A DNA stretch of 64,000 bases from an uncultured Saprospiraceae bacterium (lineage in GTDB: Bacteria; Bacteroidota; Bacteroidia; Chitinophagales; Saprospiraceae), in assembly GCA_938007965.1 (NCBI GenBank), contig CALLMH010000002.1, forward strand, positions 28,394 to 92,393. Reading direction: 5' to 3'. Position numbers and translations under genes: made by a program. Shown piece after piece: positions 1 to 64,000 of this stretch. Below the pieces are notes generated by a model. The model was not told the DNA's origin. It saw nothing but the letters and a program-made list of their open reading frames with translations, and made no database searches. The stretch's first letter is position 1. Each line of letters starts with the position of its first letter.

Positions 1-8
1 CATACATC

Positions 9-2684
9 ATGAAGAAAAAGCTAACTATTATCATCCTGTGTTTTATTTCAATATCTATCTATGGACAAGAAAAAATTCTAAGCGGAATATTAGAAGATAA
101 GGGAGAGCCAATCTTATTTGCATCAGTGGCAGTCTATCGAAATGGTGTACTAGTCCGCGGTACCGATACTGATCTCGATGGAAAATATAAAGTACTATGC
201 ATGCCGGGCGATGAGATCGAAGCGTCATATATAGGTTACACGCCGAAGAGATTTACGGTCACTCCTGATATGTTAGAGGCAATTAATACCACTAAGATGA
301 AAAAGGTGACTTCCATATTGGCTTCTTCATTTTCGCAAGCAATACGCAAGAGAAAGATTAAATGGGATAGCTTAAAACAGATCGATAAAGGCATAATTCC
401 AAGATCGTATAAGATCGCTAATGTGCATAGTCATTACAATACTACGGACATATCTATAGATGGCGATTATCTCAAGTTTACCAAACCAAAAGAAAGTATT
501 AAATACAATATTGACTTGAAGCAGACTGTGGGTGTTTCATATATTTCGAATAAGAATATACACCGGCTTCAGAATCAGTATGGACAGGGCAGACCAGTAG
601 ATGGAGTATTCCTACAAGCAGATGGAGTAGGCGAGGTGCCATTCTCTTGGGATTCTCGGATAGAGACGAATGTACCGGATAACAATCTCATCTCTCCTAG
701 CACATTTTCTTCGACTCAGATGAAAGCTGATGTTGTGATAGGAAGTAAGCGACATTATTTCTCTTTTACTAGGAAGGCAGAATCAGATATATTCAGAGCT
801 GGAAATCAAGAGATCACGAGAGGTAAAATAGGCATGATGAATTATAGTCAAAACAGTCATGTCCTAATTACAGAAGTATCTGCTACCCATACCAAATTGA
901 ATAATCACAATACCAGCGGTTACTATCAGAATGTATTGAGATCAATGATGGTCCAGAGTCCATCTTTTGACTCTACGCGTAAGATCGATAATGAGTTTGT
1001 GGCGTTTTCACCTTCATTCAATAATCCCAGATGGCTACTTGCCAACAACACCAACGAACTAAAAAGGAAAAATATCTCACTATTCATCCAACATAAAAAT
1101 CATCAATGGAATAGAAATTTCCAATATTCGAATGCTCTAAAACTGGAAGCTGATTACATTGATATCGTCGAACGCATCTCAGCTGAGACTATCGGAGTGC
1201 CCCAAGGGTCGCTTAGGATGTTTGAGTTTTTCTATCCTAAGTTAAGTCTGGTCTCTAATGTGAAGAAGTATATCCAAAGACAACAAAAGGCTTATCTGTA
1301 TCTAGATAATTTTATGGAAGCAGAATATTTGAGATTTAGAGCATCAGATTCATCATCAGAAGAATTTTCTAATCAGCTATACCGAGCATCACCAAGGATA
1401 GGAGTCAATCTCAATCACAATACCTATCGGCTTGATGTAGCATATCAACCCATTATATCTTCAATCCAACCAACCGATTGGTTATCCTCTAATTTTGATT
1501 TCACTTATCTTATTAACACGGATAAGAAATACCTCGATAGGATAGATCTCAAATCTAGTTATCAGCGAAGAGCTAAGAATCAGGATCTATTTCTGAATCG
1601 TACAAACTATTCTGCCCAAGCGATGAATAGTTTTGACGTCTTAGGATCGACCATAGATAGACCTCTCTTCCTTCCTAGTGATCTAGCGAATGAAATATCA
1701 GAGACGATTAAAGTTGCTATTGGATTTACGAATAGGTACCACTCTAATACCCTACAGACGAGCCTTACATTTCGAAATCTCAGGCAGTCAGATGTGATTT
1801 TCCCAGTACGAGAGGGTGATAATTTTGTGATGAGGAATGTTGGCAGTTTTACCACTAATGCCATAGAATGGAGATCAGATGTCAACCTGCGAAAACGAAA
1901 TCGTACCCTGTCTTATAATGGTCAACTCAATATTATCAAGTACAGAACCAACGTGACGGATACGAATCAAAATAGTGATGTGATCATCTCTGGATTTTCA
2001 AATGTATCAAAACAATTTGTTGAAGATCAGCCGATTGGAATTATCGTTGGCAATGACTACCACCGCGATGAAGATGGAAAGTTGATAATCGGTCAGGATG
2101 GTTTTCCGACGCTTGATACAGAAAATAAGATCATAGGCGATCCGACTCCAATGCTCGTAGGCGAGATGAACCATAGAATAGGTAAAGGAAAATATAGCTT
2201 CTCTGTCAATATCGATGGTCAATTAGGCGGTGAGGTATGGAATGGTACGCAGCAGGCATTAGACTATTACGGTGTATCCCAATATACAGCCGATCAAAGA
2301 GAAGTCACGGATTTTATTTTTGATGGTGTAGATATCAATGGGAATATAAACACAAAAAAAGTAGCCCTAGCCGATCCCTTGCTCGGTCTCACAGGAAATA
2401 GATGGACTCGATATGGAGCGGAGGGAGTTGCCTCGGATTATATCATAGATGCCAGCTATCTCAGACTCAAGAGGGTTGCTTTTGGATATACGAAGACTAT
2501 TGATTATGGATATGCTAGTAGACAGATAGTCGTAAGTTTATTCGCTACGAATTTACTCACGTTTGCTCCTTTCGAGGGATTTACTACCAATTACTTATTT
2601 GAAGATGATCTATCAAGTGGTCTTCAATATTTCAATCAGCCTATGACATCCCAAGTAGGTATTTCTGCACATTTTAAACTATAA
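9..2684 (+). CDS. SusC/TonB-dependent-receptor-like outer membrane barrel with N-terminal carboxypeptidase-regulatory-like domain; canonical plug apparently missing
   Basis: Signal peptide (MKKKLTIIILCFISISIYGQ), CarboxypepD_reg-like N-terminus (ILEDKGEPILFASVAVYRNG...GYTPKRF), SusC-like barrel motifs (LQNQYGQG, PTPMLVGEMNHRIGKGKYSFSVNIDGQLGGEVWN, C-terminal YLRLKRVAFGYT...LFATNLLTF). Confidence 0.8.
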   Translation: MKKKLTIIILCFISISIYGQEKILSGILEDKGEPILFASVAVYRNGVLVRGTDTDLDGKYKVLCMPGDEIEASYIGYTPKRFTVTPDMLEAINTTKMKKVTSILASSFSQAIRKRKIKWDSLKQIDKGIIPRSYKIANVHSHYNTTDISIDGDYLKFTKPKESIKYNIDLKQTVGVSYISNKNIHRLQNQYGQGRPVDGVFLQADGVGEVPFSWDSRIETNVPDNNLISPSTFSSTQMKADVVIGSKRHYFSFTRKAESDIFRAGNQEITRGKIGMMNYSQNSHVLITEVSATHTKLNNHNTSGYYQNVLRSMMVQSPSFDSTRKIDNEFVAFSPSFNNPRWLLANNTNELKRKNISLFIQHKNHQWNRNFQYSNALKLEADYIDIVERISAETIGVPQGSLRMFEFFYPKLSLVSNVKKYIQRQQKAYLYLDNFMEAEYLRFRASDSSSEEFSNQLYRASPRIGVNLNHNTYRLDVAYQPIISSIQPTDWLSSNFDFTYLINTDKKYLDRIDLKSSYQRRAKNQDLFLNRTNYSAQAMNSFDVLGSTIDRPLFLPSDLANEISETIKVAIGFTNRYHSNTLQTSLTFRNLRQSDVIFPVREGDNFVMRNVGSFTTNAIEWRSDVNLRKRNRTLSYNGQLNIIKYRTNVTDTNQNSDVIISGFSNVSKQFVEDQPIGIIVGNDYHRDEDGKLIIGQDGFPTLDTENKIIGDPTPMLVGEMNHRIGKGKYSFSVNIDGQLGGEVWNGTQQALDYYGVSQYTADQREVTDFIFDGVDINGNINTKKVALADPLLGLTGNRWTRYGAEGVASDYIIDASYLRLKRVAFGYTKTIDYGYASRQIVVSLFATNLLTFAPFEGFTTNYLFEDDLSSGLQYFNQPMTSQVGISAHFKL

Positions 2685-2688
2685 AATC

Positions 2689-5600
2689 ATGAACACTATC
2701 AAACAAATGCTCATTCTTATTGCTCTTATTTTTTCATCAACGATGATCGCTCAGATCAGCCCTGCAGATATGGTAGAGAAAATCTATATCCAAACGGATA
2801 AACCAATGTATGTACCAGGCGATAATATTTGGTATAACCTTACTGTATACAATGGTCAAAACCTACCTGCTCTACTCAGTGATCAGGTACACATCCAACT
2901 GAAAAAGCCTGACGGATCGAACCTTTATGAGAAGAAATACAGCCTCACCAATGGTCAGGTTTCTGATGCTATACCCTTGATAGCTGACACTCCAGGTGGT
3001 CTGTATAAGTTTATTGCTACTACTGGATGGATGACTGAATGCGATCCCACTTATATCTATGAAAAAGAAATTTATATCCAAAAATATATATCTCCAAGAA
3101 TATTGATGATTATCGAATTGGATAAAGAATCCTACGGTTTAGGAGAAGAAGTAGTGGCGACATTTACCACTAAGGATCTCAAGGACAATGCGCTTTCTGA
3201 TCTGGAGGTGCAATATGCACTGCATGCTAATGGTCGTGAGCTGACACGGCTATATGCGCAAACGGATGACCATGGCCAAGCGATACTGAAAGCTCAAGTG
3301 CCCGACGATATTGAGGGAAGGTCACTATCAATTAGTGCAAAGATCACTCATAAATCTCAAATAGAATCAATAAGGAAGACAGTGCCCGTAATCTTGGATG
3401 ATATTGATATTCAGTTTTTGGCCGAGGGTGGTTTTCTTATTGAAGGATATGAGAATACGCTAGCATTCAAGGCGCTTGCGCCAAATGGGAAGCCCGTGGA
3501 TGTAGAAGGTGATATTATTGATAGCAATGGCAATAGAGTGGGAGGATTTGTAAGCCTGCATGATGGGATGGGAGAGACCTCAATCATTCCTGAAGAAAGT
3601 GAACAGTATTTTGCCAGATTGTGCAAGCCATATAAGTCAGATCAACTAATTCCAATTGTAAATATAGCTTCAGTAGGTTCAAAAATAGAAATAGAATCAA
3701 TAACAAATGACATCCTAGAAGTCAGAATGATGGGTAGCTTAGATCAGAACCTCAGTCTAGAATTGTCTGATGTATCAGTGGTGAAGTGGAACACGGATAA
3801 TGTCAAACGATCGAATATGATTCGCATTAAGCAACTGCCGAGGGGTATATATCGACTATCGTTGAAAAAATCAGACCAGACGATTTCAGAACGATTGGTA
3901 TTTCTCCACCCTGACCGTAAACTGAATATTGACGTGATATCAGATAAGAAAAGCTACGGGCTGAGAGATAATGTCACGGCTAAGATCAAAACTACAGATA
4001 GCAATGGATTACCCGTATCGTCTCAGGTATGCGTTGCAGTAGTAGAGGATAAGATGCTATCTCATGCTGATGATAAAGAAGCTCATCTGGTTTCCGAGTT
4101 ACTGTTGAGTTCAGAATTGAGCGGCGATATCCACGAACCAAATTATTATTTTGATTCACTTAATATGAAAAGTATCGCTGCACTAGATTTGCTGATGTTG
4201 ACTCATGGGTGGAGATCTCATTTTGATTCTTTGAATTTAGAAACTGCGCATAGATATTATAGATCTGCGAATACCTACGTAGGCCAATTGATCAATCATA
4301 AAAAGAATAATAACGTTGGAGGTGTTGAGGTTTTTGTCATTGATTATAAAGATAGATCTGCCTATATCATTCTGACGGATGAAGACGGTTACTTTAGCGT
4401 GATCAGAGAAGATGGGAAAAATCTAACGATCAGTGCCAATGTAAGTAATCGAGAGTTTTATTTCAAAGAAGTAAATCTTAACACCCTGAAGAATAGGTCG
4501 CCTGTGAAATTTAAAAAATTGGAAGAAAAAATTGCAAAGCGTGGGATGATAGGTAAGATAGTAATGGTTGAACCTAAGAAGACGAAACCAGTAAAAGTGA
4601 GTCTGGACGAAGGCGTACTAATGGATGAAGTGCAAATTGTCCAGTATAAAGTTCCGCTGATACAGATGGATAATACGACGAGTGGGAGTACAGTCACAGC
4701 CGAATCTATCAGAAGTCTACCGACGAAATCGATTAATGCGATCGCAGCCACTACAGCGGGCATTGCTTCTACTGATGAAGGAGCTATTTCGATAAGAGGA
4801 TCGAGATCAGCTTCTACTGTGTATTATGTAGACGGAGTGAGGGTCCATGGATTACTACCACAGAGCGCATTTCGACATGAATATGAGAAGGAGTTCGATG
4901 AGGAAATAAGTCTAGATTTTCCTAACTATAGAAACAATAATAAAACCAATTTTAATCGGATAATCTATAGTAGAGTATCTGCTAAGAGAAAATCACTTCC
5001 AAGAAATATTGCATTCTATGTTCCGAAGTATGGGCAAGAGAAGATTGATAAACGAAACGATTTTAGACAAACGCTGTATTGGAACCCAATCGTCCAGACG
5101 GATATCAATGGAGAAGCTGAAGTTTCATTTTCTACATCTGACGAGGTGACTTCTTTTTCAGTAGTAGTAGAAGGCATATCTTCTTACGGAGAGATTGGAA
5201 GAGGAAAGGGAAAAGTAATAGCAAGCAAGCCACTGAATATCGACTGCAAGATTCCATCTTACTTCGTGTTAGGAGATACCTCGGTCCTCAGAATCGTAGT
5301 GACAAATGATTCTGACAAAGATCAAGAGATCACAGCTCAGGTAGGGAGCACAGGATCATTAGCTCTAGAAGTAATCGATGCCGCTGTACAGAAAATAGAG
5401 GCACAGAGTAGTCACGTATTCTATGCGAGGGCAATCGCTACAGGAGATATTGATGGGCATATAGATATCAAAATATCAACTGATGATGATTCTGATTACC
5501 TCTCAAGAGATTATGATATACTGAGCCCTTATTTTCCGTTGTGTTATACAGCTTCGGGTGTAGATTCGGACACATTTAGCTGTACGCTCAGTGAGCCGAT

Positions 5601-7101
5601 TGCTTCTTCTATTCAAGTTGATTTTAAGACCTACAATCCTATATCAGGGGCATTAAGTGGGATAGAGTCTATGCTGAGACGACCAGGAGGATGTTTCGAG
5701 CAAGTCTCCTCTAGCACCTATCCTAATGTGATGGTCCTCCAGTATTTACAAAATCAAAACAACATAGACAGTGAGATTAAGGAAAAGGCATTAGTTTATA
5801 TAAAAGACGGGTACAAACGTCTCGTCGATTATGAAACAAAGGTAGATGGATTTGATTGGTGGGGGAGAGCACCAGGACATGTCGCTCTCTCGGCATACGG
5901 ACTATTAGAGTTTTCTGATATGATGGAAGTATATAGTAAGGTCGACAAACGAATGATAAAAAGAACCATCGATTACTTAGTGAAAAATAGAGATGGAAAG
6001 GGTGGATTTACAATGGGTAAAGGATATGATGGATTCGGATCTGCCATATATGAAGTCCAGACCGCATATGTGCTCTATGCACTATCTGAACAATCAATTA
6101 AAAAAGTAAGCCTCGAAAAGGAGTATAATAAAGCAAAGAAAAATGCATTGAAAACAAAAGACATGTATTTATGCGGGCTTTTGGCAATGACAGCTTATAA
6201 TAATGGATTGAATGATGACTATAGGAATTTTATACATATCATAATGAATGCAATGGACGTCAAAGATCTGAGCTCAATACAATCCAAAAATACAATTACT
6301 CGATCGGGTCAATCGGATAATAATACTGAAACAATCGCTGTATGCGCCCTGGCCTATATGAAGTCTTCAAATGAGGATCCTAGTGAAGTCGCACGGTTGA
6401 TAGATCATATTTCAGGTAAGCGAAAACGAGGGAGATTCGGTTCTACGCAGGCTACTTGTCTCGCGATCAAAGCCATATTGAAGTATGCGGATTGGCAAGG
6501 TGGGAAGAGTACTGAGGGGAAAATATTGGCCAGCTTGAATGGAGAGAGTATCTCAGCCAATTCTACGGACAATGACTACGGTAGCCTCATAGATGATGGA
6601 TACATTTCCTTTTCTACGGACTACTCACAGCCTTCTCAGTGGAGTTACTCTCTAGATGTCAGGTACGAAAGTCTTATCCCCCCGACGGCTTCTGATCATT
6701 CTCTAGATCTAAGTGTCACACTAAATCAATCAACTTGTGAACTGGCAGATATAGTGGGGATGGATATTGTTATGAAAAATAAAGAACAGCAATCACTGGC
6801 GAACCCTACACTGGTAATCGGCATACCGTCTGGGATGAGCCTCGATCATAAGCAATTAAAGGAAATGAAAGAAAATGAAACGTTTGATTATTTTGAGATT
6901 TTTGAAAATAGACTTGTTATCTATTACAATGAAATATTGGCATGGGATGTTAAGAAAATGTCCTTAGCTCTAAAAGCTGATGTGCTTGGTAAATATACAG
7001 CGCCACCGAGTAGTGCCTACTTGTACTATGATGAAGAGAATATAATCTGGCAGAAGGGGGATCACATAGAAGTGATATATAACGAAGAAAATTTTGAGTA
7101 A
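2689..7101 (+). CDS. Alpha-2-macroglobulin family protein (MG2 domains, thioester motif, internal carboxypeptidase-reg and TonB-plug-like segment)
   Basis: MG2-like N-terminus (KIYIQTDKPMYVPGDNIWYNLTVYN), A2M domain (YWNPIVQTDINGEAEVSFSTSDEVTSFSVVVEGIS), thioester motif GGCFEQ at about 5686-5703, plug-like ESIRSLPTKSINAIAATTAGIASTDEGAISIRGSRSASTVYYVDGVRV. Confidence 0.88.
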   Translation: MNTIKQMLILIALIFSSTMIAQISPADMVEKIYIQTDKPMYVPGDNIWYNLTVYNGQNLPALLSDQVHIQLKKPDGSNLYEKKYSLTNGQVSDAIPLIADTPGGLYKFIATTGWMTECDPTYIYEKEIYIQKYISPRILMIIELDKESYGLGEEVVATFTTKDLKDNALSDLEVQYALHANGRELTRLYAQTDDHGQAILKAQVPDDIEGRSLSISAKITHKSQIESIRKTVPVILDDIDIQFLAEGGFLIEGYENTLAFKALAPNGKPVDVEGDIIDSNGNRVGGFVSLHDGMGETSIIPEESEQYFARLCKPYKSDQLIPIVNIASVGSKIEIESITNDILEVRMMGSLDQNLSLELSDVSVVKWNTDNVKRSNMIRIKQLPRGIYRLSLKKSDQTISERLVFLHPDRKLNIDVISDKKSYGLRDNVTAKIKTTDSNGLPVSSQVCVAVVEDKMLSHADDKEAHLVSELLLSSELSGDIHEPNYYFDSLNMKSIAALDLLMLTHGWRSHFDSLNLETAHRYYRSANTYVGQLINHKKNNNVGGVEVFVIDYKDRSAYIILTDEDGYFSVIREDGKNLTISANVSNREFYFKEVNLNTLKNRSPVKFKKLEEKIAKRGMIGKIVMVEPKKTKPVKVSLDEGVLMDEVQIVQYKVPLIQMDNTTSGSTVTAESIRSLPTKSINAIAATTAGIASTDEGAISIRGSRSASTVYYVDGVRVHGLLPQSAFRHEYEKEFDEEISLDFPNYRNNNKTNFNRIIYSRVSAKRKSLPRNIAFYVPKYGQEKIDKRNDFRQTLYWNPIVQTDINGEAEVSFSTSDEVTSFSVVVEGISSYGEIGRGKGKVIASKPLNIDCKIPSYFVLGDTSVLRIVVTNDSDKDQEITAQVGSTGSLALEVIDAAVQKIEAQSSHVFYARAIATGDIDGHIDIKISTDDDSDYLSRDYDILSPYFPLCYTASGVDSDTFSCTLSEPIASSIQVDFKTYNPISGALSGIESMLRRPGGCFEQVSSSTYPNVMVLQYLQNQNNIDSEIKEKALVYIKDGYKRLVDYETKVDGFDWWGRAPGHVALSAYGLLEFSDMMEVYSKVDKRMIKRTIDYLVKNRDGKGGFTMGKGYDGFGSAIYEVQTAYVLYALSEQSIKKVSLEKEYNKAKKNALKTKDMYLCGLLAMTAYNNGLNDDYRNFIHIIMNAMDVKDLSSIQSKNTITRSGQSDNNTETIAVCALAYMKSSNEDPSEVARLIDHISGKRKRGRFGSTQATCLAIKAILKYADWQGGKSTEGKILASLNGESISANSTDNDYGSLIDDGYISFSTDYSQPSQWSYSLDVRYESLIPPTASDHSLDLSVTLNQSTCELADIVGMDIVMKNKEQQSLANPTLVIGIPSGMSLDHKQLKEMKENETFDYFEIFENRLVIYYNEILAWDVKKMSLALKADVLGKYTAPPSSAYLYYDEENIIWQKGDHIEVIYNEENFE

Positions 7102-7110
7102 ATTTAGAAC

Positions 7111-7143
7111 GAAGCCCCAGTAGATGAAAAATACTGGGGCTTC
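7111..7143. terminator. Bidirectional intrinsic terminator hairpin between convergent genes
   Basis: Perfect 12-bp inverted repeat GAAGCCCCAGTA-gatgaaaaa-TACTGGGGCTTC followed by a T-rich tract. Confidence 0.85.
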
Positions 7144-7149
7144 ATTATT

Positions 7150-7818
7150 TTATTTTTTCAGTGAAGCTATGATGCTTAATGCTTCCTTACAACCATTTTC
7201 TATTTTGGCGTAATCTTCATTAGCTACAGCCTCCTTAGTGATAAGTTTAGATCCCATACCTACGCAAGTAACGCCAGCATCGAACCAGCCTTTGAGATTC
7301 TCTAGAGTAGGGGAGACTCCACCAGTCGGCATTACGCTCGTCCATGGTTGAGGACCTTTGATGGCTTTGACCATATTCGGTCCATATATACCACCTGGAA
7401 ATAATTTCACAATCTCGCACCCGAGTTCTTCTGCTCTACATATCTCTGTCAATGATCCACATCCTGGAGCCCACATGACTTTTCTACGATTACATACCGT
7501 GGCGATGTCTTCTCTCAGAACTGGAGTCACTATGAAGTTAGCGCCTAATGCCATGTACAAAGATGCAGATGCAGCATCAGTAACTGAGCCTACTCCTAAG
7601 ATCATGCCTGGTAATTCTTCCAAACAGTACTTAGATAAATCACGGAAGATCTCATGGGCAAAATCACCTCTACTTGTAAATTCTAATAATCGAGCACCGC
7701 CATCGTAGCAGGCTTTTGTTACTTTTTTAGCGACCTCTATATTATTATGGTAAAATAAAGGTACCATACCAGTATCCTTCATCACTTGTGCTACTTCTAA
7801 TCTGCTATATTTTGCCAT
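7150..7818 (-). CDS. eda: Bifunctional 4-hydroxy-2-oxoglutarate / 2-dehydro-3-deoxy-phosphogluconate (KDPG) aldolase
   Basis: 222 aa; KDPG-aldolase family motifs (EFTSRGDFAHEIF, GVGSVTDAASASLYMALGANFIVTPV, WAPGCGSLTEI, KLFPGGIYGPNMVKAIKGPQPW, MPTGGVSP). Confidence 0.93.
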   Translation of the reverse strand: MAKYSRLEVAQVMKDTGMVPLFYHNNIEVAKKVTKACYDGGARLLEFTSRGDFAHEIFRDLSKYCLEELPGMILGVGSVTDAASASLYMALGANFIVTPVLREDIATVCNRRKVMWAPGCGSLTEICRAEELGCEIVKLFPGGIYGPNMVKAIKGPQPWTSVMPTGGVSPTLENLKGWFDAGVTCVGMGSKLITKEAVANEDYAKIENGCKEALSIIASLKK

Positions 7819-7907
7819 ACGTTTTTAATTTATAATTCCTAATTGATAGCTGATCACAATTCATGAAATCTATCAAATCTATTTATAGTTCAGTATCAAA
7901 CTATCTA

Positions 7908-8945
7908 CTATCTACTTACTCTTCCGCTTGCATCACCTCCCATCAGTTTTTCAACTTCATCAAGAGTTACTAAATTAGCATCGCCGAATATTGTATGTTT
8001 CAAACATGATGCTGCAACTGCAAAATTCAATGCATTTTGATCATCATCAGGATATTTCAGTAGGCCGTATATTAGACCACCCATGAAACTGTCTCCACCT
8101 CCTACACGATCCACGATGTGTGTGATGTCATATGACGGTGCAGAATATAATGTCTTTCCATCATATAATACGCCAGTCCATGTATTATGCGATGCTGAGA
8201 TTGATCCTCTGAGCGTAGTAATTACTTTCTTAGCTCTTGGGAACATCTCCATCAATTGCTTTAGTACTGATAGGTATGCTTCTCCGTCTACCGATCCACC
8301 ATGTGTTACATCTACTCCTTCTGGGTGGAGACCGAAGTGTTTTTCTGCATCCTCTTCATTACCAAGGATGATGTCGCAACCCGCTACTAGCTCAGGCATT
8401 ACATCCATTGGATCTTTACCATATTTCCAGAGTTTCTTACGGTAGTTTAGATCTGTAGATACGGTCACACCTAATCGATTGGCAGTTTGGATAGCTTCTA
8501 GACATGCATCAGCTGCACCTTGCGATATAGCAGGAGTAATCCCAGTCCAATGAAACCAACCTGCGTCTTTGAAGACTTCCTCCCAGTCGACCATTCCTTT
8601 CTCTATCTGAGACATTGCGGAATGAGCACGATCATATACTACTTTACTTCCTCTACTTACTGCTCCAGTTTCTAAGAAATAGATGCCGAGTCTCTCTCCA
8701 CCTCTGATTATGCTATTGGTGTCTACACCTCTTTTTCTCAATTCCATCAATGCACAATCTCCCAGATCATTCTCAGGAAGTCTTGTTACAAATTCTGAAG
8801 GGACTCCGTAATTAGCCAGTGAGACCGCTACATTACTTTCTCCTCCTCCATATATCACATCAAAATTGTTGGTTTGAGAAAACCGTTTCCATCCCGGAGG
8901 GCTTAATCTCAACATGATTTCTCCAAAAGTGACTACCTTTTTCAT
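7908..8945 (-). CDS. kdgK: 2-keto-3-deoxygluconate kinase, PfkB family
   Basis: MKKVVTFGEIMLRLSPPGWKRFSQ; GGGESNVAVSLANYG; DRVGGGDSFMGGLIYGLL (PfkB signature); next to the KDPG aldolase gene. Confidence 0.9.
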   Translation of the reverse strand: MKKVVTFGEIMLRLSPPGWKRFSQTNNFDVIYGGGESNVAVSLANYGVPSEFVTRLPENDLGDCALMELRKRGVDTNSIIRGGERLGIYFLETGAVSRGSKVVYDRAHSAMSQIEKGMVDWEEVFKDAGWFHWTGITPAISQGAADACLEAIQTANRLGVTVSTDLNYRKKLWKYGKDPMDVMPELVAGCDIILGNEEDAEKHFGLHPEGVDVTHGGSVDGEAYLSVLKQLMEMFPRAKKVITTLRGSISASHNTWTGVLYDGKTLYSAPSYDITHIVDRVGGGDSFMGGLIYGLLKYPDDDQNALNFAVAASCLKHTIFGDANLVTLDEVEKLMGGDASGRVSR

Positions 8946-9227
8946 TTGTTTATTTTTTAGACTTTATTTTTCTATTGAATTACGTGCGTTTACTTTTAAT
9001 AATTCATACTTAACTTCGCACTACTGTACATTTTAGACTATTTTTTGAGTGCAAATTGGGTTCGTTTGCGAAAATAATCATTTTCTTGAGTGTCTAATAA
9101 TAACTTATCAGAGTTTCATATGATTTAAAATTTATTTCAATATTATATGTAAATCACGTTCTCAGAATTTCATCTTTCGTTCCCTTATATAACTACAAAA
9201 ACATAATGGAATAACTTTTTATAAAAA

Positions 9228-9260
9228 GGGCTAAACCTTTTTTTAATTAAAGTTTAGCCC
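9228..9260 (-). terminator. Intrinsic terminator of the SDR-proximal operon end
   Basis: Inverted repeat GGGCTAAAC ... GTTTAGCCC; T-run on the minus strand after the stem (CCCTTTTTATAAAAAG). Confidence 0.8.
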
Positions 9261-9318
9261 TCTAGGTTGATATTTATTTCTCGAAGGAAGATTCTTCCAT
9301 GAAATCAATGTCTGATTA

Positions 9319-10077
9319 TTATATACCTAGTGCTTGTCCACCACCGATTTGTATAGTTTCGGCTGTGATGAATGATGCATCCTTACTTGCTAAGAACGCT
9401 ACCACACCAGAGACATCTTCTGGTTGGCCTAATCTACCCAACATGATGTTATTGGCCCAAGAAGCAAATACTTCAGGCTTCGTAGATTTTATCTGAGAAT
9501 GGAAAGGCGTATCAATCGTACCTGGAGATACTGCATTGACTCTGATACCATATTCCGCTAGATCTTTTGCTAGTGCTCTTGTGATTGCATGTACACCTGC
9601 TTTCGATGTGCCATAGATTCCTGCGCCTGGTCCACCAGCATTCCATGCGGCATTAGATGTGTAATTGATTATTGTAGGGTGCTCTCCTTTTTTTAGGTAT
9701 GGAATAGCTGATCTAGAAGCGAAGAAAACAGAATCTAAGTTCAGAGCCATAACTCCTCTGTAAAATTCAGTGGTCATTTCTTCAAATCTTGATCTTCCGC
9801 CCAATCCTCCAGCGTTGTTTACTAAGACATCTATTTTGCCATATTTGTCGCCGATCTTGGTGATGTTAGCAGCTACTGCTTCTTCATCTGTCACATCAAA
9901 TCCACAAAATTCAGCTGTGTATCCGAGGTCAGTGAGCTCTTTGGCCTTTGCTTCTCCTAGATCATGTTGGAGACCATTAAGTACTACTTTATAGCCATCC
10001 TGACCTAATCTTTTTGCTACTTCAAATCCGATACCACTTGTGGCACCTGTTACTATTGCTACTCTATTTGTATTCAT
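9319..10077 (-). CDS. SDR-family oxidoreductase, likely 4-deoxy-L-erythro-5-hexoseulose uronate (DEH) reductase by context
   Basis: Rossmann TGATSGIG motif, NNAG, YGTSKAG active-site motif, SPGTIDTPF; located in an alginate catabolic operon. Confidence 0.85.
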   Translation of the reverse strand: MNTNRVAIVTGATSGIGFEVAKRLGQDGYKVVLNGLQHDLGEAKAKELTDLGYTAEFCGFDVTDEEAVAANITKIGDKYGKIDVLVNNAGGLGGRSRFEEMTTEFYRGVMALNLDSVFFASRSAIPYLKKGEHPTIINYTSNAAWNAGGPGAGIYGTSKAGVHAITRALAKDLAEYGIRVNAVSPGTIDTPFHSQIKSTKPEVFASWANNIMLGRLGQPEDVSGVVAFLASKDASFITAETIQIGGGQALGI

Positions 10078-10132
10078 AAAATTATTTTAAATGTCGATTT
10101 ATTAAGTTTTAACTAGTTTATTTCTTTTTATT

Positions 10133-11476
10133 TTAATGTGGTCTAACCTTCTGCACTTTAGGGATCAATACCCATACTGCGAATAGAGCCGAAGCGGTAA
10201 GACCTGCCCCTACATAAAATGCAGGTGCATAATTCTCTCCTTTTGTCAACCAAGGCACTAAAATTGTAAAGCCAAATACGGCTAATTTAGCGGCCATGCC
10301 TGCAAATCCTGACAACGTTCCTACTGTTTTTTTACTAAACATATCACTAGGTAGAGTTTGTACATTTCCTATAGATGTCTGGAATCCAAATAGGATTATT
10401 GCCATTATGATTACAGCGGCAGAGGGAGAATCCATCGTTACGCCTACCAAATTTAACACAGAATTACTAAAAGATGCAAAAGAAGCTGGATCAATCAGCA
10501 GAAAGAATGATGGAAACATAATCAAACAGCCAAGTGTGATTACCCATTTACGTGTTTTGTTGACACTCCATCCTTTTTTGATATTCTTTTGTGCTAGAAG
10601 ACCACCAAACCAAGCACCCAACATAGCTCCTACGTAGGGTACCCAACCATAGATACCGATAGTCTTGACATCCATACCATATACACCATTAAGATAGATA
10701 GGGATCCATGCTACAAATAACCACCATATCGGATCTATTGCTGCTGAGGCCATGATTACACCCCAACTTTCTTTGTGTCCGAATAATTCTAATGTGTTAG
10801 GATTATATTCTTCTTTATTCTCTATGTCCTGCTCAGTTATCTGTCCACTTAGGATGTAGGCTTTTTCTTCTTCAGATATATTTGGGTGATATTCTGGCGG
10901 TGCTTTTACGATCAAAAACCACGGAATCAACCATAATAGACCGATCAGACCCACAAGAATAAAAATCATCTGCCAACTCAAGTATACGGTCATCAATGCG
11001 ATCAAGGGAATAGCTACAATACCACCTATAGCAGCTCCAGAATTGAAGAGTCCTTGGGCAAATGCTCTTTCATGTGCGGGAAACCATTCGGCATTTCCTT
11101 TTGCAGCACCTGGCCAGTTACCAGCTTCTGCCAAACCTAAAACAGATCTGAATATGGCAAAGGACAAAGCACCAGTCGCAAATGCATGCAGCGCTGTCGC
11201 TATAGACCATACTCCGATGGATATTGCAAATCCAATCCTCGTTCCTATCCAGTCGAATATTTTTCCGAAGAGAGCTTGTCCCCCTGCATAGAAGAATATG
11301 AAACTACTTGTGATTATAGCGTATATTTCTTTTCTACCATCTGCATCCATATCGGGATACATTGATTGTGCGATATCAGGCCATAAAACACCTAGCGCTT
11401 GTCTATCTATATAATTTATGACAGCCGCTAATGCTATTAGACCTATAACCCACCATCTTAATCCTTTACTATTCAT
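10133..11476 (-). CDS. MFS transporter, hexuronate/ACS-family type
   Basis: About 12 hydrophobic segments; N-terminal WWVIGLIALAAVINYIDRQALGVLWPDI typical of ExuT/GudP-like MFS; LAEAGNWPGAAKGNAEWFPAHERAFAQGLFNSGAAIGGI. Confidence 0.9.
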   Translation of the reverse strand: MNSKGLRWWVIGLIALAAVINYIDRQALGVLWPDIAQSMYPDMDADGRKEIYAIITSSFIFFYAGGQALFGKIFDWIGTRIGFAISIGVWSIATALHAFATGALSFAIFRSVLGLAEAGNWPGAAKGNAEWFPAHERAFAQGLFNSGAAIGGIVAIPLIALMTVYLSWQMIFILVGLIGLLWLIPWFLIVKAPPEYHPNISEEEKAYILSGQITEQDIENKEEYNPNTLELFGHKESWGVIMASAAIDPIWWLFVAWIPIYLNGVYGMDVKTIGIYGWVPYVGAMLGAWFGGLLAQKNIKKGWSVNKTRKWVITLGCLIMFPSFFLLIDPASFASFSNSVLNLVGVTMDSPSAAVIIMAIILFGFQTSIGNVQTLPSDMFSKKTVGTLSGFAGMAAKLAVFGFTILVPWLTKGENYAPAFYVGAGLTASALFAVWVLIPKVQKVRPH

Positions 11477-11506
11477 GCTTTTGGAATTAATTCTATTACT
11501 GAAATT

Positions 11507-11881
11507 CTAATTTTTATCGCTAAAGTATGCTACACCAGACCCGTCTAAGAAGTCTTCTCTGACAGGGCTAAAAGTATCTATCAATTTCCCTTCTTCTAGG
11601 CAGACTGCGCTGTGTAGTAGATTTGGTTCTATATAGACCCCATCTCCAGCCGTCACAATTTGTTTCACCCCATCTATCTCAAATTCAAATTTTCCTGAAA
11701 CACAATAAGTCGCCTGCGTATGGAAGTGTTGATGTGGTGAGCCGAGTGCTCCCTTTTCAAATTTCACCAAGACCATCATGATCTGATTGTCATATCCTAA
11801 GAATTTCCTAGACACTCCTCCCCCGAGTTCTTCCCATTCCATCTTATCTGTTAGGATGTATTTTTCGCTATTTCTCTTCAT
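11507..11881 (-). CDS. kdgF: Cupin-domain protein, KdgF-like (unsaturated uronate linearisation)
   Basis: 124 aa cupin with GSPHQHFHTQATYCVSGKFEFEIDG and GDGVYIEPNLLHSAVCLEEGKLIDTFSPVREDFL; in operon with lyase, MFS and SDR. Confidence 0.82.
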   Translation of the reverse strand: MKRNSEKYILTDKMEWEELGGGVSRKFLGYDNQIMMVLVKFEKGALGSPHQHFHTQATYCVSGKFEFEIDGVKQIVTAGDGVYIEPNLLHSAVCLEEGKLIDTFSPVREDFLDGSGVAYFSDKN

Positions 11882-11977
11882 GTTTTTTCCGTTTTATTAT
11901 TCTATTTTTTTATTCACTTCATGATTGATAGAGTATTCCCTTACGGTAGCTATAATCTATAATCGGTGGATACGAGA

Positions 11978-14017
11978 CTACTTATTTGGTTTGGTACTTT
12001 CACCTATCGTTGCTTCTTTGAACCATACCTCAGTGTAGCTGCCGTTGGCATATTGCTTGGCGATATCTCCACCATAAATCTCGGCACCTGTACACCAGAC
12101 GATATTTTTCTCAGGGTCTTTACCGTTCGTCTGATTATATGCACCTTGCTTGAAGTAGTTGAGTTCGCCACTGTAGGCGTTCTCTCGTTCTACACCATCC
12201 TGACCCATAGGGACGAATAGTTTTTGTGTTTGCTCAGGGATGTCAGCTTTCGTGGTGTACTCTGACTGTAATAAGTTCTTAGCAAATGTCTTAGTCTCAT
12301 GTCCTTCACTAGAAAAAGTAAGATACATTATGCCTTCATGGACATTGACTTCGTAGCTGAAAGGTTCACTCAGTTTGATTCCATCTTTTGGTTCTGCGGG
12401 ATATTCATCGGGTCCAGAGCCTACTACTGACATGTCATGTCCCCAGATAGGGTAGGAGTAGTCCCATCTTCCACCATTATCATCTCCAGCGGTATTGATT
12501 TCATAATTCCAGAATACAGATCCTTTTTCATGTCCTGGAAACTTCTTGTAGAATAATTTGAAAGGTTCATTCTCATGTCCTTCGCCACTATGGATCTGAC
12601 CGACTACGACGGAGTAAGACGCTGCGACTCTTGCATCGCCAGTTGTAGATACATGCATTACTTTGCATGTGCCCGTAAGTTTGCCTCCATCCTCTGGTAT
12701 CCACTCTCTTTTTTCATGGAGTTCACTTCTTGTATTGCTAGAGTTTTTTGATGTTACACCAGAATTTGGTGTTTTATAGGCTACCCAACGCATCGTTCCG
12801 TCTATGACCGTATAGAAGAAGTCTTTATGTTCGAATTTTTCTAAGTCTTTGACATGTGTTCCATCGCCTAATAGCATTTTGAATTTGTTCATAAATGGTA
12901 TAACTTCATGAGGGTATACTGTTTTCTTGCTCAAGCCGTCATTAGCGGCAAAGTAACCATCATTTGATATTGCATCTTCTGAGATTTCGATACTCGATTC
13001 TTTGAACCATACTTCGGCATAGTTCCCGTCCGCATATTGTTTTTGTATATCTCCACCGTGGGTTTCTGCACCAGCGCACCATACCATGTTTACGACAGGG
13101 TCTTTTCCGTTGGTTTGATTGTAACATCCTTGTTTGAAGAATAGTCCCTCGCCCGTATAAGCCTCTTCTTTTTCTACTCCGTCTTGACCTATCTGGCCAA
13201 ATAGTTTTTTTGCTTGTTCAGGCATATCATCTTTAGTAGAATATTCTGATTGCACTATATTTTTGGTGAATGTTTTTGTTTCGTGTCCTTCACTACTGAA
13301 TTTCAAGTTCATGATACCGTTCTTTACGACTACTTCATAACTCATTTCTTCGCCTAATTTGATACCATCTTTTGGTTCTGGTGGGAAGTCTGAATCACTC
13401 GTTCCTACCACTGACATATCGTAACCCCATATAGGGTATGAGTAATCCCATCTGCCGGAGTTGTCATCACCAGCGGTATTGATTTCATAATTCCAGAATA
13501 CAGACCCTTTGGTATGACCAGGAAATTTCTTGTAGAACAATTTGAATGGTTCATTTTCATGTCCATCGGCACTGTGGATTTGACCTATTACAACTGAGTA
13601 GGATGCAGCGACTCTAGGGTTACCAGTCTTTGATACATTCATTACTTTACAGGTACCTGTCAATTTATTTTCTGAGAGCGCAGACCATTTTTTTGATTGG
13701 GCCAATTCTGTCCTTGTATTATTAGATGTGCCGTGAGTATTACCTGCATTAGGAGTCTTATATACTACCCAATCCTGCTCGTCCTTATTGACAGTATAGA
13801 AAAAATCTTTATTTTCGAAATCAATTGGATGTCCTACATTTGTACCATCGCCTAGTATTAATTTGTAATTATCGAATATATCGAAAGTACTGCTCGGATA
13901 TGTAGTCTGTGTATTGCTATCGATCGATGAGAGGCTATTATGCTTACAAGAGCTGGTAGAAAGTATAATTACGAATAATGCTGAGCATACTAGTAATGGA
14001 TATTTATTTAAGTTCAT
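11978..14017 (-). CDS. Lipoprotein with two tandem PL7-type alginate lyase domains
   Basis: Lipobox-like SALFVIILSTSSCKH; PL7 motifs in each half: RTELAQ/RSELHE, VVIGQIHS/VVVGQIHS, FFKQGCYNQ/YFKQGAYNQ; halves align over about 300 aa. Confidence 0.87.
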   Translation of the reverse strand: MNLNKYPLLVCSALFVIILSTSSCKHNSLSSIDSNTQTTYPSSTFDIFDNYKLILGDGTNVGHPIDFENKDFFYTVNKDEQDWVVYKTPNAGNTHGTSNNTRTELAQSKKWSALSENKLTGTCKVMNVSKTGNPRVAASYSVVIGQIHSADGHENEPFKLFYKKFPGHTKGSVFWNYEINTAGDDNSGRWDYSYPIWGYDMSVVGTSDSDFPPEPKDGIKLGEEMSYEVVVKNGIMNLKFSSEGHETKTFTKNIVQSEYSTKDDMPEQAKKLFGQIGQDGVEKEEAYTGEGLFFKQGCYNQTNGKDPVVNMVWCAGAETHGGDIQKQYADGNYAEVWFKESSIEISEDAISNDGYFAANDGLSKKTVYPHEVIPFMNKFKMLLGDGTHVKDLEKFEHKDFFYTVIDGTMRWVAYKTPNSGVTSKNSSNTRSELHEKREWIPEDGGKLTGTCKVMHVSTTGDARVAASYSVVVGQIHSGEGHENEPFKLFYKKFPGHEKGSVFWNYEINTAGDDNGGRWDYSYPIWGHDMSVVGSGPDEYPAEPKDGIKLSEPFSYEVNVHEGIMYLTFSSEGHETKTFAKNLLQSEYTTKADIPEQTQKLFVPMGQDGVERENAYSGELNYFKQGAYNQTNGKDPEKNIVWCTGAEIYGGDIAKQYANGSYTEVWFKEATIGESTKPNK

Positions 14018-14155
14018 ATTTATTTTGATAGGTAGATAGCGAAGAGTTGTCAGCTGAAATTGATGTTTTATGTCAATTGGTGTGTTTAAGTGTTTGATCA
14101 GTTCGAAGCTATCTGTTTTTTATTGGAAAGCTATGGATTTGTATTCGGGTTAATG

Positions 14156-14866
14156 CTATATGAGATTACTAGATTTCTTGCTAAAGTTAACAATGTCTCT
14201 CATGTGGTTCTTCATAGCTTTTTTGGCTGATTTAGGATCTTGGTTAATAATAAAGTTGAGTATTTGTCTATGCTCTTGGACAGTTTTGTCAGTTTGTTCG
14301 GTAGAACATACTTTAAAACGATTGAAATTTTTTACAATGTCAGGAGTAATAATAAGCATGAGGGATTTAAGTACTGTGTTCCCACTTGATTCTGCAATTT
14401 TTAGATGAAACAAAAGATCTTCTTCTACTGCCGATTCACCTTTTATTACTTTCTTTTCGTAGGCATCAAGCGCTTTCGTTAAGCTTATGATATCATCCGC
14501 AGTTCTTCTTTCGGCTGCTTTTCCCGCAGAATTTATTTCGAGGATGGCCCGAGTCTCTACTAGAGAATGAAAATCAGAATCTTCGATGTTGAGTACGTCA
14601 GTAATTAGACCTTCGAGTGCTACGATACCCATACCTGCTATCACTGTGCCAGATTGCGGTCTGGTCCTTACGATTCCATAGAATTCTAATTTTCTGATGG
14701 CATCCCTTACCACGGATCTGCCTACTCCAAATGTTTCTGCTAGTTTTCTTTCGGGAGGTAGCCTATCTCCTGGTTTTAATTGACCTGTCGTTATTAAATT
14801 TCTTATTTGTTTAATAATTAGATCACTATGAGCTACTGTTTTGATTTCATTGAAGTTCTGTAACAT
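14156..14866 (-). CDS. GntR-family transcriptional regulator, FadR/FCD subfamily
   Basis: N-terminal wHTH IRNLITTGQLKPGDRLPPERKLAETFGVGRSVVRDAIRKLEFYGIVRTRPQSGTVI and FCD-like C-terminal helices (LVETRAILEINSAGKAAERR...HRQILNFIINQDPKSAKKAMKNHM). Confidence 0.92.
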   Translation of the reverse strand: MLQNFNEIKTVAHSDLIIKQIRNLITTGQLKPGDRLPPERKLAETFGVGRSVVRDAIRKLEFYGIVRTRPQSGTVIAGMGIVALEGLITDVLNIEDSDFHSLVETRAILEINSAGKAAERRTADDIISLTKALDAYEKKVIKGESAVEEDLLFHLKIAESSGNTVLKSLMLIITPDIVKNFNRFKVCSTEQTDKTVQEHRQILNFIINQDPKSAKKAMKNHMRDIVNFSKKSSNLI

Positions 14867-14894
14867 AAAAATCCTATTTATTGATCAGTGATTT

Positions 14895-14910
14895 AATTGG
14901 TTGACCAATT
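14895..14910. promoter_or_regulatory. Putative GntR/FadR-type operator upstream of the regulator-led operon
   Basis: Near-perfect palindrome AATTGGTTGACCAATT, 29 bp upstream of the GntR start; same 15-mer at 62994. Confidence 0.7.
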
Positions 14911-15278
14911 CTGAATAATTCAAATTTAGCTAATTATACTGATAATCAAAAAAAATGAAAAAAAAACTATTAAGATAAGTGAAAAATGCGAAAGCATTGT
15001 TTGTTGTGGATAGTGCTTGATATCTTTATTACTTATATTAACTGTATAATAAAAGGTAATTGGTCGCGCAATATTGTGTAAAGTACTAATTGAATATTTA
15101 CTCTTCGAACATCAAAGTGCATACACGTGTATGCATACATATTTAGGTATAGCAAAGTCTGTTTTATTAACTGACATAAGAAATACTACAATTTACTTTA
15201 ATTGGTCTATTGATTTGTTTTTAGTATAGCTTGATGGACCTATTTTGGTAGTTTTGAAATATAATTAAAACAAAAACG

Positions 15279-16145
15279 ATGAAAATAATAGATGATTTAT
15301 TAAATCAAGTAATTGGATACTATGATAACTTCGTGGTCTTCTTGCCTAAGTTGGTTATGGGGATAGTTATTTCTTATATTCTATATTGGATATTGAAAAG
15401 ATTTACAAAGAAGTTTATCAATTATCTAACTGTGAAAACGGACGATAAGTTATTGATTAATTTCTTTGACGGATTGGTGCAGACTGCACTTATTTTATTT
15501 TCTATTTTCTTGTTTTTATACATCATTGGTCAAGCGGGTCTAGCGTCAGGGATACTCGGTGCAGCCACGATATCGTCCGTAGTTATCGGTTTTGCATTTA
15601 AAGATATTGCAGAAAATTTCCTTGCAGGTGTAATCATGGCATTCAATAGACCGTTTCGAACAGGTGACTATATCCAAACTGCGTCTGTAGAGGGAAGTGT
15701 AGTGGAGATGAGTATAAGAGAAACACATCTTAAGACAGTCGATGGCAAGGACGTCTATGTTCCTAATGGCCAAATTGTAAAGAACCCTCTTTACAACTAT
15801 ACGATAGACGGTTTTATAAGAGGAAGTTTTACAGTAGGCGTATCGTACGAATCTGATGTCGAACATGTCAGAAAAACTATCCTCGAGGTAGTCCGGTCTA
15901 TTCCAGGAGTGTTAACAGAGGATAAACTACCTCGTACACATGTTACTAAGTTGAATACGAATACTGTTGATATCGATGTACATTATTGGATAAATACATT
16001 CGACAAGAGATATTCTGGACTAGAAGTGAAGTCTCTAGCTCAGACTAAAGTGTTGGATGCTCTGAATAATGAAAAAGTGGGTATGCCAGCTACAATCATA
16101 GAACTTATCGAACATAGAAACAGTAATGTGGTGAACTCAAAATAG
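15279..16145 (+). CDS. Small-conductance mechanosensitive channel (MscS family)
   Basis: TM helices plus GLASGILGAATISSVVIGFAFKDIAENFLAGVIMAFNRPFRTGDYIQ and VYVPNGQIVKNPLYNY (MscS signature). Confidence 0.93.
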   Translation: MKIIDDLLNQVIGYYDNFVVFLPKLVMGIVISYILYWILKRFTKKFINYLTVKTDDKLLINFFDGLVQTALILFSIFLFLYIIGQAGLASGILGAATISSVVIGFAFKDIAENFLAGVIMAFNRPFRTGDYIQTASVEGSVVEMSIRETHLKTVDGKDVYVPNGQIVKNPLYNYTIDGFIRGSFTVGVSYESDVEHVRKTILEVVRSIPGVLTEDKLPRTHVTKLNTNTVDIDVHYWINTFDKRYSGLEVKSLAQTKVLDALNNEKVGMPATIIELIEHRNSNVVNSK

Positions 16146-16348
16146 TAGATTTAATGAGTGCCGAATTGTAGTATTTAGGAAAACCAAGAATTCTACTGAT
16201 TTAGACAATTTCTCAAAGAAGATAAAAGATAGAAAGCTTGACTTTAGATTAATAAAGGGCGTAGTCCAGAAGTCAGGAGAGCCATGCACCTGTGAGATGC
16301 TATGGTTAAAATCGATATGCGCTAATGTTGTTGAGCGCTAAGTGTAGC

Positions 16349-16415
16349 CTTGACTTATTTGTTTCGTTTCTGTGTAAAGACCGAAAATGAAAGCCTAGCG
16401 GCGAGCGCGATGAAG
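16349..16415 (+). repeat. Copy of degenerate interspersed intergenic repeat (cttgacttaTTTGTTTCGTTTcTGTGT...aaaatgaaagcc..gcggcgag)
   Basis: Aligned by eye with 63492-63554 and with the reverse complement of 52175-52240. Confidence 0.55.
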
Positions 16416-16556
16416 TGCTTAGAAATAGTGCATAATTATTACGATTAAATCATCAAAAAAGGGAAATCCTGTCTGAAGTAAAGCTTTCATAGTCTAGTGA
16501 ATAAGAGGATACGCTGAATAATGGAATGTCCCTAGATTCTTAAGGTCAAAAAAATA

Positions 16557-16582
16557 GAGGTCAAGCACCTCTGCTTGACCTC
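16557..16582 (-). terminator. Intrinsic terminator downstream of DUF4331 genes
   Basis: GAGGTCAAGCA-cctc-TGCTTGACCTC, 11-bp arms; minus-strand T-run (TATTTTTTTGACC). Confidence 0.8.
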
Positions 16583-16634
16583 ATAAAACCCCAAAAACTA
16601 TAATTCTTGATGTAATTTGTATTTTAATTTGAAT

Positions 16635-16660
16635 CCAAATCCTCACTCGTGAGGATTTGG
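16635..16660. terminator. Second hairpin immediately downstream of the DUF4331-T9SS gene
   Basis: CCAAATCCTCA-ctcg-TGAGGATTTGG, 11-bp perfect arms, with further GAATC/GATTC outer pairing. Confidence 0.6.
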
Positions 16661-16685
16661 AAGATTCAAATGTAATAAGGGTGTT

Positions 16686-19619
16686 TTAATTGACTTTCAT
16701 AAATCTTGTTGAATGAGCGAATCTCTCATTGCTTATACTTAATATGTACATTCCATCAGGAAGGGGAGTTACATCTACTGCTTGTGTTGAAGATCCCATT
16801 CTAGTGTTCATCATTACCTTACCGTCGATTGACGTTACAGTAACTTTAGCGTTGTCGAATATTTCAGTCTTTCCATCAATACTTATTGAAAGTGAAGCTG
16901 ATGTCGGATTTGGAAATACACTTATGTCCAGTCTCTCCGCATCTAAGTCTACTACAGCTGTAATTATTCTAAAGTTTTCGCTGAAAATTGCTGATGCTCC
17001 TGGGAAAATTTGATCATATGAAGGAGATACATCTCCACTATCATCAATATTGAATCCGAGGATTCTTCCTCCGCTATTTGCTCTTTCTGCGATGTACATT
17101 GTAGATGAAAAATCATCGTAAGCTACATCTACAGGATTACCAAGAAATGTAGAAGCTCCTTTGATAACTCGCTGTTCATTGAGGCTGATCACTCCATCTG
17201 CAGCTTTTGATGTAAAATCTGTAATAGTTACCATCGCACCATCAGCAGGTTCACTTCCTAAGCCCACATCAGTCAATATCATAATATCTTCTGTCTCTAC
17301 ATATGTAATACCGTGAGTTCTTACGATACCGTCTACAGTTATTCTACTTGTTGCTTCTAGTGGTCCCACAGGCGCATCGAAGAAATCTGCAAATACAGCT
17401 ACATCAGAAGAATTATCTACGATAGCATACAAGTCCTTATCTGTCATATGGATTCCCCAAAGATTGATCGATACATCATGTGTCTTGTCTAGAGTGATTT
17501 CTGTCGGACTTATTGTGTAGGTGATGAATCTATTTACCATCCCATTGTTATCACTTGCGTCTTGAGCGACTACTAATTTGTCACCTAACACTGCGATCTC
17601 ACGACCATTAACGAAGTCAGATGAAGATGTTGCTGTTAATTGTGGATCATCGCCATTTCTGATACTTTCTAATACATTACTATATGCATTGATCACGTTT
17701 TCAGTTCTGTTTAATTGGTACAGCACGTCTGATTCTTCATCGTAGTGAATACCGTCAGCATCCATAGCTTGAGATGAGAAGTTTGTCAATCTGATCGTTT
17801 CATTTTCTAGTCGATCGAAGACACCTACGAATCCTTCCGTATTACTAGAAGCAAAGAATGTAGATAATATAACTTCTTCTACAGGATCAACGATGATAAT
17901 CTCTCCACTACATCCACCAGTTGCGCTGAATGGTTGCGCCACATATGGGAAACTGTTGAGGAATGGTCTGTCATTTTCTTCCACACCAGTTGTATATGTC
18001 AATACATTCAACAAATCTTCAGTTACTGGAGAAGGTGAAGCAAACGGATCGAAATCATCATACCATAATCCAACTGCCGCTAGTACGACACCACCTACAG
18101 CTTGTAATTCGATTCTAGTTACATCATCTTCTAGTCTTCTACCATTAGGGAATCCGTCCATGTTAGGGATGAATTCTAGATCAGTCGTCGTATTGAATGG
18201 TGCTACAGTAAGACCTATCGCTGCTGCCTGTACCAATCCCAAAGAAGAGAAGTTCGGATCGTCTCTAGGGGTCGGAGGTACGGCCATATTTAATCTCAAC
18301 ATATCTCCACCGTTTGGTAAGAAGTTGTTGATAAATGGCTTTCCTGCTGCCATAGGGTTTCCTCCTTTACCTGTTGCTAATTGATATGGGATAGCATTCG
18401 GTACTCCCGTGTGGAATATTGGCCATAAATCTACAGATCTAGGTTTACCAGGGATAAGTAGTAAACTGCCAAATGCTTCGAATGCAGTTCCAGACACATC
18501 GCCATCGGCTAGTGCTGATACACCATCTCCTCCATTTGAGAAGTTGAATGCTCCGAGAGATGCTTTTTGGATTCTCAATGGTCCAAATGCAGGCACTGCA
18601 CCACCGAATTGGTCATCATCCATATATAGAGCTAATTCAGGATTATAGAAAAATTCGTCCATCTCTGTTTCTGCTAACTCTTCGTAAGGAGTAATCGCAT
18701 TCCAGAAATCTTTATATCCTATTGGAATCACTGCTTCATTTGTTAATGGCATTCCTAATCTAGACACTTGTACCCAGTCTCCTGAGTATTCTGGAGAACC
18801 TGTTACTGATATCGTCTGCATAGCGGGTCTTGAGGCAGAAGCCCATACACCGATCACATAATCAGGATCTAGGATATTGGTAGGTGTTGCTGGTGCTCCA
18901 GCTTTAAGCAAAGTAGATATCGGTACTTGTATCGCTATGGTAGATACATTGTAACATCCAGTTCCGTCTACAGGCGTTCCACTTTGTCTAGGTGCGTCAC
19001 CAAGATCAAATATACCACCAAGGTCTACGAAGAAAGGATCATCACTCGGCCCAGCGAACACGGTTTCACCAGTCGAAGCCGTTGTGATCGCTCCACTCCA
19101 TAGTTCGTCATAAGTAGTAGCTAATCCAGCTCCACCCTCTATGGATCTATTACCGATATTATTTGGCGGTACGATACCATTCTCTACTATCGTGGTGAAA
19201 GTAGCTCCACCATCCATACTTCTCTCTAATGTGTAGGTAGCCTTTTGATTCTGCTTGCCTAATCTGATGTTGAAGAATGTGGTAGGATCTTCATTTTCTA
19301 TATTAAATGTAAATCTGTAAGTAACTTCATCTCCTACTATTGATGCATCATTATCTACATGTATTTCATATCTGATATTCTCTCCGAAGGTATAGTAGTT
19401 CGGTGCACCTTGTGGCAATTGGAATGGGATATAAGTTGCGATCAATGTAACCATGTCTGGATTATCAGGTGATCGGAATGCATATACATCTACATTATCA
19501 GCTAGTGGGTCATTAGAGATGAGTGGTGCTTCTCTGTGACTTGATGCCATTACTGTGGCAGCTGTAATCATCACTAGCACGAAGCTTAAGATGAGTTGTT
19601 TTATGTTAAATTTTTTCAT
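16686..19619 (-). CDS. DUF4331 protein with C-terminal propeller-like region and T9SS type A sorting domain
   Basis: MASSHREAPLISNDPLADNVDVYAFRSPDNPDMVTLIATY (DUF4331 N-terminus); C-terminal DISVFPNPTSASLSISID...LPDGMYILSISNERFAHSTRFMKVN (T9SS CTD). Confidence 0.88.
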   Translation of the reverse strand: MKKFNIKQLILSFVLVMITAATVMASSHREAPLISNDPLADNVDVYAFRSPDNPDMVTLIATYIPFQLPQGAPNYYTFGENIRYEIHVDNDASIVGDEVTYRFTFNIENEDPTTFFNIRLGKQNQKATYTLERSMDGGATFTTIVENGIVPPNNIGNRSIEGGAGLATTYDELWSGAITTASTGETVFAGPSDDPFFVDLGGIFDLGDAPRQSGTPVDGTGCYNVSTIAIQVPISTLLKAGAPATPTNILDPDYVIGVWASASRPAMQTISVTGSPEYSGDWVQVSRLGMPLTNEAVIPIGYKDFWNAITPYEELAETEMDEFFYNPELALYMDDDQFGGAVPAFGPLRIQKASLGAFNFSNGGDGVSALADGDVSGTAFEAFGSLLLIPGKPRSVDLWPIFHTGVPNAIPYQLATGKGGNPMAAGKPFINNFLPNGGDMLRLNMAVPPTPRDDPNFSSLGLVQAAAIGLTVAPFNTTTDLEFIPNMDGFPNGRRLEDDVTRIELQAVGGVVLAAVGLWYDDFDPFASPSPVTEDLLNVLTYTTGVEENDRPFLNSFPYVAQPFSATGGCSGEIIIVDPVEEVILSTFFASSNTEGFVGVFDRLENETIRLTNFSSQAMDADGIHYDEESDVLYQLNRTENVINAYSNVLESIRNGDDPQLTATSSSDFVNGREIAVLGDKLVVAQDASDNNGMVNRFITYTISPTEITLDKTHDVSINLWGIHMTDKDLYAIVDNSSDVAVFADFFDAPVGPLEATSRITVDGIVRTHGITYVETEDIMILTDVGLGSEPADGAMVTITDFTSKAADGVISLNEQRVIKGASTFLGNPVDVAYDDFSSTMYIAERANSGGRILGFNIDDSGDVSPSYDQIFPGASAIFSENFRIITAVVDLDAERLDISVFPNPTSASLSISIDGKTEIFDNAKVTVTSIDGKVMMNTRMGSSTQAVDVTPLPDGMYILSISNERFAHSTRFMKVN

Positions 19620-19712
19620 TTGTTATATTTTATATTGAAATAGCTTTTTAGAAAAGAATTAAAGTCCACATTCTAAGTGCTATCTATTTTAGATTTGATA
19701 ATTTTGAAGATC

Positions 19713-21410
19713 TTATTGTCTAACTTCTGTACCACTCCAAGGCATAGCCATGTAAGGGAATGATGAAGTGAATTCTGCGTCGTTTTTCTCTACACCCGTA
19801 GAATATGTCAATACATTCAATAAGTCTTCTGTTACAGGAGATGGTGATGTCATAGGGTCATAATCATCATACCAAAGTCCAACAGCGGCGAGTACTACAC
19901 CACCTACGGCTTGCAATTCAATTCTAGTGACGTCATCTTCTAATCTTCTTCCATTTGGAAATCCATCCATATTAGGTATGAATTCTAAGTCAGCTGTCGT
20001 ATTAAATGGTGCAACGGTAAGACCTATTGCTGCAGCTTGAACTAGTCCAAGTGAAGAGAAATTAGGATCATCTCTTGGTGTAGGCGGTACTGCCATGTTT
20101 AGTCTCAACATATCTCCGCCATTTGGTAAGAAATTGTTGATAAATGGCTTTCCAGCTGCCAGGGGATTTCCTTCTTTTCCAGTTGCTAGCTGGTATGGGA
20201 TGGCATTAGGAACTCCGGTGTGGAATATAGGCCATAGATCTACTGATCTTGGTTTTCCAGGTATTAATAATAAACTACCAAATGATTCGAAGGCTGTTCC
20301 AGTTAAGTCTCCTCCTGCAAGTGCTGATACACCATCCGCACCGTTTGTAAAATCAAATGCGCCTAAAGATGCTGTTTGAATTCTTAATGGTCCAAATGCA
20401 GGCACTGCACCACCAAATTGATCATCGTCCATATATAAGGCTAACTCAGGGTTGTAAAAATATTCATCCCAAGTGGTCTCTGCTAGTTCTTCATAAGGTG
20501 TTACTCTATTCCATGCATCTTTATCTCCGATTGGAATGATAGCCTCATTAGTAAGTGGCATTCCAAGTCTTGATACTTGAACCCAATCTCCAGACACATC
20601 ATAAGTTCCGTCTGTATTTAGCGTCTTTACAGCTGGTCTAGAAGCTGAAGCCCAAACTCCGATCACATAGTTTGGATCTAGAATATTAGCAGGAGTACTT
20701 GGCGCACCTGCTTTTAATAAGGTAGAAATTGGTACTTGGATAGAGATCGTATGTACATTATATTTTGCAATTGCATCTCTAGCTGGTCCTCCTTGTCTAG
20801 GTGCATCACCAAGATCGAAGATTGCTCCAAGATCTACAAAGAATGGATCATCTACTGGTCCAGCAAAAACTTGCTCACCTGTACTAGCTGTGGTAATAGC
20901 TCCATTGAACAATTCTGCATAAGTAGTTGATAATCCTGCGCCTCCTTCGATAGATCGAGGTCCTATGTTTGTAGGAGGTACGATACCATCTGAGATTATA
21001 GTAGTGAAAGTTGTGCCACCATCAGTACTTCTTTCTAGTGTGTAAGTTGTTTTCAAGTTCTGTTTGCCCAATCTGATATTAAAAAACGTAGTTGGGTCTT
21101 CATTTACTTGATTGAATGTAAATCTGTAAGTGATCTCGTCTCCTACAACTGAGGCATCATTGTCCACATGTATTTCGTATCTGATGTTTTCGCCAAATGT
21201 GTAATAATTTGGTCCTCCGAAAGGTAATTCGCCTGGGATATAATTAGCTATTATGGTAATCATATCTGGATTGTCAGGACTTCTGAATGCATAGAGATCC
21301 GTATTGTCGGCAAGTGGATCATTTGCAATAAGTGGTGCTTCTCTATGAGAAGATGCCATCGCTATGATAGACATCATCATGATAGAAAGCATTGTGTAGA
21401 TTTTTTTCAT
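19713..21410 (-). CDS. DUF4331 protein (shorter paralogue without T9SS CTD)
   Basis: Nearly identical DUF4331 domain to 16686..19619; start re-assigned to internal MKKIYTMLSIMMMSIIAMASSHREAPLI (the listed ORF begins at 21446). Confidence 0.87.
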   Translation of the reverse strand: MKKIYTMLSIMMMSIIAMASSHREAPLIANDPLADNTDLYAFRSPDNPDMITIIANYIPGELPFGGPNYYTFGENIRYEIHVDNDASVVGDEITYRFTFNQVNEDPTTFFNIRLGKQNLKTTYTLERSTDGGTTFTTIISDGIVPPTNIGPRSIEGGAGLSTTYAELFNGAITTASTGEQVFAGPVDDPFFVDLGAIFDLGDAPRQGGPARDAIAKYNVHTISIQVPISTLLKAGAPSTPANILDPNYVIGVWASASRPAVKTLNTDGTYDVSGDWVQVSRLGMPLTNEAIIPIGDKDAWNRVTPYEELAETTWDEYFYNPELALYMDDDQFGGAVPAFGPLRIQTASLGAFDFTNGADGVSALAGGDLTGTAFESFGSLLLIPGKPRSVDLWPIFHTGVPNAIPYQLATGKEGNPLAAGKPFINNFLPNGGDMLRLNMAVPPTPRDDPNFSSLGLVQAAAIGLTVAPFNTTADLEFIPNMDGFPNGRRLEDDVTRIELQAVGGVVLAAVGLWYDDYDPMTSPSPVTEDLLNVLTYSTGVEKNDAEFTSSFPYMAMPWSGTEVRQ

Positions 21411-21975
21411 TTTATAAGATTTTGGTTGATAATTACTATTGAGCACCTAGTTTGCGCTTCTGTATATATTTACGCTGATGAACATAGTATTGGATTTATT
21501 TTTCCTAGTTTTCTTTGATTGATACTTTTTATAAGGAGCATACTTATATTTTAATTCGTAATCAAGAAACCACGTTCTAGAATCGAATCAGGTACTTACG
21601 ATATGTATATCATAAAGAAACTGAAAAAGGGATAGGTCGTTAAAATTGTCTTAACTTTAACAATGGTAACTAGTTGTTGCTATTCATCCAGTCATGTAAG
21701 ATAAGTTCATGTATTTTATTGATTATTAGTTAATTATGGTTGTGATGGGGTGGGTGATTTATTCAAATCTCACTTGATTTAATATATACAAGCGGATATT
21801 ATTACGCTTCTTGAGGCAACCATCTAAAATCAAACCAAGTATAGGGGGGTATTAAAACTGAAGTCATAAATAGTAAATCAGGATAATATCTATAAGTCTG
21901 AAAAATAGACCATTATTATTCTGAATATAGAAAAGCTTAAATGACTAATGGAAAGCCACAAAAAAATTTAGTAAA

Positions 21976-23511
21976 ATGAAAAACAACATAATTATACTAG
22001 TAATTACGATACTATTCGTTGGGACTTTAAATGCCCAGAAAATTGATAATTCTTTCTTTTCTGAGGTGAATAGATTCTTAGAAAATTCAGTAACTGAGGG
22101 ATTAGTGGATTATAAGAAGGTATCTACTGACGAGGCATTGGTGAATCTGATCACAAGGATAGAAAATGCAGATGTATCTACCGCATCAGAAGAGACCAAG
22201 ATCGCATTCTACATCAATGCCTACAATCTCAATGTGATCAATCTAGTAGCACAGTCTTATCCTATTGATTCGCCGCAAGATGTTGCGGGATTTTTCGACA
22301 GAAAAAAAATAAATGTAGCGGGGCAAAAAATGACGCTTAATACATTAGAAAAAGAAAGTTTATTGGAAGAATACAGAGATGGAAGGTTTCACTTTGTTTT
22401 GGTTTGCGGTGCTATGGGGTGTCCTCCTATTACAGATTTCGCCTACACGCCCGATAAGCTAGAAGCGCAATTAGATCAACAAACTAAGATCGCAATCAAT
22501 AACCCTTCTTTCATCAAGGTAAATGGATCTGTAGCGGATCTATCACAAATTTTTAAATGGTATGTAGATGATTTTGGAGGCAGTAAAAATAGTGTGATCG
22601 AATTCATAAACAAATATAGAGACACACCAATCAGAGACGGTTCAAATATCAGTTACTATTCATATGATTGGACATTGAATGATACTGCAAAATTAGATAT
22701 TGGTAGCGATAATGCGAAAGCGGCAAATGCTTTCAGGTATATAGTGTCTTCAACGATACCCAAAGGAACTGTCGAGGTAAAAATATTTAATAATCTATAT
22801 ACCCAAAAAACAGGTAGTGATGGAGCATTAACGGATCGTTCTTCATTTTTCACGACATTAGTTAGCGCACTATATGGTTTGAATAATAGAGTCAATGTAG
22901 GATTCGCTGCGAGATTTCGAAAAATCCGAAATCAGTCATTACCGTCTTCGCCATTCGATGTATTTGGCTCAGACGATATAGGAAGTTCTAGATCAGGAAT
23001 AACGGCATTTGGTCCGCAGGTAAGATTTGCGCCTATTCCATCTTGGGAAAATTTTTCTATTCAGTCATCTTTTGTATTCGCTGTAGGAGATGATCTATCA
23101 GGAAGAACAACAAATCAACCATTTATTGATTGGAGTGGTGCGACTTGGACAACGCAAATCTTTAATGATTTCCCAATAGGAACGAATTTCTCTCTCTTTA
23201 CAGAATTAGACTTATGGGTAGAAGATATAGGCAGTTTTGATAATGGACACACCAATAGATTCTCTACGCCACTGATAGCGATATTAAGTTATAACCCCAA
23301 TCCGAAATCTACGATTTATGCATTGAGTGGTTATACTCCGACTTGGGCAGCTGAGTTTGATTATTTCGCGCAAGCTGGATTGGGTGCTAAATATCAATTT
23401 ACTCCGAACCTAGAGTTAGAATTATTGTATTCAAAGTTTACAAACAAATTCTTAATAAGAGAAGAAGGACAGGCAGCAACATATAATCTTGGAATAAGAT
23501 TTAATTTATAA
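21976..23511 (+). CDS. DUF547-domain protein fused to a C-terminal outer-membrane beta-barrel-like region
   Basis: DUF547 motifs (KIAFYINAYNLNVINLVAQSYP, FHFVLVCGAMGCPPITDFAYTPDKLEAQLD) then alternating-pattern strands ending in LGIRFNL. Confidence 0.8.
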   Translation: MKNNIIILVITILFVGTLNAQKIDNSFFSEVNRFLENSVTEGLVDYKKVSTDEALVNLITRIENADVSTASEETKIAFYINAYNLNVINLVAQSYPIDSPQDVAGFFDRKKINVAGQKMTLNTLEKESLLEEYRDGRFHFVLVCGAMGCPPITDFAYTPDKLEAQLDQQTKIAINNPSFIKVNGSVADLSQIFKWYVDDFGGSKNSVIEFINKYRDTPIRDGSNISYYSYDWTLNDTAKLDIGSDNAKAANAFRYIVSSTIPKGTVEVKIFNNLYTQKTGSDGALTDRSSFFTTLVSALYGLNNRVNVGFAARFRKIRNQSLPSSPFDVFGSDDIGSSRSGITAFGPQVRFAPIPSWENFSIQSSFVFAVGDDLSGRTTNQPFIDWSGATWTTQIFNDFPIGTNFSLFTELDLWVEDIGSFDNGHTNRFSTPLIAILSYNPNPKSTIYALSGYTPTWAAEFDYFAQAGLGAKYQFTPNLELELLYSKFTNKFLIREEGQAATYNLGIRFNL

Positions 23512-23546
23512 AAATAATCTACCTTGCTAGCTAACTGATCCTGCAT

Positions 23547-24824
23547 ATGAGATTCTACTATATCACAATACTACTTTGCTTTATCTTCTCTATATCTGTC
23601 TCCGGACAGAAGAAAGATAGTAGCATCGTGAGCGGTATTGAGTTTCATGGATTAGAGAAAACTCAAATTTCATATATAGAGTTGTTTTTAAAAATCAAAG
23701 AAGGGGATCGAGTCACTATCAATGATATCGAGAGCGATGTCCAACAATTAAAGAATATTATTGGGATTGGGGATGCAGTGTATTTGATAGATACCATAGG
23801 AGGACAAATAGTAATAACTTACGATATACAAGAAATCAGAACTCTACTACCAATACTAAATTTTGGAGGGATAAAAGATAATCTTTGGTTTCAATTAGGG
23901 TTGTCAGATAATAATTGGAGGGGAAAAGGGCAGCAAATAGTTGCCAGCTATTTTAATAATGACGGACTTAGTGGAGGACAATTATTTTTCAAATCACCAA
24001 GGACTAGAAATAGTAGAGATTGGGGATATACGACAAGTCTATCCAGATGGGTTTCATTAGAGCCACTATTTTTTGATCAAGGTACTGTAAATTATATATA
24101 TGAGAATAATAGTGCAGGACTGACAGCAATTAAGAACTTTGGTAATCACCATAGTATTGAGTTTGGAGGTACCTACTTTATAGAAAAATATAGAAAGAGT
24201 GACGAACAGTTTTTTGAGGATCCTCCAGGACCAGAAGCGCTGACACAACCTAAGTTGCTCTCGAAGATGGAATATAAGGTGAATAGACTCAATTATGATT
24301 TTTTTTACAATTCTGGTTATTTATGGACATTGACTTATCAAAATGTATTTACAATAACCGACAATACACTCTTCAATAGCCTACAATATCAGGCGATTGG
24401 TTATTTGCGACCAACTGAGAAGATAAACCTTGGATTCAGATTAAAGCTGGGAGTATCTACTAATAATGATTCGCCATTCGCACCTTTTGTAGCGGACAGT
24501 CACGTGAATCTGAGAGGAGTAGGAAATAGAATAGACAGAGGAACTGCACAAGCGGTATTGAATGTGGAATATAGAAATACTGTCTTTCATCATAAAACTT
24601 GGAGTAGCCAGGTTGTTATATTTTCTGATCTAGGGACTTGGAGAAGCCCGGGAGGCGATTTGCAAGATCTGGTAAATCCTGATCAATTCAGACATTTTAT
24701 AGGAGGTGGTTTTAGGATTATTTATCAGAAAGTATTTGGTGCAGTACTAAGGGTGGACTATGGAATAGATGTGTTTAATCCTTCTCAAAAAGGATTGGTT
24801 TTAGGGCTTGGTCAATACTTTTGA
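23547..24824 (+). CDS. POTRA/BamA-TamA-like outer membrane protein
   Basis: Signal peptide; POTRA-like GIEFHGLEKTQISYIELFLKIKEGDRVTINDIESDVQQLKNI; C-terminal GGGFRIIYQKVFGAVLRVDYGIDVFNPSQKGLVLGLGQYF. Confidence 0.75.
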   Translation: MRFYYITILLCFIFSISVSGQKKDSSIVSGIEFHGLEKTQISYIELFLKIKEGDRVTINDIESDVQQLKNIIGIGDAVYLIDTIGGQIVITYDIQEIRTLLPILNFGGIKDNLWFQLGLSDNNWRGKGQQIVASYFNNDGLSGGQLFFKSPRTRNSRDWGYTTSLSRWVSLEPLFFDQGTVNYIYENNSAGLTAIKNFGNHHSIEFGGTYFIEKYRKSDEQFFEDPPGPEALTQPKLLSKMEYKVNRLNYDFFYNSGYLWTLTYQNVFTITDNTLFNSLQYQAIGYLRPTEKINLGFRLKLGVSTNNDSPFAPFVADSHVNLRGVGNRIDRGTAQAVLNVEYRNTVFHHKTWSSQVVIFSDLGTWRSPGGDLQDLVNPDQFRHFIGGGFRIIYQKVFGAVLRVDYGIDVFNPSQKGLVLGLGQYF

Positions 24825-24939
24825 ATTTCAAAGGATCAATGGGAAAATTCTTCCGCCACCACATATTGATAATAAACAAAATAAAAGCAGCAAATATTCG
24901 AGAAAATTCATTCACTCGAAAAGTCTTAAAAAATAATGT

Positions 24940-26085
24940 ATGAAAAGAATATTTCCATTCTCACATCTTTGTTTTTTTGATATGCGAATAGATCGATATG
25001 CGATACCTGTGCTGATTATTATTTTTGGGACAATAAGCATAGGATTAGAAGGTCAAGTTATTTTCCAAGAGGAGTCTATTAACGGGGTAAGTTTTCGTGG
25101 GCCTAGATATGAAAGAGATCTAAATCCTGATTCATTTGGTGAAATACTAGAAGTAAATGCCAATTGGGTAGCCTTTACCCCAGAAGTAATACTAGACAGA
25201 TCTACGCTGAAGTTAAGATCCGATAAAGATAATCATTGGTGGGGCAATACGATCTCTGGCAACATTATTCTAATAAGAATGGCGAAAGAAGCTGGGCTAA
25301 AAGTCATGCTAAAACCACAGATGATTCTCGATAATGTCACTTTCCCTTCCGGATTATTCAGCGATCTTATAAAATTAGAGGATCAAGGGGGCAAAATAGT
25401 ATCAGATAAGTCTGATGGTGCATCGTGGAGAGGGGACTTTGATCCATTGACCAAAGAGAGTTGGATGATATGGGAGCAATCTTATAGATCTTATATTTTG
25501 TCATTGGCAAGAACAGCGGAAGAATTAGAAGTAGATTTGTTTTGTATTGGGACAGAACTAAAAATAAGTACTAAAAAAAGGCCTGAGTTCTGGAGACAGC
25601 TCATTAGTGATGTGAGGAAAGTGTACAGCGGTCCCATATCATACTCTGCCAACTGGGATGAATATAGCCGAATAGAGTTTTGGGATGAGTTGGATATCAT
25701 CGGGGTCAATTCTTATTGTCCGATCAGTCTACGACGTACTCCTACTGTGGAAGGAACGATTGATAACTGGAAGTATTACAAAAAAGTATTAAAGGAATTT
25801 TCCGAGGGACTTGATAAAGATGTACTCATCACTGAATTTGGATATAGGAATGTATCTTTTGCAGGATTGCGACCTTGGATACATGATGATGGCGATTCAA
25901 AATCAAACCTTGAAGCACAGTCTAATCTCTATGAAGCATTTTTTCGTTCATACTGGAACGAACCATGGATCAAAGGTGGGTTCTCATGGAATTGGGATGC
26001 GGTAACAAAAGGAATTGGTAACACTGATTTTTCTATTCAGAATAAACCCGCTCAAGAGATTCTTTCCAATTGGTATAAAAAGTAG
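24940..26085 (+). CDS. Glycoside hydrolase, GH113/GTA TIM-barrel-like
   Basis: INGVSFRGPRY...NANWVAFTPEV, KMAKEAGLKVMLKPQM-like strand, DLFCIGTELKIS, ELDIIGVNSYCPI, DKDVLITEFGYRN, KGGFSWNWDA. Confidence 0.72.
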   Translation: MKRIFPFSHLCFFDMRIDRYAIPVLIIIFGTISIGLEGQVIFQEESINGVSFRGPRYERDLNPDSFGEILEVNANWVAFTPEVILDRSTLKLRSDKDNHWWGNTISGNIILIRMAKEAGLKVMLKPQMILDNVTFPSGLFSDLIKLEDQGGKIVSDKSDGASWRGDFDPLTKESWMIWEQSYRSYILSLARTAEELEVDLFCIGTELKISTKKRPEFWRQLISDVRKVYSGPISYSANWDEYSRIEFWDELDIIGVNSYCPISLRRTPTVEGTIDNWKYYKKVLKEFSEGLDKDVLITEFGYRNVSFAGLRPWIHDDGDSKSNLEAQSNLYEAFFRSYWNEPWIKGGFSWNWDAVTKGIGNTDFSIQNKPAQEILSNWYKK

Positions 26086-26129
26086 TAGTCAATAGACCAA
26101 CATGCTGATCTGTACATCTAAATTGCAAT

Positions 26130-27662
26130 TCATATATTTTCTATATCAGAGAGATAGAGATTAGCCTGAGTAAGGATGTCGGCTTTCTTTTCTGGATCCA
26201 TCTTGGCTAGAGTACGGTATGCCATACCTATTCTCGGATTTTTAGCTAGTTTATCTTCATTTCTATCATAGAAGTTCCAGTAGAAACTATTGAATGGACA
26301 TGCTTTGGGTCCTGTTTTTACCTTTTTGTCATAGTAGCAATCTTTGCAGTAATGAGACATTTTATCTATGTAATTAGCTGAAGATACATAAGGTTTCGTA
26401 CCCACAATCCCTCCGTCTGCGAATTGGCTCATCCCTCTAGTATTGGTGATTTCTACCCATTCTATCGCGTCTATATATATCCCGAGATACCATTGGTCCA
26501 CCTCGTCAGGATCGATTCCCGCTAGGAGCGCGAAGTTTCCTGTGATCATTAATCTTTGAATGTGATGCGCATATGCATAGTTTATAGACTGCTTGATAGT
26601 GTGGCTCATGCACTTCATTTTCGTTTCTCCAGTCCAAAACCATGACGGTAGTTTTCGTGTATTATTTAAATAATTGAGCTCTGAAAATTCGGGCATTTTT
26701 GTCCAGTAGATTCCGCGCATATATTCACGCCAGCCTATGATTTGCCTTACGAAACCCTCTACTTGAGAGATTGATATAAGATCAGGATTTGATTTCCATT
26801 TATTGATTGCAGCATTCACCACTTCTAAAGGGCTGATGATTTTCGAATTCAATGCGAATGAAACTCTACTGTGATACAAGGACCAAAACTGAGGAGTCAT
26901 AGCATCTTGGAAGTCGCCAAAATATTGCAAAAGATTGTCAATGAAATATTGTAAAACCTCTCGGGATTCTATAATATTTACTGGCCATATAAAGTGATTT
27001 TCATCAATGTTTCCTATAGTCTTGACCTCACACTTCTTGATCATAGATACAATGTCTGACACATTTCTATCCATCAGTATCGGTTCAGGAGGAACGTGTG
27101 ATTTTGGCATTTTTTTTCTGTTGCTGGCATCATAGTTCCATTGGCCAGTTACAGGTTGATCTCCATCCATTAAGATATCGTATTTTCTTCTCATGGATCT
27201 ATAGAAGCTTTCCATCAGGTAGGTTTTCTTCCCTTCGAAGAAGTTACGCAGGTCAGTCCTATTCGTTAGGAAGTGTTCGGTGTCATATGATTGAGACTCG
27301 ATCTGCAGGTCATTGCAATAATTAGTCAACTGTTCATCTAGTCTGTATTCGTCAGGCAATTGATACTCAAATTTTCCTATGTCTAATTTTTGGATGAAAT
27401 GACCTAGATTTTCAATAAGATTTTGTTTGTTTTCCGTATCATCTAATCTAAGATACACCACTTTATGACCTGCATCTTCTAGTGCTTTCGACATTTCTCT
27501 CATACCTACAAAAAATGCAACCACTTTCTGTATGTGATGGGTTGTGTAGTCTGTTTCTTGCCTCATCTCCATCATGAGATAGGTAGTATCATCATCCAAT
27601 GTAGAATACCACGAATGAGATAGATTCAATTGGTCACCAAGTATTAATCTGAGTGTGTTCAT
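26130..27662 (-). CDS. Cryptochrome/photolyase-related protein (FeS-BCP / prokaryotic 6-4 photolyase type)
   Basis: MNTLRLILGDQLNLSHSWY; C-terminal VEITNTRGMSQFADGGIVGTKPYVSSANYIDKMSHYCKDCYYDKKVKTGPKACPFNSFYWNF with likely 4Fe-4S cysteines; start moved inward from 27689. Confidence 0.93.
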   Translation of the reverse strand: MNTLRLILGDQLNLSHSWYSTLDDDTTYLMMEMRQETDYTTHHIQKVVAFFVGMREMSKALEDAGHKVVYLRLDDTENKQNLIENLGHFIQKLDIGKFEYQLPDEYRLDEQLTNYCNDLQIESQSYDTEHFLTNRTDLRNFFEGKKTYLMESFYRSMRRKYDILMDGDQPVTGQWNYDASNRKKMPKSHVPPEPILMDRNVSDIVSMIKKCEVKTIGNIDENHFIWPVNIIESREVLQYFIDNLLQYFGDFQDAMTPQFWSLYHSRVSFALNSKIISPLEVVNAAINKWKSNPDLISISQVEGFVRQIIGWREYMRGIYWTKMPEFSELNYLNNTRKLPSWFWTGETKMKCMSHTIKQSINYAYAHHIQRLMITGNFALLAGIDPDEVDQWYLGIYIDAIEWVEITNTRGMSQFADGGIVGTKPYVSSANYIDKMSHYCKDCYYDKKVKTGPKACPFNSFYWNFYDRNEDKLAKNPRIGMAYRTLAKMDPEKKADILTQANLYLSDIENI

Positions 27663-27847
27663 ATGTGTAGTAGATTCATTGTCTAACAACGATGACTGGC
27701 TTTAGTTGATATAGATCTAGAGAACTTGAATGTAGTAAATAGGAGTAGCATAGATTGGTGGGGAGATTTTGAGCAAATGAAGAAGTAAACGACATCGTGA
27801 AGTGTATCTCTTTGGATTACCTGCCCACTCCGTCATATAAACAAAAT

Positions 27848-27879
27848 AGCCATGGAACTGCATTTGCGGTACCATGGCT
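27848..27879 (-). terminator. Hairpin downstream of the TPR lipoprotein gene
   Basis: AGCCATGG...CCATGGCT arms with partial inner pairing (GGTACCGCA/TGCAGTTCC). Confidence 0.55.
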
Positions 27880-27903
27880 TCAACTAACTAATCAAATAAA
27901 AAT

Positions 27904-29145
27904 TTAACTGTTCAAATATTTTTTTATCTCCGATAATTCAGGATGATTAGAATTCGTTTTTTTTGCAACCGTGTAAAAATTTTCCACCTCACTTTTATTA
28001 TCCATTTTCATATTGACTTGCGCCATTGTTCTGTTCACATCTATATTTTTTGGTCTTTTGGCATACTCTAGTTTTGCATATTCCATTGCTTTTTCTGGAT
28101 TATCCATTAGGTTGAGGTAAATATTAGCGTATTCTAGATTCATATTGTGACCACTATCCGTGTCTTCTTTGAGCATGACCATGATCTCTTCTAAGAGGCC
28201 TTCCATTTCGGCAGTTCGGCCTTGCTTTTTGTACAATTCAGCTAAGGATATGTAGAATCCAACTTCGGGTATGATACTCATTGCTTCCTTTAAAGTTTCT
28301 TCCGCCTCTTTGTCCATGCCCTTCATAGCTTGGACCTCACCTATTGCGCCTACTGCAAATGGATAATTAGGTCTCATGTCTAGGATTTCTTTGTATACTT
28401 GAAGAGCATTATCCAATTGACCATACTGCTTATAGATGTCGCCTAGTGTCAGCATAGCCCAAGCGGTCTCTTCGTATCCAGGATAACCTGCTTTTACAGC
28501 CATGGTCATTGCCTCGATGGATCCATCGACATCACCGTGTATTTCTCTTAGATATGAAACTCTGCTGTATGATCTTATGTCTGGCTTGATGGTGATCATC
28601 TTATCAGATAATTTTACGGCTTTTGCATAGTTACCCAATTCTACATTTGCGTCTACAAGTACTCCATGTATTTGTGCGTTTGCTGGATTGAGAATAGCTG
28701 CCTGATTTCCAGTTTTTAATGCGTCTGCAAATTCATGCAGGGAAAGCTGCACACCTGCTTTAGTGGTCAGTGCTAAAAACTTCAAATCTGATGTTAATTC
28801 ACTATCAGTAAGAGCGTTGTCCAATATCGCCAACGCAGCGGGATAGTAGTGTCCATGCTCTCCAGTAACTCTTGCTTCTTTTATGTAGAGTTGAGCCAAC
28901 TGGATTTTTGATTTATTGTCATGGTTGTTTCTATCGATGGCTTTGGTGAAGTCGCTATAGCTGTTTTGAACCTCATCCCATTCTTTGCCCAGTTGGATAG
29001 ATTCACTTCGTTGTATGAGATCAGCTTTTGCTACATTACTTTCGGTTGATTTACCTCCTTCGCTTTTGCAAGAGGTTAAACCCAGTGCGAATACTCCAAA
29101 GAAAAGAAATAGCACAGACAGATTTAGAAGATTAGATGTTTTCAT
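27904..29145 (-). CDS. Tetratricopeptide-repeat lipoprotein
   Basis: Lipobox FGVFALGLTSCKSEGG; multiple TPR units (LTLGDIYKQYGQLDNALQVYKEILDMRPNYPFAVGAIGEV); start moved to MKTSNLLNLS. Confidence 0.88.
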   Translation of the reverse strand: MKTSNLLNLSVLFLFFGVFALGLTSCKSEGGKSTESNVAKADLIQRSESIQLGKEWDEVQNSYSDFTKAIDRNNHDNKSKIQLAQLYIKEARVTGEHGHYYPAALAILDNALTDSELTSDLKFLALTTKAGVQLSLHEFADALKTGNQAAILNPANAQIHGVLVDANVELGNYAKAVKLSDKMITIKPDIRSYSRVSYLREIHGDVDGSIEAMTMAVKAGYPGYEETAWAMLTLGDIYKQYGQLDNALQVYKEILDMRPNYPFAVGAIGEVQAMKGMDKEAEETLKEAMSIIPEVGFYISLAELYKKQGRTAEMEGLLEEIMVMLKEDTDSGHNMNLEYANIYLNLMDNPEKAMEYAKLEYAKRPKNIDVNRTMAQVNMKMDNKSEVENFYTVAKKTNSNHPELSEIKKYLNS

Positions 29146-29558
29146 TTTTATAAATTTATAATTTTTAGGTAATGTAGAGACGGGTTTATGTTCTCTACAA
29201 TGAGTTACGATGATGGAAGTCAAATCGGATTTACTTTATGGCACATAATTGCTTTTTTAAATAGCTGAAGTCAAGTGATGCGGCTGAAATGTGATGATTA
29301 TGTAGTATTGGACAATAGTATGAAAAAGCAAAAAGTAGTTGCTGACAAAGCATCAAAAAACCGATTTTTTATTAAATCTGAAACAACGCATTAGCATGCT
29401 CTTTTAGAGCTAAGAATAGCTTCGAAATAAGTTGTTATGCTTTTATTATCATCCTTGAGGGTAGCCGTGCCTTTGTATCAGTCGGCAGAGACACTTATCT
29501 TTTGGACTCTATAGCGAGGGAGGTATAGAAGTAAGGCAGTAAATAATATAAATCAGAG

Positions 29559-30374
29559 TTAAGCTACGGAAACTGTACCAATCAGTCGAGTTAGGGTAGG
29601 AACTGTAGCTCCTTTTGCGTCTTCGATGGTTATAGCATAAGTGCCTGTACCTTCTTCAAAATCAACAGGCACTATGAAACCATTTTCTTGATTGAATACT
29701 GTTAATGGTATTGGATCTACGCCATCTTTTAATGACCACAGTTGATATGCTTGATTAGTAGCTATAACAGGCAAGTTTTTAATCTGTATAAAATTCTTTT
29801 TATCAATAGGATTATAATGGAAGATTATACTTGTCTTTTTATAAGTATCCGTAGGTGTGATTTCGAGCGCTTTACCGTTGGGATTATTCAGCTCATCGTA
29901 TAATTTAATTTTCTGATCTTGATATATTTGTATGGAATCGCAAGTAGCTTCTAATGTTTCATACTTTTGTTGAAGTCGGTCGAAGTCATTATTCTTATCG
30001 AATGCAAACCATACTGAAAAAGCGGTAAGTGCTCCAAGTGAAAATAGGAGTGCATTCTTAAACCATCTCGAATCTGAAGAATTCGATGCAATATTATTTT
30101 TTGATGGAGTATTAGCACCTGAGTTATTTGGTTTTAAATTCTTTGCTCCTTTCGCTTCTATTAGTTTTATTATATCTTTTTCTAGATTTCTCTTTGGAGC
30201 TACTCCCTCTGACTTTGCATATTCCTGTAGAGATTTCTGAATTTCTAAATGATCAAATCTTAGTTCAGGATACTGTACTAAAAAACCCTCTACTTTCTGA
30301 GCATCTTGCTCAGAGAGTAACCCAAGCACATAGTACTCAAGCATTCCAGATTCTCTAATTTCTTTTATATTCAC
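29559..30374 (-). CDS. Anti-sigma factor, RskA-like with single TM
   Basis: LEYYVLGLLSEQDAQKVEGFLVQYPEL zinc-less ASD-like N-terminus, TM NALLFSLGALTAFSVWFAF, C-terminal AYQLWSLKDGVDPIPLTVFNQENGFIVPVDFEEGTGTYAITIEDAKGATVPTLTRLIGTVSVA (RskA domain); GTG start. Confidence 0.88.
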   Translation of the reverse strand: MNIKEIRESGMLEYYVLGLLSEQDAQKVEGFLVQYPELRFDHLEIQKSLQEYAKSEGVAPKRNLEKDIIKLIEAKGAKNLKPNNSGANTPSKNNIASNSSDSRWFKNALLFSLGALTAFSVWFAFDKNNDFDRLQQKYETLEATCDSIQIYQDQKIKLYDELNNPNGKALEITPTDTYKKTSIIFHYNPIDKKNFIQIKNLPVIATNQAYQLWSLKDGVDPIPLTVFNQENGFIVPVDFEEGTGTYAITIEDAKGATVPTLTRLIGTVSVA

Positions 30375-30955
30375 AGGATTACAAATATTATTATTAATGT
30401 TAAGGAGTAGAAACTAAATATAAATTTATTTTCTTTTTTAAATTTATTCCTTAAAATCTCAATTCCTTTTTTTACTCTTGTTTTCACAGTCCCTATCGGA
30501 ATATCAAATTCTTTTGCCAATTCACTTTGAGAATATCCTTTAAGGTAAAGATGTTCTAATACAAAAGCGTATTTATCATCTAATTCTTTAATCATCCGAT
30601 TAGTATCAATATTGTCAGTATCAATGTAAGACCTTTCAACATCATGTACGAGTGGATCTATGCTTTCGGATTTTTCTTCTGCCTGAAATGACTTTAATCT
30701 TCTGATATCTATCGCTGAATTCTTTACAATCTTCGCCATCCATGTGAATAGAGTAGACTTACTAGAGTCATACTGATCTATGTTATTCCATATTTTTAAA
30801 AAAGATTTCTGAATGGCGTCCTCAGCAAATGCATGGTTGTTAAGAACCCTCACTGCTATACCATACAGCGAATTCGTATAGTTGCTGTAGAGTAACTTCA
30901 GACCTGCTTCATCTCTATTCAAAATCAAATTGTGTATTTCTTGATCTACTTTCAC
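30371..30955 (-). CDS. ECF-type RNA polymerase sigma-70 factor
   Basis: Sigma2 (AEDAIQKSFLKIWNNIDQYDSSKSTLFTWMAKIVKNSAIDIRR) and sigma4 (HLYLKGYSQSELAKEFDIPIGTVKTRVKKGIEILRNKF); GTGA overlap with the anti-sigma gene. Confidence 0.92.
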   Translation of the reverse strand: MKVDQEIHNLILNRDEAGLKLLYSNYTNSLYGIAVRVLNNHAFAEDAIQKSFLKIWNNIDQYDSSKSTLFTWMAKIVKNSAIDIRRLKSFQAEEKSESIDPLVHDVERSYIDTDNIDTNRMIKELDDKYAFVLEHLYLKGYSQSELAKEFDIPIGTVKTRVKKGIEILRNKFKKENKFIFSFYSLTLIIIFVIL

Positions 30956-31412
30956 TGATTTATTATTCTAAAAATGGTGGTGTTGATTTTAAGAATTTAG
31001 TTCGAAATTAACAAAATAATCTTATACGTAATGTAACTATTGCATTAGATTATTTTATTTTTTTTTCATTTTATTTATAATATCTATTTCTGTGTAGTTA
31101 TTTCATAATTTTTACGCAAATGTTGAGAAGAACATATACTATTTGTCTAAATCAATGATGGTATAACAAGAAATGGAACCTAGTGTTTAAGTAATTTTGA
31201 TAGCTTGTCATAAAATATTTGAAAGAGGAGTTCTTGGTATGCCATATATAGTTGAGAGGTAGGCCTGGATTGACTCTAAGAAGCATACAGTAATTTAGAT
31301 TACAGACACTACAAGATATGACGATAGAGAAAGTATTGTTTTGGTCTTTACCATTACTGCATTAGTTTCTGTGATTTCACAATATGTTGATCCTATTAGT
31401 GGTTATAAATCA

Positions 31413-32207
31413 ATGGAAAATAAAATTACATTTCTGCTCTTCTTATTGATTTTATTTAGTTGGAATAATGGAATCGATGCGCAAAAATTGTATCAAGTAT
31501 CTAATAAGGAGGCTGGAACAACTCTTGGTACTTCGGTGATGATGATTCTAGGAGGTGAGCTTATAGAACATCGGAGAGGGGATATCACAGTTGCAGATAT
31601 AGATAATCTTAATTCTTCATCTATCTTAGGTTTCGATAGCAAAGTCGTAGAGAATTTCTCTGATCAAGCATCACGCACTAGTGACATATTTAAAGATGGG
31701 ATAATAGTAGTCCCGTTTTCGTTTTTTCTTTCTTCTAGAGGAAGAGAAAATGCAAGGGAGATATTTTTGATGTATTGTGAGGTTGGAGCTATCAACTTTG
31801 GATTGACTAGACTGGTCAAAGGAGCGACGGGAAGATATCGTCCATATGCTTATAATCCAGATGTAGATCTATCGCTCAAGCTAAGTCCCACCACACGAAG
31901 ATCTTTTTTTTCTGGGCATGTCAGCCATGTAACTAGTTTGTCATTTTTTACAGCATCAATATTCGAAGATCTATATCCAGACTCTAATATGAAGTACGTC
32001 GTCTGGACAGGAGCATTAGCTGCTCCGGCTATAACCGCCTACCTCAGAGTGAAAGCTGGAAGGCATTTTATATCGGACGTAGTAGTAGGTTACGCAGTGG
32101 GCGGAGCTATCGGTTACTTGGTCCCTAGATTCCACAAAACTGTCAAGGATCACAACATAGATATCATTGGTGCTGAGGGAGGATTAGGTATGATTTATAC
32201 ATTTTAA
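31413..32207 (+). CDS. PAP2-superfamily phosphatase
   Basis: VKGATGRYRPY, RSFFSGHVSHVTSLSFF, RVKAGRHFISDVVVGYAVG (three PAP2 motifs); start moved to MENKITFLLFLL (signal peptide). Confidence 0.88.
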   Translation: MENKITFLLFLLILFSWNNGIDAQKLYQVSNKEAGTTLGTSVMMILGGELIEHRRGDITVADIDNLNSSSILGFDSKVVENFSDQASRTSDIFKDGIIVVPFSFFLSSRGRENAREIFLMYCEVGAINFGLTRLVKGATGRYRPYAYNPDVDLSLKLSPTTRRSFFSGHVSHVTSLSFFTASIFEDLYPDSNMKYVVWTGALAAPAITAYLRVKAGRHFISDVVVGYAVGGAIGYLVPRFHKTVKDHNIDIIGAEGGLGMIYTF

Positions 32208-32238
32208 TCCGAAGATACATTGGTGGTGTCTACTCGAT

Positions 32239-33456
32239 TTATTGCGCTATTGCTAATGGGTAATTTACCTTCATGACAGGTTTATTCCCGATGTTGCTGA
32301 CTTCGCCTTCTACACATATATTTTTGTCTTTTAGATGTTTCACTGGGTCATAAGTGAAGTTAGTGAGCTGGTCTTTATATATCATTATAGAGCAGTAATC
32401 ATTAGGGAATTTTCTATCTAGATTCAACCATGCGTGGCCTTTACGGCTGTTACGAGCGCTCACTACTTTACCGCACACTGTTACTTTCCGATACTTTCCC
32501 ATCTGGCGGGCTATGGTCTCTGTATTGTATTGGCCTCGAGCGAGCGATACTTGTGGGATCGGTTCTACTGAGCCGTTTTGATATTCAGAGAACCATTCTT
32601 TTACGTCGTACTTTGATTCGAGTGATTGATTTATTTTGGGGAAGTAATCATAACCCGTCATTTTTTCCAATTCGTCTACTGTAATAGTATATGTGTCTAC
32701 AGGTCTTGAGAGCTCTTTATTGGCCATCAGAAAACCAATAATTCTTTGGTTCGTGTTGTCGTAAGCTATCTTAAGATAAAATTCTGGGATGCTTACTCCA
32801 TTTGGAGATTGTTTGATCTTTGGTAAATCATCTGTAAGGATTGGTGCTGTGATTATCGCCAGAGGTACATTATTTCTTACCACATAGTTTCTAAGCATAT
32901 TTTCTAATTCGGACCACTTTTTACGATTTAGGTCAGGATCTTGTGGTGACATATTCGAGTAGAAATAGCTCTCTGATACCGCTCTACTATACCATCTGAA
33001 ATCTGCAGATGGGGCGAGATGTCCTCTATCATATCCAAATCCCTCATATTGTTCATCTTCCTTGCGCTCAGGATAATAATTAAAATAGTCATCTTGTTCG
33101 GCGGTGCCGGTAGCGACTATCGGATCTACTCTGAAATCATTCGTCCTTGCGCTTCCAAGCTCTTCGACTTCTGGGGTGATCATATGTGCCACCCAAGAAG
33201 ATTGTTCGTGTGCCTCATTATATTCGAAAAAGTAGGCTGTATGTTCTAAATAATTGGCTGATGGAAGTCCATAAGATTCTAGATCATCTTTATAAATTTT
33301 CCATTTTTGTGTATTTATTTTCTCAGAGACAACTAGTCTAGACTCGTCTATTTCGATCAGTTGATTTTCCAGTTCTGAGAGAATTTCCTTTTTTGATTGG
33401 GCTATCATTATCATGGGCTCAATCATGATAAGTATTAGGATTATTTTTTTAATCAT
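32239..33456 (-). CDS. Secreted DNA/RNA non-specific endonuclease (NUC1 family)
   Basis: YDRGHLAPSADFRWYSRAVSESYFYSNMSPQDPDLNRKKWSELENMLRNYV (DRGH motif); N-terminal signal peptide. Confidence 0.9.
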   Translation of the reverse strand: MIKKIILILIMIEPMIMIAQSKKEILSELENQLIEIDESRLVVSEKINTQKWKIYKDDLESYGLPSANYLEHTAYFFEYNEAHEQSSWVAHMITPEVEELGSARTNDFRVDPIVATGTAEQDDYFNYYPERKEDEQYEGFGYDRGHLAPSADFRWYSRAVSESYFYSNMSPQDPDLNRKKWSELENMLRNYVVRNNVPLAIITAPILTDDLPKIKQSPNGVSIPEFYLKIAYDNTNQRIIGFLMANKELSRPVDTYTITVDELEKMTGYDYFPKINQSLESKYDVKEWFSEYQNGSVEPIPQVSLARGQYNTETIARQMGKYRKVTVCGKVVSARNSRKGHAWLNLDRKFPNDYCSIMIYKDQLTNFTYDPVKHLKDKNICVEGEVSNIGNKPVMKVNYPLAIAQ

Positions 33457-33594
33457 CTTATATTTTTTACGGATACAAATGTTACGAAAATAATCCGAGC
33501 ATACTCTACTCTATGGTACATTATTGAGATATTTTACACTTTGTGTACATCGTGTAAAGTAGAATGGTCAAAAAAGTGAATTTCATAAACCTAA

Positions 33595-33624
33595 AAGCCC
33601 CATCACAATCAAGTGGTGGGGCTT
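33595..33624 (-). terminator. Intrinsic terminator downstream of the giant propeller gene
   Basis: AAGCCCCATCAC-aatcaa-GTGGTGGGGCTT (11/12 pairing). Confidence 0.75.
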
Positions 33625-33649
33625 CATGTATTTATATAGAAAGGGATAT

Positions 33650-36600
33650 TTATTCTACAAATATCTTCTTACTGTGTACTATCGCACCATTTCTTAAGTA
33701 CGATTGGATGTATATTCCTGTAGGCATTTCGTTACCTATGTTATCATTGTTGGATATTAATCTTCCAGATAGATCAAAGATTACAACCTGATCGTAATTT
33801 TCATCAAATTCTATGTCGTTGGATGAAGAAAATACTTCTTGCCCTACGGTATAGTAACCCTCACCCATATACGGCATAGTGAATGCTATGTATTTGGAGT
33901 TGGACTCTACTAATGTAATATCTAGATATTCCCAGTCTATTTGATCACCTACCTCAGGTTCGTCAGTTGTGTACAACCCTTTAATATCTTCGCTAAACCA
34001 CTCTTCACTTCCCTCTTTCGGCATGAATATGGTGAGGGATACATCCTGTCCGTCATTTTCTGTTGTAACGTAGTGGATTCTATCGATAAATAGCATTCCG
34101 AAATCTGTATTGGCTTCCGCGCTATTAGAGAATAAATTAGTTACTACACAGGCATCCGTAGGCCCTAAGTTCTCGACAGCACATAGAAGACTATCACCCC
34201 CTTTGAAATATGCAATTTCGCCAGCTGGTAATTCAGATGAGAAAATTCTCTCTGTTTGGTTATAGATGTTTTTCGGACCTATATTAGTCAAGATAATATT
34301 AGGTAGTTGTTGAGCAACTCTCAAATTACCAATTGTCGTACATCCTGTTTGACCATCAGCAAATTGTGTAATTAATGCAGTATAATCAGCTACACTACTA
34401 GCGATCTTATCATCATCAGTAGTCCCAGGATTATCATAGCATATTTCGATTAATAAGTTATTTTGACCATTGTATTCAAATGGGGTATCGAATGTTATTC
34501 TATTCATACCTAGCTCAGTAGTTACTGATCCATTATATACAGTCGTCAGATTCCCGTCTTCGATAAATAATTCACCCTCTATTTCGTCATTTGATACTTC
34601 TCCGATAGAGATAGTAAAGTTTTGGAACGGTGCAGTACTCTTCTTTTCTACAAGATTAAATGAAATCTCTCCTATCAAGCCAGCTTTCAAATCCGTAGCA
34701 TCGAGTATTTCTTTGCTGTATAGAAGCTGAGTTCTAGCATTTCCCCAGTATCCTCGGAATACATTCGGTCCTTCTAGTGTTCCATTTCCTACTGTTACAT
34801 CAGAACTCACTCCTTGGATATTAAACTCTTCATCGTTTTCTAAGATATTGATTTTGATATTATCTCTCAATACATCTTGATCAGATTCCAATGTAATGTC
34901 CAATAGTTTATCACCATCAATCAATGCATTATCAAATATTTGAATGTCGAAAGAGGTAGTTTTTTCACCAGCAGGAAGCACAATTTCATCATCTAAAATA
35001 TCATAATCTTCGCCAAGCACAGCCGTACTTGATGGATCAATATTCAATGTAATATTAGCATCAACATCAAATGGTACAGGGGTGCTGATGCTGATCGTTC
35101 TAGTGTCTACTAAGTTACAAAAATCATCATCTAGCTCACCGATTGGAGATATAGATACATTATTATTGTTGAACGAGATACTCGGCACTGCAAACCGACT
35201 TGAAGTATACAGTCCCTTACCATAAGTACCTGCAAGCATTTCTAGATCACTCTTCCTGTATTTGATCATATCTACTCTGACGAGGCCTATTTCAGGACTG
35301 ATATTAGACCAGCTCGTATTAGCACCATCAGCTTCTGCTAACCAGATGCCCAATTCTGTTCCTAGGATCACTTCTTTGCTATTACTTGGGTTGAATATTC
35401 CCCATCTTACAGGCATATCGGGAAGGTCACCTTCTATAGATGTCCATGTAGCTCCTTTGTCCTCAGATAGGAAGACGCTTACTACACCAAAGTTACTATA
35501 AGTGATCAGTAGTCTGTCAGAATCAAAAACATCAACATTGACACTTCTTACATATCCGCTTCCTGATCTTAGTAACTCACCACTAGGATTTTCAGATCTA
35601 GGATTGGTCACTCTGACTACATTACCCTCATCAGTCCCTAAGTACAGTAGATCAGAATTATTAGGATCTACTTCTAATGCACTGACTTGATCAGAAAACA
35701 ATTGTGGTATTGATACTTCTGTTCGGGCTTTACTGACTAGATTTGTTCTATAGTATTCACCCTCCAAGTGACCAGAATATAACACGTTATTGACGTCGTC
35801 TAGATCAGTCGGATTTATAAATGCAATATCCTCTCCACCAGGCTGTGAATATGAATCTAAACTATTGAAATTACCATTCGTAGTAGCTCTGAAACCTCCA
35901 AATTGAGAAGCTACTACCATGAAATTAGGATTTATTTGGTTGATATGGCAGTATGCTCCATCACCACCATTTATATCTATTCCGTCTTCCAGACCAGGTT
36001 GATTAACCCATACTGTACCATTATCCTGTGCACCTGCAATGAAAAAGTCATTCCCTTCTTCTGGGTGAATATCACAAGCATAAAATTGTGTACTTACATA
36101 ACCTCTACTCAAGTCTTCTATTGTTGGTGTAGATGCTGTGGCATTTTCTGTCATCCATAATCCACCATCATTACCGAAGAACATCTTATCAGATGAACCA
36201 TCTAGAAATTGTGCAAAATGTTGGTCGGCATGTACATATTCTGTACCTGTTCCAGTAAACCATTCAGACATTTGCGACCAACTATTTCCACCATTGGTAG
36301 TTCTATATAGATTGATACCTCCGATATATATTCTGTCGCTATTGTTTGGGTCGATTGCGACGGATAGATCATACCATGCTTGATCTCTAGCCATAGTACT
36401 CAAGAAATTGAATCCGCCATTTTTTTCTGACCAATTATTTCCTTTATCTGTCGATACGAGTATAGCTCGCACTTGGTTAGTCGATGCATGTTGTGCTAGA
36501 GCCACTACTATATTAGGATCATTTTGTGAAGTTGCGATTTCTATTCTTTCATAGTCGTCGATTCCTAATTCCTTGAAGTCCCACTGAAATCCTCCATCAT

Positions 36601-37399
36601 CAGATCGGTACACACCATCTTGGGTTCTAATACCCATACTTGCATATATTGTACCATCAGAAGTGATTTCTAAGTCTGCCGCTCTGTTAGAAAATCCTTG
36701 GTTACCATTGGATAGTACTGCAGCCCATGTCTGTCCTCCATTGAGTGACATCTGTACTCCGTCTCCTCTAGTTGCGGCCAATAGATTTCCATCAGCGGTA
36801 AATAGTAGTTTTTGGGTAAATTGAAAATCAGAATTATTAGTTGCTTCTAATCTAGTCCATGAGTCACCTCCATCCGTAGATTTATAGATACCATCACCTC
36901 TGTATGCTTCGCCATTGAACCATCCTTCTCCTGTACCTAGGTATAGCGTGTTTAGTTCATTTGGATCTTGCGCGATGGTAGTCACTGCTGGATTTCCGAG
37001 GTAGTTTAGTCGTGTCCATTGAGGATTGGTGGAGGCATCTGTGATCTTCCAAATACCACCAGATACACTACCCACGAATAGGGTGTTGCCAGAAGGATCC
37101 CTCTTGTCTACAAGTATTCCTCTAGTTCTTCCTCCCACATTATTAGGTCCTCTTGATACCCACTCGTCACCTTCTCTACTATCAAGGACTCTGCCCGATT
37201 TGATGATTTCTTGTTTTATAGCATAGAGACTAGCGGTTGGGATATCTCCAGTTATTGGATTAGCTGTCATCTTAGCTTCTTGGTCAGCCATACGCGCCAC
37301 TCTATCACCTTTCGTGAATGGTTTATATTCGATTTTTTCTTTACAAGAGCTGAGAATAAACAATGACACAACAGTCACATAAAATAAGGATTTCTTCAT
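33650..37399 (-). CDS. Large sortilin/VPS10-like beta-propeller protein with Calx-beta-like region and T9SS CTD; N-terminal lipobox
   Basis: Repeated GIYKSTDGGDSWTRL/VYRSDDGGFQWDF-type Asp-box repeats; MKKSLFYVTVVSLFILSSCKEK; C-terminal YDQVVIFDLSGRLISNNDNIGNEMPTGIYIQSYLRNGAIVHSKKIFVE. Confidence 0.86.
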   Translation of the reverse strand: MKKSLFYVTVVSLFILSSCKEKIEYKPFTKGDRVARMADQEAKMTANPITGDIPTASLYAIKQEIIKSGRVLDSREGDEWVSRGPNNVGGRTRGILVDKRDPSGNTLFVGSVSGGIWKITDASTNPQWTRLNYLGNPAVTTIAQDPNELNTLYLGTGEGWFNGEAYRGDGIYKSTDGGDSWTRLEATNNSDFQFTQKLLFTADGNLLAATRGDGVQMSLNGGQTWAAVLSNGNQGFSNRAADLEITSDGTIYASMGIRTQDGVYRSDDGGFQWDFKELGIDDYERIEIATSQNDPNIVVALAQHASTNQVRAILVSTDKGNNWSEKNGGFNFLSTMARDQAWYDLSVAIDPNNSDRIYIGGINLYRTTNGGNSWSQMSEWFTGTGTEYVHADQHFAQFLDGSSDKMFFGNDGGLWMTENATASTPTIEDLSRGYVSTQFYACDIHPEEGNDFFIAGAQDNGTVWVNQPGLEDGIDINGGDGAYCHINQINPNFMVVASQFGGFRATTNGNFNSLDSYSQPGGEDIAFINPTDLDDVNNVLYSGHLEGEYYRTNLVSKARTEVSIPQLFSDQVSALEVDPNNSDLLYLGTDEGNVVRVTNPRSENPSGELLRSGSGYVRSVNVDVFDSDRLLITYSNFGVVSVFLSEDKGATWTSIEGDLPDMPVRWGIFNPSNSKEVILGTELGIWLAEADGANTSWSNISPEIGLVRVDMIKYRKSDLEMLAGTYGKGLYTSSRFAVPSISFNNNNVSISPIGELDDDFCNLVDTRTISISTPVPFDVDANITLNIDPSSTAVLGEDYDILDDEIVLPAGEKTTSFDIQIFDNALIDGDKLLDITLESDQDVLRDNIKINILENDEEFNIQGVSSDVTVGNGTLEGPNVFRGYWGNARTQLLYSKEILDATDLKAGLIGEISFNLVEKKSTAPFQNFTISIGEVSNDEIEGELFIEDGNLTTVYNGSVTTELGMNRITFDTPFEYNGQNNLLIEICYDNPGTTDDDKIASSVADYTALITQFADGQTGCTTIGNLRVAQQLPNIILTNIGPKNIYNQTERIFSSELPAGEIAYFKGGDSLLCAVENLGPTDACVVTNLFSNSAEANTDFGMLFIDRIHYVTTENDGQDVSLTIFMPKEGSEEWFSEDIKGLYTTDEPEVGDQIDWEYLDITLVESNSKYIAFTMPYMGEGYYTVGQEVFSSSNDIEFDENYDQVVIFDLSGRLISNNDNIGNEMPTGIYIQSYLRNGAIVHSKKIFVE

Positions 37400-38098
37400 A
37401 TCGGTATTAATTGATGTTTTTGATATTGAAATGATTTAAAAACTAGTGTTAAAATGATTTGCAAGTGCCCTGTAGCTTTGTACAGAATTTAAATTTTGAA
37501 AATCCAAGCTGAAATATTGAGATTCAATGGCTTGCAAAGGAATTAACATTGTGTTCTTAAATCACATCAGTTTATATTTTAAGCGAAAATATACTTTTTC
37601 ATGTAAGGCACGTGTCAAATAGAACACATTTCACGAATAAATTAAAAAACTGTCTTTTGGCTTAACAATACAGAAACTTTATAAGGCGATAGGAAACAAT
37701 ATTCTACATGCTAGAGAATAGTCCTTATTTGTAGATTAGTAGTTTGTCGGTTTTCGAATTATACATTATTTAGATCGCTCATAATGCTGTTCACATAATC
37801 AAGAAATTCAAGCAATTTGGCAATAATAATGGATGATATATTTATAACATTTTGAATCGCATCTCTATTTTTCGACGTGTAATCGGATAATTATCAGTCG
37901 TTGTTGGATGCCTTTCCTCAGTTTGTAGGATACTATGCTGCACGCACTTTTTATTAATCCAGCATATTGACAAAAAACGATTTTATATATTGCATCTATA
38001 AAGTTATATTGTGGGAACACATAAAATCAAAGTTGAGTACCTAGCCTAAATATCTGAAGTCATTGAGAGGAGTGGACCAACAATCAAAATAAATAAAA

Positions 38099-38806
38099 AT
38101 GAAAAAATACATATTAATTGTTTGCATAGCGATAGGTTGTAGTACCATTTCGACAGCTCAATATTATTATGGAGTGAAAGGTGGATTGGGATTAAATATG
38201 CAGCGATGGAATAGTTTCGAGCGAGATATATTATTTACACCATTGGTAGACCTGTATGTAGAGTCACATGATGATCCTATTAATAAACTTTATGCGTCAT
38301 TAGGTTTTCATACGAGAGGGAGTGCTATCAGAGGTTTTGGATTCCAATCTTTTAATTCATATAGATTCAATAATATAGCATTGGAAGCAGGATTCAAGCA
38401 GATGCTGAGTGTGTCAAAAAAGTATAACCCATACTACATGCTTGCTGGACGATTAGAATATACTGTTAGTACAAATTTGGATGGCGGTGGTCTACAATTC
38501 AGTTTATTGAATTTGGTAGATGATAATTTTGTCAATAGATTTAATTACGGTCTTACGATTGGCGGTGGTTTTGAGTTTCAGTGGGATGATACGAAGGTCA
38601 TATTCGTAGAAGCTTCAATAAATCCTGATGCATCAAGGCAATACGATCAGCCTTCGACAGCCGTAATTACAAACCCCAATCCTAGCCCATTTAATCCCAA
38701 TCAGACGATTACTATTCTTCCTCAAGAAGTAAGAAATGTTAGCTTAGAACTGAAAGTAGGAATTAAGTTTCTCGGTGGATATTGGGAAGAAGATGGAGAA
38801 TACTAG
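38099..38806 (+). CDS. Small outer membrane beta-barrel protein
   Basis: Signal peptide MKKYILIVCIAIGCSTISTAQ; strand-like pattern GVKGGLGLNMQRW...VSLELKVGIKFLGGYW. Confidence 0.7.
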   Translation: MKKYILIVCIAIGCSTISTAQYYYGVKGGLGLNMQRWNSFERDILFTPLVDLYVESHDDPINKLYASLGFHTRGSAIRGFGFQSFNSYRFNNIALEAGFKQMLSVSKKYNPYYMLAGRLEYTVSTNLDGGGLQFSLLNLVDDNFVNRFNYGLTIGGGFEFQWDDTKVIFVEASINPDASRQYDQPSTAVITNPNPSPFNPNQTITILPQEVRNVSLELKVGIKFLGGYWEEDGEY

Positions 38807-38900
38807 ATAATGAGTGCATGATTCGATTCAGGAGACTATTGATTGAAATATTCCTTTCATTCCATTTCGTATTTACCGTAAGAAAACAGACTTTTGCGGC

Positions 38901-40082
38901 ATGAAAAAATACACAGCTGATAAAATATTTACACTTGTAGGTGAGCCATTAGAGAATCATGTAGTGATAACAGATAATGACGGCGTAATCAAAAGCATAG
39001 ACCCGATAGCTGATCATGATGTAAGTTCCGTAAATTCTTATAAAGGAATTATAACACCTGGTTTTGTAAATACGCATTGCCATCTCGAATTATCTCATAT
39101 GAAAGGCCTAGTAGATACAGGGACGGGATTGATACCATTCATAAGTAATGTAGTAAAGCATAGGGATTTTCCAGAGGAACAAATATTAGATGCAATTGCG
39201 AATGCTGATCAAGAGATGTATGATGAGGGGATAGTCGCAGTAGGTGATATATCAAATAAAGCGGATACGGCCGTAACGAAGGCTAAGTCAAAAATTAATT
39301 ACTACACATTTGTAGAGATGTTTGACTTTATGCAATCTGCAATGACTGACGATACTATAGATCAATATAAAGAAGTATTTGACGCACATTCTGATGAAAA
39401 TGGAAATCGAAAGTGCTTCGTTCCTCATGCACCATACTCTGTAAGTGAAGGCTTATACGAGTATATTAGAAATGAAAATTATCAAGACGATACGGTAAGT
39501 ATTCATAATCAAGAAACGGCTGCAGAGCAAGAACTCTTTAAAACTAAAACAGGTGAATTTCTTAAGTTCTATGAAGGATTTGGATTTGGTCTTGATAAAC
39601 TAGAAGCCACGGGTAACGGAAGCATCTACCATGCTATGAAATATATGAATGCGATGATGAAAACACTCTTCGTACACAATACCATGACCACAGCAGCCGA
39701 TATCGCCGCGGCACACGATTGGAACTATAGAACATACTGGGCCACTTGTGCCAACGCGAATCTATACATAGAAAATCGACTTCCAGACTATCAAGCATTT
39801 ATAGATGCTGATGCGAAAATGACAATAGGAACCGATAGCCTCACCTCCAATTGGCAGTTGTCTATCTTAGAAGAAATGAAAACCATCAAAAAATATAAGT
39901 CCTATGTACCTGTGGAGACGCTCATAACCTGGGCTTGTAAAAATGGTGCTGAAGCGCTGGGCTATGATGATCAATTCGGCACTTTAGAAATCGGGAAACG
40001 GCCTGGATTAGTGCACATAGATGCCAGTGTAGCCGATGATGGTACTGTTGATATATCTACAGCAAATGCAAGAAGAATATAA
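38901..40082 (+). CDS. Amidohydrolase-family protein (cytosine/aminofutalosine deaminase-like)
   Basis: GIITPGFVNTHCHLELSHMKG metal-binding motif, FVPHAPYSVSEGLY, SIHNQETAAEQELF, IGTDSLTSN, C-terminal LEIGKRPGLVHID. Confidence 0.85.
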   Translation: MKKYTADKIFTLVGEPLENHVVITDNDGVIKSIDPIADHDVSSVNSYKGIITPGFVNTHCHLELSHMKGLVDTGTGLIPFISNVVKHRDFPEEQILDAIANADQEMYDEGIVAVGDISNKADTAVTKAKSKINYYTFVEMFDFMQSAMTDDTIDQYKEVFDAHSDENGNRKCFVPHAPYSVSEGLYEYIRNENYQDDTVSIHNQETAAEQELFKTKTGEFLKFYEGFGFGLDKLEATGNGSIYHAMKYMNAMMKTLFVHNTMTTAADIAAAHDWNYRTYWATCANANLYIENRLPDYQAFIDADAKMTIGTDSLTSNWQLSILEEMKTIKKYKSYVPVETLITWACKNGAEALGYDDQFGTLEIGKRPGLVHIDASVADDGTVDISTANARRI

Positions 40083-40097
40083 ATGATGAAGTTGGTA

Positions 40098-41027
40098 TTA
40101 ATATCTCCAAGCAAGTATCCTACTTATTTTCTGACCTTGTCCCATTTCTATAATCTTCACGTTTTTGACTCTGGCGGATTTTAGGGCTCTTTCTAGGGGT
40201 GCAAGGCTCGATTTCTTAGAAACTAGCGTAGTGAACCACTTACAGAGGTGGGGTAGTTTACGACTTTCGTGAATGATATGTTTTATGAACTCTACCTCAC
40301 CGCCTGGATATGATAGCTCTGTAGATTGTCCGCCAAAGTTAAGTGATCCTTTTTTATTTCGTTTTCCGAGGTTGTTCCATTTTCTGTTTGTTGCTGCAGC
40401 GGCCTCTTCTTGTGATCCGTGGAATGGAGGATTGCAAATGCACGCATCGAAAGTTTCTTCTCTTCTCACCACTCCAAAGAATATCTTATTTGCTTCTTTC
40501 TGAAACGCGACTTGAATATGCTTTTTGAGTTTATTTGCTTCTACGATCATAGAAGCGGCCTTATATGCCCTAGGATCTACCTCGCTCGCTAGGAATTCCC
40601 AGCCGTATATCGCATTGCCGAGTAGTGGATATATGCAGTTAGAACCAGTTCCTATATCTAGGATTCTTATTTTATCAGATGGGTCTTTTTTTCTTTTCCA
40701 GTCATCTTTTTTAGGTTCTTCTTTTTTGAATCCGAGAAGATCAGCTATATAATGTATGTGGTCGGCTCGACCAGGTATCGGTGGACATAGATATCCATCA
40801 GGGATAGCCCACTTATGTATTCCGTAATGGGCGGATAGTAATGCTCCATTGAGTGCTCTCACGGATGATGGTACACTGAAATCTATCGTAAGATTTTCAT
40901 ACTCGTTTTCAAAAACATGGCCTTCTAGCGCAGGATATTTGGATACTAGAAATTCAAAGTCATATCCATCCTTATGAAGATTTCTAGGGTGTAGAGGTGA
41001 TTTTTTCTTTTTTTGCTCTTGTGCCAT
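40098..41027 (-). CDS. rlmF: 23S rRNA (adenine(1618)-N(6))-methyltransferase RlmF
   Basis: LHPRNLHKDGYDFEFLVSKYPAL, ALLSAHYGI, ILDIGTGSNCIYPLLG, CNPPFHGSQEEA (N6-adenine MTase NPPF motif). Confidence 0.95.
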   Translation of the reverse strand: MAQEQKKKKSPLHPRNLHKDGYDFEFLVSKYPALEGHVFENEYENLTIDFSVPSSVRALNGALLSAHYGIHKWAIPDGYLCPPIPGRADHIHYIADLLGFKKEEPKKDDWKRKKDPSDKIRILDIGTGSNCIYPLLGNAIYGWEFLASEVDPRAYKAASMIVEANKLKKHIQVAFQKEANKIFFGVVRREETFDACICNPPFHGSQEEAAAATNRKWNNLGKRNKKGSLNFGGQSTELSYPGGEVEFIKHIIHESRKLPHLCKWFTTLVSKKSSLAPLERALKSARVKNVKIIEMGQGQKISRILAWRY

Positions 41028-41136
41028 GGTAGATCAGGGTTTTGTAATTGCAAAGATAGGAATTCATTCGACGACGGATGGAGAATCATAGTGTCATCTG
41101 TATTTTATCCACGTAAAGGCAAAGCAAATATTATAA

Positions 41137-42834
41137 TTAATTTCTTCTTCTGTTCCTTACTTTCGATTCTAGTGCTTTATAGTGATTGTATGGCGTCCAA
41201 TCTGTAAATTGATAGTCGTCTAGCTTGCTGAGCGCACGCCAGAGGTTTTGATTGTTCTTATTTACAAGTGACCTCATTTTCTTTTCTTCCAGTTTGTTCT
41301 GTTTCTTAAGTTCTTTGATTTCTTGATTGAAAAGGTTCGTATGGTCTTCTATTATTTTTATTTCTTTTTTGAATTGAAGTACCGTGAGTGGAGTCATTTC
41401 AAATATGAACGTTCTGTCAAAGTTTATAAGTGGAGTCACCTCATATTTTGTTTCTTCTCCAGCTCTAAATCGATTTACATGAAAGAAGGCATTCACATGA
41501 AGTTTCGATTTTATGCCAAGGGGTTGGATTTTGACTTTCAGAGCAGATCCATCATCTATCCTAGGTGGATGTTCGAAATGTTCAAGGCCGATGGCTTTGA
41601 TGTCTTCTAAAGACAGATATTTTTTATTCTGAAGATATGACTTAAACTTCGAACTCAGATAGATGTAGCTGGTCATCGTATCTAATTTACTTTCTACTAT
41701 ATCTTGCTCATTCCAGAAGTCCTCAGAATACGGATTTACCCATACTTTTTGATAGTCAGTAAGTGGAGAGTAGTCGATATCTGTAATGTTATCTAGGAAT
41801 GGATTTTCGAAATCATAGAAGTGGAATGCCAGCTTGTTTTCAGATTTCACACCATTAAGTATATAGGTGTAGCTGACATCAATATGAGACAAGAAAGTCA
41901 TTTCTTGGTATTGGCTAAACTGATATTTGAAGTCCATCTTGGTCATCTTTATCGGCGTTCCCGTTCGTACACTTTTGAATTTTACCGTTTTGGGATTGAT
42001 GATGGTATTGTGTATTTCTACAAAATCATTGGTCTCTTTTTCTACTGTAATCTTAGAAGAAAATGAATTAGTAGAGTCTAAAGGAGTGCTAGTAATTACA
42101 AAGTACTCCTTTTCATTACTGGAAAACTCACTGTAGCTGGCATCAAAGTACTTCACCATTTTTTTCTTGGAGGAATGGGAGATTATAGACGGATATAATA
42201 CTTGCTGATCCTTGTCAAATATCCAGTCCAACTTCATTACATCGAATAAGTCCAAGGTCAGTATGATGTCATTCTCTACATTGATATGTGATTTTCCATG
42301 TTTGAATTTCCAATCATAGATTCTTCTGTTTTTGTGTTTGTAGTTATACAGAACTTCGGTCTGATCGGCCCATTCTCCATTGTTTATAGATTCTCTTTTC
42401 ACAAAAAGTTTAGTGTCGACCTCATCTCCATCTTCTTTTTGATATTCTTTTCGAGCCTTGGCTAGGGTTTTATAGGGAGAGATGTAGTTTTTGTCTGTGA
42501 TGACAACTTCGTCTGTTATTATCCCATCGTTTTTCATTCGGATGGTCATGTTTTGCTCACTCAAAATTAAGGTAGTATCCCGAAATCCTAAAAAAGTAAT
42601 TGTAACACTTTGACCTTTACGACCTTTGATAGAGAAGTATCCATCATCATTGGTGAAGGTGAATTGCCCTTTTGGAGTGTACACAGAAGCATAGGGTAGT
42701 GGACTATTGTCATCATTTGATATCACTTGGCCGTTAATTTTGGATTGCGCCTGAGATTGAAGGGAAAGGAGAATACTTAAGCTTACAATAGTGTAAACAG
42801 TGGAAAGTATTGATGTATATTTTCTAACAATCAT
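41137..42834 (-). CDS. Carboxypeptidase-regulatory-like domain protein of unknown function
   Basis: Signal peptide; INGQVISNDDNSPLPYASVYTPKGQFTFTNDDGYFSIKGRKGQSVTITFLGFRD; remainder unassigned. Confidence 0.78.
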   Translation of the reverse strand: MIVRKYTSILSTVYTIVSLSILLSLQSQAQSKINGQVISNDDNSPLPYASVYTPKGQFTFTNDDGYFSIKGRKGQSVTITFLGFRDTTLILSEQNMTIRMKNDGIITDEVVITDKNYISPYKTLAKARKEYQKEDGDEVDTKLFVKRESINNGEWADQTEVLYNYKHKNRRIYDWKFKHGKSHINVENDIILTLDLFDVMKLDWIFDKDQQVLYPSIISHSSKKKMVKYFDASYSEFSSNEKEYFVITSTPLDSTNSFSSKITVEKETNDFVEIHNTIINPKTVKFKSVRTGTPIKMTKMDFKYQFSQYQEMTFLSHIDVSYTYILNGVKSENKLAFHFYDFENPFLDNITDIDYSPLTDYQKVWVNPYSEDFWNEQDIVESKLDTMTSYIYLSSKFKSYLQNKKYLSLEDIKAIGLEHFEHPPRIDDGSALKVKIQPLGIKSKLHVNAFFHVNRFRAGEETKYEVTPLINFDRTFIFEMTPLTVLQFKKEIKIIEDHTNLFNQEIKELKKQNKLEEKKMRSLVNKNNQNLWRALSKLDDYQFTDWTPYNHYKALESKVRNRRRN

Positions 42835-43047
42835 ATCTATATTGTATAACTATCTATGAATATCGTAAATTTTGATGTGAGTTCCAAAAATGTTTGCTTT
42901 CTTGACTTTGAGGAGACAAGAAATATTTGGATGAAATGGATAGCTTGAGTTTTGTTTTTTGCTGCGCAAAATTGCTTTTTCGGCGGACAATGAATTGTCC
43001 GCGACATTAGGATTTGAAGCCCCAAAAACTTAATATATGAATAGAAA

Positions 43048-43075
43048 AAGCCCACTTAAGTCAATAAGCGGGCTT
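43048..43075 (-). terminator. Intrinsic terminator downstream of odhB
   Basis: AAGCCCaCTTA...TAAGcGGGCTT hairpin. Confidence 0.65.
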
Positions 43076-43184
43076 GTATATTGGAATTTGTAGAATCTAT
43101 CTTATAGTGATTTAGCAATTCAGTAAAATGATATTGATAAATTGATCTTTTTCGCAAACACTAAAGTGAATTGAAAATTCGAAA

Positions 43185-44420
43185 TTAAATATTCAACAAC
43201 AACTTCATTGGATCTTCTAATTGTTCTTTTACTTTCACTAAGAATGTAACAGATGTGCTACCATCTATCACTCTATGATCATAAGACAGTGCTAGGTTCA
43301 TCATCGGTCTGATTACTACTTGGCCATCTACAGCTATCGGTCTTTCTTTGATGGTGTGCATGCCAAGTATTGCCGATTGTGGCTCATTGATGATCGGCGT
43401 ACTAAGTAATGATCCGAATACTCCACCGTTAGTGATGGTGAATGTTCCACCTTTCATCTCATCCAACGTCAGTTTTCCTTCTCTAGCTTTAGCGGCTAGT
43501 GCTTTGATAGCGATTTCTATCTCATGGAAATCCATTGATTCCACATTTTTTACTGGAGGTACAACTAGTCCCGTAGGCGTACTAATTGCGATTGAGATAT
43601 CTACAAACTCATTGTATACGATGTTATTGCCATTAATCATTGCGTTTACATCAGGCATCTCCATGAGTACATTCGCACATGCTTTGGCGAATAATGACAT
43701 GAACCCTAACTTTACACCATGTTTCTCTACGAATTTTTCTTGTACCTTCTTTCTCAGCTTCATCACTTCTGACAGATCTACTTCATTGAAGGTAGTAAGC
43801 ATCGCAGTATTGTTCTTTGCAGAGACGAGTCTTGTTGCGATTGTTCTACGCATACGACTCATCTTTTCTTCTCTTACATTTCTACTGTATGCAGTTGATG
43901 CACTTTGTGGTGATGCTTCGGGTGTACTTGCAGCTGCGGGAGCTGGTTTATTCTGTGCTGCTTTTTGAGCATCTTCTTTCGTTATACGACCGTCTTTTCC
44001 CGATCCAGAGACATCACTTGGGTTGACATTGTTTTCTCTTAGTATTTTTCCAGCTGCAGGTGATGGGTGACCTGTTGCATAGTTTGCTGATTGTGCAGGA
44101 GCGGCTGGCGCTTCTTCAGTTTTTGTTTCAGCTGGGGCAGATTCTTCTTTAGCAGGTGTTGATTTTTCTGCAGGTGCAGCAAAGCTTGTGTCTATTTTAG
44201 CTACCAATCCTCCGATTTCTATATCATCATCCTCAGCTGCTACGTATATGAGCTTACCTTCAGCTTCTGCGGGAAACTCCAATGTTGCTTTATCTGATTC
44301 AAACTCACAGATTGGCTCATCTAATTTTACGAAGTCACCATTTTCTTTTAACCATTGTGACAATGTTACTTCTGTGATTGATTCTCCAATAGTGGGAACT
44401 CTCATTTCTACTATAGCCAT
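43185..44420 (-). CDS. odhB: Dihydrolipoyllysine-residue succinyltransferase, E2 of the 2-oxoglutarate dehydrogenase complex
   Basis: Lipoyl domain ([20 protein letters not shown]), Pro/Ala-rich linker, E3-binding domain, catalytic domain [35 protein letters not shown]. Confidence 0.95.
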
Positions 44421-44599
44421 ATTAATCTGCGTTTTTTTTATTAATCATTTTAAAAATCTCTGAGCAAATTTGCGGCTTTAATTTCTTATATGCCAAGAAA
44501 GGAATGATGAATGTACTTTTATTTTAGGTTATGTATAAATTTATTTTAGACGAGTCTAAATTTCATACATTTCTAGTTTTGAAGAAGTAATGTTTGTTC

Positions 44600-44870
44600 A
44601 TCAACGTATCATGATTATCCATTGAAATGATTCTCATATATATATTCACCGATCATATCATTACAAAATTAAAGCCTCACTTCCTCCCGTGGTTACTAAT
44701 ATGTCGTTTTTTGAAACCTCAATATCGTGCTTTGCATAGTATTCTGAAAGTTTTATCTGCAAGCTTTCATTACCTGCAGAGTGACTGTAAGCCATAGTAA
44801 ACAAGCCATGATTTTGACTGCATCGAGAGCTACTTGCGGAGTTTCAATATCTGGTTGCTAAAAAATATGG
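44600..44870 (-). pseudogene. Decayed remnant of a class I/II PLP-dependent aminotransferase (N-terminal part only)
   Basis: Minus-strand fragments in two frames: QPDIETPQVALDAVK (44818-44857) then after a frameshift AYSHSAGNESLQIKLSEYYAKHDIEVSKNDILVTTGGSEALIL* (ending 44661); a TAG stop directly precedes QPD. Confidence 0.78.
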
Positions 44871-44957
44871 CTTTAAAAATTAACACTACCAAAACAAAAC
44901 CTAACCTATCGCTAACATCAAACAAACGAAGAAATAGTTAGTTTTGTCAATACATAA

Positions 44958-47900
44958 TTGATAGATATCAAAAAGTTAAGAAAATATACATTTTACATAC
45001 TAGCATTTTTACTAATTCTATTGGTGATTATATGGTTATTGCTGCAGACTTGTTGGCTACAGAATAAGCTCTTACCCATTGTTTTGAAAAATGTGTCCAG
45101 TGCACTAGGAACTCCTGTAAAAGCGGATAATATTGATGTTGATTTTTTTGAGGAGATAACTTTGAATCAGATTTTAATAGAGGGGCTGGAAGGAGATACT
45201 TTATTATCTGCTAACAAGCTCAATATAGACTTTAGCATCTTTTCGATATTAGATAAGACCATTTTTGTTGATGATATTACTTTGTCGGGTGCTCGGATCA
45301 ATCTGATCGAAGAGAATGAAGCATCTAACTATCAACATATTCTCGATCATCTTGCAGGCAGTACTTCATCACCCTCTCCAGAAAAAATAGATACATCATC
45401 GTCATCATGGAAGTTCGGACTAGATAAGATATTACTCGATGATGTGGGATTTAGGATGGTAAGTGAAGATTCGGATATGGAAGTAATGATCCCAATATTT
45501 GAGGCTGATTTTGATAGTTTCACAGAATCTTTTGATGAGGTATCTATCGGTAAGGCCTACTCTGAAGGCTTGCTGTTTTCCTTGATAGAAAAGAAAAAGT
45601 CCACCATCGAAAGTGGACCTACTCAATTTCCTACATTACCTATACAGTTGAGTATCGGTAATCTTGATCTGAATAATGCATCCATCGTCTATCAGAAAAA
45701 GTATCTTCCGAAGAAAAAATACGGATTCGATACTAATCATATCGATATAAGTAATGCCAATATCATGGCTAATGATATCAAATGGGGAAACCTAATCTCT
45801 GCGGATTTCCAAGAATTGAGTCTCAAGGAGAAGAGCGGAATGCATATCAAATCTTTAGCTGGGTCAATAGAACTCAGTGATCGTAAATTATCCATCAAGG
45901 AACTAGATCTAGATACCAATGATAGTGAAGTGGCAGTAAGCCTCCAAGCTGAATACAGTAGCTTTGATGCATTGATATCAGATTTTACAAATCAAAAAAT
46001 ACAGGCAAACATTGAAAAGGCGACCATAAATAAAAACGATGTAAAATATTTCATCCATCCTGCAGAAATTACATTTCTGAATATGAATCGTTTGAATCAG
46101 ATCAATTATGAAGGTGACATTAATCTGAATAATGGTAAAATGGAATTGGCCGATACAAATCTTGATATAGATAAAAAGATAGTTGGTGAAGGATACATTT
46201 CTATCAACACGGGAAAGCCGTTTTCCTATACCTTACGCATCAATAAGTTGAGGTCTACGCAAGATTATCTAACGGCTATATTTCCAGATTTTAAGATGCC
46301 TGCGGAGGTTAAAAATTTAGGTAAACTAATAGGCTCTATCTCAGCTACAGGAGATGCCTCTAGTGTGTCAGTTAGCGATATCAATCTTTCTTCTGGTGAT
46401 GATACCAAGGTCAAGGGAAGAGGTGAGATAACTGGACTAGATGGTAAGTCAGACCTTTGGCTCGATTTCGATTTCGACGAACTGAGGATGAACCCTAATG
46501 AATTGTTACAAGGGGAAGCTATCCCTGTACAATTGTATAATCTGGGTAATATCGATTACATCGGGTCCCTGAGGGGTAATGCGACTAACATCACGCTAGA
46601 CGGAGACCTAAAGACGGATATAGGAGATGGGATTTTTGATGCGTCGGTGCAGTTTAACCCTGATTACTCTGATGCGACTTACAAAGGCGAATTCGATTTG
46701 ACAGCATTTGATATCGGTAAGTTTCTACAAGATACAACGTTTGGTATTGCAACTATTTCTGGGATGATAGACGGCAGCGGGCTCAGCTTGGAGGCACTAG
46801 ATGCAACCATGAATCTCAATAGTAAACAATTCGAATATCAAGGACAAGCATACGAGGATATTGTCATCAAAGGCATATACAAGGATCATTCTTTCACAGG
46901 TCGTGTCGAATCTGATGATGATAAACTGAAACTTAACTTCGACGGTACTGCTGATCTCAATGGTGCGGATAGTCGGATAGAATTTACTTCTACAGTAGAT
47001 CGACTTGATCTTACACAATTTGGATTGGGAGATAGTATTCTCTGGATATCTGGTCTGCTCAATGGAACCACCAGAGGAGACAATATTGACAATTTTACAG
47101 GAAAAGCTACGATCGACAATTTGAGATTAGGCACAAAGAGAGGTGTATATACATCTGACACTACGCTTTCTATTATAGCCAAAGATCGAGAAGATGGTAC
47201 TAAGATTTATACGTTGAATAGTGCCTTCTTAGACGCTCAAGCGGAGGGGAATATACAGTTGTCTATGGTAGGAACAGTGCTAGAGGAGTACTTTAAAAAC
47301 TACATACCAGTCGAGAACGGATTTGAGCAAATAGCTACCATAGATACCTCGCTTATCGAGCATCAAAATTTCAAATTGTCGCTCAAGACCAAAGATGTAA
47401 ACTCCATCATCGAAGTACTGACAGAGGAAGAAGTGAAATTAAAGTCGGCTAATCTAAAAGGTAAGTTTTCAAGTGACGACTCTAAAATAGATTTCAAAGG
47501 TAGCATAGACAGTTTCTATTATGGTGGATATTTAGTAGAGAGTGGAGATTATTTCTTTGATGGAAGGCGTGACTTTATCAATGGGAATATCATATTGGAT
47601 AATATAATGAAGGACAATGACATCCTTATCCATGAGGCGAATATCAATACAAATCTTAATAGTGAAGTAGCGGGATTGAATCTCGAATTATTCGGCGAAG
47701 GTGATAACCAAACTTTACTGATCGGAGGCGATATATCGAGGACATCGGAGTATGTAATCAACTTTCATGATACACTAATAGTCAATAGATCTATATGGCA
47801 GTTCTCACCGTTTAATAAATTGACATACGGTGATGATGGTCTTTACATGCAGGATCTCAAAATAAGTAAGGAAGAACAATCTATTACCATATATACGGAC

Positions 47901-49880
47901 GACAGAGAAGAGGGGCAGGCTATAGAGGTACTGATGGATAACTTCATTTTATCAGAATTGACTTCGATCATCGGAAAAGAAAATGAATACTTCGAAGGAG
48001 AGATCAATGGTGCAGCTGTCATAAATAAAATATGGGAGAAACCCTTCGTAACGGCTGATTTGACTATGAATGACATCATGGTCGATGATTATCAGGTCGG
48101 GATGATCAAAGTAGAAGCAATCCAAGATAATGAAAGTAATACAGTGATTACTAAGATGGACCTAAATGGACCTGGGAATGATGCGACACTAGACCTAACC
48201 TATGGCATAGGTGATAGCTCACTTAAAGGTTATCTAGATATGAAACGCCTAGAGGTCAATACTTTGGACCCTTTTCTCACGGAAATATTGAGAGATAGCG
48301 AAGGAGCATTGATAGGAAAAATAAAAATTGAAGGAACTCCTTCACAGCCTAATGTAAACGGAAAAATAGAACTCAAGGGGATTCAGACCACTCCAGTATT
48401 TACCAATAGTAGATATGCCATCTTAGATCAGACGATAGACATTGATAACAAATCGATTACGTTTGGTGATATGGTCATCATGGACGAAAAGGATAATGTA
48501 GCCAATCTATCAGGTAAAGTTCTACACACGAATATGAGTGAGATGTTCTTGGACTTAAACATAGATACGGATCAATTCTTGTTTCTAAATACGACGCCTT
48601 TGGAGAATCCACTCTTCTATGGAAATGTGACAGTAGAAGCGGCAGTATCTATAAAAGGACCACTCGAAGATATCCAAATCGATGGTTCAGCAAAAGCAAT
48701 CAATAGTTCTAAGTTGTCCCTATCACCATTTGCGGTAGATCAATTGGATTACGATACAGACTTTATCATATTCGCTGATCCAAGAAAAGTTTCACTGGAT
48801 AGTCTCAGTGAACAATCAAAAAGTACCAATACCTTTCCATTTGATCTGGATATGAAGCTTACCGTAGAGGAGGATTCGGAATTTGAGATGGTGATGGATC
48901 CGATCACAGGTGACAATATTACAGGACGAGGTGTTTCTAATTTAGTCTTCAATTTGAAAAAGACCGGCGAGATAGAATTATACGGAACATATACGGTTAC
49001 AAGTGGAAAGTATCTCTTTTCATATGGCCTGATATCAAAAGAATTTGATATCAAAGAAGGCGGACGAGTCATATTCAATGGTGATCCGTTAGAAGGAACT
49101 CTGGACGTAACTGCAGTCTACAGAACGAATACAGCAGTCTATGATTTGCTGACACAAGAGTTAGAGTCACAAGATGGAGCCGAGGCCGCAGACGCCAAAC
49201 GAAAACGAAATATAGACGTAGTACTTAATCTAGCCAACAGTATCTCTCAACCAGAAATCAAGATGGATATTTTATACGAACCATCGACGCTATCAGGCAA
49301 CTCTACGGTGTCTGATATGGTGGTTGCGAAACTGGATCGCTTGAGAAATAATCCAAATGAGCTGAATAATCAGGTATTCGGTCTGTTGCTCTTTGATAGT
49401 TTTATATCATCGTCAGGATCGGAGACAGATCTGGCGCAGTCGGGCACCAATTTTGCCATCAATAGTCTCAGTGGATTGGTTACAAATCAATTGAACAAAC
49501 TTGCCAATGGACTGGTCAAAGGGGTAGAGCTTAATTTTGATGTAAATTCATACAGTTCGGATTTATTGTCTACGGGAGATGCTGGATTGATTACAGAATT
49601 AGGTGTCGGGGTATCTAAGAGCTTATTCGATGATAGACTTACGCTCACCGCTGGAACAAATGTAGATCTAGAGAGCAATTCTACCGAGGCACTATTCAAT
49701 AATCTGGCGGGGGATTTTGTGATCTCTTATAAACTCACGGAAGATGGAAGATATAATCTCAAAGTATTCAGAAAGAGTAATTACGACGCGATACTCGATG
49801 AGAATGCGTCGAAAAATGGCGTGGGATTCAATGCTAGAAAGGAATTTGGTTCGATAAAAAGGAATAAAGGAAATAATTGA
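44958..49880 (+). CDS. tamB: TamB/DUF490 (AsmA-like) translocation and assembly module protein; apparent TTG start
   Basis: 1640 aa with N-terminal TM, long beta-helical region and C-terminal DUF490 domain (GTYTVTSGKYLFSYGLISKEFDIKEGGRVIFNGDPLEGTLDVTAVYRTNTAVYDLL). Confidence 0.9.
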   Translation: MIDIKKLRKYTFYILAFLLILLVIIWLLLQTCWLQNKLLPIVLKNVSSALGTPVKADNIDVDFFEEITLNQILIEGLEGDTLLSANKLNIDFSIFSILDKTIFVDDITLSGARINLIEENEASNYQHILDHLAGSTSSPSPEKIDTSSSSWKFGLDKILLDDVGFRMVSEDSDMEVMIPIFEADFDSFTESFDEVSIGKAYSEGLLFSLIEKKKSTIESGPTQFPTLPIQLSIGNLDLNNASIVYQKKYLPKKKYGFDTNHIDISNANIMANDIKWGNLISADFQELSLKEKSGMHIKSLAGSIELSDRKLSIKELDLDTNDSEVAVSLQAEYSSFDALISDFTNQKIQANIEKATINKNDVKYFIHPAEITFLNMNRLNQINYEGDINLNNGKMELADTNLDIDKKIVGEGYISINTGKPFSYTLRINKLRSTQDYLTAIFPDFKMPAEVKNLGKLIGSISATGDASSVSVSDINLSSGDDTKVKGRGEITGLDGKSDLWLDFDFDELRMNPNELLQGEAIPVQLYNLGNIDYIGSLRGNATNITLDGDLKTDIGDGIFDASVQFNPDYSDATYKGEFDLTAFDIGKFLQDTTFGIATISGMIDGSGLSLEALDATMNLNSKQFEYQGQAYEDIVIKGIYKDHSFTGRVESDDDKLKLNFDGTADLNGADSRIEFTSTVDRLDLTQFGLGDSILWISGLLNGTTRGDNIDNFTGKATIDNLRLGTKRGVYTSDTTLSIIAKDREDGTKIYTLNSAFLDAQAEGNIQLSMVGTVLEEYFKNYIPVENGFEQIATIDTSLIEHQNFKLSLKTKDVNSIIEVLTEEEVKLKSANLKGKFSSDDSKIDFKGSIDSFYYGGYLVESGDYFFDGRRDFINGNIILDNIMKDNDILIHEANINTNLNSEVAGLNLELFGEGDNQTLLIGGDISRTSEYVINFHDTLIVNRSIWQFSPFNKLTYGDDGLYMQDLKISKEEQSITIYTDDREEGQAIEVLMDNFILSELTSIIGKENEYFEGEINGAAVINKIWEKPFVTADLTMNDIMVDDYQVGMIKVEAIQDNESNTVITKMDLNGPGNDATLDLTYGIGDSSLKGYLDMKRLEVNTLDPFLTEILRDSEGALIGKIKIEGTPSQPNVNGKIELKGIQTTPVFTNSRYAILDQTIDIDNKSITFGDMVIMDEKDNVANLSGKVLHTNMSEMFLDLNIDTDQFLFLNTTPLENPLFYGNVTVEAAVSIKGPLEDIQIDGSAKAINSSKLSLSPFAVDQLDYDTDFIIFADPRKVSLDSLSEQSKSTNTFPFDLDMKLTVEEDSEFEMVMDPITGDNITGRGVSNLVFNLKKTGEIELYGTYTVTSGKYLFSYGLISKEFDIKEGGRVIFNGDPLEGTLDVTAVYRTNTAVYDLLTQELESQDGAEAADAKRKRNIDVVLNLANSISQPEIKMDILYEPSTLSGNSTVSDMVVAKLDRLRNNPNELNNQVFGLLLFDSFISSSGSETDLAQSGTNFAINSLSGLVTNQLNKLANGLVKGVELNFDVNSYSSDLLSTGDAGLITELGVGVSKSLFDDRLTLTAGTNVDLESNSTEALFNNLAGDFVISYKLTEDGRYNLKVFRKSNYDAILDENASKNGVGFNARKEFGSIKRNKGNN

Positions 49881-52153
49881 AATTGATCAAATACATATTG
49901 TGCTTTTATACAGCAGTGACTATGGTCGCTTGCAGTGGTACGAAAGGTCTAGAACCAAGTGATAAGTTATTCACAGGGACGAAGGTCTCCTATATAGACG
50001 AGCAGAATATAACTGGAGGGTCGGGAATCAAAAAAGCCGTAACAGCCAATCTGCTGACGGCAAATACACCTGGGTTATTCAATATTAAGACGGGTTTTTA
50101 TAATATATATGAAGAAACAGGTAAGACTGGATTCAAGCACGGGATCAAGTACAGGATGGGGTCAAAGCCGGTAGTATTCGAAAGTCAAAAGATATCCATC
50201 ACGGAAAAGAGAATCAAGAAGGCAATGGAAAACGACGGTTACTTGCAAGCCGAAGTTAGTTGTGATTCTATAGCCAAGAAGAGGAAAGTGGCCATTCAAT
50301 GTGAAGCTACACTAGGTAATAGATACATTATAGACAGTGTGTTTTATCTTCAAGATACGCTTCCGATTAGTAGAACCTTGATCAAACTCCATAGCCTGGA
50401 GTATACAAAGTCTGGCGATCACTATCAGTTGGCGAATTTGATATCTGACAGGGATGGATTGATCACAGCTGCAAAAAATAATGGATACCCATATCTAAGT
50501 CAACAAGATGTGATTTACTTCGTAGATACTTTGGTAGGTGATAATAGGGTAGATATACACATGCGATTGCGTGCTACAGAAGATTCGCTGAAGTACGAAA
50601 GATTCAGTTATGGAGGTATTTATATCAACCCCAACTTCACACTAAATAGGGATAGCCCGACGGACACCACAGAGATGGCTACCTTCGATAAGTACGATAT
50701 GGTGATCGGCTATGACTTCCTTAGCGAAGAAGCACTCAATAAGGCGATGTTTATCAAAGAAGGAGCGATCTATGATGCCAAACGAAGCAAGCTGACTACA
50801 GATCGACTATTGGATTTTGGATTATTCAAATTTGTAAATGTGAAGACGGTCATGAATCCTGATACAAAGAGAATAGATCACTTTTTTAATCTTACGACTA
50901 ATAAGATGGAAAGTATCACAGGAGAGATCGAAATAAATAATAGGCAAGGTAATTTTCTCGGATTGTTGGGTAAAGTTACGTATACAAATCGAAATATATT
51001 CGGCGGTGCAGAGCGGTTTGATCTCTCGCTATCGGGTGGTCTTGAGACCCAGTTTGGAGATCAACAACCATTGATAAATACAAGTGATATTAAATTAGAA
51101 AGTAAAATCACTTATCCATCTGTAGTATTGCCATTTTTTTCATTTAGGACGAATCGAAACTTCATCCCTAAGACGACGATGTCTCTGTCTGTCAATCAAA
51201 CACAGAGAGTTGATTTCTATACAATACGATCTGCAAATGCTCAATACGGATTCAAGTGGAATGAGACTGAAGTAAAATCATCCGCTTTTAGTCCGATCGA
51301 CCTGACTTGGTTAGTGTTATCTAGCAAAACTCCAGCTTTCGAGATAGAATTATTGAACAATCCTGAACTCGCGCAGAGTCTAGAGAATACATTGATTTCT
51401 GGGTCATCGTATGATTTCATCTACAATAGAAGAGATAAATTCGATCCTGCAAATCAGCTGTACTTTAAGGGATCCATAGAAAGTGCTGGAAATATAGTAT
51501 CCTTATTCGTCAAACCAAATACAGCCGGAGGACAAGCTGACTTATTCGGAACGCCGTATGCGCAGTATACTAGACTGACCGCTGATGTAAGAAAGTACTG
51601 GTCGCTAGGGACGTACGGATCGATAGCCACTAAGATGATTGCTGGAGCTGGATTTGCCTATGGGAATAGTGATGAACTGCCATATTCTAGACAATACTCT
51701 GTCGGTGGTGCCAATAGTATTAGAGCATGGCAATTGAGGACACTGGGACCTGGAGAATTTCAAGCCACTTCCAGTGCTAATCAGTTCATAGATCAGACCG
51801 GAGATATCAAATTAGAATCAAGTGTAGAGTATAGGTTTCCTGTTTTCGGATATTTCAAAGGAGCATTATTTTTAGATGCAGGTAATGTTTGGATTCTAGC
51901 AAGTGATCAATTGAATAGACAGAATGGGGTATTTAGATTTGATAATTTTGCTAATCAGATTGCTGTGGGTACTGGAGTAGGGTTGAGATTTGATATTGAT
52001 TTCTTAGTAGTGAGATTAGATGCAGCATTCCCAATCAGAGATATAGGAGATAACAATAAGTTCCAATGGGTGATAGATGAAATAGAGCCGTTTAGCGGAA
52101 AATGGCATGGTGAGAATATGATATTCAATGTAGGTATTGGGTATCCATTTTAA
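49877..52153 (+). CDS. BamA/TamA-family outer membrane protein with lipoprotein signal (TamL-like); apparent TTG start
   Basis: Lipobox FYTAVTMVACSGTKGLEPSDKLFTGTKV; POTRA-like region; C-terminal Bac_surface_Ag barrel (RQYSVGGANSIRAWQLRTLGPGEF...GVGLRFDIDFLVVRLDAAFPI); overlaps the tamB stop by TTGA. Confidence 0.9.
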   Translation: MKLIKYILCFYTAVTMVACSGTKGLEPSDKLFTGTKVSYIDEQNITGGSGIKKAVTANLLTANTPGLFNIKTGFYNIYEETGKTGFKHGIKYRMGSKPVVFESQKISITEKRIKKAMENDGYLQAEVSCDSIAKKRKVAIQCEATLGNRYIIDSVFYLQDTLPISRTLIKLHSLEYTKSGDHYQLANLISDRDGLITAAKNNGYPYLSQQDVIYFVDTLVGDNRVDIHMRLRATEDSLKYERFSYGGIYINPNFTLNRDSPTDTTEMATFDKYDMVIGYDFLSEEALNKAMFIKEGAIYDAKRSKLTTDRLLDFGLFKFVNVKTVMNPDTKRIDHFFNLTTNKMESITGEIEINNRQGNFLGLLGKVTYTNRNIFGGAERFDLSLSGGLETQFGDQQPLINTSDIKLESKITYPSVVLPFFSFRTNRNFIPKTTMSLSVNQTQRVDFYTIRSANAQYGFKWNETEVKSSAFSPIDLTWLVLSSKTPAFEIELLNNPELAQSLENTLISGSSYDFIYNRRDKFDPANQLYFKGSIESAGNIVSLFVKPNTAGGQADLFGTPYAQYTRLTADVRKYWSLGTYGSIATKMIAGAGFAYGNSDELPYSRQYSVGGANSIRAWQLRTLGPGEFQATSSANQFIDQTGDIKLESSVEYRFPVFGYFKGALFLDAGNVWILASDQLNRQNGVFRFDNFANQIAVGTGVGLRFDIDFLVVRLDAAFPIRDIGDNNKFQWVIDEIEPFSGKWHGENMIFNVGIGYPF

Positions 52154-52174
52154 AGATAGAATATAATAATAACC

Positions 52175-52240
52175 CGAGCGCGACTTGTCTATTCCTTCGG
52201 AATATCCCTAAATACACATAAACGAAACAAAGAAGGCAAG
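52175..52240 (-). repeat. Degenerate interspersed intergenic repeat, minus-strand copy
   Basis: Reverse complement cttgccttcTTTGTTTCGTTTaTGTGT matches the 16349 and 63492 copies. Confidence 0.5.
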
Positions 52241-52267
52241 TCTTATCTTATTGGATATGGAGTCAAA

Positions 52268-55200
52268 TTACTCCATAAATATTTTCTCACTTTTTACCAC
52301 TTTACCACTGTTCAAGTAGGTTTTAATGTAGATCCCAGTAGGCACATCATAGTCAAGCTTATCTTTATCTGATATAACCCTTCCCAACAGGTCGAAAATT
52401 CGAATTTGATCATATGTAATGTCAATTTCTATATCATTATTGGGAAGCGGATAGAATTCTTGACCTACCGTATAGAATCCATCTCCTTGGTATGGCATTG
52501 TAAATGCGATATAGTCATCACGAATTTCTGTATTGATTAATTCTACGGAAGACCATTCGATAGGCACTCCCGCACCATATGAAGTCTGATATAGACCTTC
52601 GATATCCTCATCAAACCATATATCGCTACCGATTGTAGAATAGTGTATTGTGATCGATTGATCTTCGTCAGAATCACTAGTCATGTCGTATATTCTATTA
52701 ATCCATAGCATCTGATCTTCCGTTATGACTTCTCCGGATGTTTCGGCTAACTCAGTGGAAAAGCAGATGTCATCAGTCATGCTTTCATTGGTAACGGAGC
52801 ACATGATGCTGTCATTGCTAGCGAAGTAGGCCGTGAGGTCAGGTTCTATACTGGAGGAGAATATGCGCTCGGATTGATTGAATACACCAACTGGAATGCC
52901 TGATCTAAATCTTATATTTGGTACTTGTTTTAAAACTTCCAATTGGCCTTCGGTTGCACATCCAGATTCGTCGTCACTGAATGTCCTGAGCGCTGATATA
53001 TAGTCAGTCGATGTACCGAATATGAAATCACTATCTGAAGTTTCGTCATTATCGTAGCAAATTTCAAGTAATAAATTGCTTACTCCATCATATAGGAATG
53101 GATCGTCAAGGGCTAGAACATTCACGCCTGATTTTACATCTACATTTTCTTGGAATACATTGATCAATCCAGCATCTTCTATGTAGCCTAAGTGACTTAA
53201 TGTATCATTGGTTACCAGAGCCATGGAGATGGTAAAGTTATCATATGGAATTTCACTCAGGTTGTCATCAACGTCAAAAACCAATCGGTTTATTATTTGA
53301 CCAGTGACACCAAACTCTGCGAGGTATTCGCTAGTGTACAGTATCTGAGTTCTAGCATTTCCCCATGCTCCATTAAATACACTGTTGTCGATTTCGTCAC
53401 CATCTCCTATGAAGGTTTGCAAGTTGGTTCCTTCTGTTTTGAATTCAGCATCATTGTCTAGAATGTCTATTTGCATCATATTACCTAATAGTTCTTGATC
53501 AGAATCTAGTATGAGATTTAATGTTTTATCACTGTCAATCGTAGCATTGTCAAATACGGCTAGATCTATTTCTACGGATTTCTCACCTGCGGATAAAATT
53601 CCTGATGTCGTATTCAATTCGAAATCTAGGCCTTCTACTGCGGTACTCGATGGGTCGATAGATATACTAAATTCTACATCAATATCGTATGCAGCCGCTG
53701 TCCCTACTGTGATAGCTCTCGTTTCTATAGGGTCACAAAAGTCATCATTAAAAATACCTCTAGGATCAATGGACACTGACTCATTGAAGAATTTAAGACC
53801 TGGTGCTGAGAAACTGCTAGAGGTCCAAAGTCCTTTGCCGTAAGAAGCTGCTAATACTTCTAGATCGCTGGATCTAAACTTCAGCATATCTACTCGGGCT
53901 AATCCGATCTGTGGGCTCACATTTTCCCATGATACGGACTGTTGGGAGATGTCAGCTTGCCATATTCCTACTTCGGTGGCGATCAAGACCTGATCACTGT
54001 TTCGAGGGTTGAATATGCCCCATCGTACTGGAATATTAGGTAGGTCACCTTCAATTGATCTCCACGATTCACCTCTGTCATTAGAAGTGAAGATACTTTC
54101 TACTCCGAAGTTACTGTAGGTTACGAGCAACTTATTCTGATCAAGATGATCCACTTCAATATTACGGGTAAATCCATTGCCAGCAAAGAGAAGCTCGCTA
54201 GTTGGAGCCTCACTGTTAGGGTCTGTGACTTTTATAATTCTACCACCTGCAGTACCTAAGTAGAGTATTGAGTCATCATGCGGATCCATTTTGAGCGCAG
54301 ATACTCTTTCGTTCGCTAGAGCATTCAATGGGATAGATTCCGAGTCACCAGATACCAACTGTGTTCTATAGACTCTGCCAGCATTCTGACTTGCATATAC
54401 TACAAGATTGATATCATCAAGCTCTGTAGGATTGATAAAAAATGCGGCTCCCTCTTGAGGATAGAATCCACCTGTAGATAGATCGCCTCCAAATGTGGCC
54501 ACAAATCCACCACGCTGAGAAGCACCTACTTGAAAGTTAGCATTGTTCTGACCAATGTGACAAAATGCACCATCTCCGCCGATCGGACTTGTAGCAGGTC
54601 CGAGTCCAGGATTGGTCAATTGATTTGTACCATTGTCTTGAGCTCCAGCAAGAAAGAAGTCTCTTCCAGCTTCAGGATGTATGGCACAAGCATAGAATTG
54701 TGTGCTCACATATCCTACACTTATACTCCTGATATCTGGCAAGTCGCTCGTCGCATCTTGTGTGATGTATAACCCACCATCATTGCTAAACATCATCCTA
54801 TCTGACGATCCATTTACATAAGTTGCGAAGTGTTGATCAGCGTGTACATTCTGGATAGCTGGAGTGTCGAACCACTCGGATAGTTGATCCCAGCTATCTC
54901 CACCATTTGTAGTTTTGTATAGATTTATTCCACCTATGAATGCGATATCACTATTGTTCGGATCTATAGCGATAGATAGATCATACCACGCTTGGTTTCT
55001 TGCGAAATTTTCTCCGTTGAATGTAAGAGCGACTGTCTTCTGTGTCCATGTTTCCCCTTTGTCGGTAGATCTTAATATGTGACTTACCGCACCTTCTGGT
55101 TCTTGGATCAATGCCATCACGATATTGGGATCTGTGGGTGAGGTGCCTAGTTCGATTCTTCTGTATTCATTAATGTTGATATCCATAAATGTCCATTGAA

Positions 55201-56014
55201 AGCCACCATCATCGGATCGGTATATACCATCTAGATTTTGGATTCCCATAGCGGCGAAAATCGTACCATCAGCGGTTATCTCAATGTCTGCAGCTCTGTT
55301 TGAGAATCCTTGATTTGCATTATTTAGAACTGGTGCCCATGATTGACCACCGTCTATACTCATCTGTATGCCACTTTCTCTGGTAGCAGCTAGGAGATTG
55401 CCGTCTTGAGTAAATAATAGTTTCTGAGTATGATCGAAATTTCCATTGCTAGTACTCGGTAATCTGTCCCAGTCTACGCCGCTATTCGACGATTTATAGA
55501 TTCCATCGCCACTGTAGGCATCACCATTAAACCAGCCTTCGCCTGTGCCGATGTACATCTCTTCCGGGTTATTGGGATCTTGGACGATCGATCCTATGGA
55601 GGGATTGCCAGTGTATCCTTCTACGGGCTCATATATAGGATTAGTGTCTGCATCGACCATTTTCCAAAGTCCGCCTGCTACACTACCGACCAATAGTGTA
55701 TTGCCTGAGGGGTCTCTGCTATCAATCAGTACTGCACGTGTCCTGCCGCCTACATTATTAGGTCCTCTTTTTATCCATTCTTCGCCTTCTCTACTTGGAT
55801 CATACTTTCCATCTTTTATGAGTTGTTGACGTATTTCGTAGAGGGTTTCTTTAGGGACCAATCCTGTAGCTGGATCTTTTGTCATCTCTATCTCCATCGC
55901 TGCCATTTCAGCAATTCGCTCTGCTTTTGTCATTTTATTTGGGACAGGCTCTTGGCTGCATGAGAAGTAGGTGAGGACCAAAGTAAGAAGTAGGTATTGT
56001 TTGAGGAGTTTCAT
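52268..56014 (-). CDS. Large sortilin/VPS10-like beta-propeller protein with T9SS CTD (paralogue of 33650..37399); N-terminal lipobox
   Basis: Same architecture and length; EEWIKRGPNNVGGRTRAVLIDSRDPSGNTLLVGSVAGGLWKM; lipobox LVLTYFSCSQ; C-terminal YDQIRIFDLLGRVISDKDKLDYDVPTGIYIKTYLNSGKVVKSEKIFME. Confidence 0.86.
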   Translation of the reverse strand: MKLLKQYLLLTLVLTYFSCSQEPVPNKMTKAERIAEMAAMEIEMTKDPATGLVPKETLYEIRQQLIKDGKYDPSREGEEWIKRGPNNVGGRTRAVLIDSRDPSGNTLLVGSVAGGLWKMVDADTNPIYEPVEGYTGNPSIGSIVQDPNNPEEMYIGTGEGWFNGDAYSGDGIYKSSNSGVDWDRLPSTSNGNFDHTQKLLFTQDGNLLAATRESGIQMSIDGGQSWAPVLNNANQGFSNRAADIEITADGTIFAAMGIQNLDGIYRSDDGGFQWTFMDININEYRRIELGTSPTDPNIVMALIQEPEGAVSHILRSTDKGETWTQKTVALTFNGENFARNQAWYDLSIAIDPNNSDIAFIGGINLYKTTNGGDSWDQLSEWFDTPAIQNVHADQHFATYVNGSSDRMMFSNDGGLYITQDATSDLPDIRSISVGYVSTQFYACAIHPEAGRDFFLAGAQDNGTNQLTNPGLGPATSPIGGDGAFCHIGQNNANFQVGASQRGGFVATFGGDLSTGGFYPQEGAAFFINPTELDDINLVVYASQNAGRVYRTQLVSGDSESIPLNALANERVSALKMDPHDDSILYLGTAGGRIIKVTDPNSEAPTSELLFAGNGFTRNIEVDHLDQNKLLVTYSNFGVESIFTSNDRGESWRSIEGDLPNIPVRWGIFNPRNSDQVLIATEVGIWQADISQQSVSWENVSPQIGLARVDMLKFRSSDLEVLAASYGKGLWTSSSFSAPGLKFFNESVSIDPRGIFNDDFCDPIETRAITVGTAAAYDIDVEFSISIDPSSTAVEGLDFELNTTSGILSAGEKSVEIDLAVFDNATIDSDKTLNLILDSDQELLGNMMQIDILDNDAEFKTEGTNLQTFIGDGDEIDNSVFNGAWGNARTQILYTSEYLAEFGVTGQIINRLVFDVDDNLSEIPYDNFTISMALVTNDTLSHLGYIEDAGLINVFQENVDVKSGVNVLALDDPFLYDGVSNLLLEICYDNDETSDSDFIFGTSTDYISALRTFSDDESGCATEGQLEVLKQVPNIRFRSGIPVGVFNQSERIFSSSIEPDLTAYFASNDSIMCSVTNESMTDDICFSTELAETSGEVITEDQMLWINRIYDMTSDSDEDQSITIHYSTIGSDIWFDEDIEGLYQTSYGAGVPIEWSSVELINTEIRDDYIAFTMPYQGDGFYTVGQEFYPLPNNDIEIDITYDQIRIFDLLGRVISDKDKLDYDVPTGIYIKTYLNSGKVVKSEKIFME

Positions 56015-56366
56015 GTTTTATAACGTTTTGAGTAATTGACTTTAATTATCTAAATGTAAATAAAATAGTAGAGTCTTACAGTGTAAGTAATGATTATAGT
56101 AAATAAATTGCTTAAATTGTCTTGCACACATAATTTCTGCTTATTTCATCGAATTCACGGTTAGTTTAATCAATCGGATTAATTTTGAAGGGACAAAAAA
56201 TGATTAGTTTAATGATTTCATAGACAATTGGGACGTATGAAATGATTCTTCCAGGTATCTTCAGACACATATATATATCGTAGATAAAGCAATAGCAAGA
56301 CGATCAAGTAGATAGACAAATCCTGAAAAAACAGACTTCGTACAGGTAATCAAAATAATACTCAAT

Positions 56367-57398
56367 ATGCAATCATCAGATCTTTTAAAAATCATAGAGG
56401 GAATCCCTAAAGCGGAGCTTCACCTGCATATCGAAGGCAGTTTCGAACCTGAATTGATGTTCGAAATTGCAAAGAGGAACAATATAGAACTCGCCTTCGA
56501 TTCCATAGAATCGATAAAAAAAGCATATAAGTTCAATAATCTACAAGAGTTCTTGGATATCTACTATATGGGAGCACAGGTGCTGATTCATGAGCAGGAT
56601 TTCTATGATCTGACATGGGCATATTTGACAAAGGTTCATAGTCAGAATGTAGTACATGTGGAGATCTTCTTCGATCCGCAGACGCATACAGAGCGAGGGA
56701 TAGGATTCGGTACTGTGATCAATGGAATCAACAAAGCACTTATCAGAGCGAATAGAGAATATGGCATTTCGCACAGACTCATCATGTCTTATCTTAGACA
56801 TATGAGCGAGGAGGAAGCATTCGATACTTTGGAGTCTTCTATTCCTTTCAAGCACCTTATTGATGGGGTAGGCTTAGACTCCTCAGAGAAAGGGAATCCA
56901 CCAAATAAATTTGTCAATGTCTTCAAAGCATCGGCTGAGCATGGGTATAAGTTAGTCGCTCATGCTGGAGAGGAAGGTCCTGCAGAATACATATGGGAAG
57001 CGCTCGACTTACTAAATATAGTCAGGATAGACCACGGTAATCGATGTTTGGATGACGAGGCATTGATACGTAGGTTGGTAGATGAGAAAATAGCCTTGAC
57101 CTTGTGCCCACTTAGTAATGTGGAACTCAAAGTTATCCAGAATATGGAAGAACATCCAGTAGCCAAAATGCTTGACAAAGGAATCGTGGCTACGATACAT
57201 TCCGACGATCCTGCGTATTTTGGCGGCTATATTAATGAGAACTTTTATGAAACGGCTAAAGCATTGAATCTTGATACTTCTCAATTGATGCAATTGGCAA
57301 TCAATGCATTCGAAGCGAGTTGGTTGACTAGAGAGGAGAAAAATAGACACATTTCTGAGGTGAAGAAATATTTTGAATCTTTAGTATTGAGTCATTAG
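56367..57398 (+). CDS. Adenosine/adenine deaminase family protein (adenine-deaminase-like signature)
   Basis: PKAELHLHIEGSFEPELMFEIAKRN; VAHAGEEGPAEYIWEALDLLNIVRIDHGNRCLDD; ATIHSDDPAYFGGYINENF. Confidence 0.88.
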   Translation: MQSSDLLKIIEGIPKAELHLHIEGSFEPELMFEIAKRNNIELAFDSIESIKKAYKFNNLQEFLDIYYMGAQVLIHEQDFYDLTWAYLTKVHSQNVVHVEIFFDPQTHTERGIGFGTVINGINKALIRANREYGISHRLIMSYLRHMSEEEAFDTLESSIPFKHLIDGVGLDSSEKGNPPNKFVNVFKASAEHGYKLVAHAGEEGPAEYIWEALDLLNIVRIDHGNRCLDDEALIRRLVDEKIALTLCPLSNVELKVIQNMEEHPVAKMLDKGIVATIHSDDPAYFGGYINENFYETAKALNLDTSQLMQLAINAFEASWLTREEKNRHISEVKKYFESLVLSH

Positions 57399-57486
57399 CG
57401 ATTAGTCTAGGTAGTTAGTGATAGTAAGAATTCTAAAAATGATATAGCAATCATAATTACTTCGTGATATAAAAATTTGAAATGAG

Positions 57487-58062
57487 ATGACCATGAAAAA
57501 CAACTTTCTTTTATTTTTCATTTTGCCTTTATTATATGGGTGTTATGATCAAAAGTCTATACAGCGAGAGGCTGTATCTCAATATTATGAAGGATTTAAT
57601 TCTGGAAAATATAGTCAAATAAAAGAGGTGATCAGCGATAGTATTATTTTTTACAGTGGTGATTATATCATGCCTTACAGTAGTAGAAGTTTCCACGAAA
57701 AATTCAAATGGGACTCTATATTTCAGCCTTCTTATACATTGGTTGGGATGGAATGCGTAGATGATCAAATAATTGCTACAGTACAGTCTAGTTCTGTGAG
57801 GCACATATTTCTCAAGAATAGTCCAATGGTTTGCGACTATAAAATATCATTTGACAATGGGAAAATATCAAGAATTGAAGACATGGAATGTCCTACGGCA
57901 GATTGGGATGTTTGGCAGAGAGAGGTAGGGAATTTAGTGAAATGGGTCGATCTTAATCATCCCGAGTTCAATGGGTTTATTTATGAGATGACTATGAATG
58001 GTGCCATAAATTATCTTAAAGTAATAGCTCTATATGAGGATCGGGATGAGGTCAGTTTTTGA
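57487..58062 (+). CDS. Small lipoprotein, NTF2/SnoaL-like fold
   Basis: Lipobox FFILPLLYGCYDQK; REAVSQYYEGFNSGKYSQIKEVISDSIIFYSGDY...SFHEKFKWDSIFQPSYTL. Confidence 0.6.
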   Translation: MTMKNNFLLFFILPLLYGCYDQKSIQREAVSQYYEGFNSGKYSQIKEVISDSIIFYSGDYIMPYSSRSFHEKFKWDSIFQPSYTLVGMECVDDQIIATVQSSSVRHIFLKNSPMVCDYKISFDNGKISRIEDMECPTADWDVWQREVGNLVKWVDLNHPEFNGFIYEMTMNGAINYLKVIALYEDRDEVSF

Positions 58063-59986
58063 TGAAATTACGAGATAGCTCGCTCTCGACGATACCACCT
58101 TGTCCTATGAATGTCATATTCAATAGATAAGCTCCAGGAATTAGTGTGTCCAAATCGACCGTCAATTCAGTATCATCTAATTGATAATATTTTGAGAAAA
58201 CAATTTTACCGTCTGCCTGCATTATTTCTAACTGGGTACTATGATACACAGACGGCAGATTACTCAATCTTATAGTTCCATTTGTAGGATTCGGATACAA
58301 CTCGATATCATCATCCATATATTCTGTAACCTGTACAGGGTCGCCTGCATCTTGGAATATGCTAACCATAAACGATTGGTCGCCGTCGGTGATTGTTAGT
58401 ATTCCTGATCGATTTGTATTCACATTATTCGCTTCTACTGTAATGTTGACTTGAGCATCACCATTTTCAGATGTTGGGTCAGTTGAAATCCAATCTACAT
58501 TACTCTCTATGAACCATTCCACATTACTAGAGACTTTGAATGATCTACTATCTCCATTCTTACCGATATATAGTTGAGACACATTTGCAGCCAAGTAATT
58601 GACAAGATTGTCGAATAAGTACGAAGGGCCAGTATTCATCTCTGTCGCATGCGGTTGAACATTGACTACTGTAGAAAATTCAGATGCTCCAATCGCCCGA
58701 TCTGTTATCAACTCAGGCCTCGATTCTTTCATCAGATCTAACTCTATCGCATTGTCATATTGCATTCCTGGATACAGGGGAATAGATATGTAACCATCAT
58801 CCGCGGCAGTGATAGCTGGACTATTAGATCCGGGTTGGTAAAATCCCTGAGAATTCTCAGTAAGAAATGGATCAGTAACCAAAAGTCCCAATGATGGAGG
58901 CGTAATGCCCAATGTACCAAACGATAAATTTCCAATCCAAGTCTCGTTTCCAGTGTCTTGGACAAATAATCGATCGAGAGGATTCGAGAATATATTATTA
59001 GCTATGATGACATTGCTAGGCGGATTATTTCCACTACTTCCAAGAATGATCTCTTCAGAATTTACAATTGTATTATGATAGATATGAATGTCAAATAATG
59101 GATCCGACGCTTCGTTTTGTAGTAGAATAGATCTACGATTATTGCCTTCGAAATAATTGTTGTATACAAAATGATTAGACCCTTCTCTGATCCTAATTCC
59201 TCCCATATTATTCAAAAAGAAATTACCGTATACGATGCCTTCGTCTCCATGTCTCAATACGAGTTCTGCTACGGGATTATTTTCAAAAGTATTATATCGG
59301 TATACATTTTGTCTGGATTTGTGTGAGATGATCTCGCCATCTCCATTGCATCTTGTAAAGTAACAATACTCCACTAGTGTGCGACTGTCTAGCTCACCTT
59401 GTGTACTGACTCCTATTCTGATAGGTTCGATACCCTGGTCTTGTCCAATCCCATCAAAATTTTTGAATGAGCAGTATTGAATCTTATGATATCCGGGCTC
59501 ATTATCTACTAGAATCGAGAGGATGTTTTGATCATCAAGATTTAGTCTATTCTCAAAATTGCAATGGCTTATCGTACATCTTCTAGACTCTTGGTATACT
59601 CTCAAGTATTTGAAGCAGGTATAATTTTGAATATTCACATGGGTAAATAGGACATCATTACCGTATATTCTTATGACATCTAGATTGCCAATAAATCCTC
59701 CTATATACTGAATTCCTGAAAACGTGACCTCATCGGCATTTATTACAACTCTTGATACCCCTGAGAATAATACGGTACCATATTCTTCGGCTGTAACTAT
59801 AATCCCATCTTTATCAATATCCATCCTAGTATCGAAATAGATACCTGAAGCCCAAATAATAGAGTCCCCTGCACTAGCTTCTTGTTGAGCCGCAGAAAAT
59901 TCTTGACCTGACGAAACGAGGTAGCGAGTTTGCGCGCTTATATAAGCACTTACCAGCATAAAAGAAGACAGAAGAAAATGTTTCAA
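58052..59986 (-). CDS. PL6-family (chondroitinase B/alginate lyase) protein with BACON-like region and T9SS CTD
   Basis: Beta-helix N-terminus YLVSSGQEFSAAQQEASAGDSIIWASGIYFDTRMDIDKDGIIVTAEEYGTVLFSGVSR; EIISHKSRQNVYRYNTFENN; VLRHGDEGIVYGNFFLNN-GGIRI; CTD DDIELYPNPTNGTIRLSN. Confidence 0.87.
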   Translation of the reverse strand: MKHFLLSSFMLVSAYISAQTRYLVSSGQEFSAAQQEASAGDSIIWASGIYFDTRMDIDKDGIIVTAEEYGTVLFSGVSRVVINADEVTFSGIQYIGGFIGNLDVIRIYGNDVLFTHVNIQNYTCFKYLRVYQESRRCTISHCNFENRLNLDDQNILSILVDNEPGYHKIQYCSFKNFDGIGQDQGIEPIRIGVSTQGELDSRTLVEYCYFTRCNGDGEIISHKSRQNVYRYNTFENNPVAELVLRHGDEGIVYGNFFLNNMGGIRIREGSNHFVYNNYFEGNNRRSILLQNEASDPLFDIHIYHNTIVNSEEIILGSSGNNPPSNVIIANNIFSNPLDRLFVQDTGNETWIGNLSFGTLGITPPSLGLLVTDPFLTENSQGFYQPGSNSPAITAADDGYISIPLYPGMQYDNAIELDLMKESRPELITDRAIGASEFSTVVNVQPHATEMNTGPSYLFDNLVNYLAANVSQLYIGKNGDSRSFKVSSNVEWFIESNVDWISTDPTSENGDAQVNITVEANNVNTNRSGILTITDGDQSFMVSIFQDAGDPVQVTEYMDDDIELYPNPTNGTIRLSNLPSVYHSTQLEIMQADGKIVFSKYYQLDDTELTVDLDTLIPGAYLLNMTFIGQGGIVESELSRNFIKN

Positions 59987-60059
59987 TTGATTGAGATTCT
60001 ATTTTAATTAAGGTTGCCTATCTATGTATTCAATGATGTAACTCAGCTTACTATGAATT

Positions 60060-62864
60060 TTATGGTTTTACCAGCTTAGCCATATGGGTTTTTCCATTTC
60101 CTTCGAACTGTACGAGGTATGTGCCAGGTTGTAGTTCACTGACATCAATTGTATTGACATTACGGATCGTTTTTCTTAGTACTATTCTACCTAATTGATC
60201 ATACAAGGTTGCATTTTCGAATCCTTCAGCACCTTCTACAGTTACGATAGACGAGACAGGATTAGGAGATAGAATAATATTGCTGTCATTTACATTTTGC
60301 ACATTAGTTATTTGATCGCCAAATACTCTCACTTCTGTAAGGCTCACCCATGGGCCAGTATAGATATCTGCTCCAGTGACGGTTATTTTTACAAATCTAG
60401 CTTCTATACTATCTACCACATTGATGATAGGGATATTAGCCGTGCCAGGGACTGTATTGTTTGATCTGTCTACAATGGTCGTGTATGGGCCGCTCTCATT
60501 TTGTGCTGCTTCAATTATAAACTGATATGCTCGATTTTCATAACAAGTAACTTCCGTTTGAGTGATACTTATCTCGTTTTCTAAGTCTATGGTTGCTGAT
60601 TGTGGAAAGCCATTTACCGACCATCGAGTATTTGTATTGTCATCTACAAGATTTTCCACAACATTAGATCCATCAGCAGTACCACTTCCTGTAGCTGGTT
60701 GTCCCAATGCCCAATTAAACTTGGTGGATGGGTTCAGTACATTTATAAATTTAGAGTCTACGAATTCTCCTTCTTCGGTAGTCACGGTTACATTCACTAT
60801 TCCTTCGGATACACCTGTTAAGAATCCGTCCTCTGTTATCGAAGCCACATTCGCATCATCGGATTCGAAAACGACATTTTGGTTTATGGCATCGGCAGGT
60901 GAAATGAATGCGACCAATTGGACGCTAGCTCCTACACCGATTGCTCCCGGATTAGCCAATGTTATTCCAGTTACATTTACTTGTTCGCGTACTGTAATCT
61001 TGGTGCTAAGAGATGTTCTCGCTCCACCTTCATTATCAGTAGCTTTAGCGGTAAGTGTATAGTCTCCTTCGGCTACATCAGTCCATGTAAATGAATATGG
61101 AGCTGTTGTCGCTTCTCCAATCTTATTATTGCCGCCTTCAAAAAATTCAACTTTAGTGACTGCGCCATCAGAATCTTCCGCTTCGGCCGAGATGGTGATA
61201 TCGCTTCCAGGTAGAAAATTAGTATTACTCGTCGGATCAGTTATGCTGATAGAAGGAAAAAAGTTTTGTTGTGTTCCATCTTCTTCAAATAGATCATCGA
61301 AATGTGCAGTTGCTTCACCGCTATCCTGAAGATATACACCCGCTTTCCAGTAACTAGGCCATGTCCAGTAAGATACATCCATGTTTACTTTTTCTTCACC
61401 TTCGTAGTCTATGATCATATTCCCATCTACCAATCTAATATCACAATTAAAATATCCTCCGGGATCTTCTCCAAGGTCTACGTGCATGGTATTGGATCCT
61501 CCATCATCTGTTTTGATTGCTGCCCATATATGATTAGAAGGCGATTTAGCATTGTGCTTATATATTCTTAATAGTGGTTTATTTGGTCCAGGTCCTGCGT
61601 TTGCATCATCATGAATTTGCATCACTGTCACTTGATCACAAGTTTGCTCTACGATATCAATCCTACCATGTAATGATCTGTTTGCATCATTGAGATTCCA
61701 ATTGGTTTCATTACGAAGTTCAGTTCTTCTGCTGTCACCTGATTGATTGAATAATATTTTATCCCCATCAACCACATAGAACCAATTTGGATTTACATAA
61801 CCATCGTTTAGTGCTTCCTTATCCCTTAATGTCGAACTGGTCGGTCCTTGGAGCTTACATTCTGATAGGAAAGGCTGGAATCTCGGTATGTCAGATGGTG
61901 CTTCATAGCCAGTAGGTGGGGTAGGGGCTGAGTGTGTCACATCTAAGGCGTAGAACGATACCTGTGCATATTCGTCTGGATCGCCAGCATTGTTTTGATT
62001 ATAATTTCCAGCTTTGAAGTACATCCAATCATCTGCAAATCCACTGTTTGTCATGTCTACTTCTTTGATCACATCATCCTTACCGTCTCTCATGATTGTT
62101 ACGGTCAGGAGGTTGCCTACAACTCGGATCTCGTAACTGAATTTTTCTCCCAATGCAATTCCATCTTCCGGATTAGGGATACCATTAGCTCTGCTGCCTA
62201 TCATATCATACCATTGTTCAGAACCTGTAGTAGGTTCGTGAGCGAAATAGACTGATCCTTTGGTATTACCAGGTAATTTTCTGTAATAAATTCTGCATGG
62301 TTCGTCGTCAGATGCATGTATCTGGCCTACGATGGTACGCCCTACTTTGAAGCTTTCGTCAGAGGTCTCAGAGACATGATCTACTGCCAATGTAGCCGTC
62401 ATTACGCCATCTACTCCTCCAGCGGCTTCTTGATTGGCCATAGTAGAAGAAGAGAATACCCAGTTGTTTTTATTTATTCCTTGCGTTGGAATACTGGTGT
62501 CTAGTCTACGCATCATCTCCCTTAATTCGTTTCTTGGATATGAACTACCACCCGTAGCGCCATCGTTTGGACACCAAAATACCATTGCCCCAGTATTTTC
62601 ATCGGTATAGAATTCACCATCTACAGAATATCCAGTAGACAGTTGGTCTGCATCCCTCTCTTGTTGATTAGGTCTAGTCAGTTTCCAATATGTAAGATCA
62701 AAATTTCCCCCTGGTGGCAGGTTTGGATCTAAGTCTTGGGCCATTACTGAGCTGCTATATACAGACAGAAGCAATATCAGTAAGACGCATCTAGAATATA
62801 GTAATGTGGAAGAAGAATTAGATTGATCTAAACTTATAAGTTGGATGTTAGAGATAGGGTTCAT
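60060..62864 (-). CDS. Multimodular alginate lyase: two divergent PL7 domains, Big_9-like, Big_2-like, F5/8 type C-like and T9SS CTD
   Basis: PL7-a: YPRNELREM / TIVGQIHASD / YFKAGNYNQ; PL7-b: RRTELRNE / TVMQIHDD / YWKAGVYLQDSG; Big_9 EDSDGAVTKVEFFEGGNNKIGEATTAPYSFTW; Big_2 VTGITLANPGAIGVGASVQL; CTD IILSPNPVSSIVTVEG...AKLVKP. Confidence 0.88.
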   Translation of the reverse strand: MNPISNIQLISLDQSNSSSTLLYSRCVLLILLLSVYSSSVMAQDLDPNLPPGGNFDLTYWKLTRPNQQERDADQLSTGYSVDGEFYTDENTGAMVFWCPNDGATGGSSYPRNELREMMRRLDTSIPTQGINKNNWVFSSSTMANQEAAGGVDGVMTATLAVDHVSETSDESFKVGRTIVGQIHASDDEPCRIYYRKLPGNTKGSVYFAHEPTTGSEQWYDMIGSRANGIPNPEDGIALGEKFSYEIRVVGNLLTVTIMRDGKDDVIKEVDMTNSGFADDWMYFKAGNYNQNNAGDPDEYAQVSFYALDVTHSAPTPPTGYEAPSDIPRFQPFLSECKLQGPTSSTLRDKEALNDGYVNPNWFYVVDGDKILFNQSGDSRRTELRNETNWNLNDANRSLHGRIDIVEQTCDQVTVMQIHDDANAGPGPNKPLLRIYKHNAKSPSNHIWAAIKTDDGGSNTMHVDLGEDPGGYFNCDIRLVDGNMIIDYEGEEKVNMDVSYWTWPSYWKAGVYLQDSGEATAHFDDLFEEDGTQQNFFPSISITDPTSNTNFLPGSDITISAEAEDSDGAVTKVEFFEGGNNKIGEATTAPYSFTWTDVAEGDYTLTAKATDNEGGARTSLSTKITVREQVNVTGITLANPGAIGVGASVQLVAFISPADAINQNVVFESDDANVASITEDGFLTGVSEGIVNVTVTTEEGEFVDSKFINVLNPSTKFNWALGQPATGSGTADGSNVVENLVDDNTNTRWSVNGFPQSATIDLENEISITQTEVTCYENRAYQFIIEAAQNESGPYTTIVDRSNNTVPGTANIPIINVVDSIEARFVKITVTGADIYTGPWVSLTEVRVFGDQITNVQNVNDSNIILSPNPVSSIVTVEGAEGFENATLYDQLGRIVLRKTIRNVNTIDVSELQPGTYLVQFEGNGKTHMAKLVKP

Positions 62865-62993
62865 AATTAATAGTTATTGAATGAATTAAAAGAAAATTGC
62901 TACGATAGCGTAATTCTTTTTTAGCAATACGCCAATTATAAGATTCGAAAATCTCTGTTAATTGACATCTTAAATGATTTGTATTTTCTGTAC

Positions 62994-63009
62994 AATTGGT
63001 TGACCAATC
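62994..63009. promoter_or_regulatory. Putative GntR operator upstream of the PL7/PL6 alginate lyase operon
   Basis: AATTGGTTGACCAATC; 15 of 16 bp identical to the site upstream of the GntR gene; 130 bp upstream of the PL7 start. Confidence 0.7.
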
Positions 63010-63388
63010 ATGCTTAAGCAATATACAATATTAATTATGACTGTGTTTATAATTAAATAATAAATCTGTTGTCAGAAAAGACTTTTATTGAAGAAATACG
63101 ACAAAAGTGAGGTGATATAAATAATTCTGGAACTGAAATCTAGAGAAGATAATGATTTATATTGGTAGTAGTAAGACTCTGTAGGTCAGTAACAGGGAAT
63201 CATTTCAGAAGTAAGGATACTGAATGAAATAGTGCAATCATTGTACAAGTAGAGAGTAAAAAACTGTTATGAATTTATACTATTTTTTAGGGTTATTCAG
63301 AAGTAAGGACAATAATAAAATTATATCACCTACAAGGAGCATTAATTTGAGGCAGAAATTAAATTGACCTTAGCTGGCTTAGGTATTT

Positions 63389-63465
63389 GGATTTCATTTT
63401 GGCGTTAAGAACTTGCAACTGTCTGAGCGTAAGCGAGTTTTGTAAGTTTAGTCAAAATGTGATCC
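63389..63465. repeat. Long imperfect inverted repeat in intergenic DNA
   Basis: GGATTTCATTTTGGCGTTAAGAACTTGCAACT ... AGTTTTGTAAGTTTAGTCAAAATGTGATCC pair over roughly 30-bp imperfect arms. Confidence 0.55.
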
Positions 63466-63491
63466 CAATAGCGTTAAAAGTCAGGTAAAGT

Positions 63492-63554
63492 CTTGAGCTT
63501 TTTGTTTCGTTTTTGGGTCAAGCCAAAAATGAAAGCCCGAACGGCGAGTGGAAG
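63492..63554 (+). repeat. Degenerate interspersed intergenic repeat with hairpin
   Basis: cttgagctTTTGTTTCGTTTTTGGgtcaagCCAAAAATGAAAgcccgaacggcgag; related to the 16349 copy. Confidence 0.55.
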
Positions 63555-63880
63555 TTTAGGTTGACATTTATTACCTCTTATTTTCGTAAAATCAAGCGTA
63601 AACGGGGTATTCATTCAGCAGTAAGCCGAATGAAGGGCTATATAATAAGGATATTCAGATCTACTGAATATTCCTGTTTATCAATAATATCCTCCGCTCG
63701 CCCCAAGAGTGGCTTGCTACGAAAAAGCAAACGCGCGTAGGTATTTTTAGCGCTGCCGGCTTTCAATTTTTTATTGATGAAAAACTGAAACAAAAAACGA
63801 GTATTTGCAAAACAAGCCATCTTTATATCATGGCTTTACTCAGTGCTTAACACGAGTTAAATTTTAAACCTCAGTTTTAA

Positions 63881-64000
63881 TCACTCATCAATCACGTCAA
63901 AAAATGAATCAGATTCTAAGACATTCGTCTCACCGTCGATCGTAACTGCGTATACAAAACCAGGCAGCACACTATAAGCTCCTACATTACCGTCTTTATC
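63881..64000 (-). CDS. Partial CDS (C-terminus only), runs off window end
   Basis: Minus-strand open frame ...DKDGNVGAYSVLPGFVYAVTIDGETNVLESDSFFDVIDE* with no stop through to position 64000. Confidence 0.5.
   Translation of the reverse strand, partial: DKDGNVGAYSVLPGFVYAVTIDGETNVLESDSFFDVIDE

Follow-up and report, generated by a model that had tools for sequence, protein, structure and literature searches.

The window analysed here, a stretch of 64,000 nucleotides from an uncultured Saprospiraceae bacterium, opens with two genes that raise the question of whether an outer-membrane channel can be closed by a plug that belongs to another protein. The first gene encodes a SusC-like barrel and the second a member of the alpha-2-macroglobulin (A2M) family. 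The initial annotation had placed the two open reading frames on the same strand with a spacing of 4 bp, and this layout is right, including the coordinates (Table 1). A plug-less channel next to a plug-bearing A2M suggests, as far as sequence can tell, a two-protein gate that is so far undescribed; no description of a pair of SusC and A2M proteins was found in the open-access literature searched.

Table 1. Features of the two-gene unit, with nucleotide positions in the window and residue numbers in the respective protein
Feature	Position	Strand	Basis
SusC-like barrel gene, plug-less, 891 aa; first in the two-gene unit	9..2684	+	Pfam, TIGR04056, AF2, Foldseek, profile alignment
N-terminal carboxypeptidase-regulatory-like (NTE) domain, aa 29-97	93..299	+	PF13715, 27.3 bits, below cut-off; AF2 strands 22-83
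Linker of 67 aa (aa 98-164) in place of the Ton box and plug of SusC proteins	300..500	+	No plug match; low pLDDT
SusC-type beta-barrel, aa 165-891	501..2681	+	Foldseek best match BT2264; profile match to BT2264 166-984
A2M-family protein gene, 1470 aa; second in the two-gene unit	2689..7101	+	MG2, A2M and TED domains
MG2 domain, aa 31-110	2779..3018	+	PF01835, 40.5 bits
Carboxypeptidase-regulatory-like Ig domain ahead of the plug, aa 529-594	4273..4470	+	AF2 strands; PF13620 in 21/32 homologues
Ton-box-like motif LMDEVQIVQY, aa 644-653	4618..4647	+	Aligns with LxEVVVVGY of homologous A2M plugs and with Bt1763 DEVVVTG
Half-plug (N-terminal two-thirds of a TonB-receptor plug) at the bait position, aa 660-726	4666..4866	+	PF07715, 29.2 bits
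A2M domain immediately behind the plug insert, aa 795-882	5071..5334	+	PF00207, 41.7 bits
Thioester (TED) domain, aa 990-1266	5656..6486	+	PF07678, 77.3 bits
Thioester motif CFEQ, aa 1002-1005	5692..5703	+	Fits the CXEQ consensus

The barrel protein had been described as lacking a plug, and our searches agree with this. PF07715 was unmatched at E<1 in the Pfam search, which returned a carboxypeptidase-regulatory domain alone, and this below threshold; TIGR04056 (SusC/RagA) covers the barrel part only, with 64 bits, which is under the 368-bit family cut-off. The AF2 model of the barrel protein alone (alignment of 18 sequences, pLDDT 81.9) consists of an N-terminal domain at residues 22-85, a poorly ordered linker at about 90-160 and a barrel from residue 164 on, and a plug fold is absent from it. 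The top Foldseek match of this model is the SusC protein BT2264 (5fq6/5fq7, E about 1e-34, TM 0.68), followed by Bt1763 and RagA. At the sequence level, the barrel profile aligns from profile position 165 onward with residues 166-984 of BT2264, the plug of which spans residues 23-168, and the alignment of full SusC with the barrel profile is overwhelming over the barrel. The predicted barrel is of the SusC type (22-strand class), as assigned by fold match and profile and not strand by strand. The absence of the plug extends to the homologues: PF07715 matched none of 33 homologous barrels, a custom plug profile run over 37 barrels reached a highest score of 3.5 bits, and no LxEVVV-type Ton box was seen by eye between the CTD and the barrel in the barrel sequences inspected. 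Together, Pfam, the custom profile and the AF2 model rule out a plug hidden inside the barrel. The linker between the N-terminal domain and the barrel has a length of 64-80 aa in the 17 homologues measured, and by profile alignment with full SusC proteins it may, at low confidence, retain a remnant of the final plug hairpin. The N-terminal domain itself is seemingly absent in loci of the Chitinophagaceae type (e.g. L166). A relationship to BamP (NF053692) was considered and not adopted; weak matches were obtained for 5 of the 33 barrels (best 2.9e-5), the window barrel was unmatched, and the BAM paper draws no connection.

The same PF07715 search matched 30 of the 32 partner A2Ms, and in the window A2M the plug-like segment reported earlier scores above the 23.9-bit cut-off. 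CXEQ is the thioester consensus of bacterial A2Ms (PMC4498604), and GCFEQ was found in every full-length A2M homologue listed. The MG2 and A2M domains are present in all 32 partner proteins, the TED in 30 and PF13620 in 21. The plug insert sits between the MG chain, where a bait-region domain was matched in 23 of the 32 homologues (weakly in L166), and the A2M domain. It is between the MG chain and the A2M domain that the bait is located in classical A2Ms, and human alpha-2-macroglobulin is a protease trap. Most paired A2Ms carry a complete SusC-type plug (profile positions 1-119) that starts with the Ton box LxEVVVVGY, the counterpart of the Ton box DEVVVTG of Bt1763 (PMC7782687), and the plug of the L064 A2M aligns end to end with the plugs of Bt1763, BT2264 and RagA. 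The plug tree was poorly resolved, and a single clade of paired-A2M plugs was unsupported.

Co-occurrence of the two genes extends well beyond the window. The two-gene unit is conserved at 33 or more loci, in five families of Bacteroidota, namely Flavobacteriaceae, Chitinophagaceae, Cyclobacteriaceae, Saprospiraceae and Dysgonomonadaceae, and the named hosts include Kordia, Aureibaculum, Psychroserpens, Robertkochia, Pustulibacterium, Winogradskyella, Filimonas and Dysgonomonas. The intergenic gap is mostly 3-5 bp, or the genes overlap. Since the survey loci were gathered with an A2M query and not with a barrel query, the neighbouring barrels are independent of the query. We examined 61 non-duplicate full-length A2Ms, taking a score of at least 30 bits as a clear plug. 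A plug-less barrel was located directly upstream of 29 of the 29 A2Ms with such a plug, and of 1 of the 32 A2Ms with a lower score, this exception carrying a 24-bit plug. The nominal Fisher p-value is about 1e-16, which overstates the independence of the observations because many of the sampled pairs are related. A further sample of the phylum gave three plug-bearing A2Ms, all of them paired, and one A2M without a plug, which was unpaired, all as predicted. Clustering of the flanking genes at 33 loci showed that the pair is the sole conserved neighbourhood, with no conserved third gene. The strict pairing, the clustering of flanking genes and the further predicted pairs rule out a chance neighbourhood. 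Among the homologous pairs surveyed, none has the plug kept in the barrel and missing from the A2M. A SusD profile that covers one SusD type (three sequences) detected the positive controls but matched nothing in the window or in those paired loci that were searched, which speaks against a classical SusD-dependent Sus system. A defence system was also considered, and PADLOC gave no match.

Plugs and half-plugs were also found without an adjacent plug-less barrel, in short MG2 proteins, in some full-length A2Ms and in VWA proteins. Among full-length A2Ms that lack such a neighbour, 7 of 26 gave a plug match at E<0.1. The short proteins (~900 aa; L229-L234, L083-L134) are common in Bacteroidales and Flavobacteriales and are sometimes arranged in tandem. 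As in the paired A2Ms, their MG chain leads into a plug and then into the beginning of an A2M domain; unlike these, they have no TED or thioester and no adjacent barrel. A plug on an MG protein does not always imply a paired barrel of this kind. The VWA proteins L248:316-2235 (minus strand) and L249 have an N-terminal regulatory domain and then an Oar-type half-plug (in L249 by eye), which breaks off at about the place where that of the window A2M ends, and L248 also bears a T9SS sorting tail. In the unpaired A2M L190:5779-10956 (genome G003), the bait position is occupied by a TonB C-terminal domain (PF03544, 66.5 bits) and a carboxypeptidase-regulatory domain. The genome scan further gave a plug match in L010:4877-8899 (G000:C89), a protein of 1340 aa that by eye resembles a membrane peptidase of the M56/BlaR1 type with TonB_C-like repeats.

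Such proteins invite the explanation that the plug of the A2M stays out of the barrel and is a module for binding TonB or a structured bait, the barrel being closed otherwise or acting as an anchor or receptor for the A2M. The half-plugs of VWA proteins, of which one bears a T9SS tail, and those of A2Ms without a barrel neighbour are consistent with this, as are the short MG2 proteins that carry a plug and no neighbouring barrel, and the TonB_C domain at the corresponding position of the orphan A2M. Indeed, a non-gating role is possible for the half-plug of the window because like half-plugs occur in barrel-less A2Ms and VWA proteins. However, this explanation does not account for the observation that, wherever a clear and complete SusC plug was found in an A2M, the adjoining barrel was without precisely that part. 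Nor does it account for the absence of such barrels from the matches listed for the pair-less genomes searched: no full-length plug-less barrel was apparent among the matches listed, many of them partial, for nine genomes chosen for their short plug-bearing MG2 proteins, and the barrel-profile matches listed for these genomes resemble ordinary SusC-sized frames. We consider it unlikely that the plug has its place outside the barrel.

The plug in the window is of the Oar type, unlike the SusC-type plug in most homologous pairs, and it is incomplete, with positions 3-70 of the 107 positions of PF07715 being matched and the last third missing. It shares about 71% identity with the plug of a complete TonB-dependent receptor encoded elsewhere in this genome (G000:C11), and the plug tree groups the plugs of the window and of L056 with this Oar-type receptor (100/100). 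The same truncated plug is present in three genomes of the genus (G000, to which the window belongs, G064 and G848). AF2 modelled the plug region of the window A2M segment at very low confidence, for which reason we draw no conclusion on its fold. According to PMC10994204, the FpvAI plug has a mechanically labile part proximal to the Ton box and a C-terminal part that remains on the wall, and function was not restored by the C-terminal part on its own. By its length, the half-plug of the window would roughly correspond to the labile part of the FpvAI plug. As a consequence of the truncation, tight gating is less certain in the window than in Kordia, the Chitinophagaceae and others, and in the genus of the window the gating may be looser or altered. 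It is even conceivable, if doubtful, that in this genus an incomplete Oar-type half-plug replaced the plug, with gating lost and the function changed or lost. The truncated plug of the three genomes, all of one genus, and the grouping with the receptor of the same genome would fit such a decay. Nonetheless, neither reading frame is interrupted, the thioester motif has been retained and three genomes have maintained the truncated form, and this points to continued use. A decay of this kind would qualify, and is compatible with, the interpretation of the family as split transporters.

The initial annotation had envisaged a surface machine. In such a machine, an exported A2M would insert its plug into the barrel from outside. 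Many proteins are displayed at the surface of Bacteroidota, and one VWA protein with the same half-plug bears a T9SS tail. The signals in the pair itself point the other way: the barrel and the A2M have ordinary signal peptides (by eye), a lipobox was not seen by eye in the paired A2Ms or barrels, and no convincing T9SS tail was recognised in the window A2M, for which the Pfam search gave Por_Secre_tail only as a weak internal match. In addition, the Ton box of an A2M at the surface would be beyond the reach of TonB. Both ends of a TonB-receptor plug face the periplasm, and for this reason, together with the signal peptides without a lipobox, the body of the A2M is most likely periplasmic and a surface machine highly improbable. 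Gating in trans, the other part of that model, is retained here, as by sequence no plug was found in the barrel protein and no homologous pair was found with a plug in the barrel and none in the A2M; it is tempered for the window by the truncated plug.

We propose that the two proteins together probably make up a SusC-type TonB-dependent transporter that has been split in two, with the A2M in the periplasm and its plug docked in the neighbouring barrel. The barrel would descend from a SusC protein of the BT2264/RagA-like clade that lost its Ton box and plug, and these would have moved to the neighbouring soluble thioester A2M, to the bait-region position behind the MG chain and ahead of the A2M/TED part. 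From the periplasm, the plug would dock upward and close the barrel from below, and the pore would open when TonB pulls the Ton box of the A2M. The incoming cargo would then meet the thioester trap of the A2M at the mouth of the pore, where incoming proteases could be captured. RagA is a peptide importer and, since the closest solved relatives of the barrel include RagA, the cargo most likely would be peptides or proteins, possibly proteases. More speculatively, the plug might replace the bait of the A2M, such that a pull by TonB or an attack by a protease would both open the pore and spring the thioester trap, thereby coupling import to covalent capture; we put this forward only tentatively. 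There is a precedent in FpvAI, where a plug-less barrel is restored by a soluble plug expressed in trans (PMC10994204).

Several known systems resemble the pair in part. The barrel is like the SusC/RagA transporters BT2264, Bt1763 and RagA in sequence, in predicted fold and in its N-terminal regulatory-like domain, and the plug and Ton box are of the same type, but in the pair these are borne by the neighbouring protein as a separate polypeptide, and a SusD partner is missing. With the type I bacterial A2Ms, such as ECAM/YfhM of E. coli and the A2M of Salmonella, the paired A2Ms share the MG chain, the A2M domain, a TED with CXEQ and a signal peptide; unlike these, they have a CTD-like domain, a Ton box and a plug at the bait position and are partnered with an outer-membrane barrel. 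ECAM is encoded in an operon with pbpC. It is attached to the inner membrane (PMC4498604) through a lipid anchor, and the paired A2Ms differ from it in that no lipobox was seen by eye. As in the engineered split TonB receptors FpvAI and FhuA (for FhuA, Braun et al. 2003, as cited in PMC10994204), barrel and plug are on separate polypeptides. Unlike these laboratory constructs, in which the plug stands alone, the pair is natural and conserved and its plug is fused to an A2M. The T9SS translocon of Flavobacterium likewise has a large outer-membrane pore that is closed by separate subunits (the Plug protein and PorV), with SprA being a different barrel and the T9SS Plug protein being unrelated to the plug of TonB receptors. 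Deletion of both porV and plug opens this channel (PMC12611786).

The remainder of the window contains further gene groups. Downstream of the pair, on the opposite strand, positions 7150-14017 hold an apparent cluster for alginate/uronate catabolism, in which the protein encoded at 11978-14017 has two Alginate_lyase2 stretches, and a second alginate lyase is encoded at 60060-62864. At 44958-52153, a TamB-domain protein (1640 aa) adjoins an Omp85/POTRA protein (758 aa), forming a TAM-like pair.

If our proposal is correct, the pair would represent a TonB-dependent transporter that has been split in nature, with its moving part transferred onto a protein of the protease-trap type. The exit of the plug from the barrel, which has long been disputed, would become testable in a native system because the plug can be added, removed and tagged independently. 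The pair would place bacterial A2Ms at the mouth of an outer-membrane pore and would supply what triggers them there. It would also account for one class of plug domains in non-receptor proteins of the Bacteroidota, which annotation may misname as TonB receptors.
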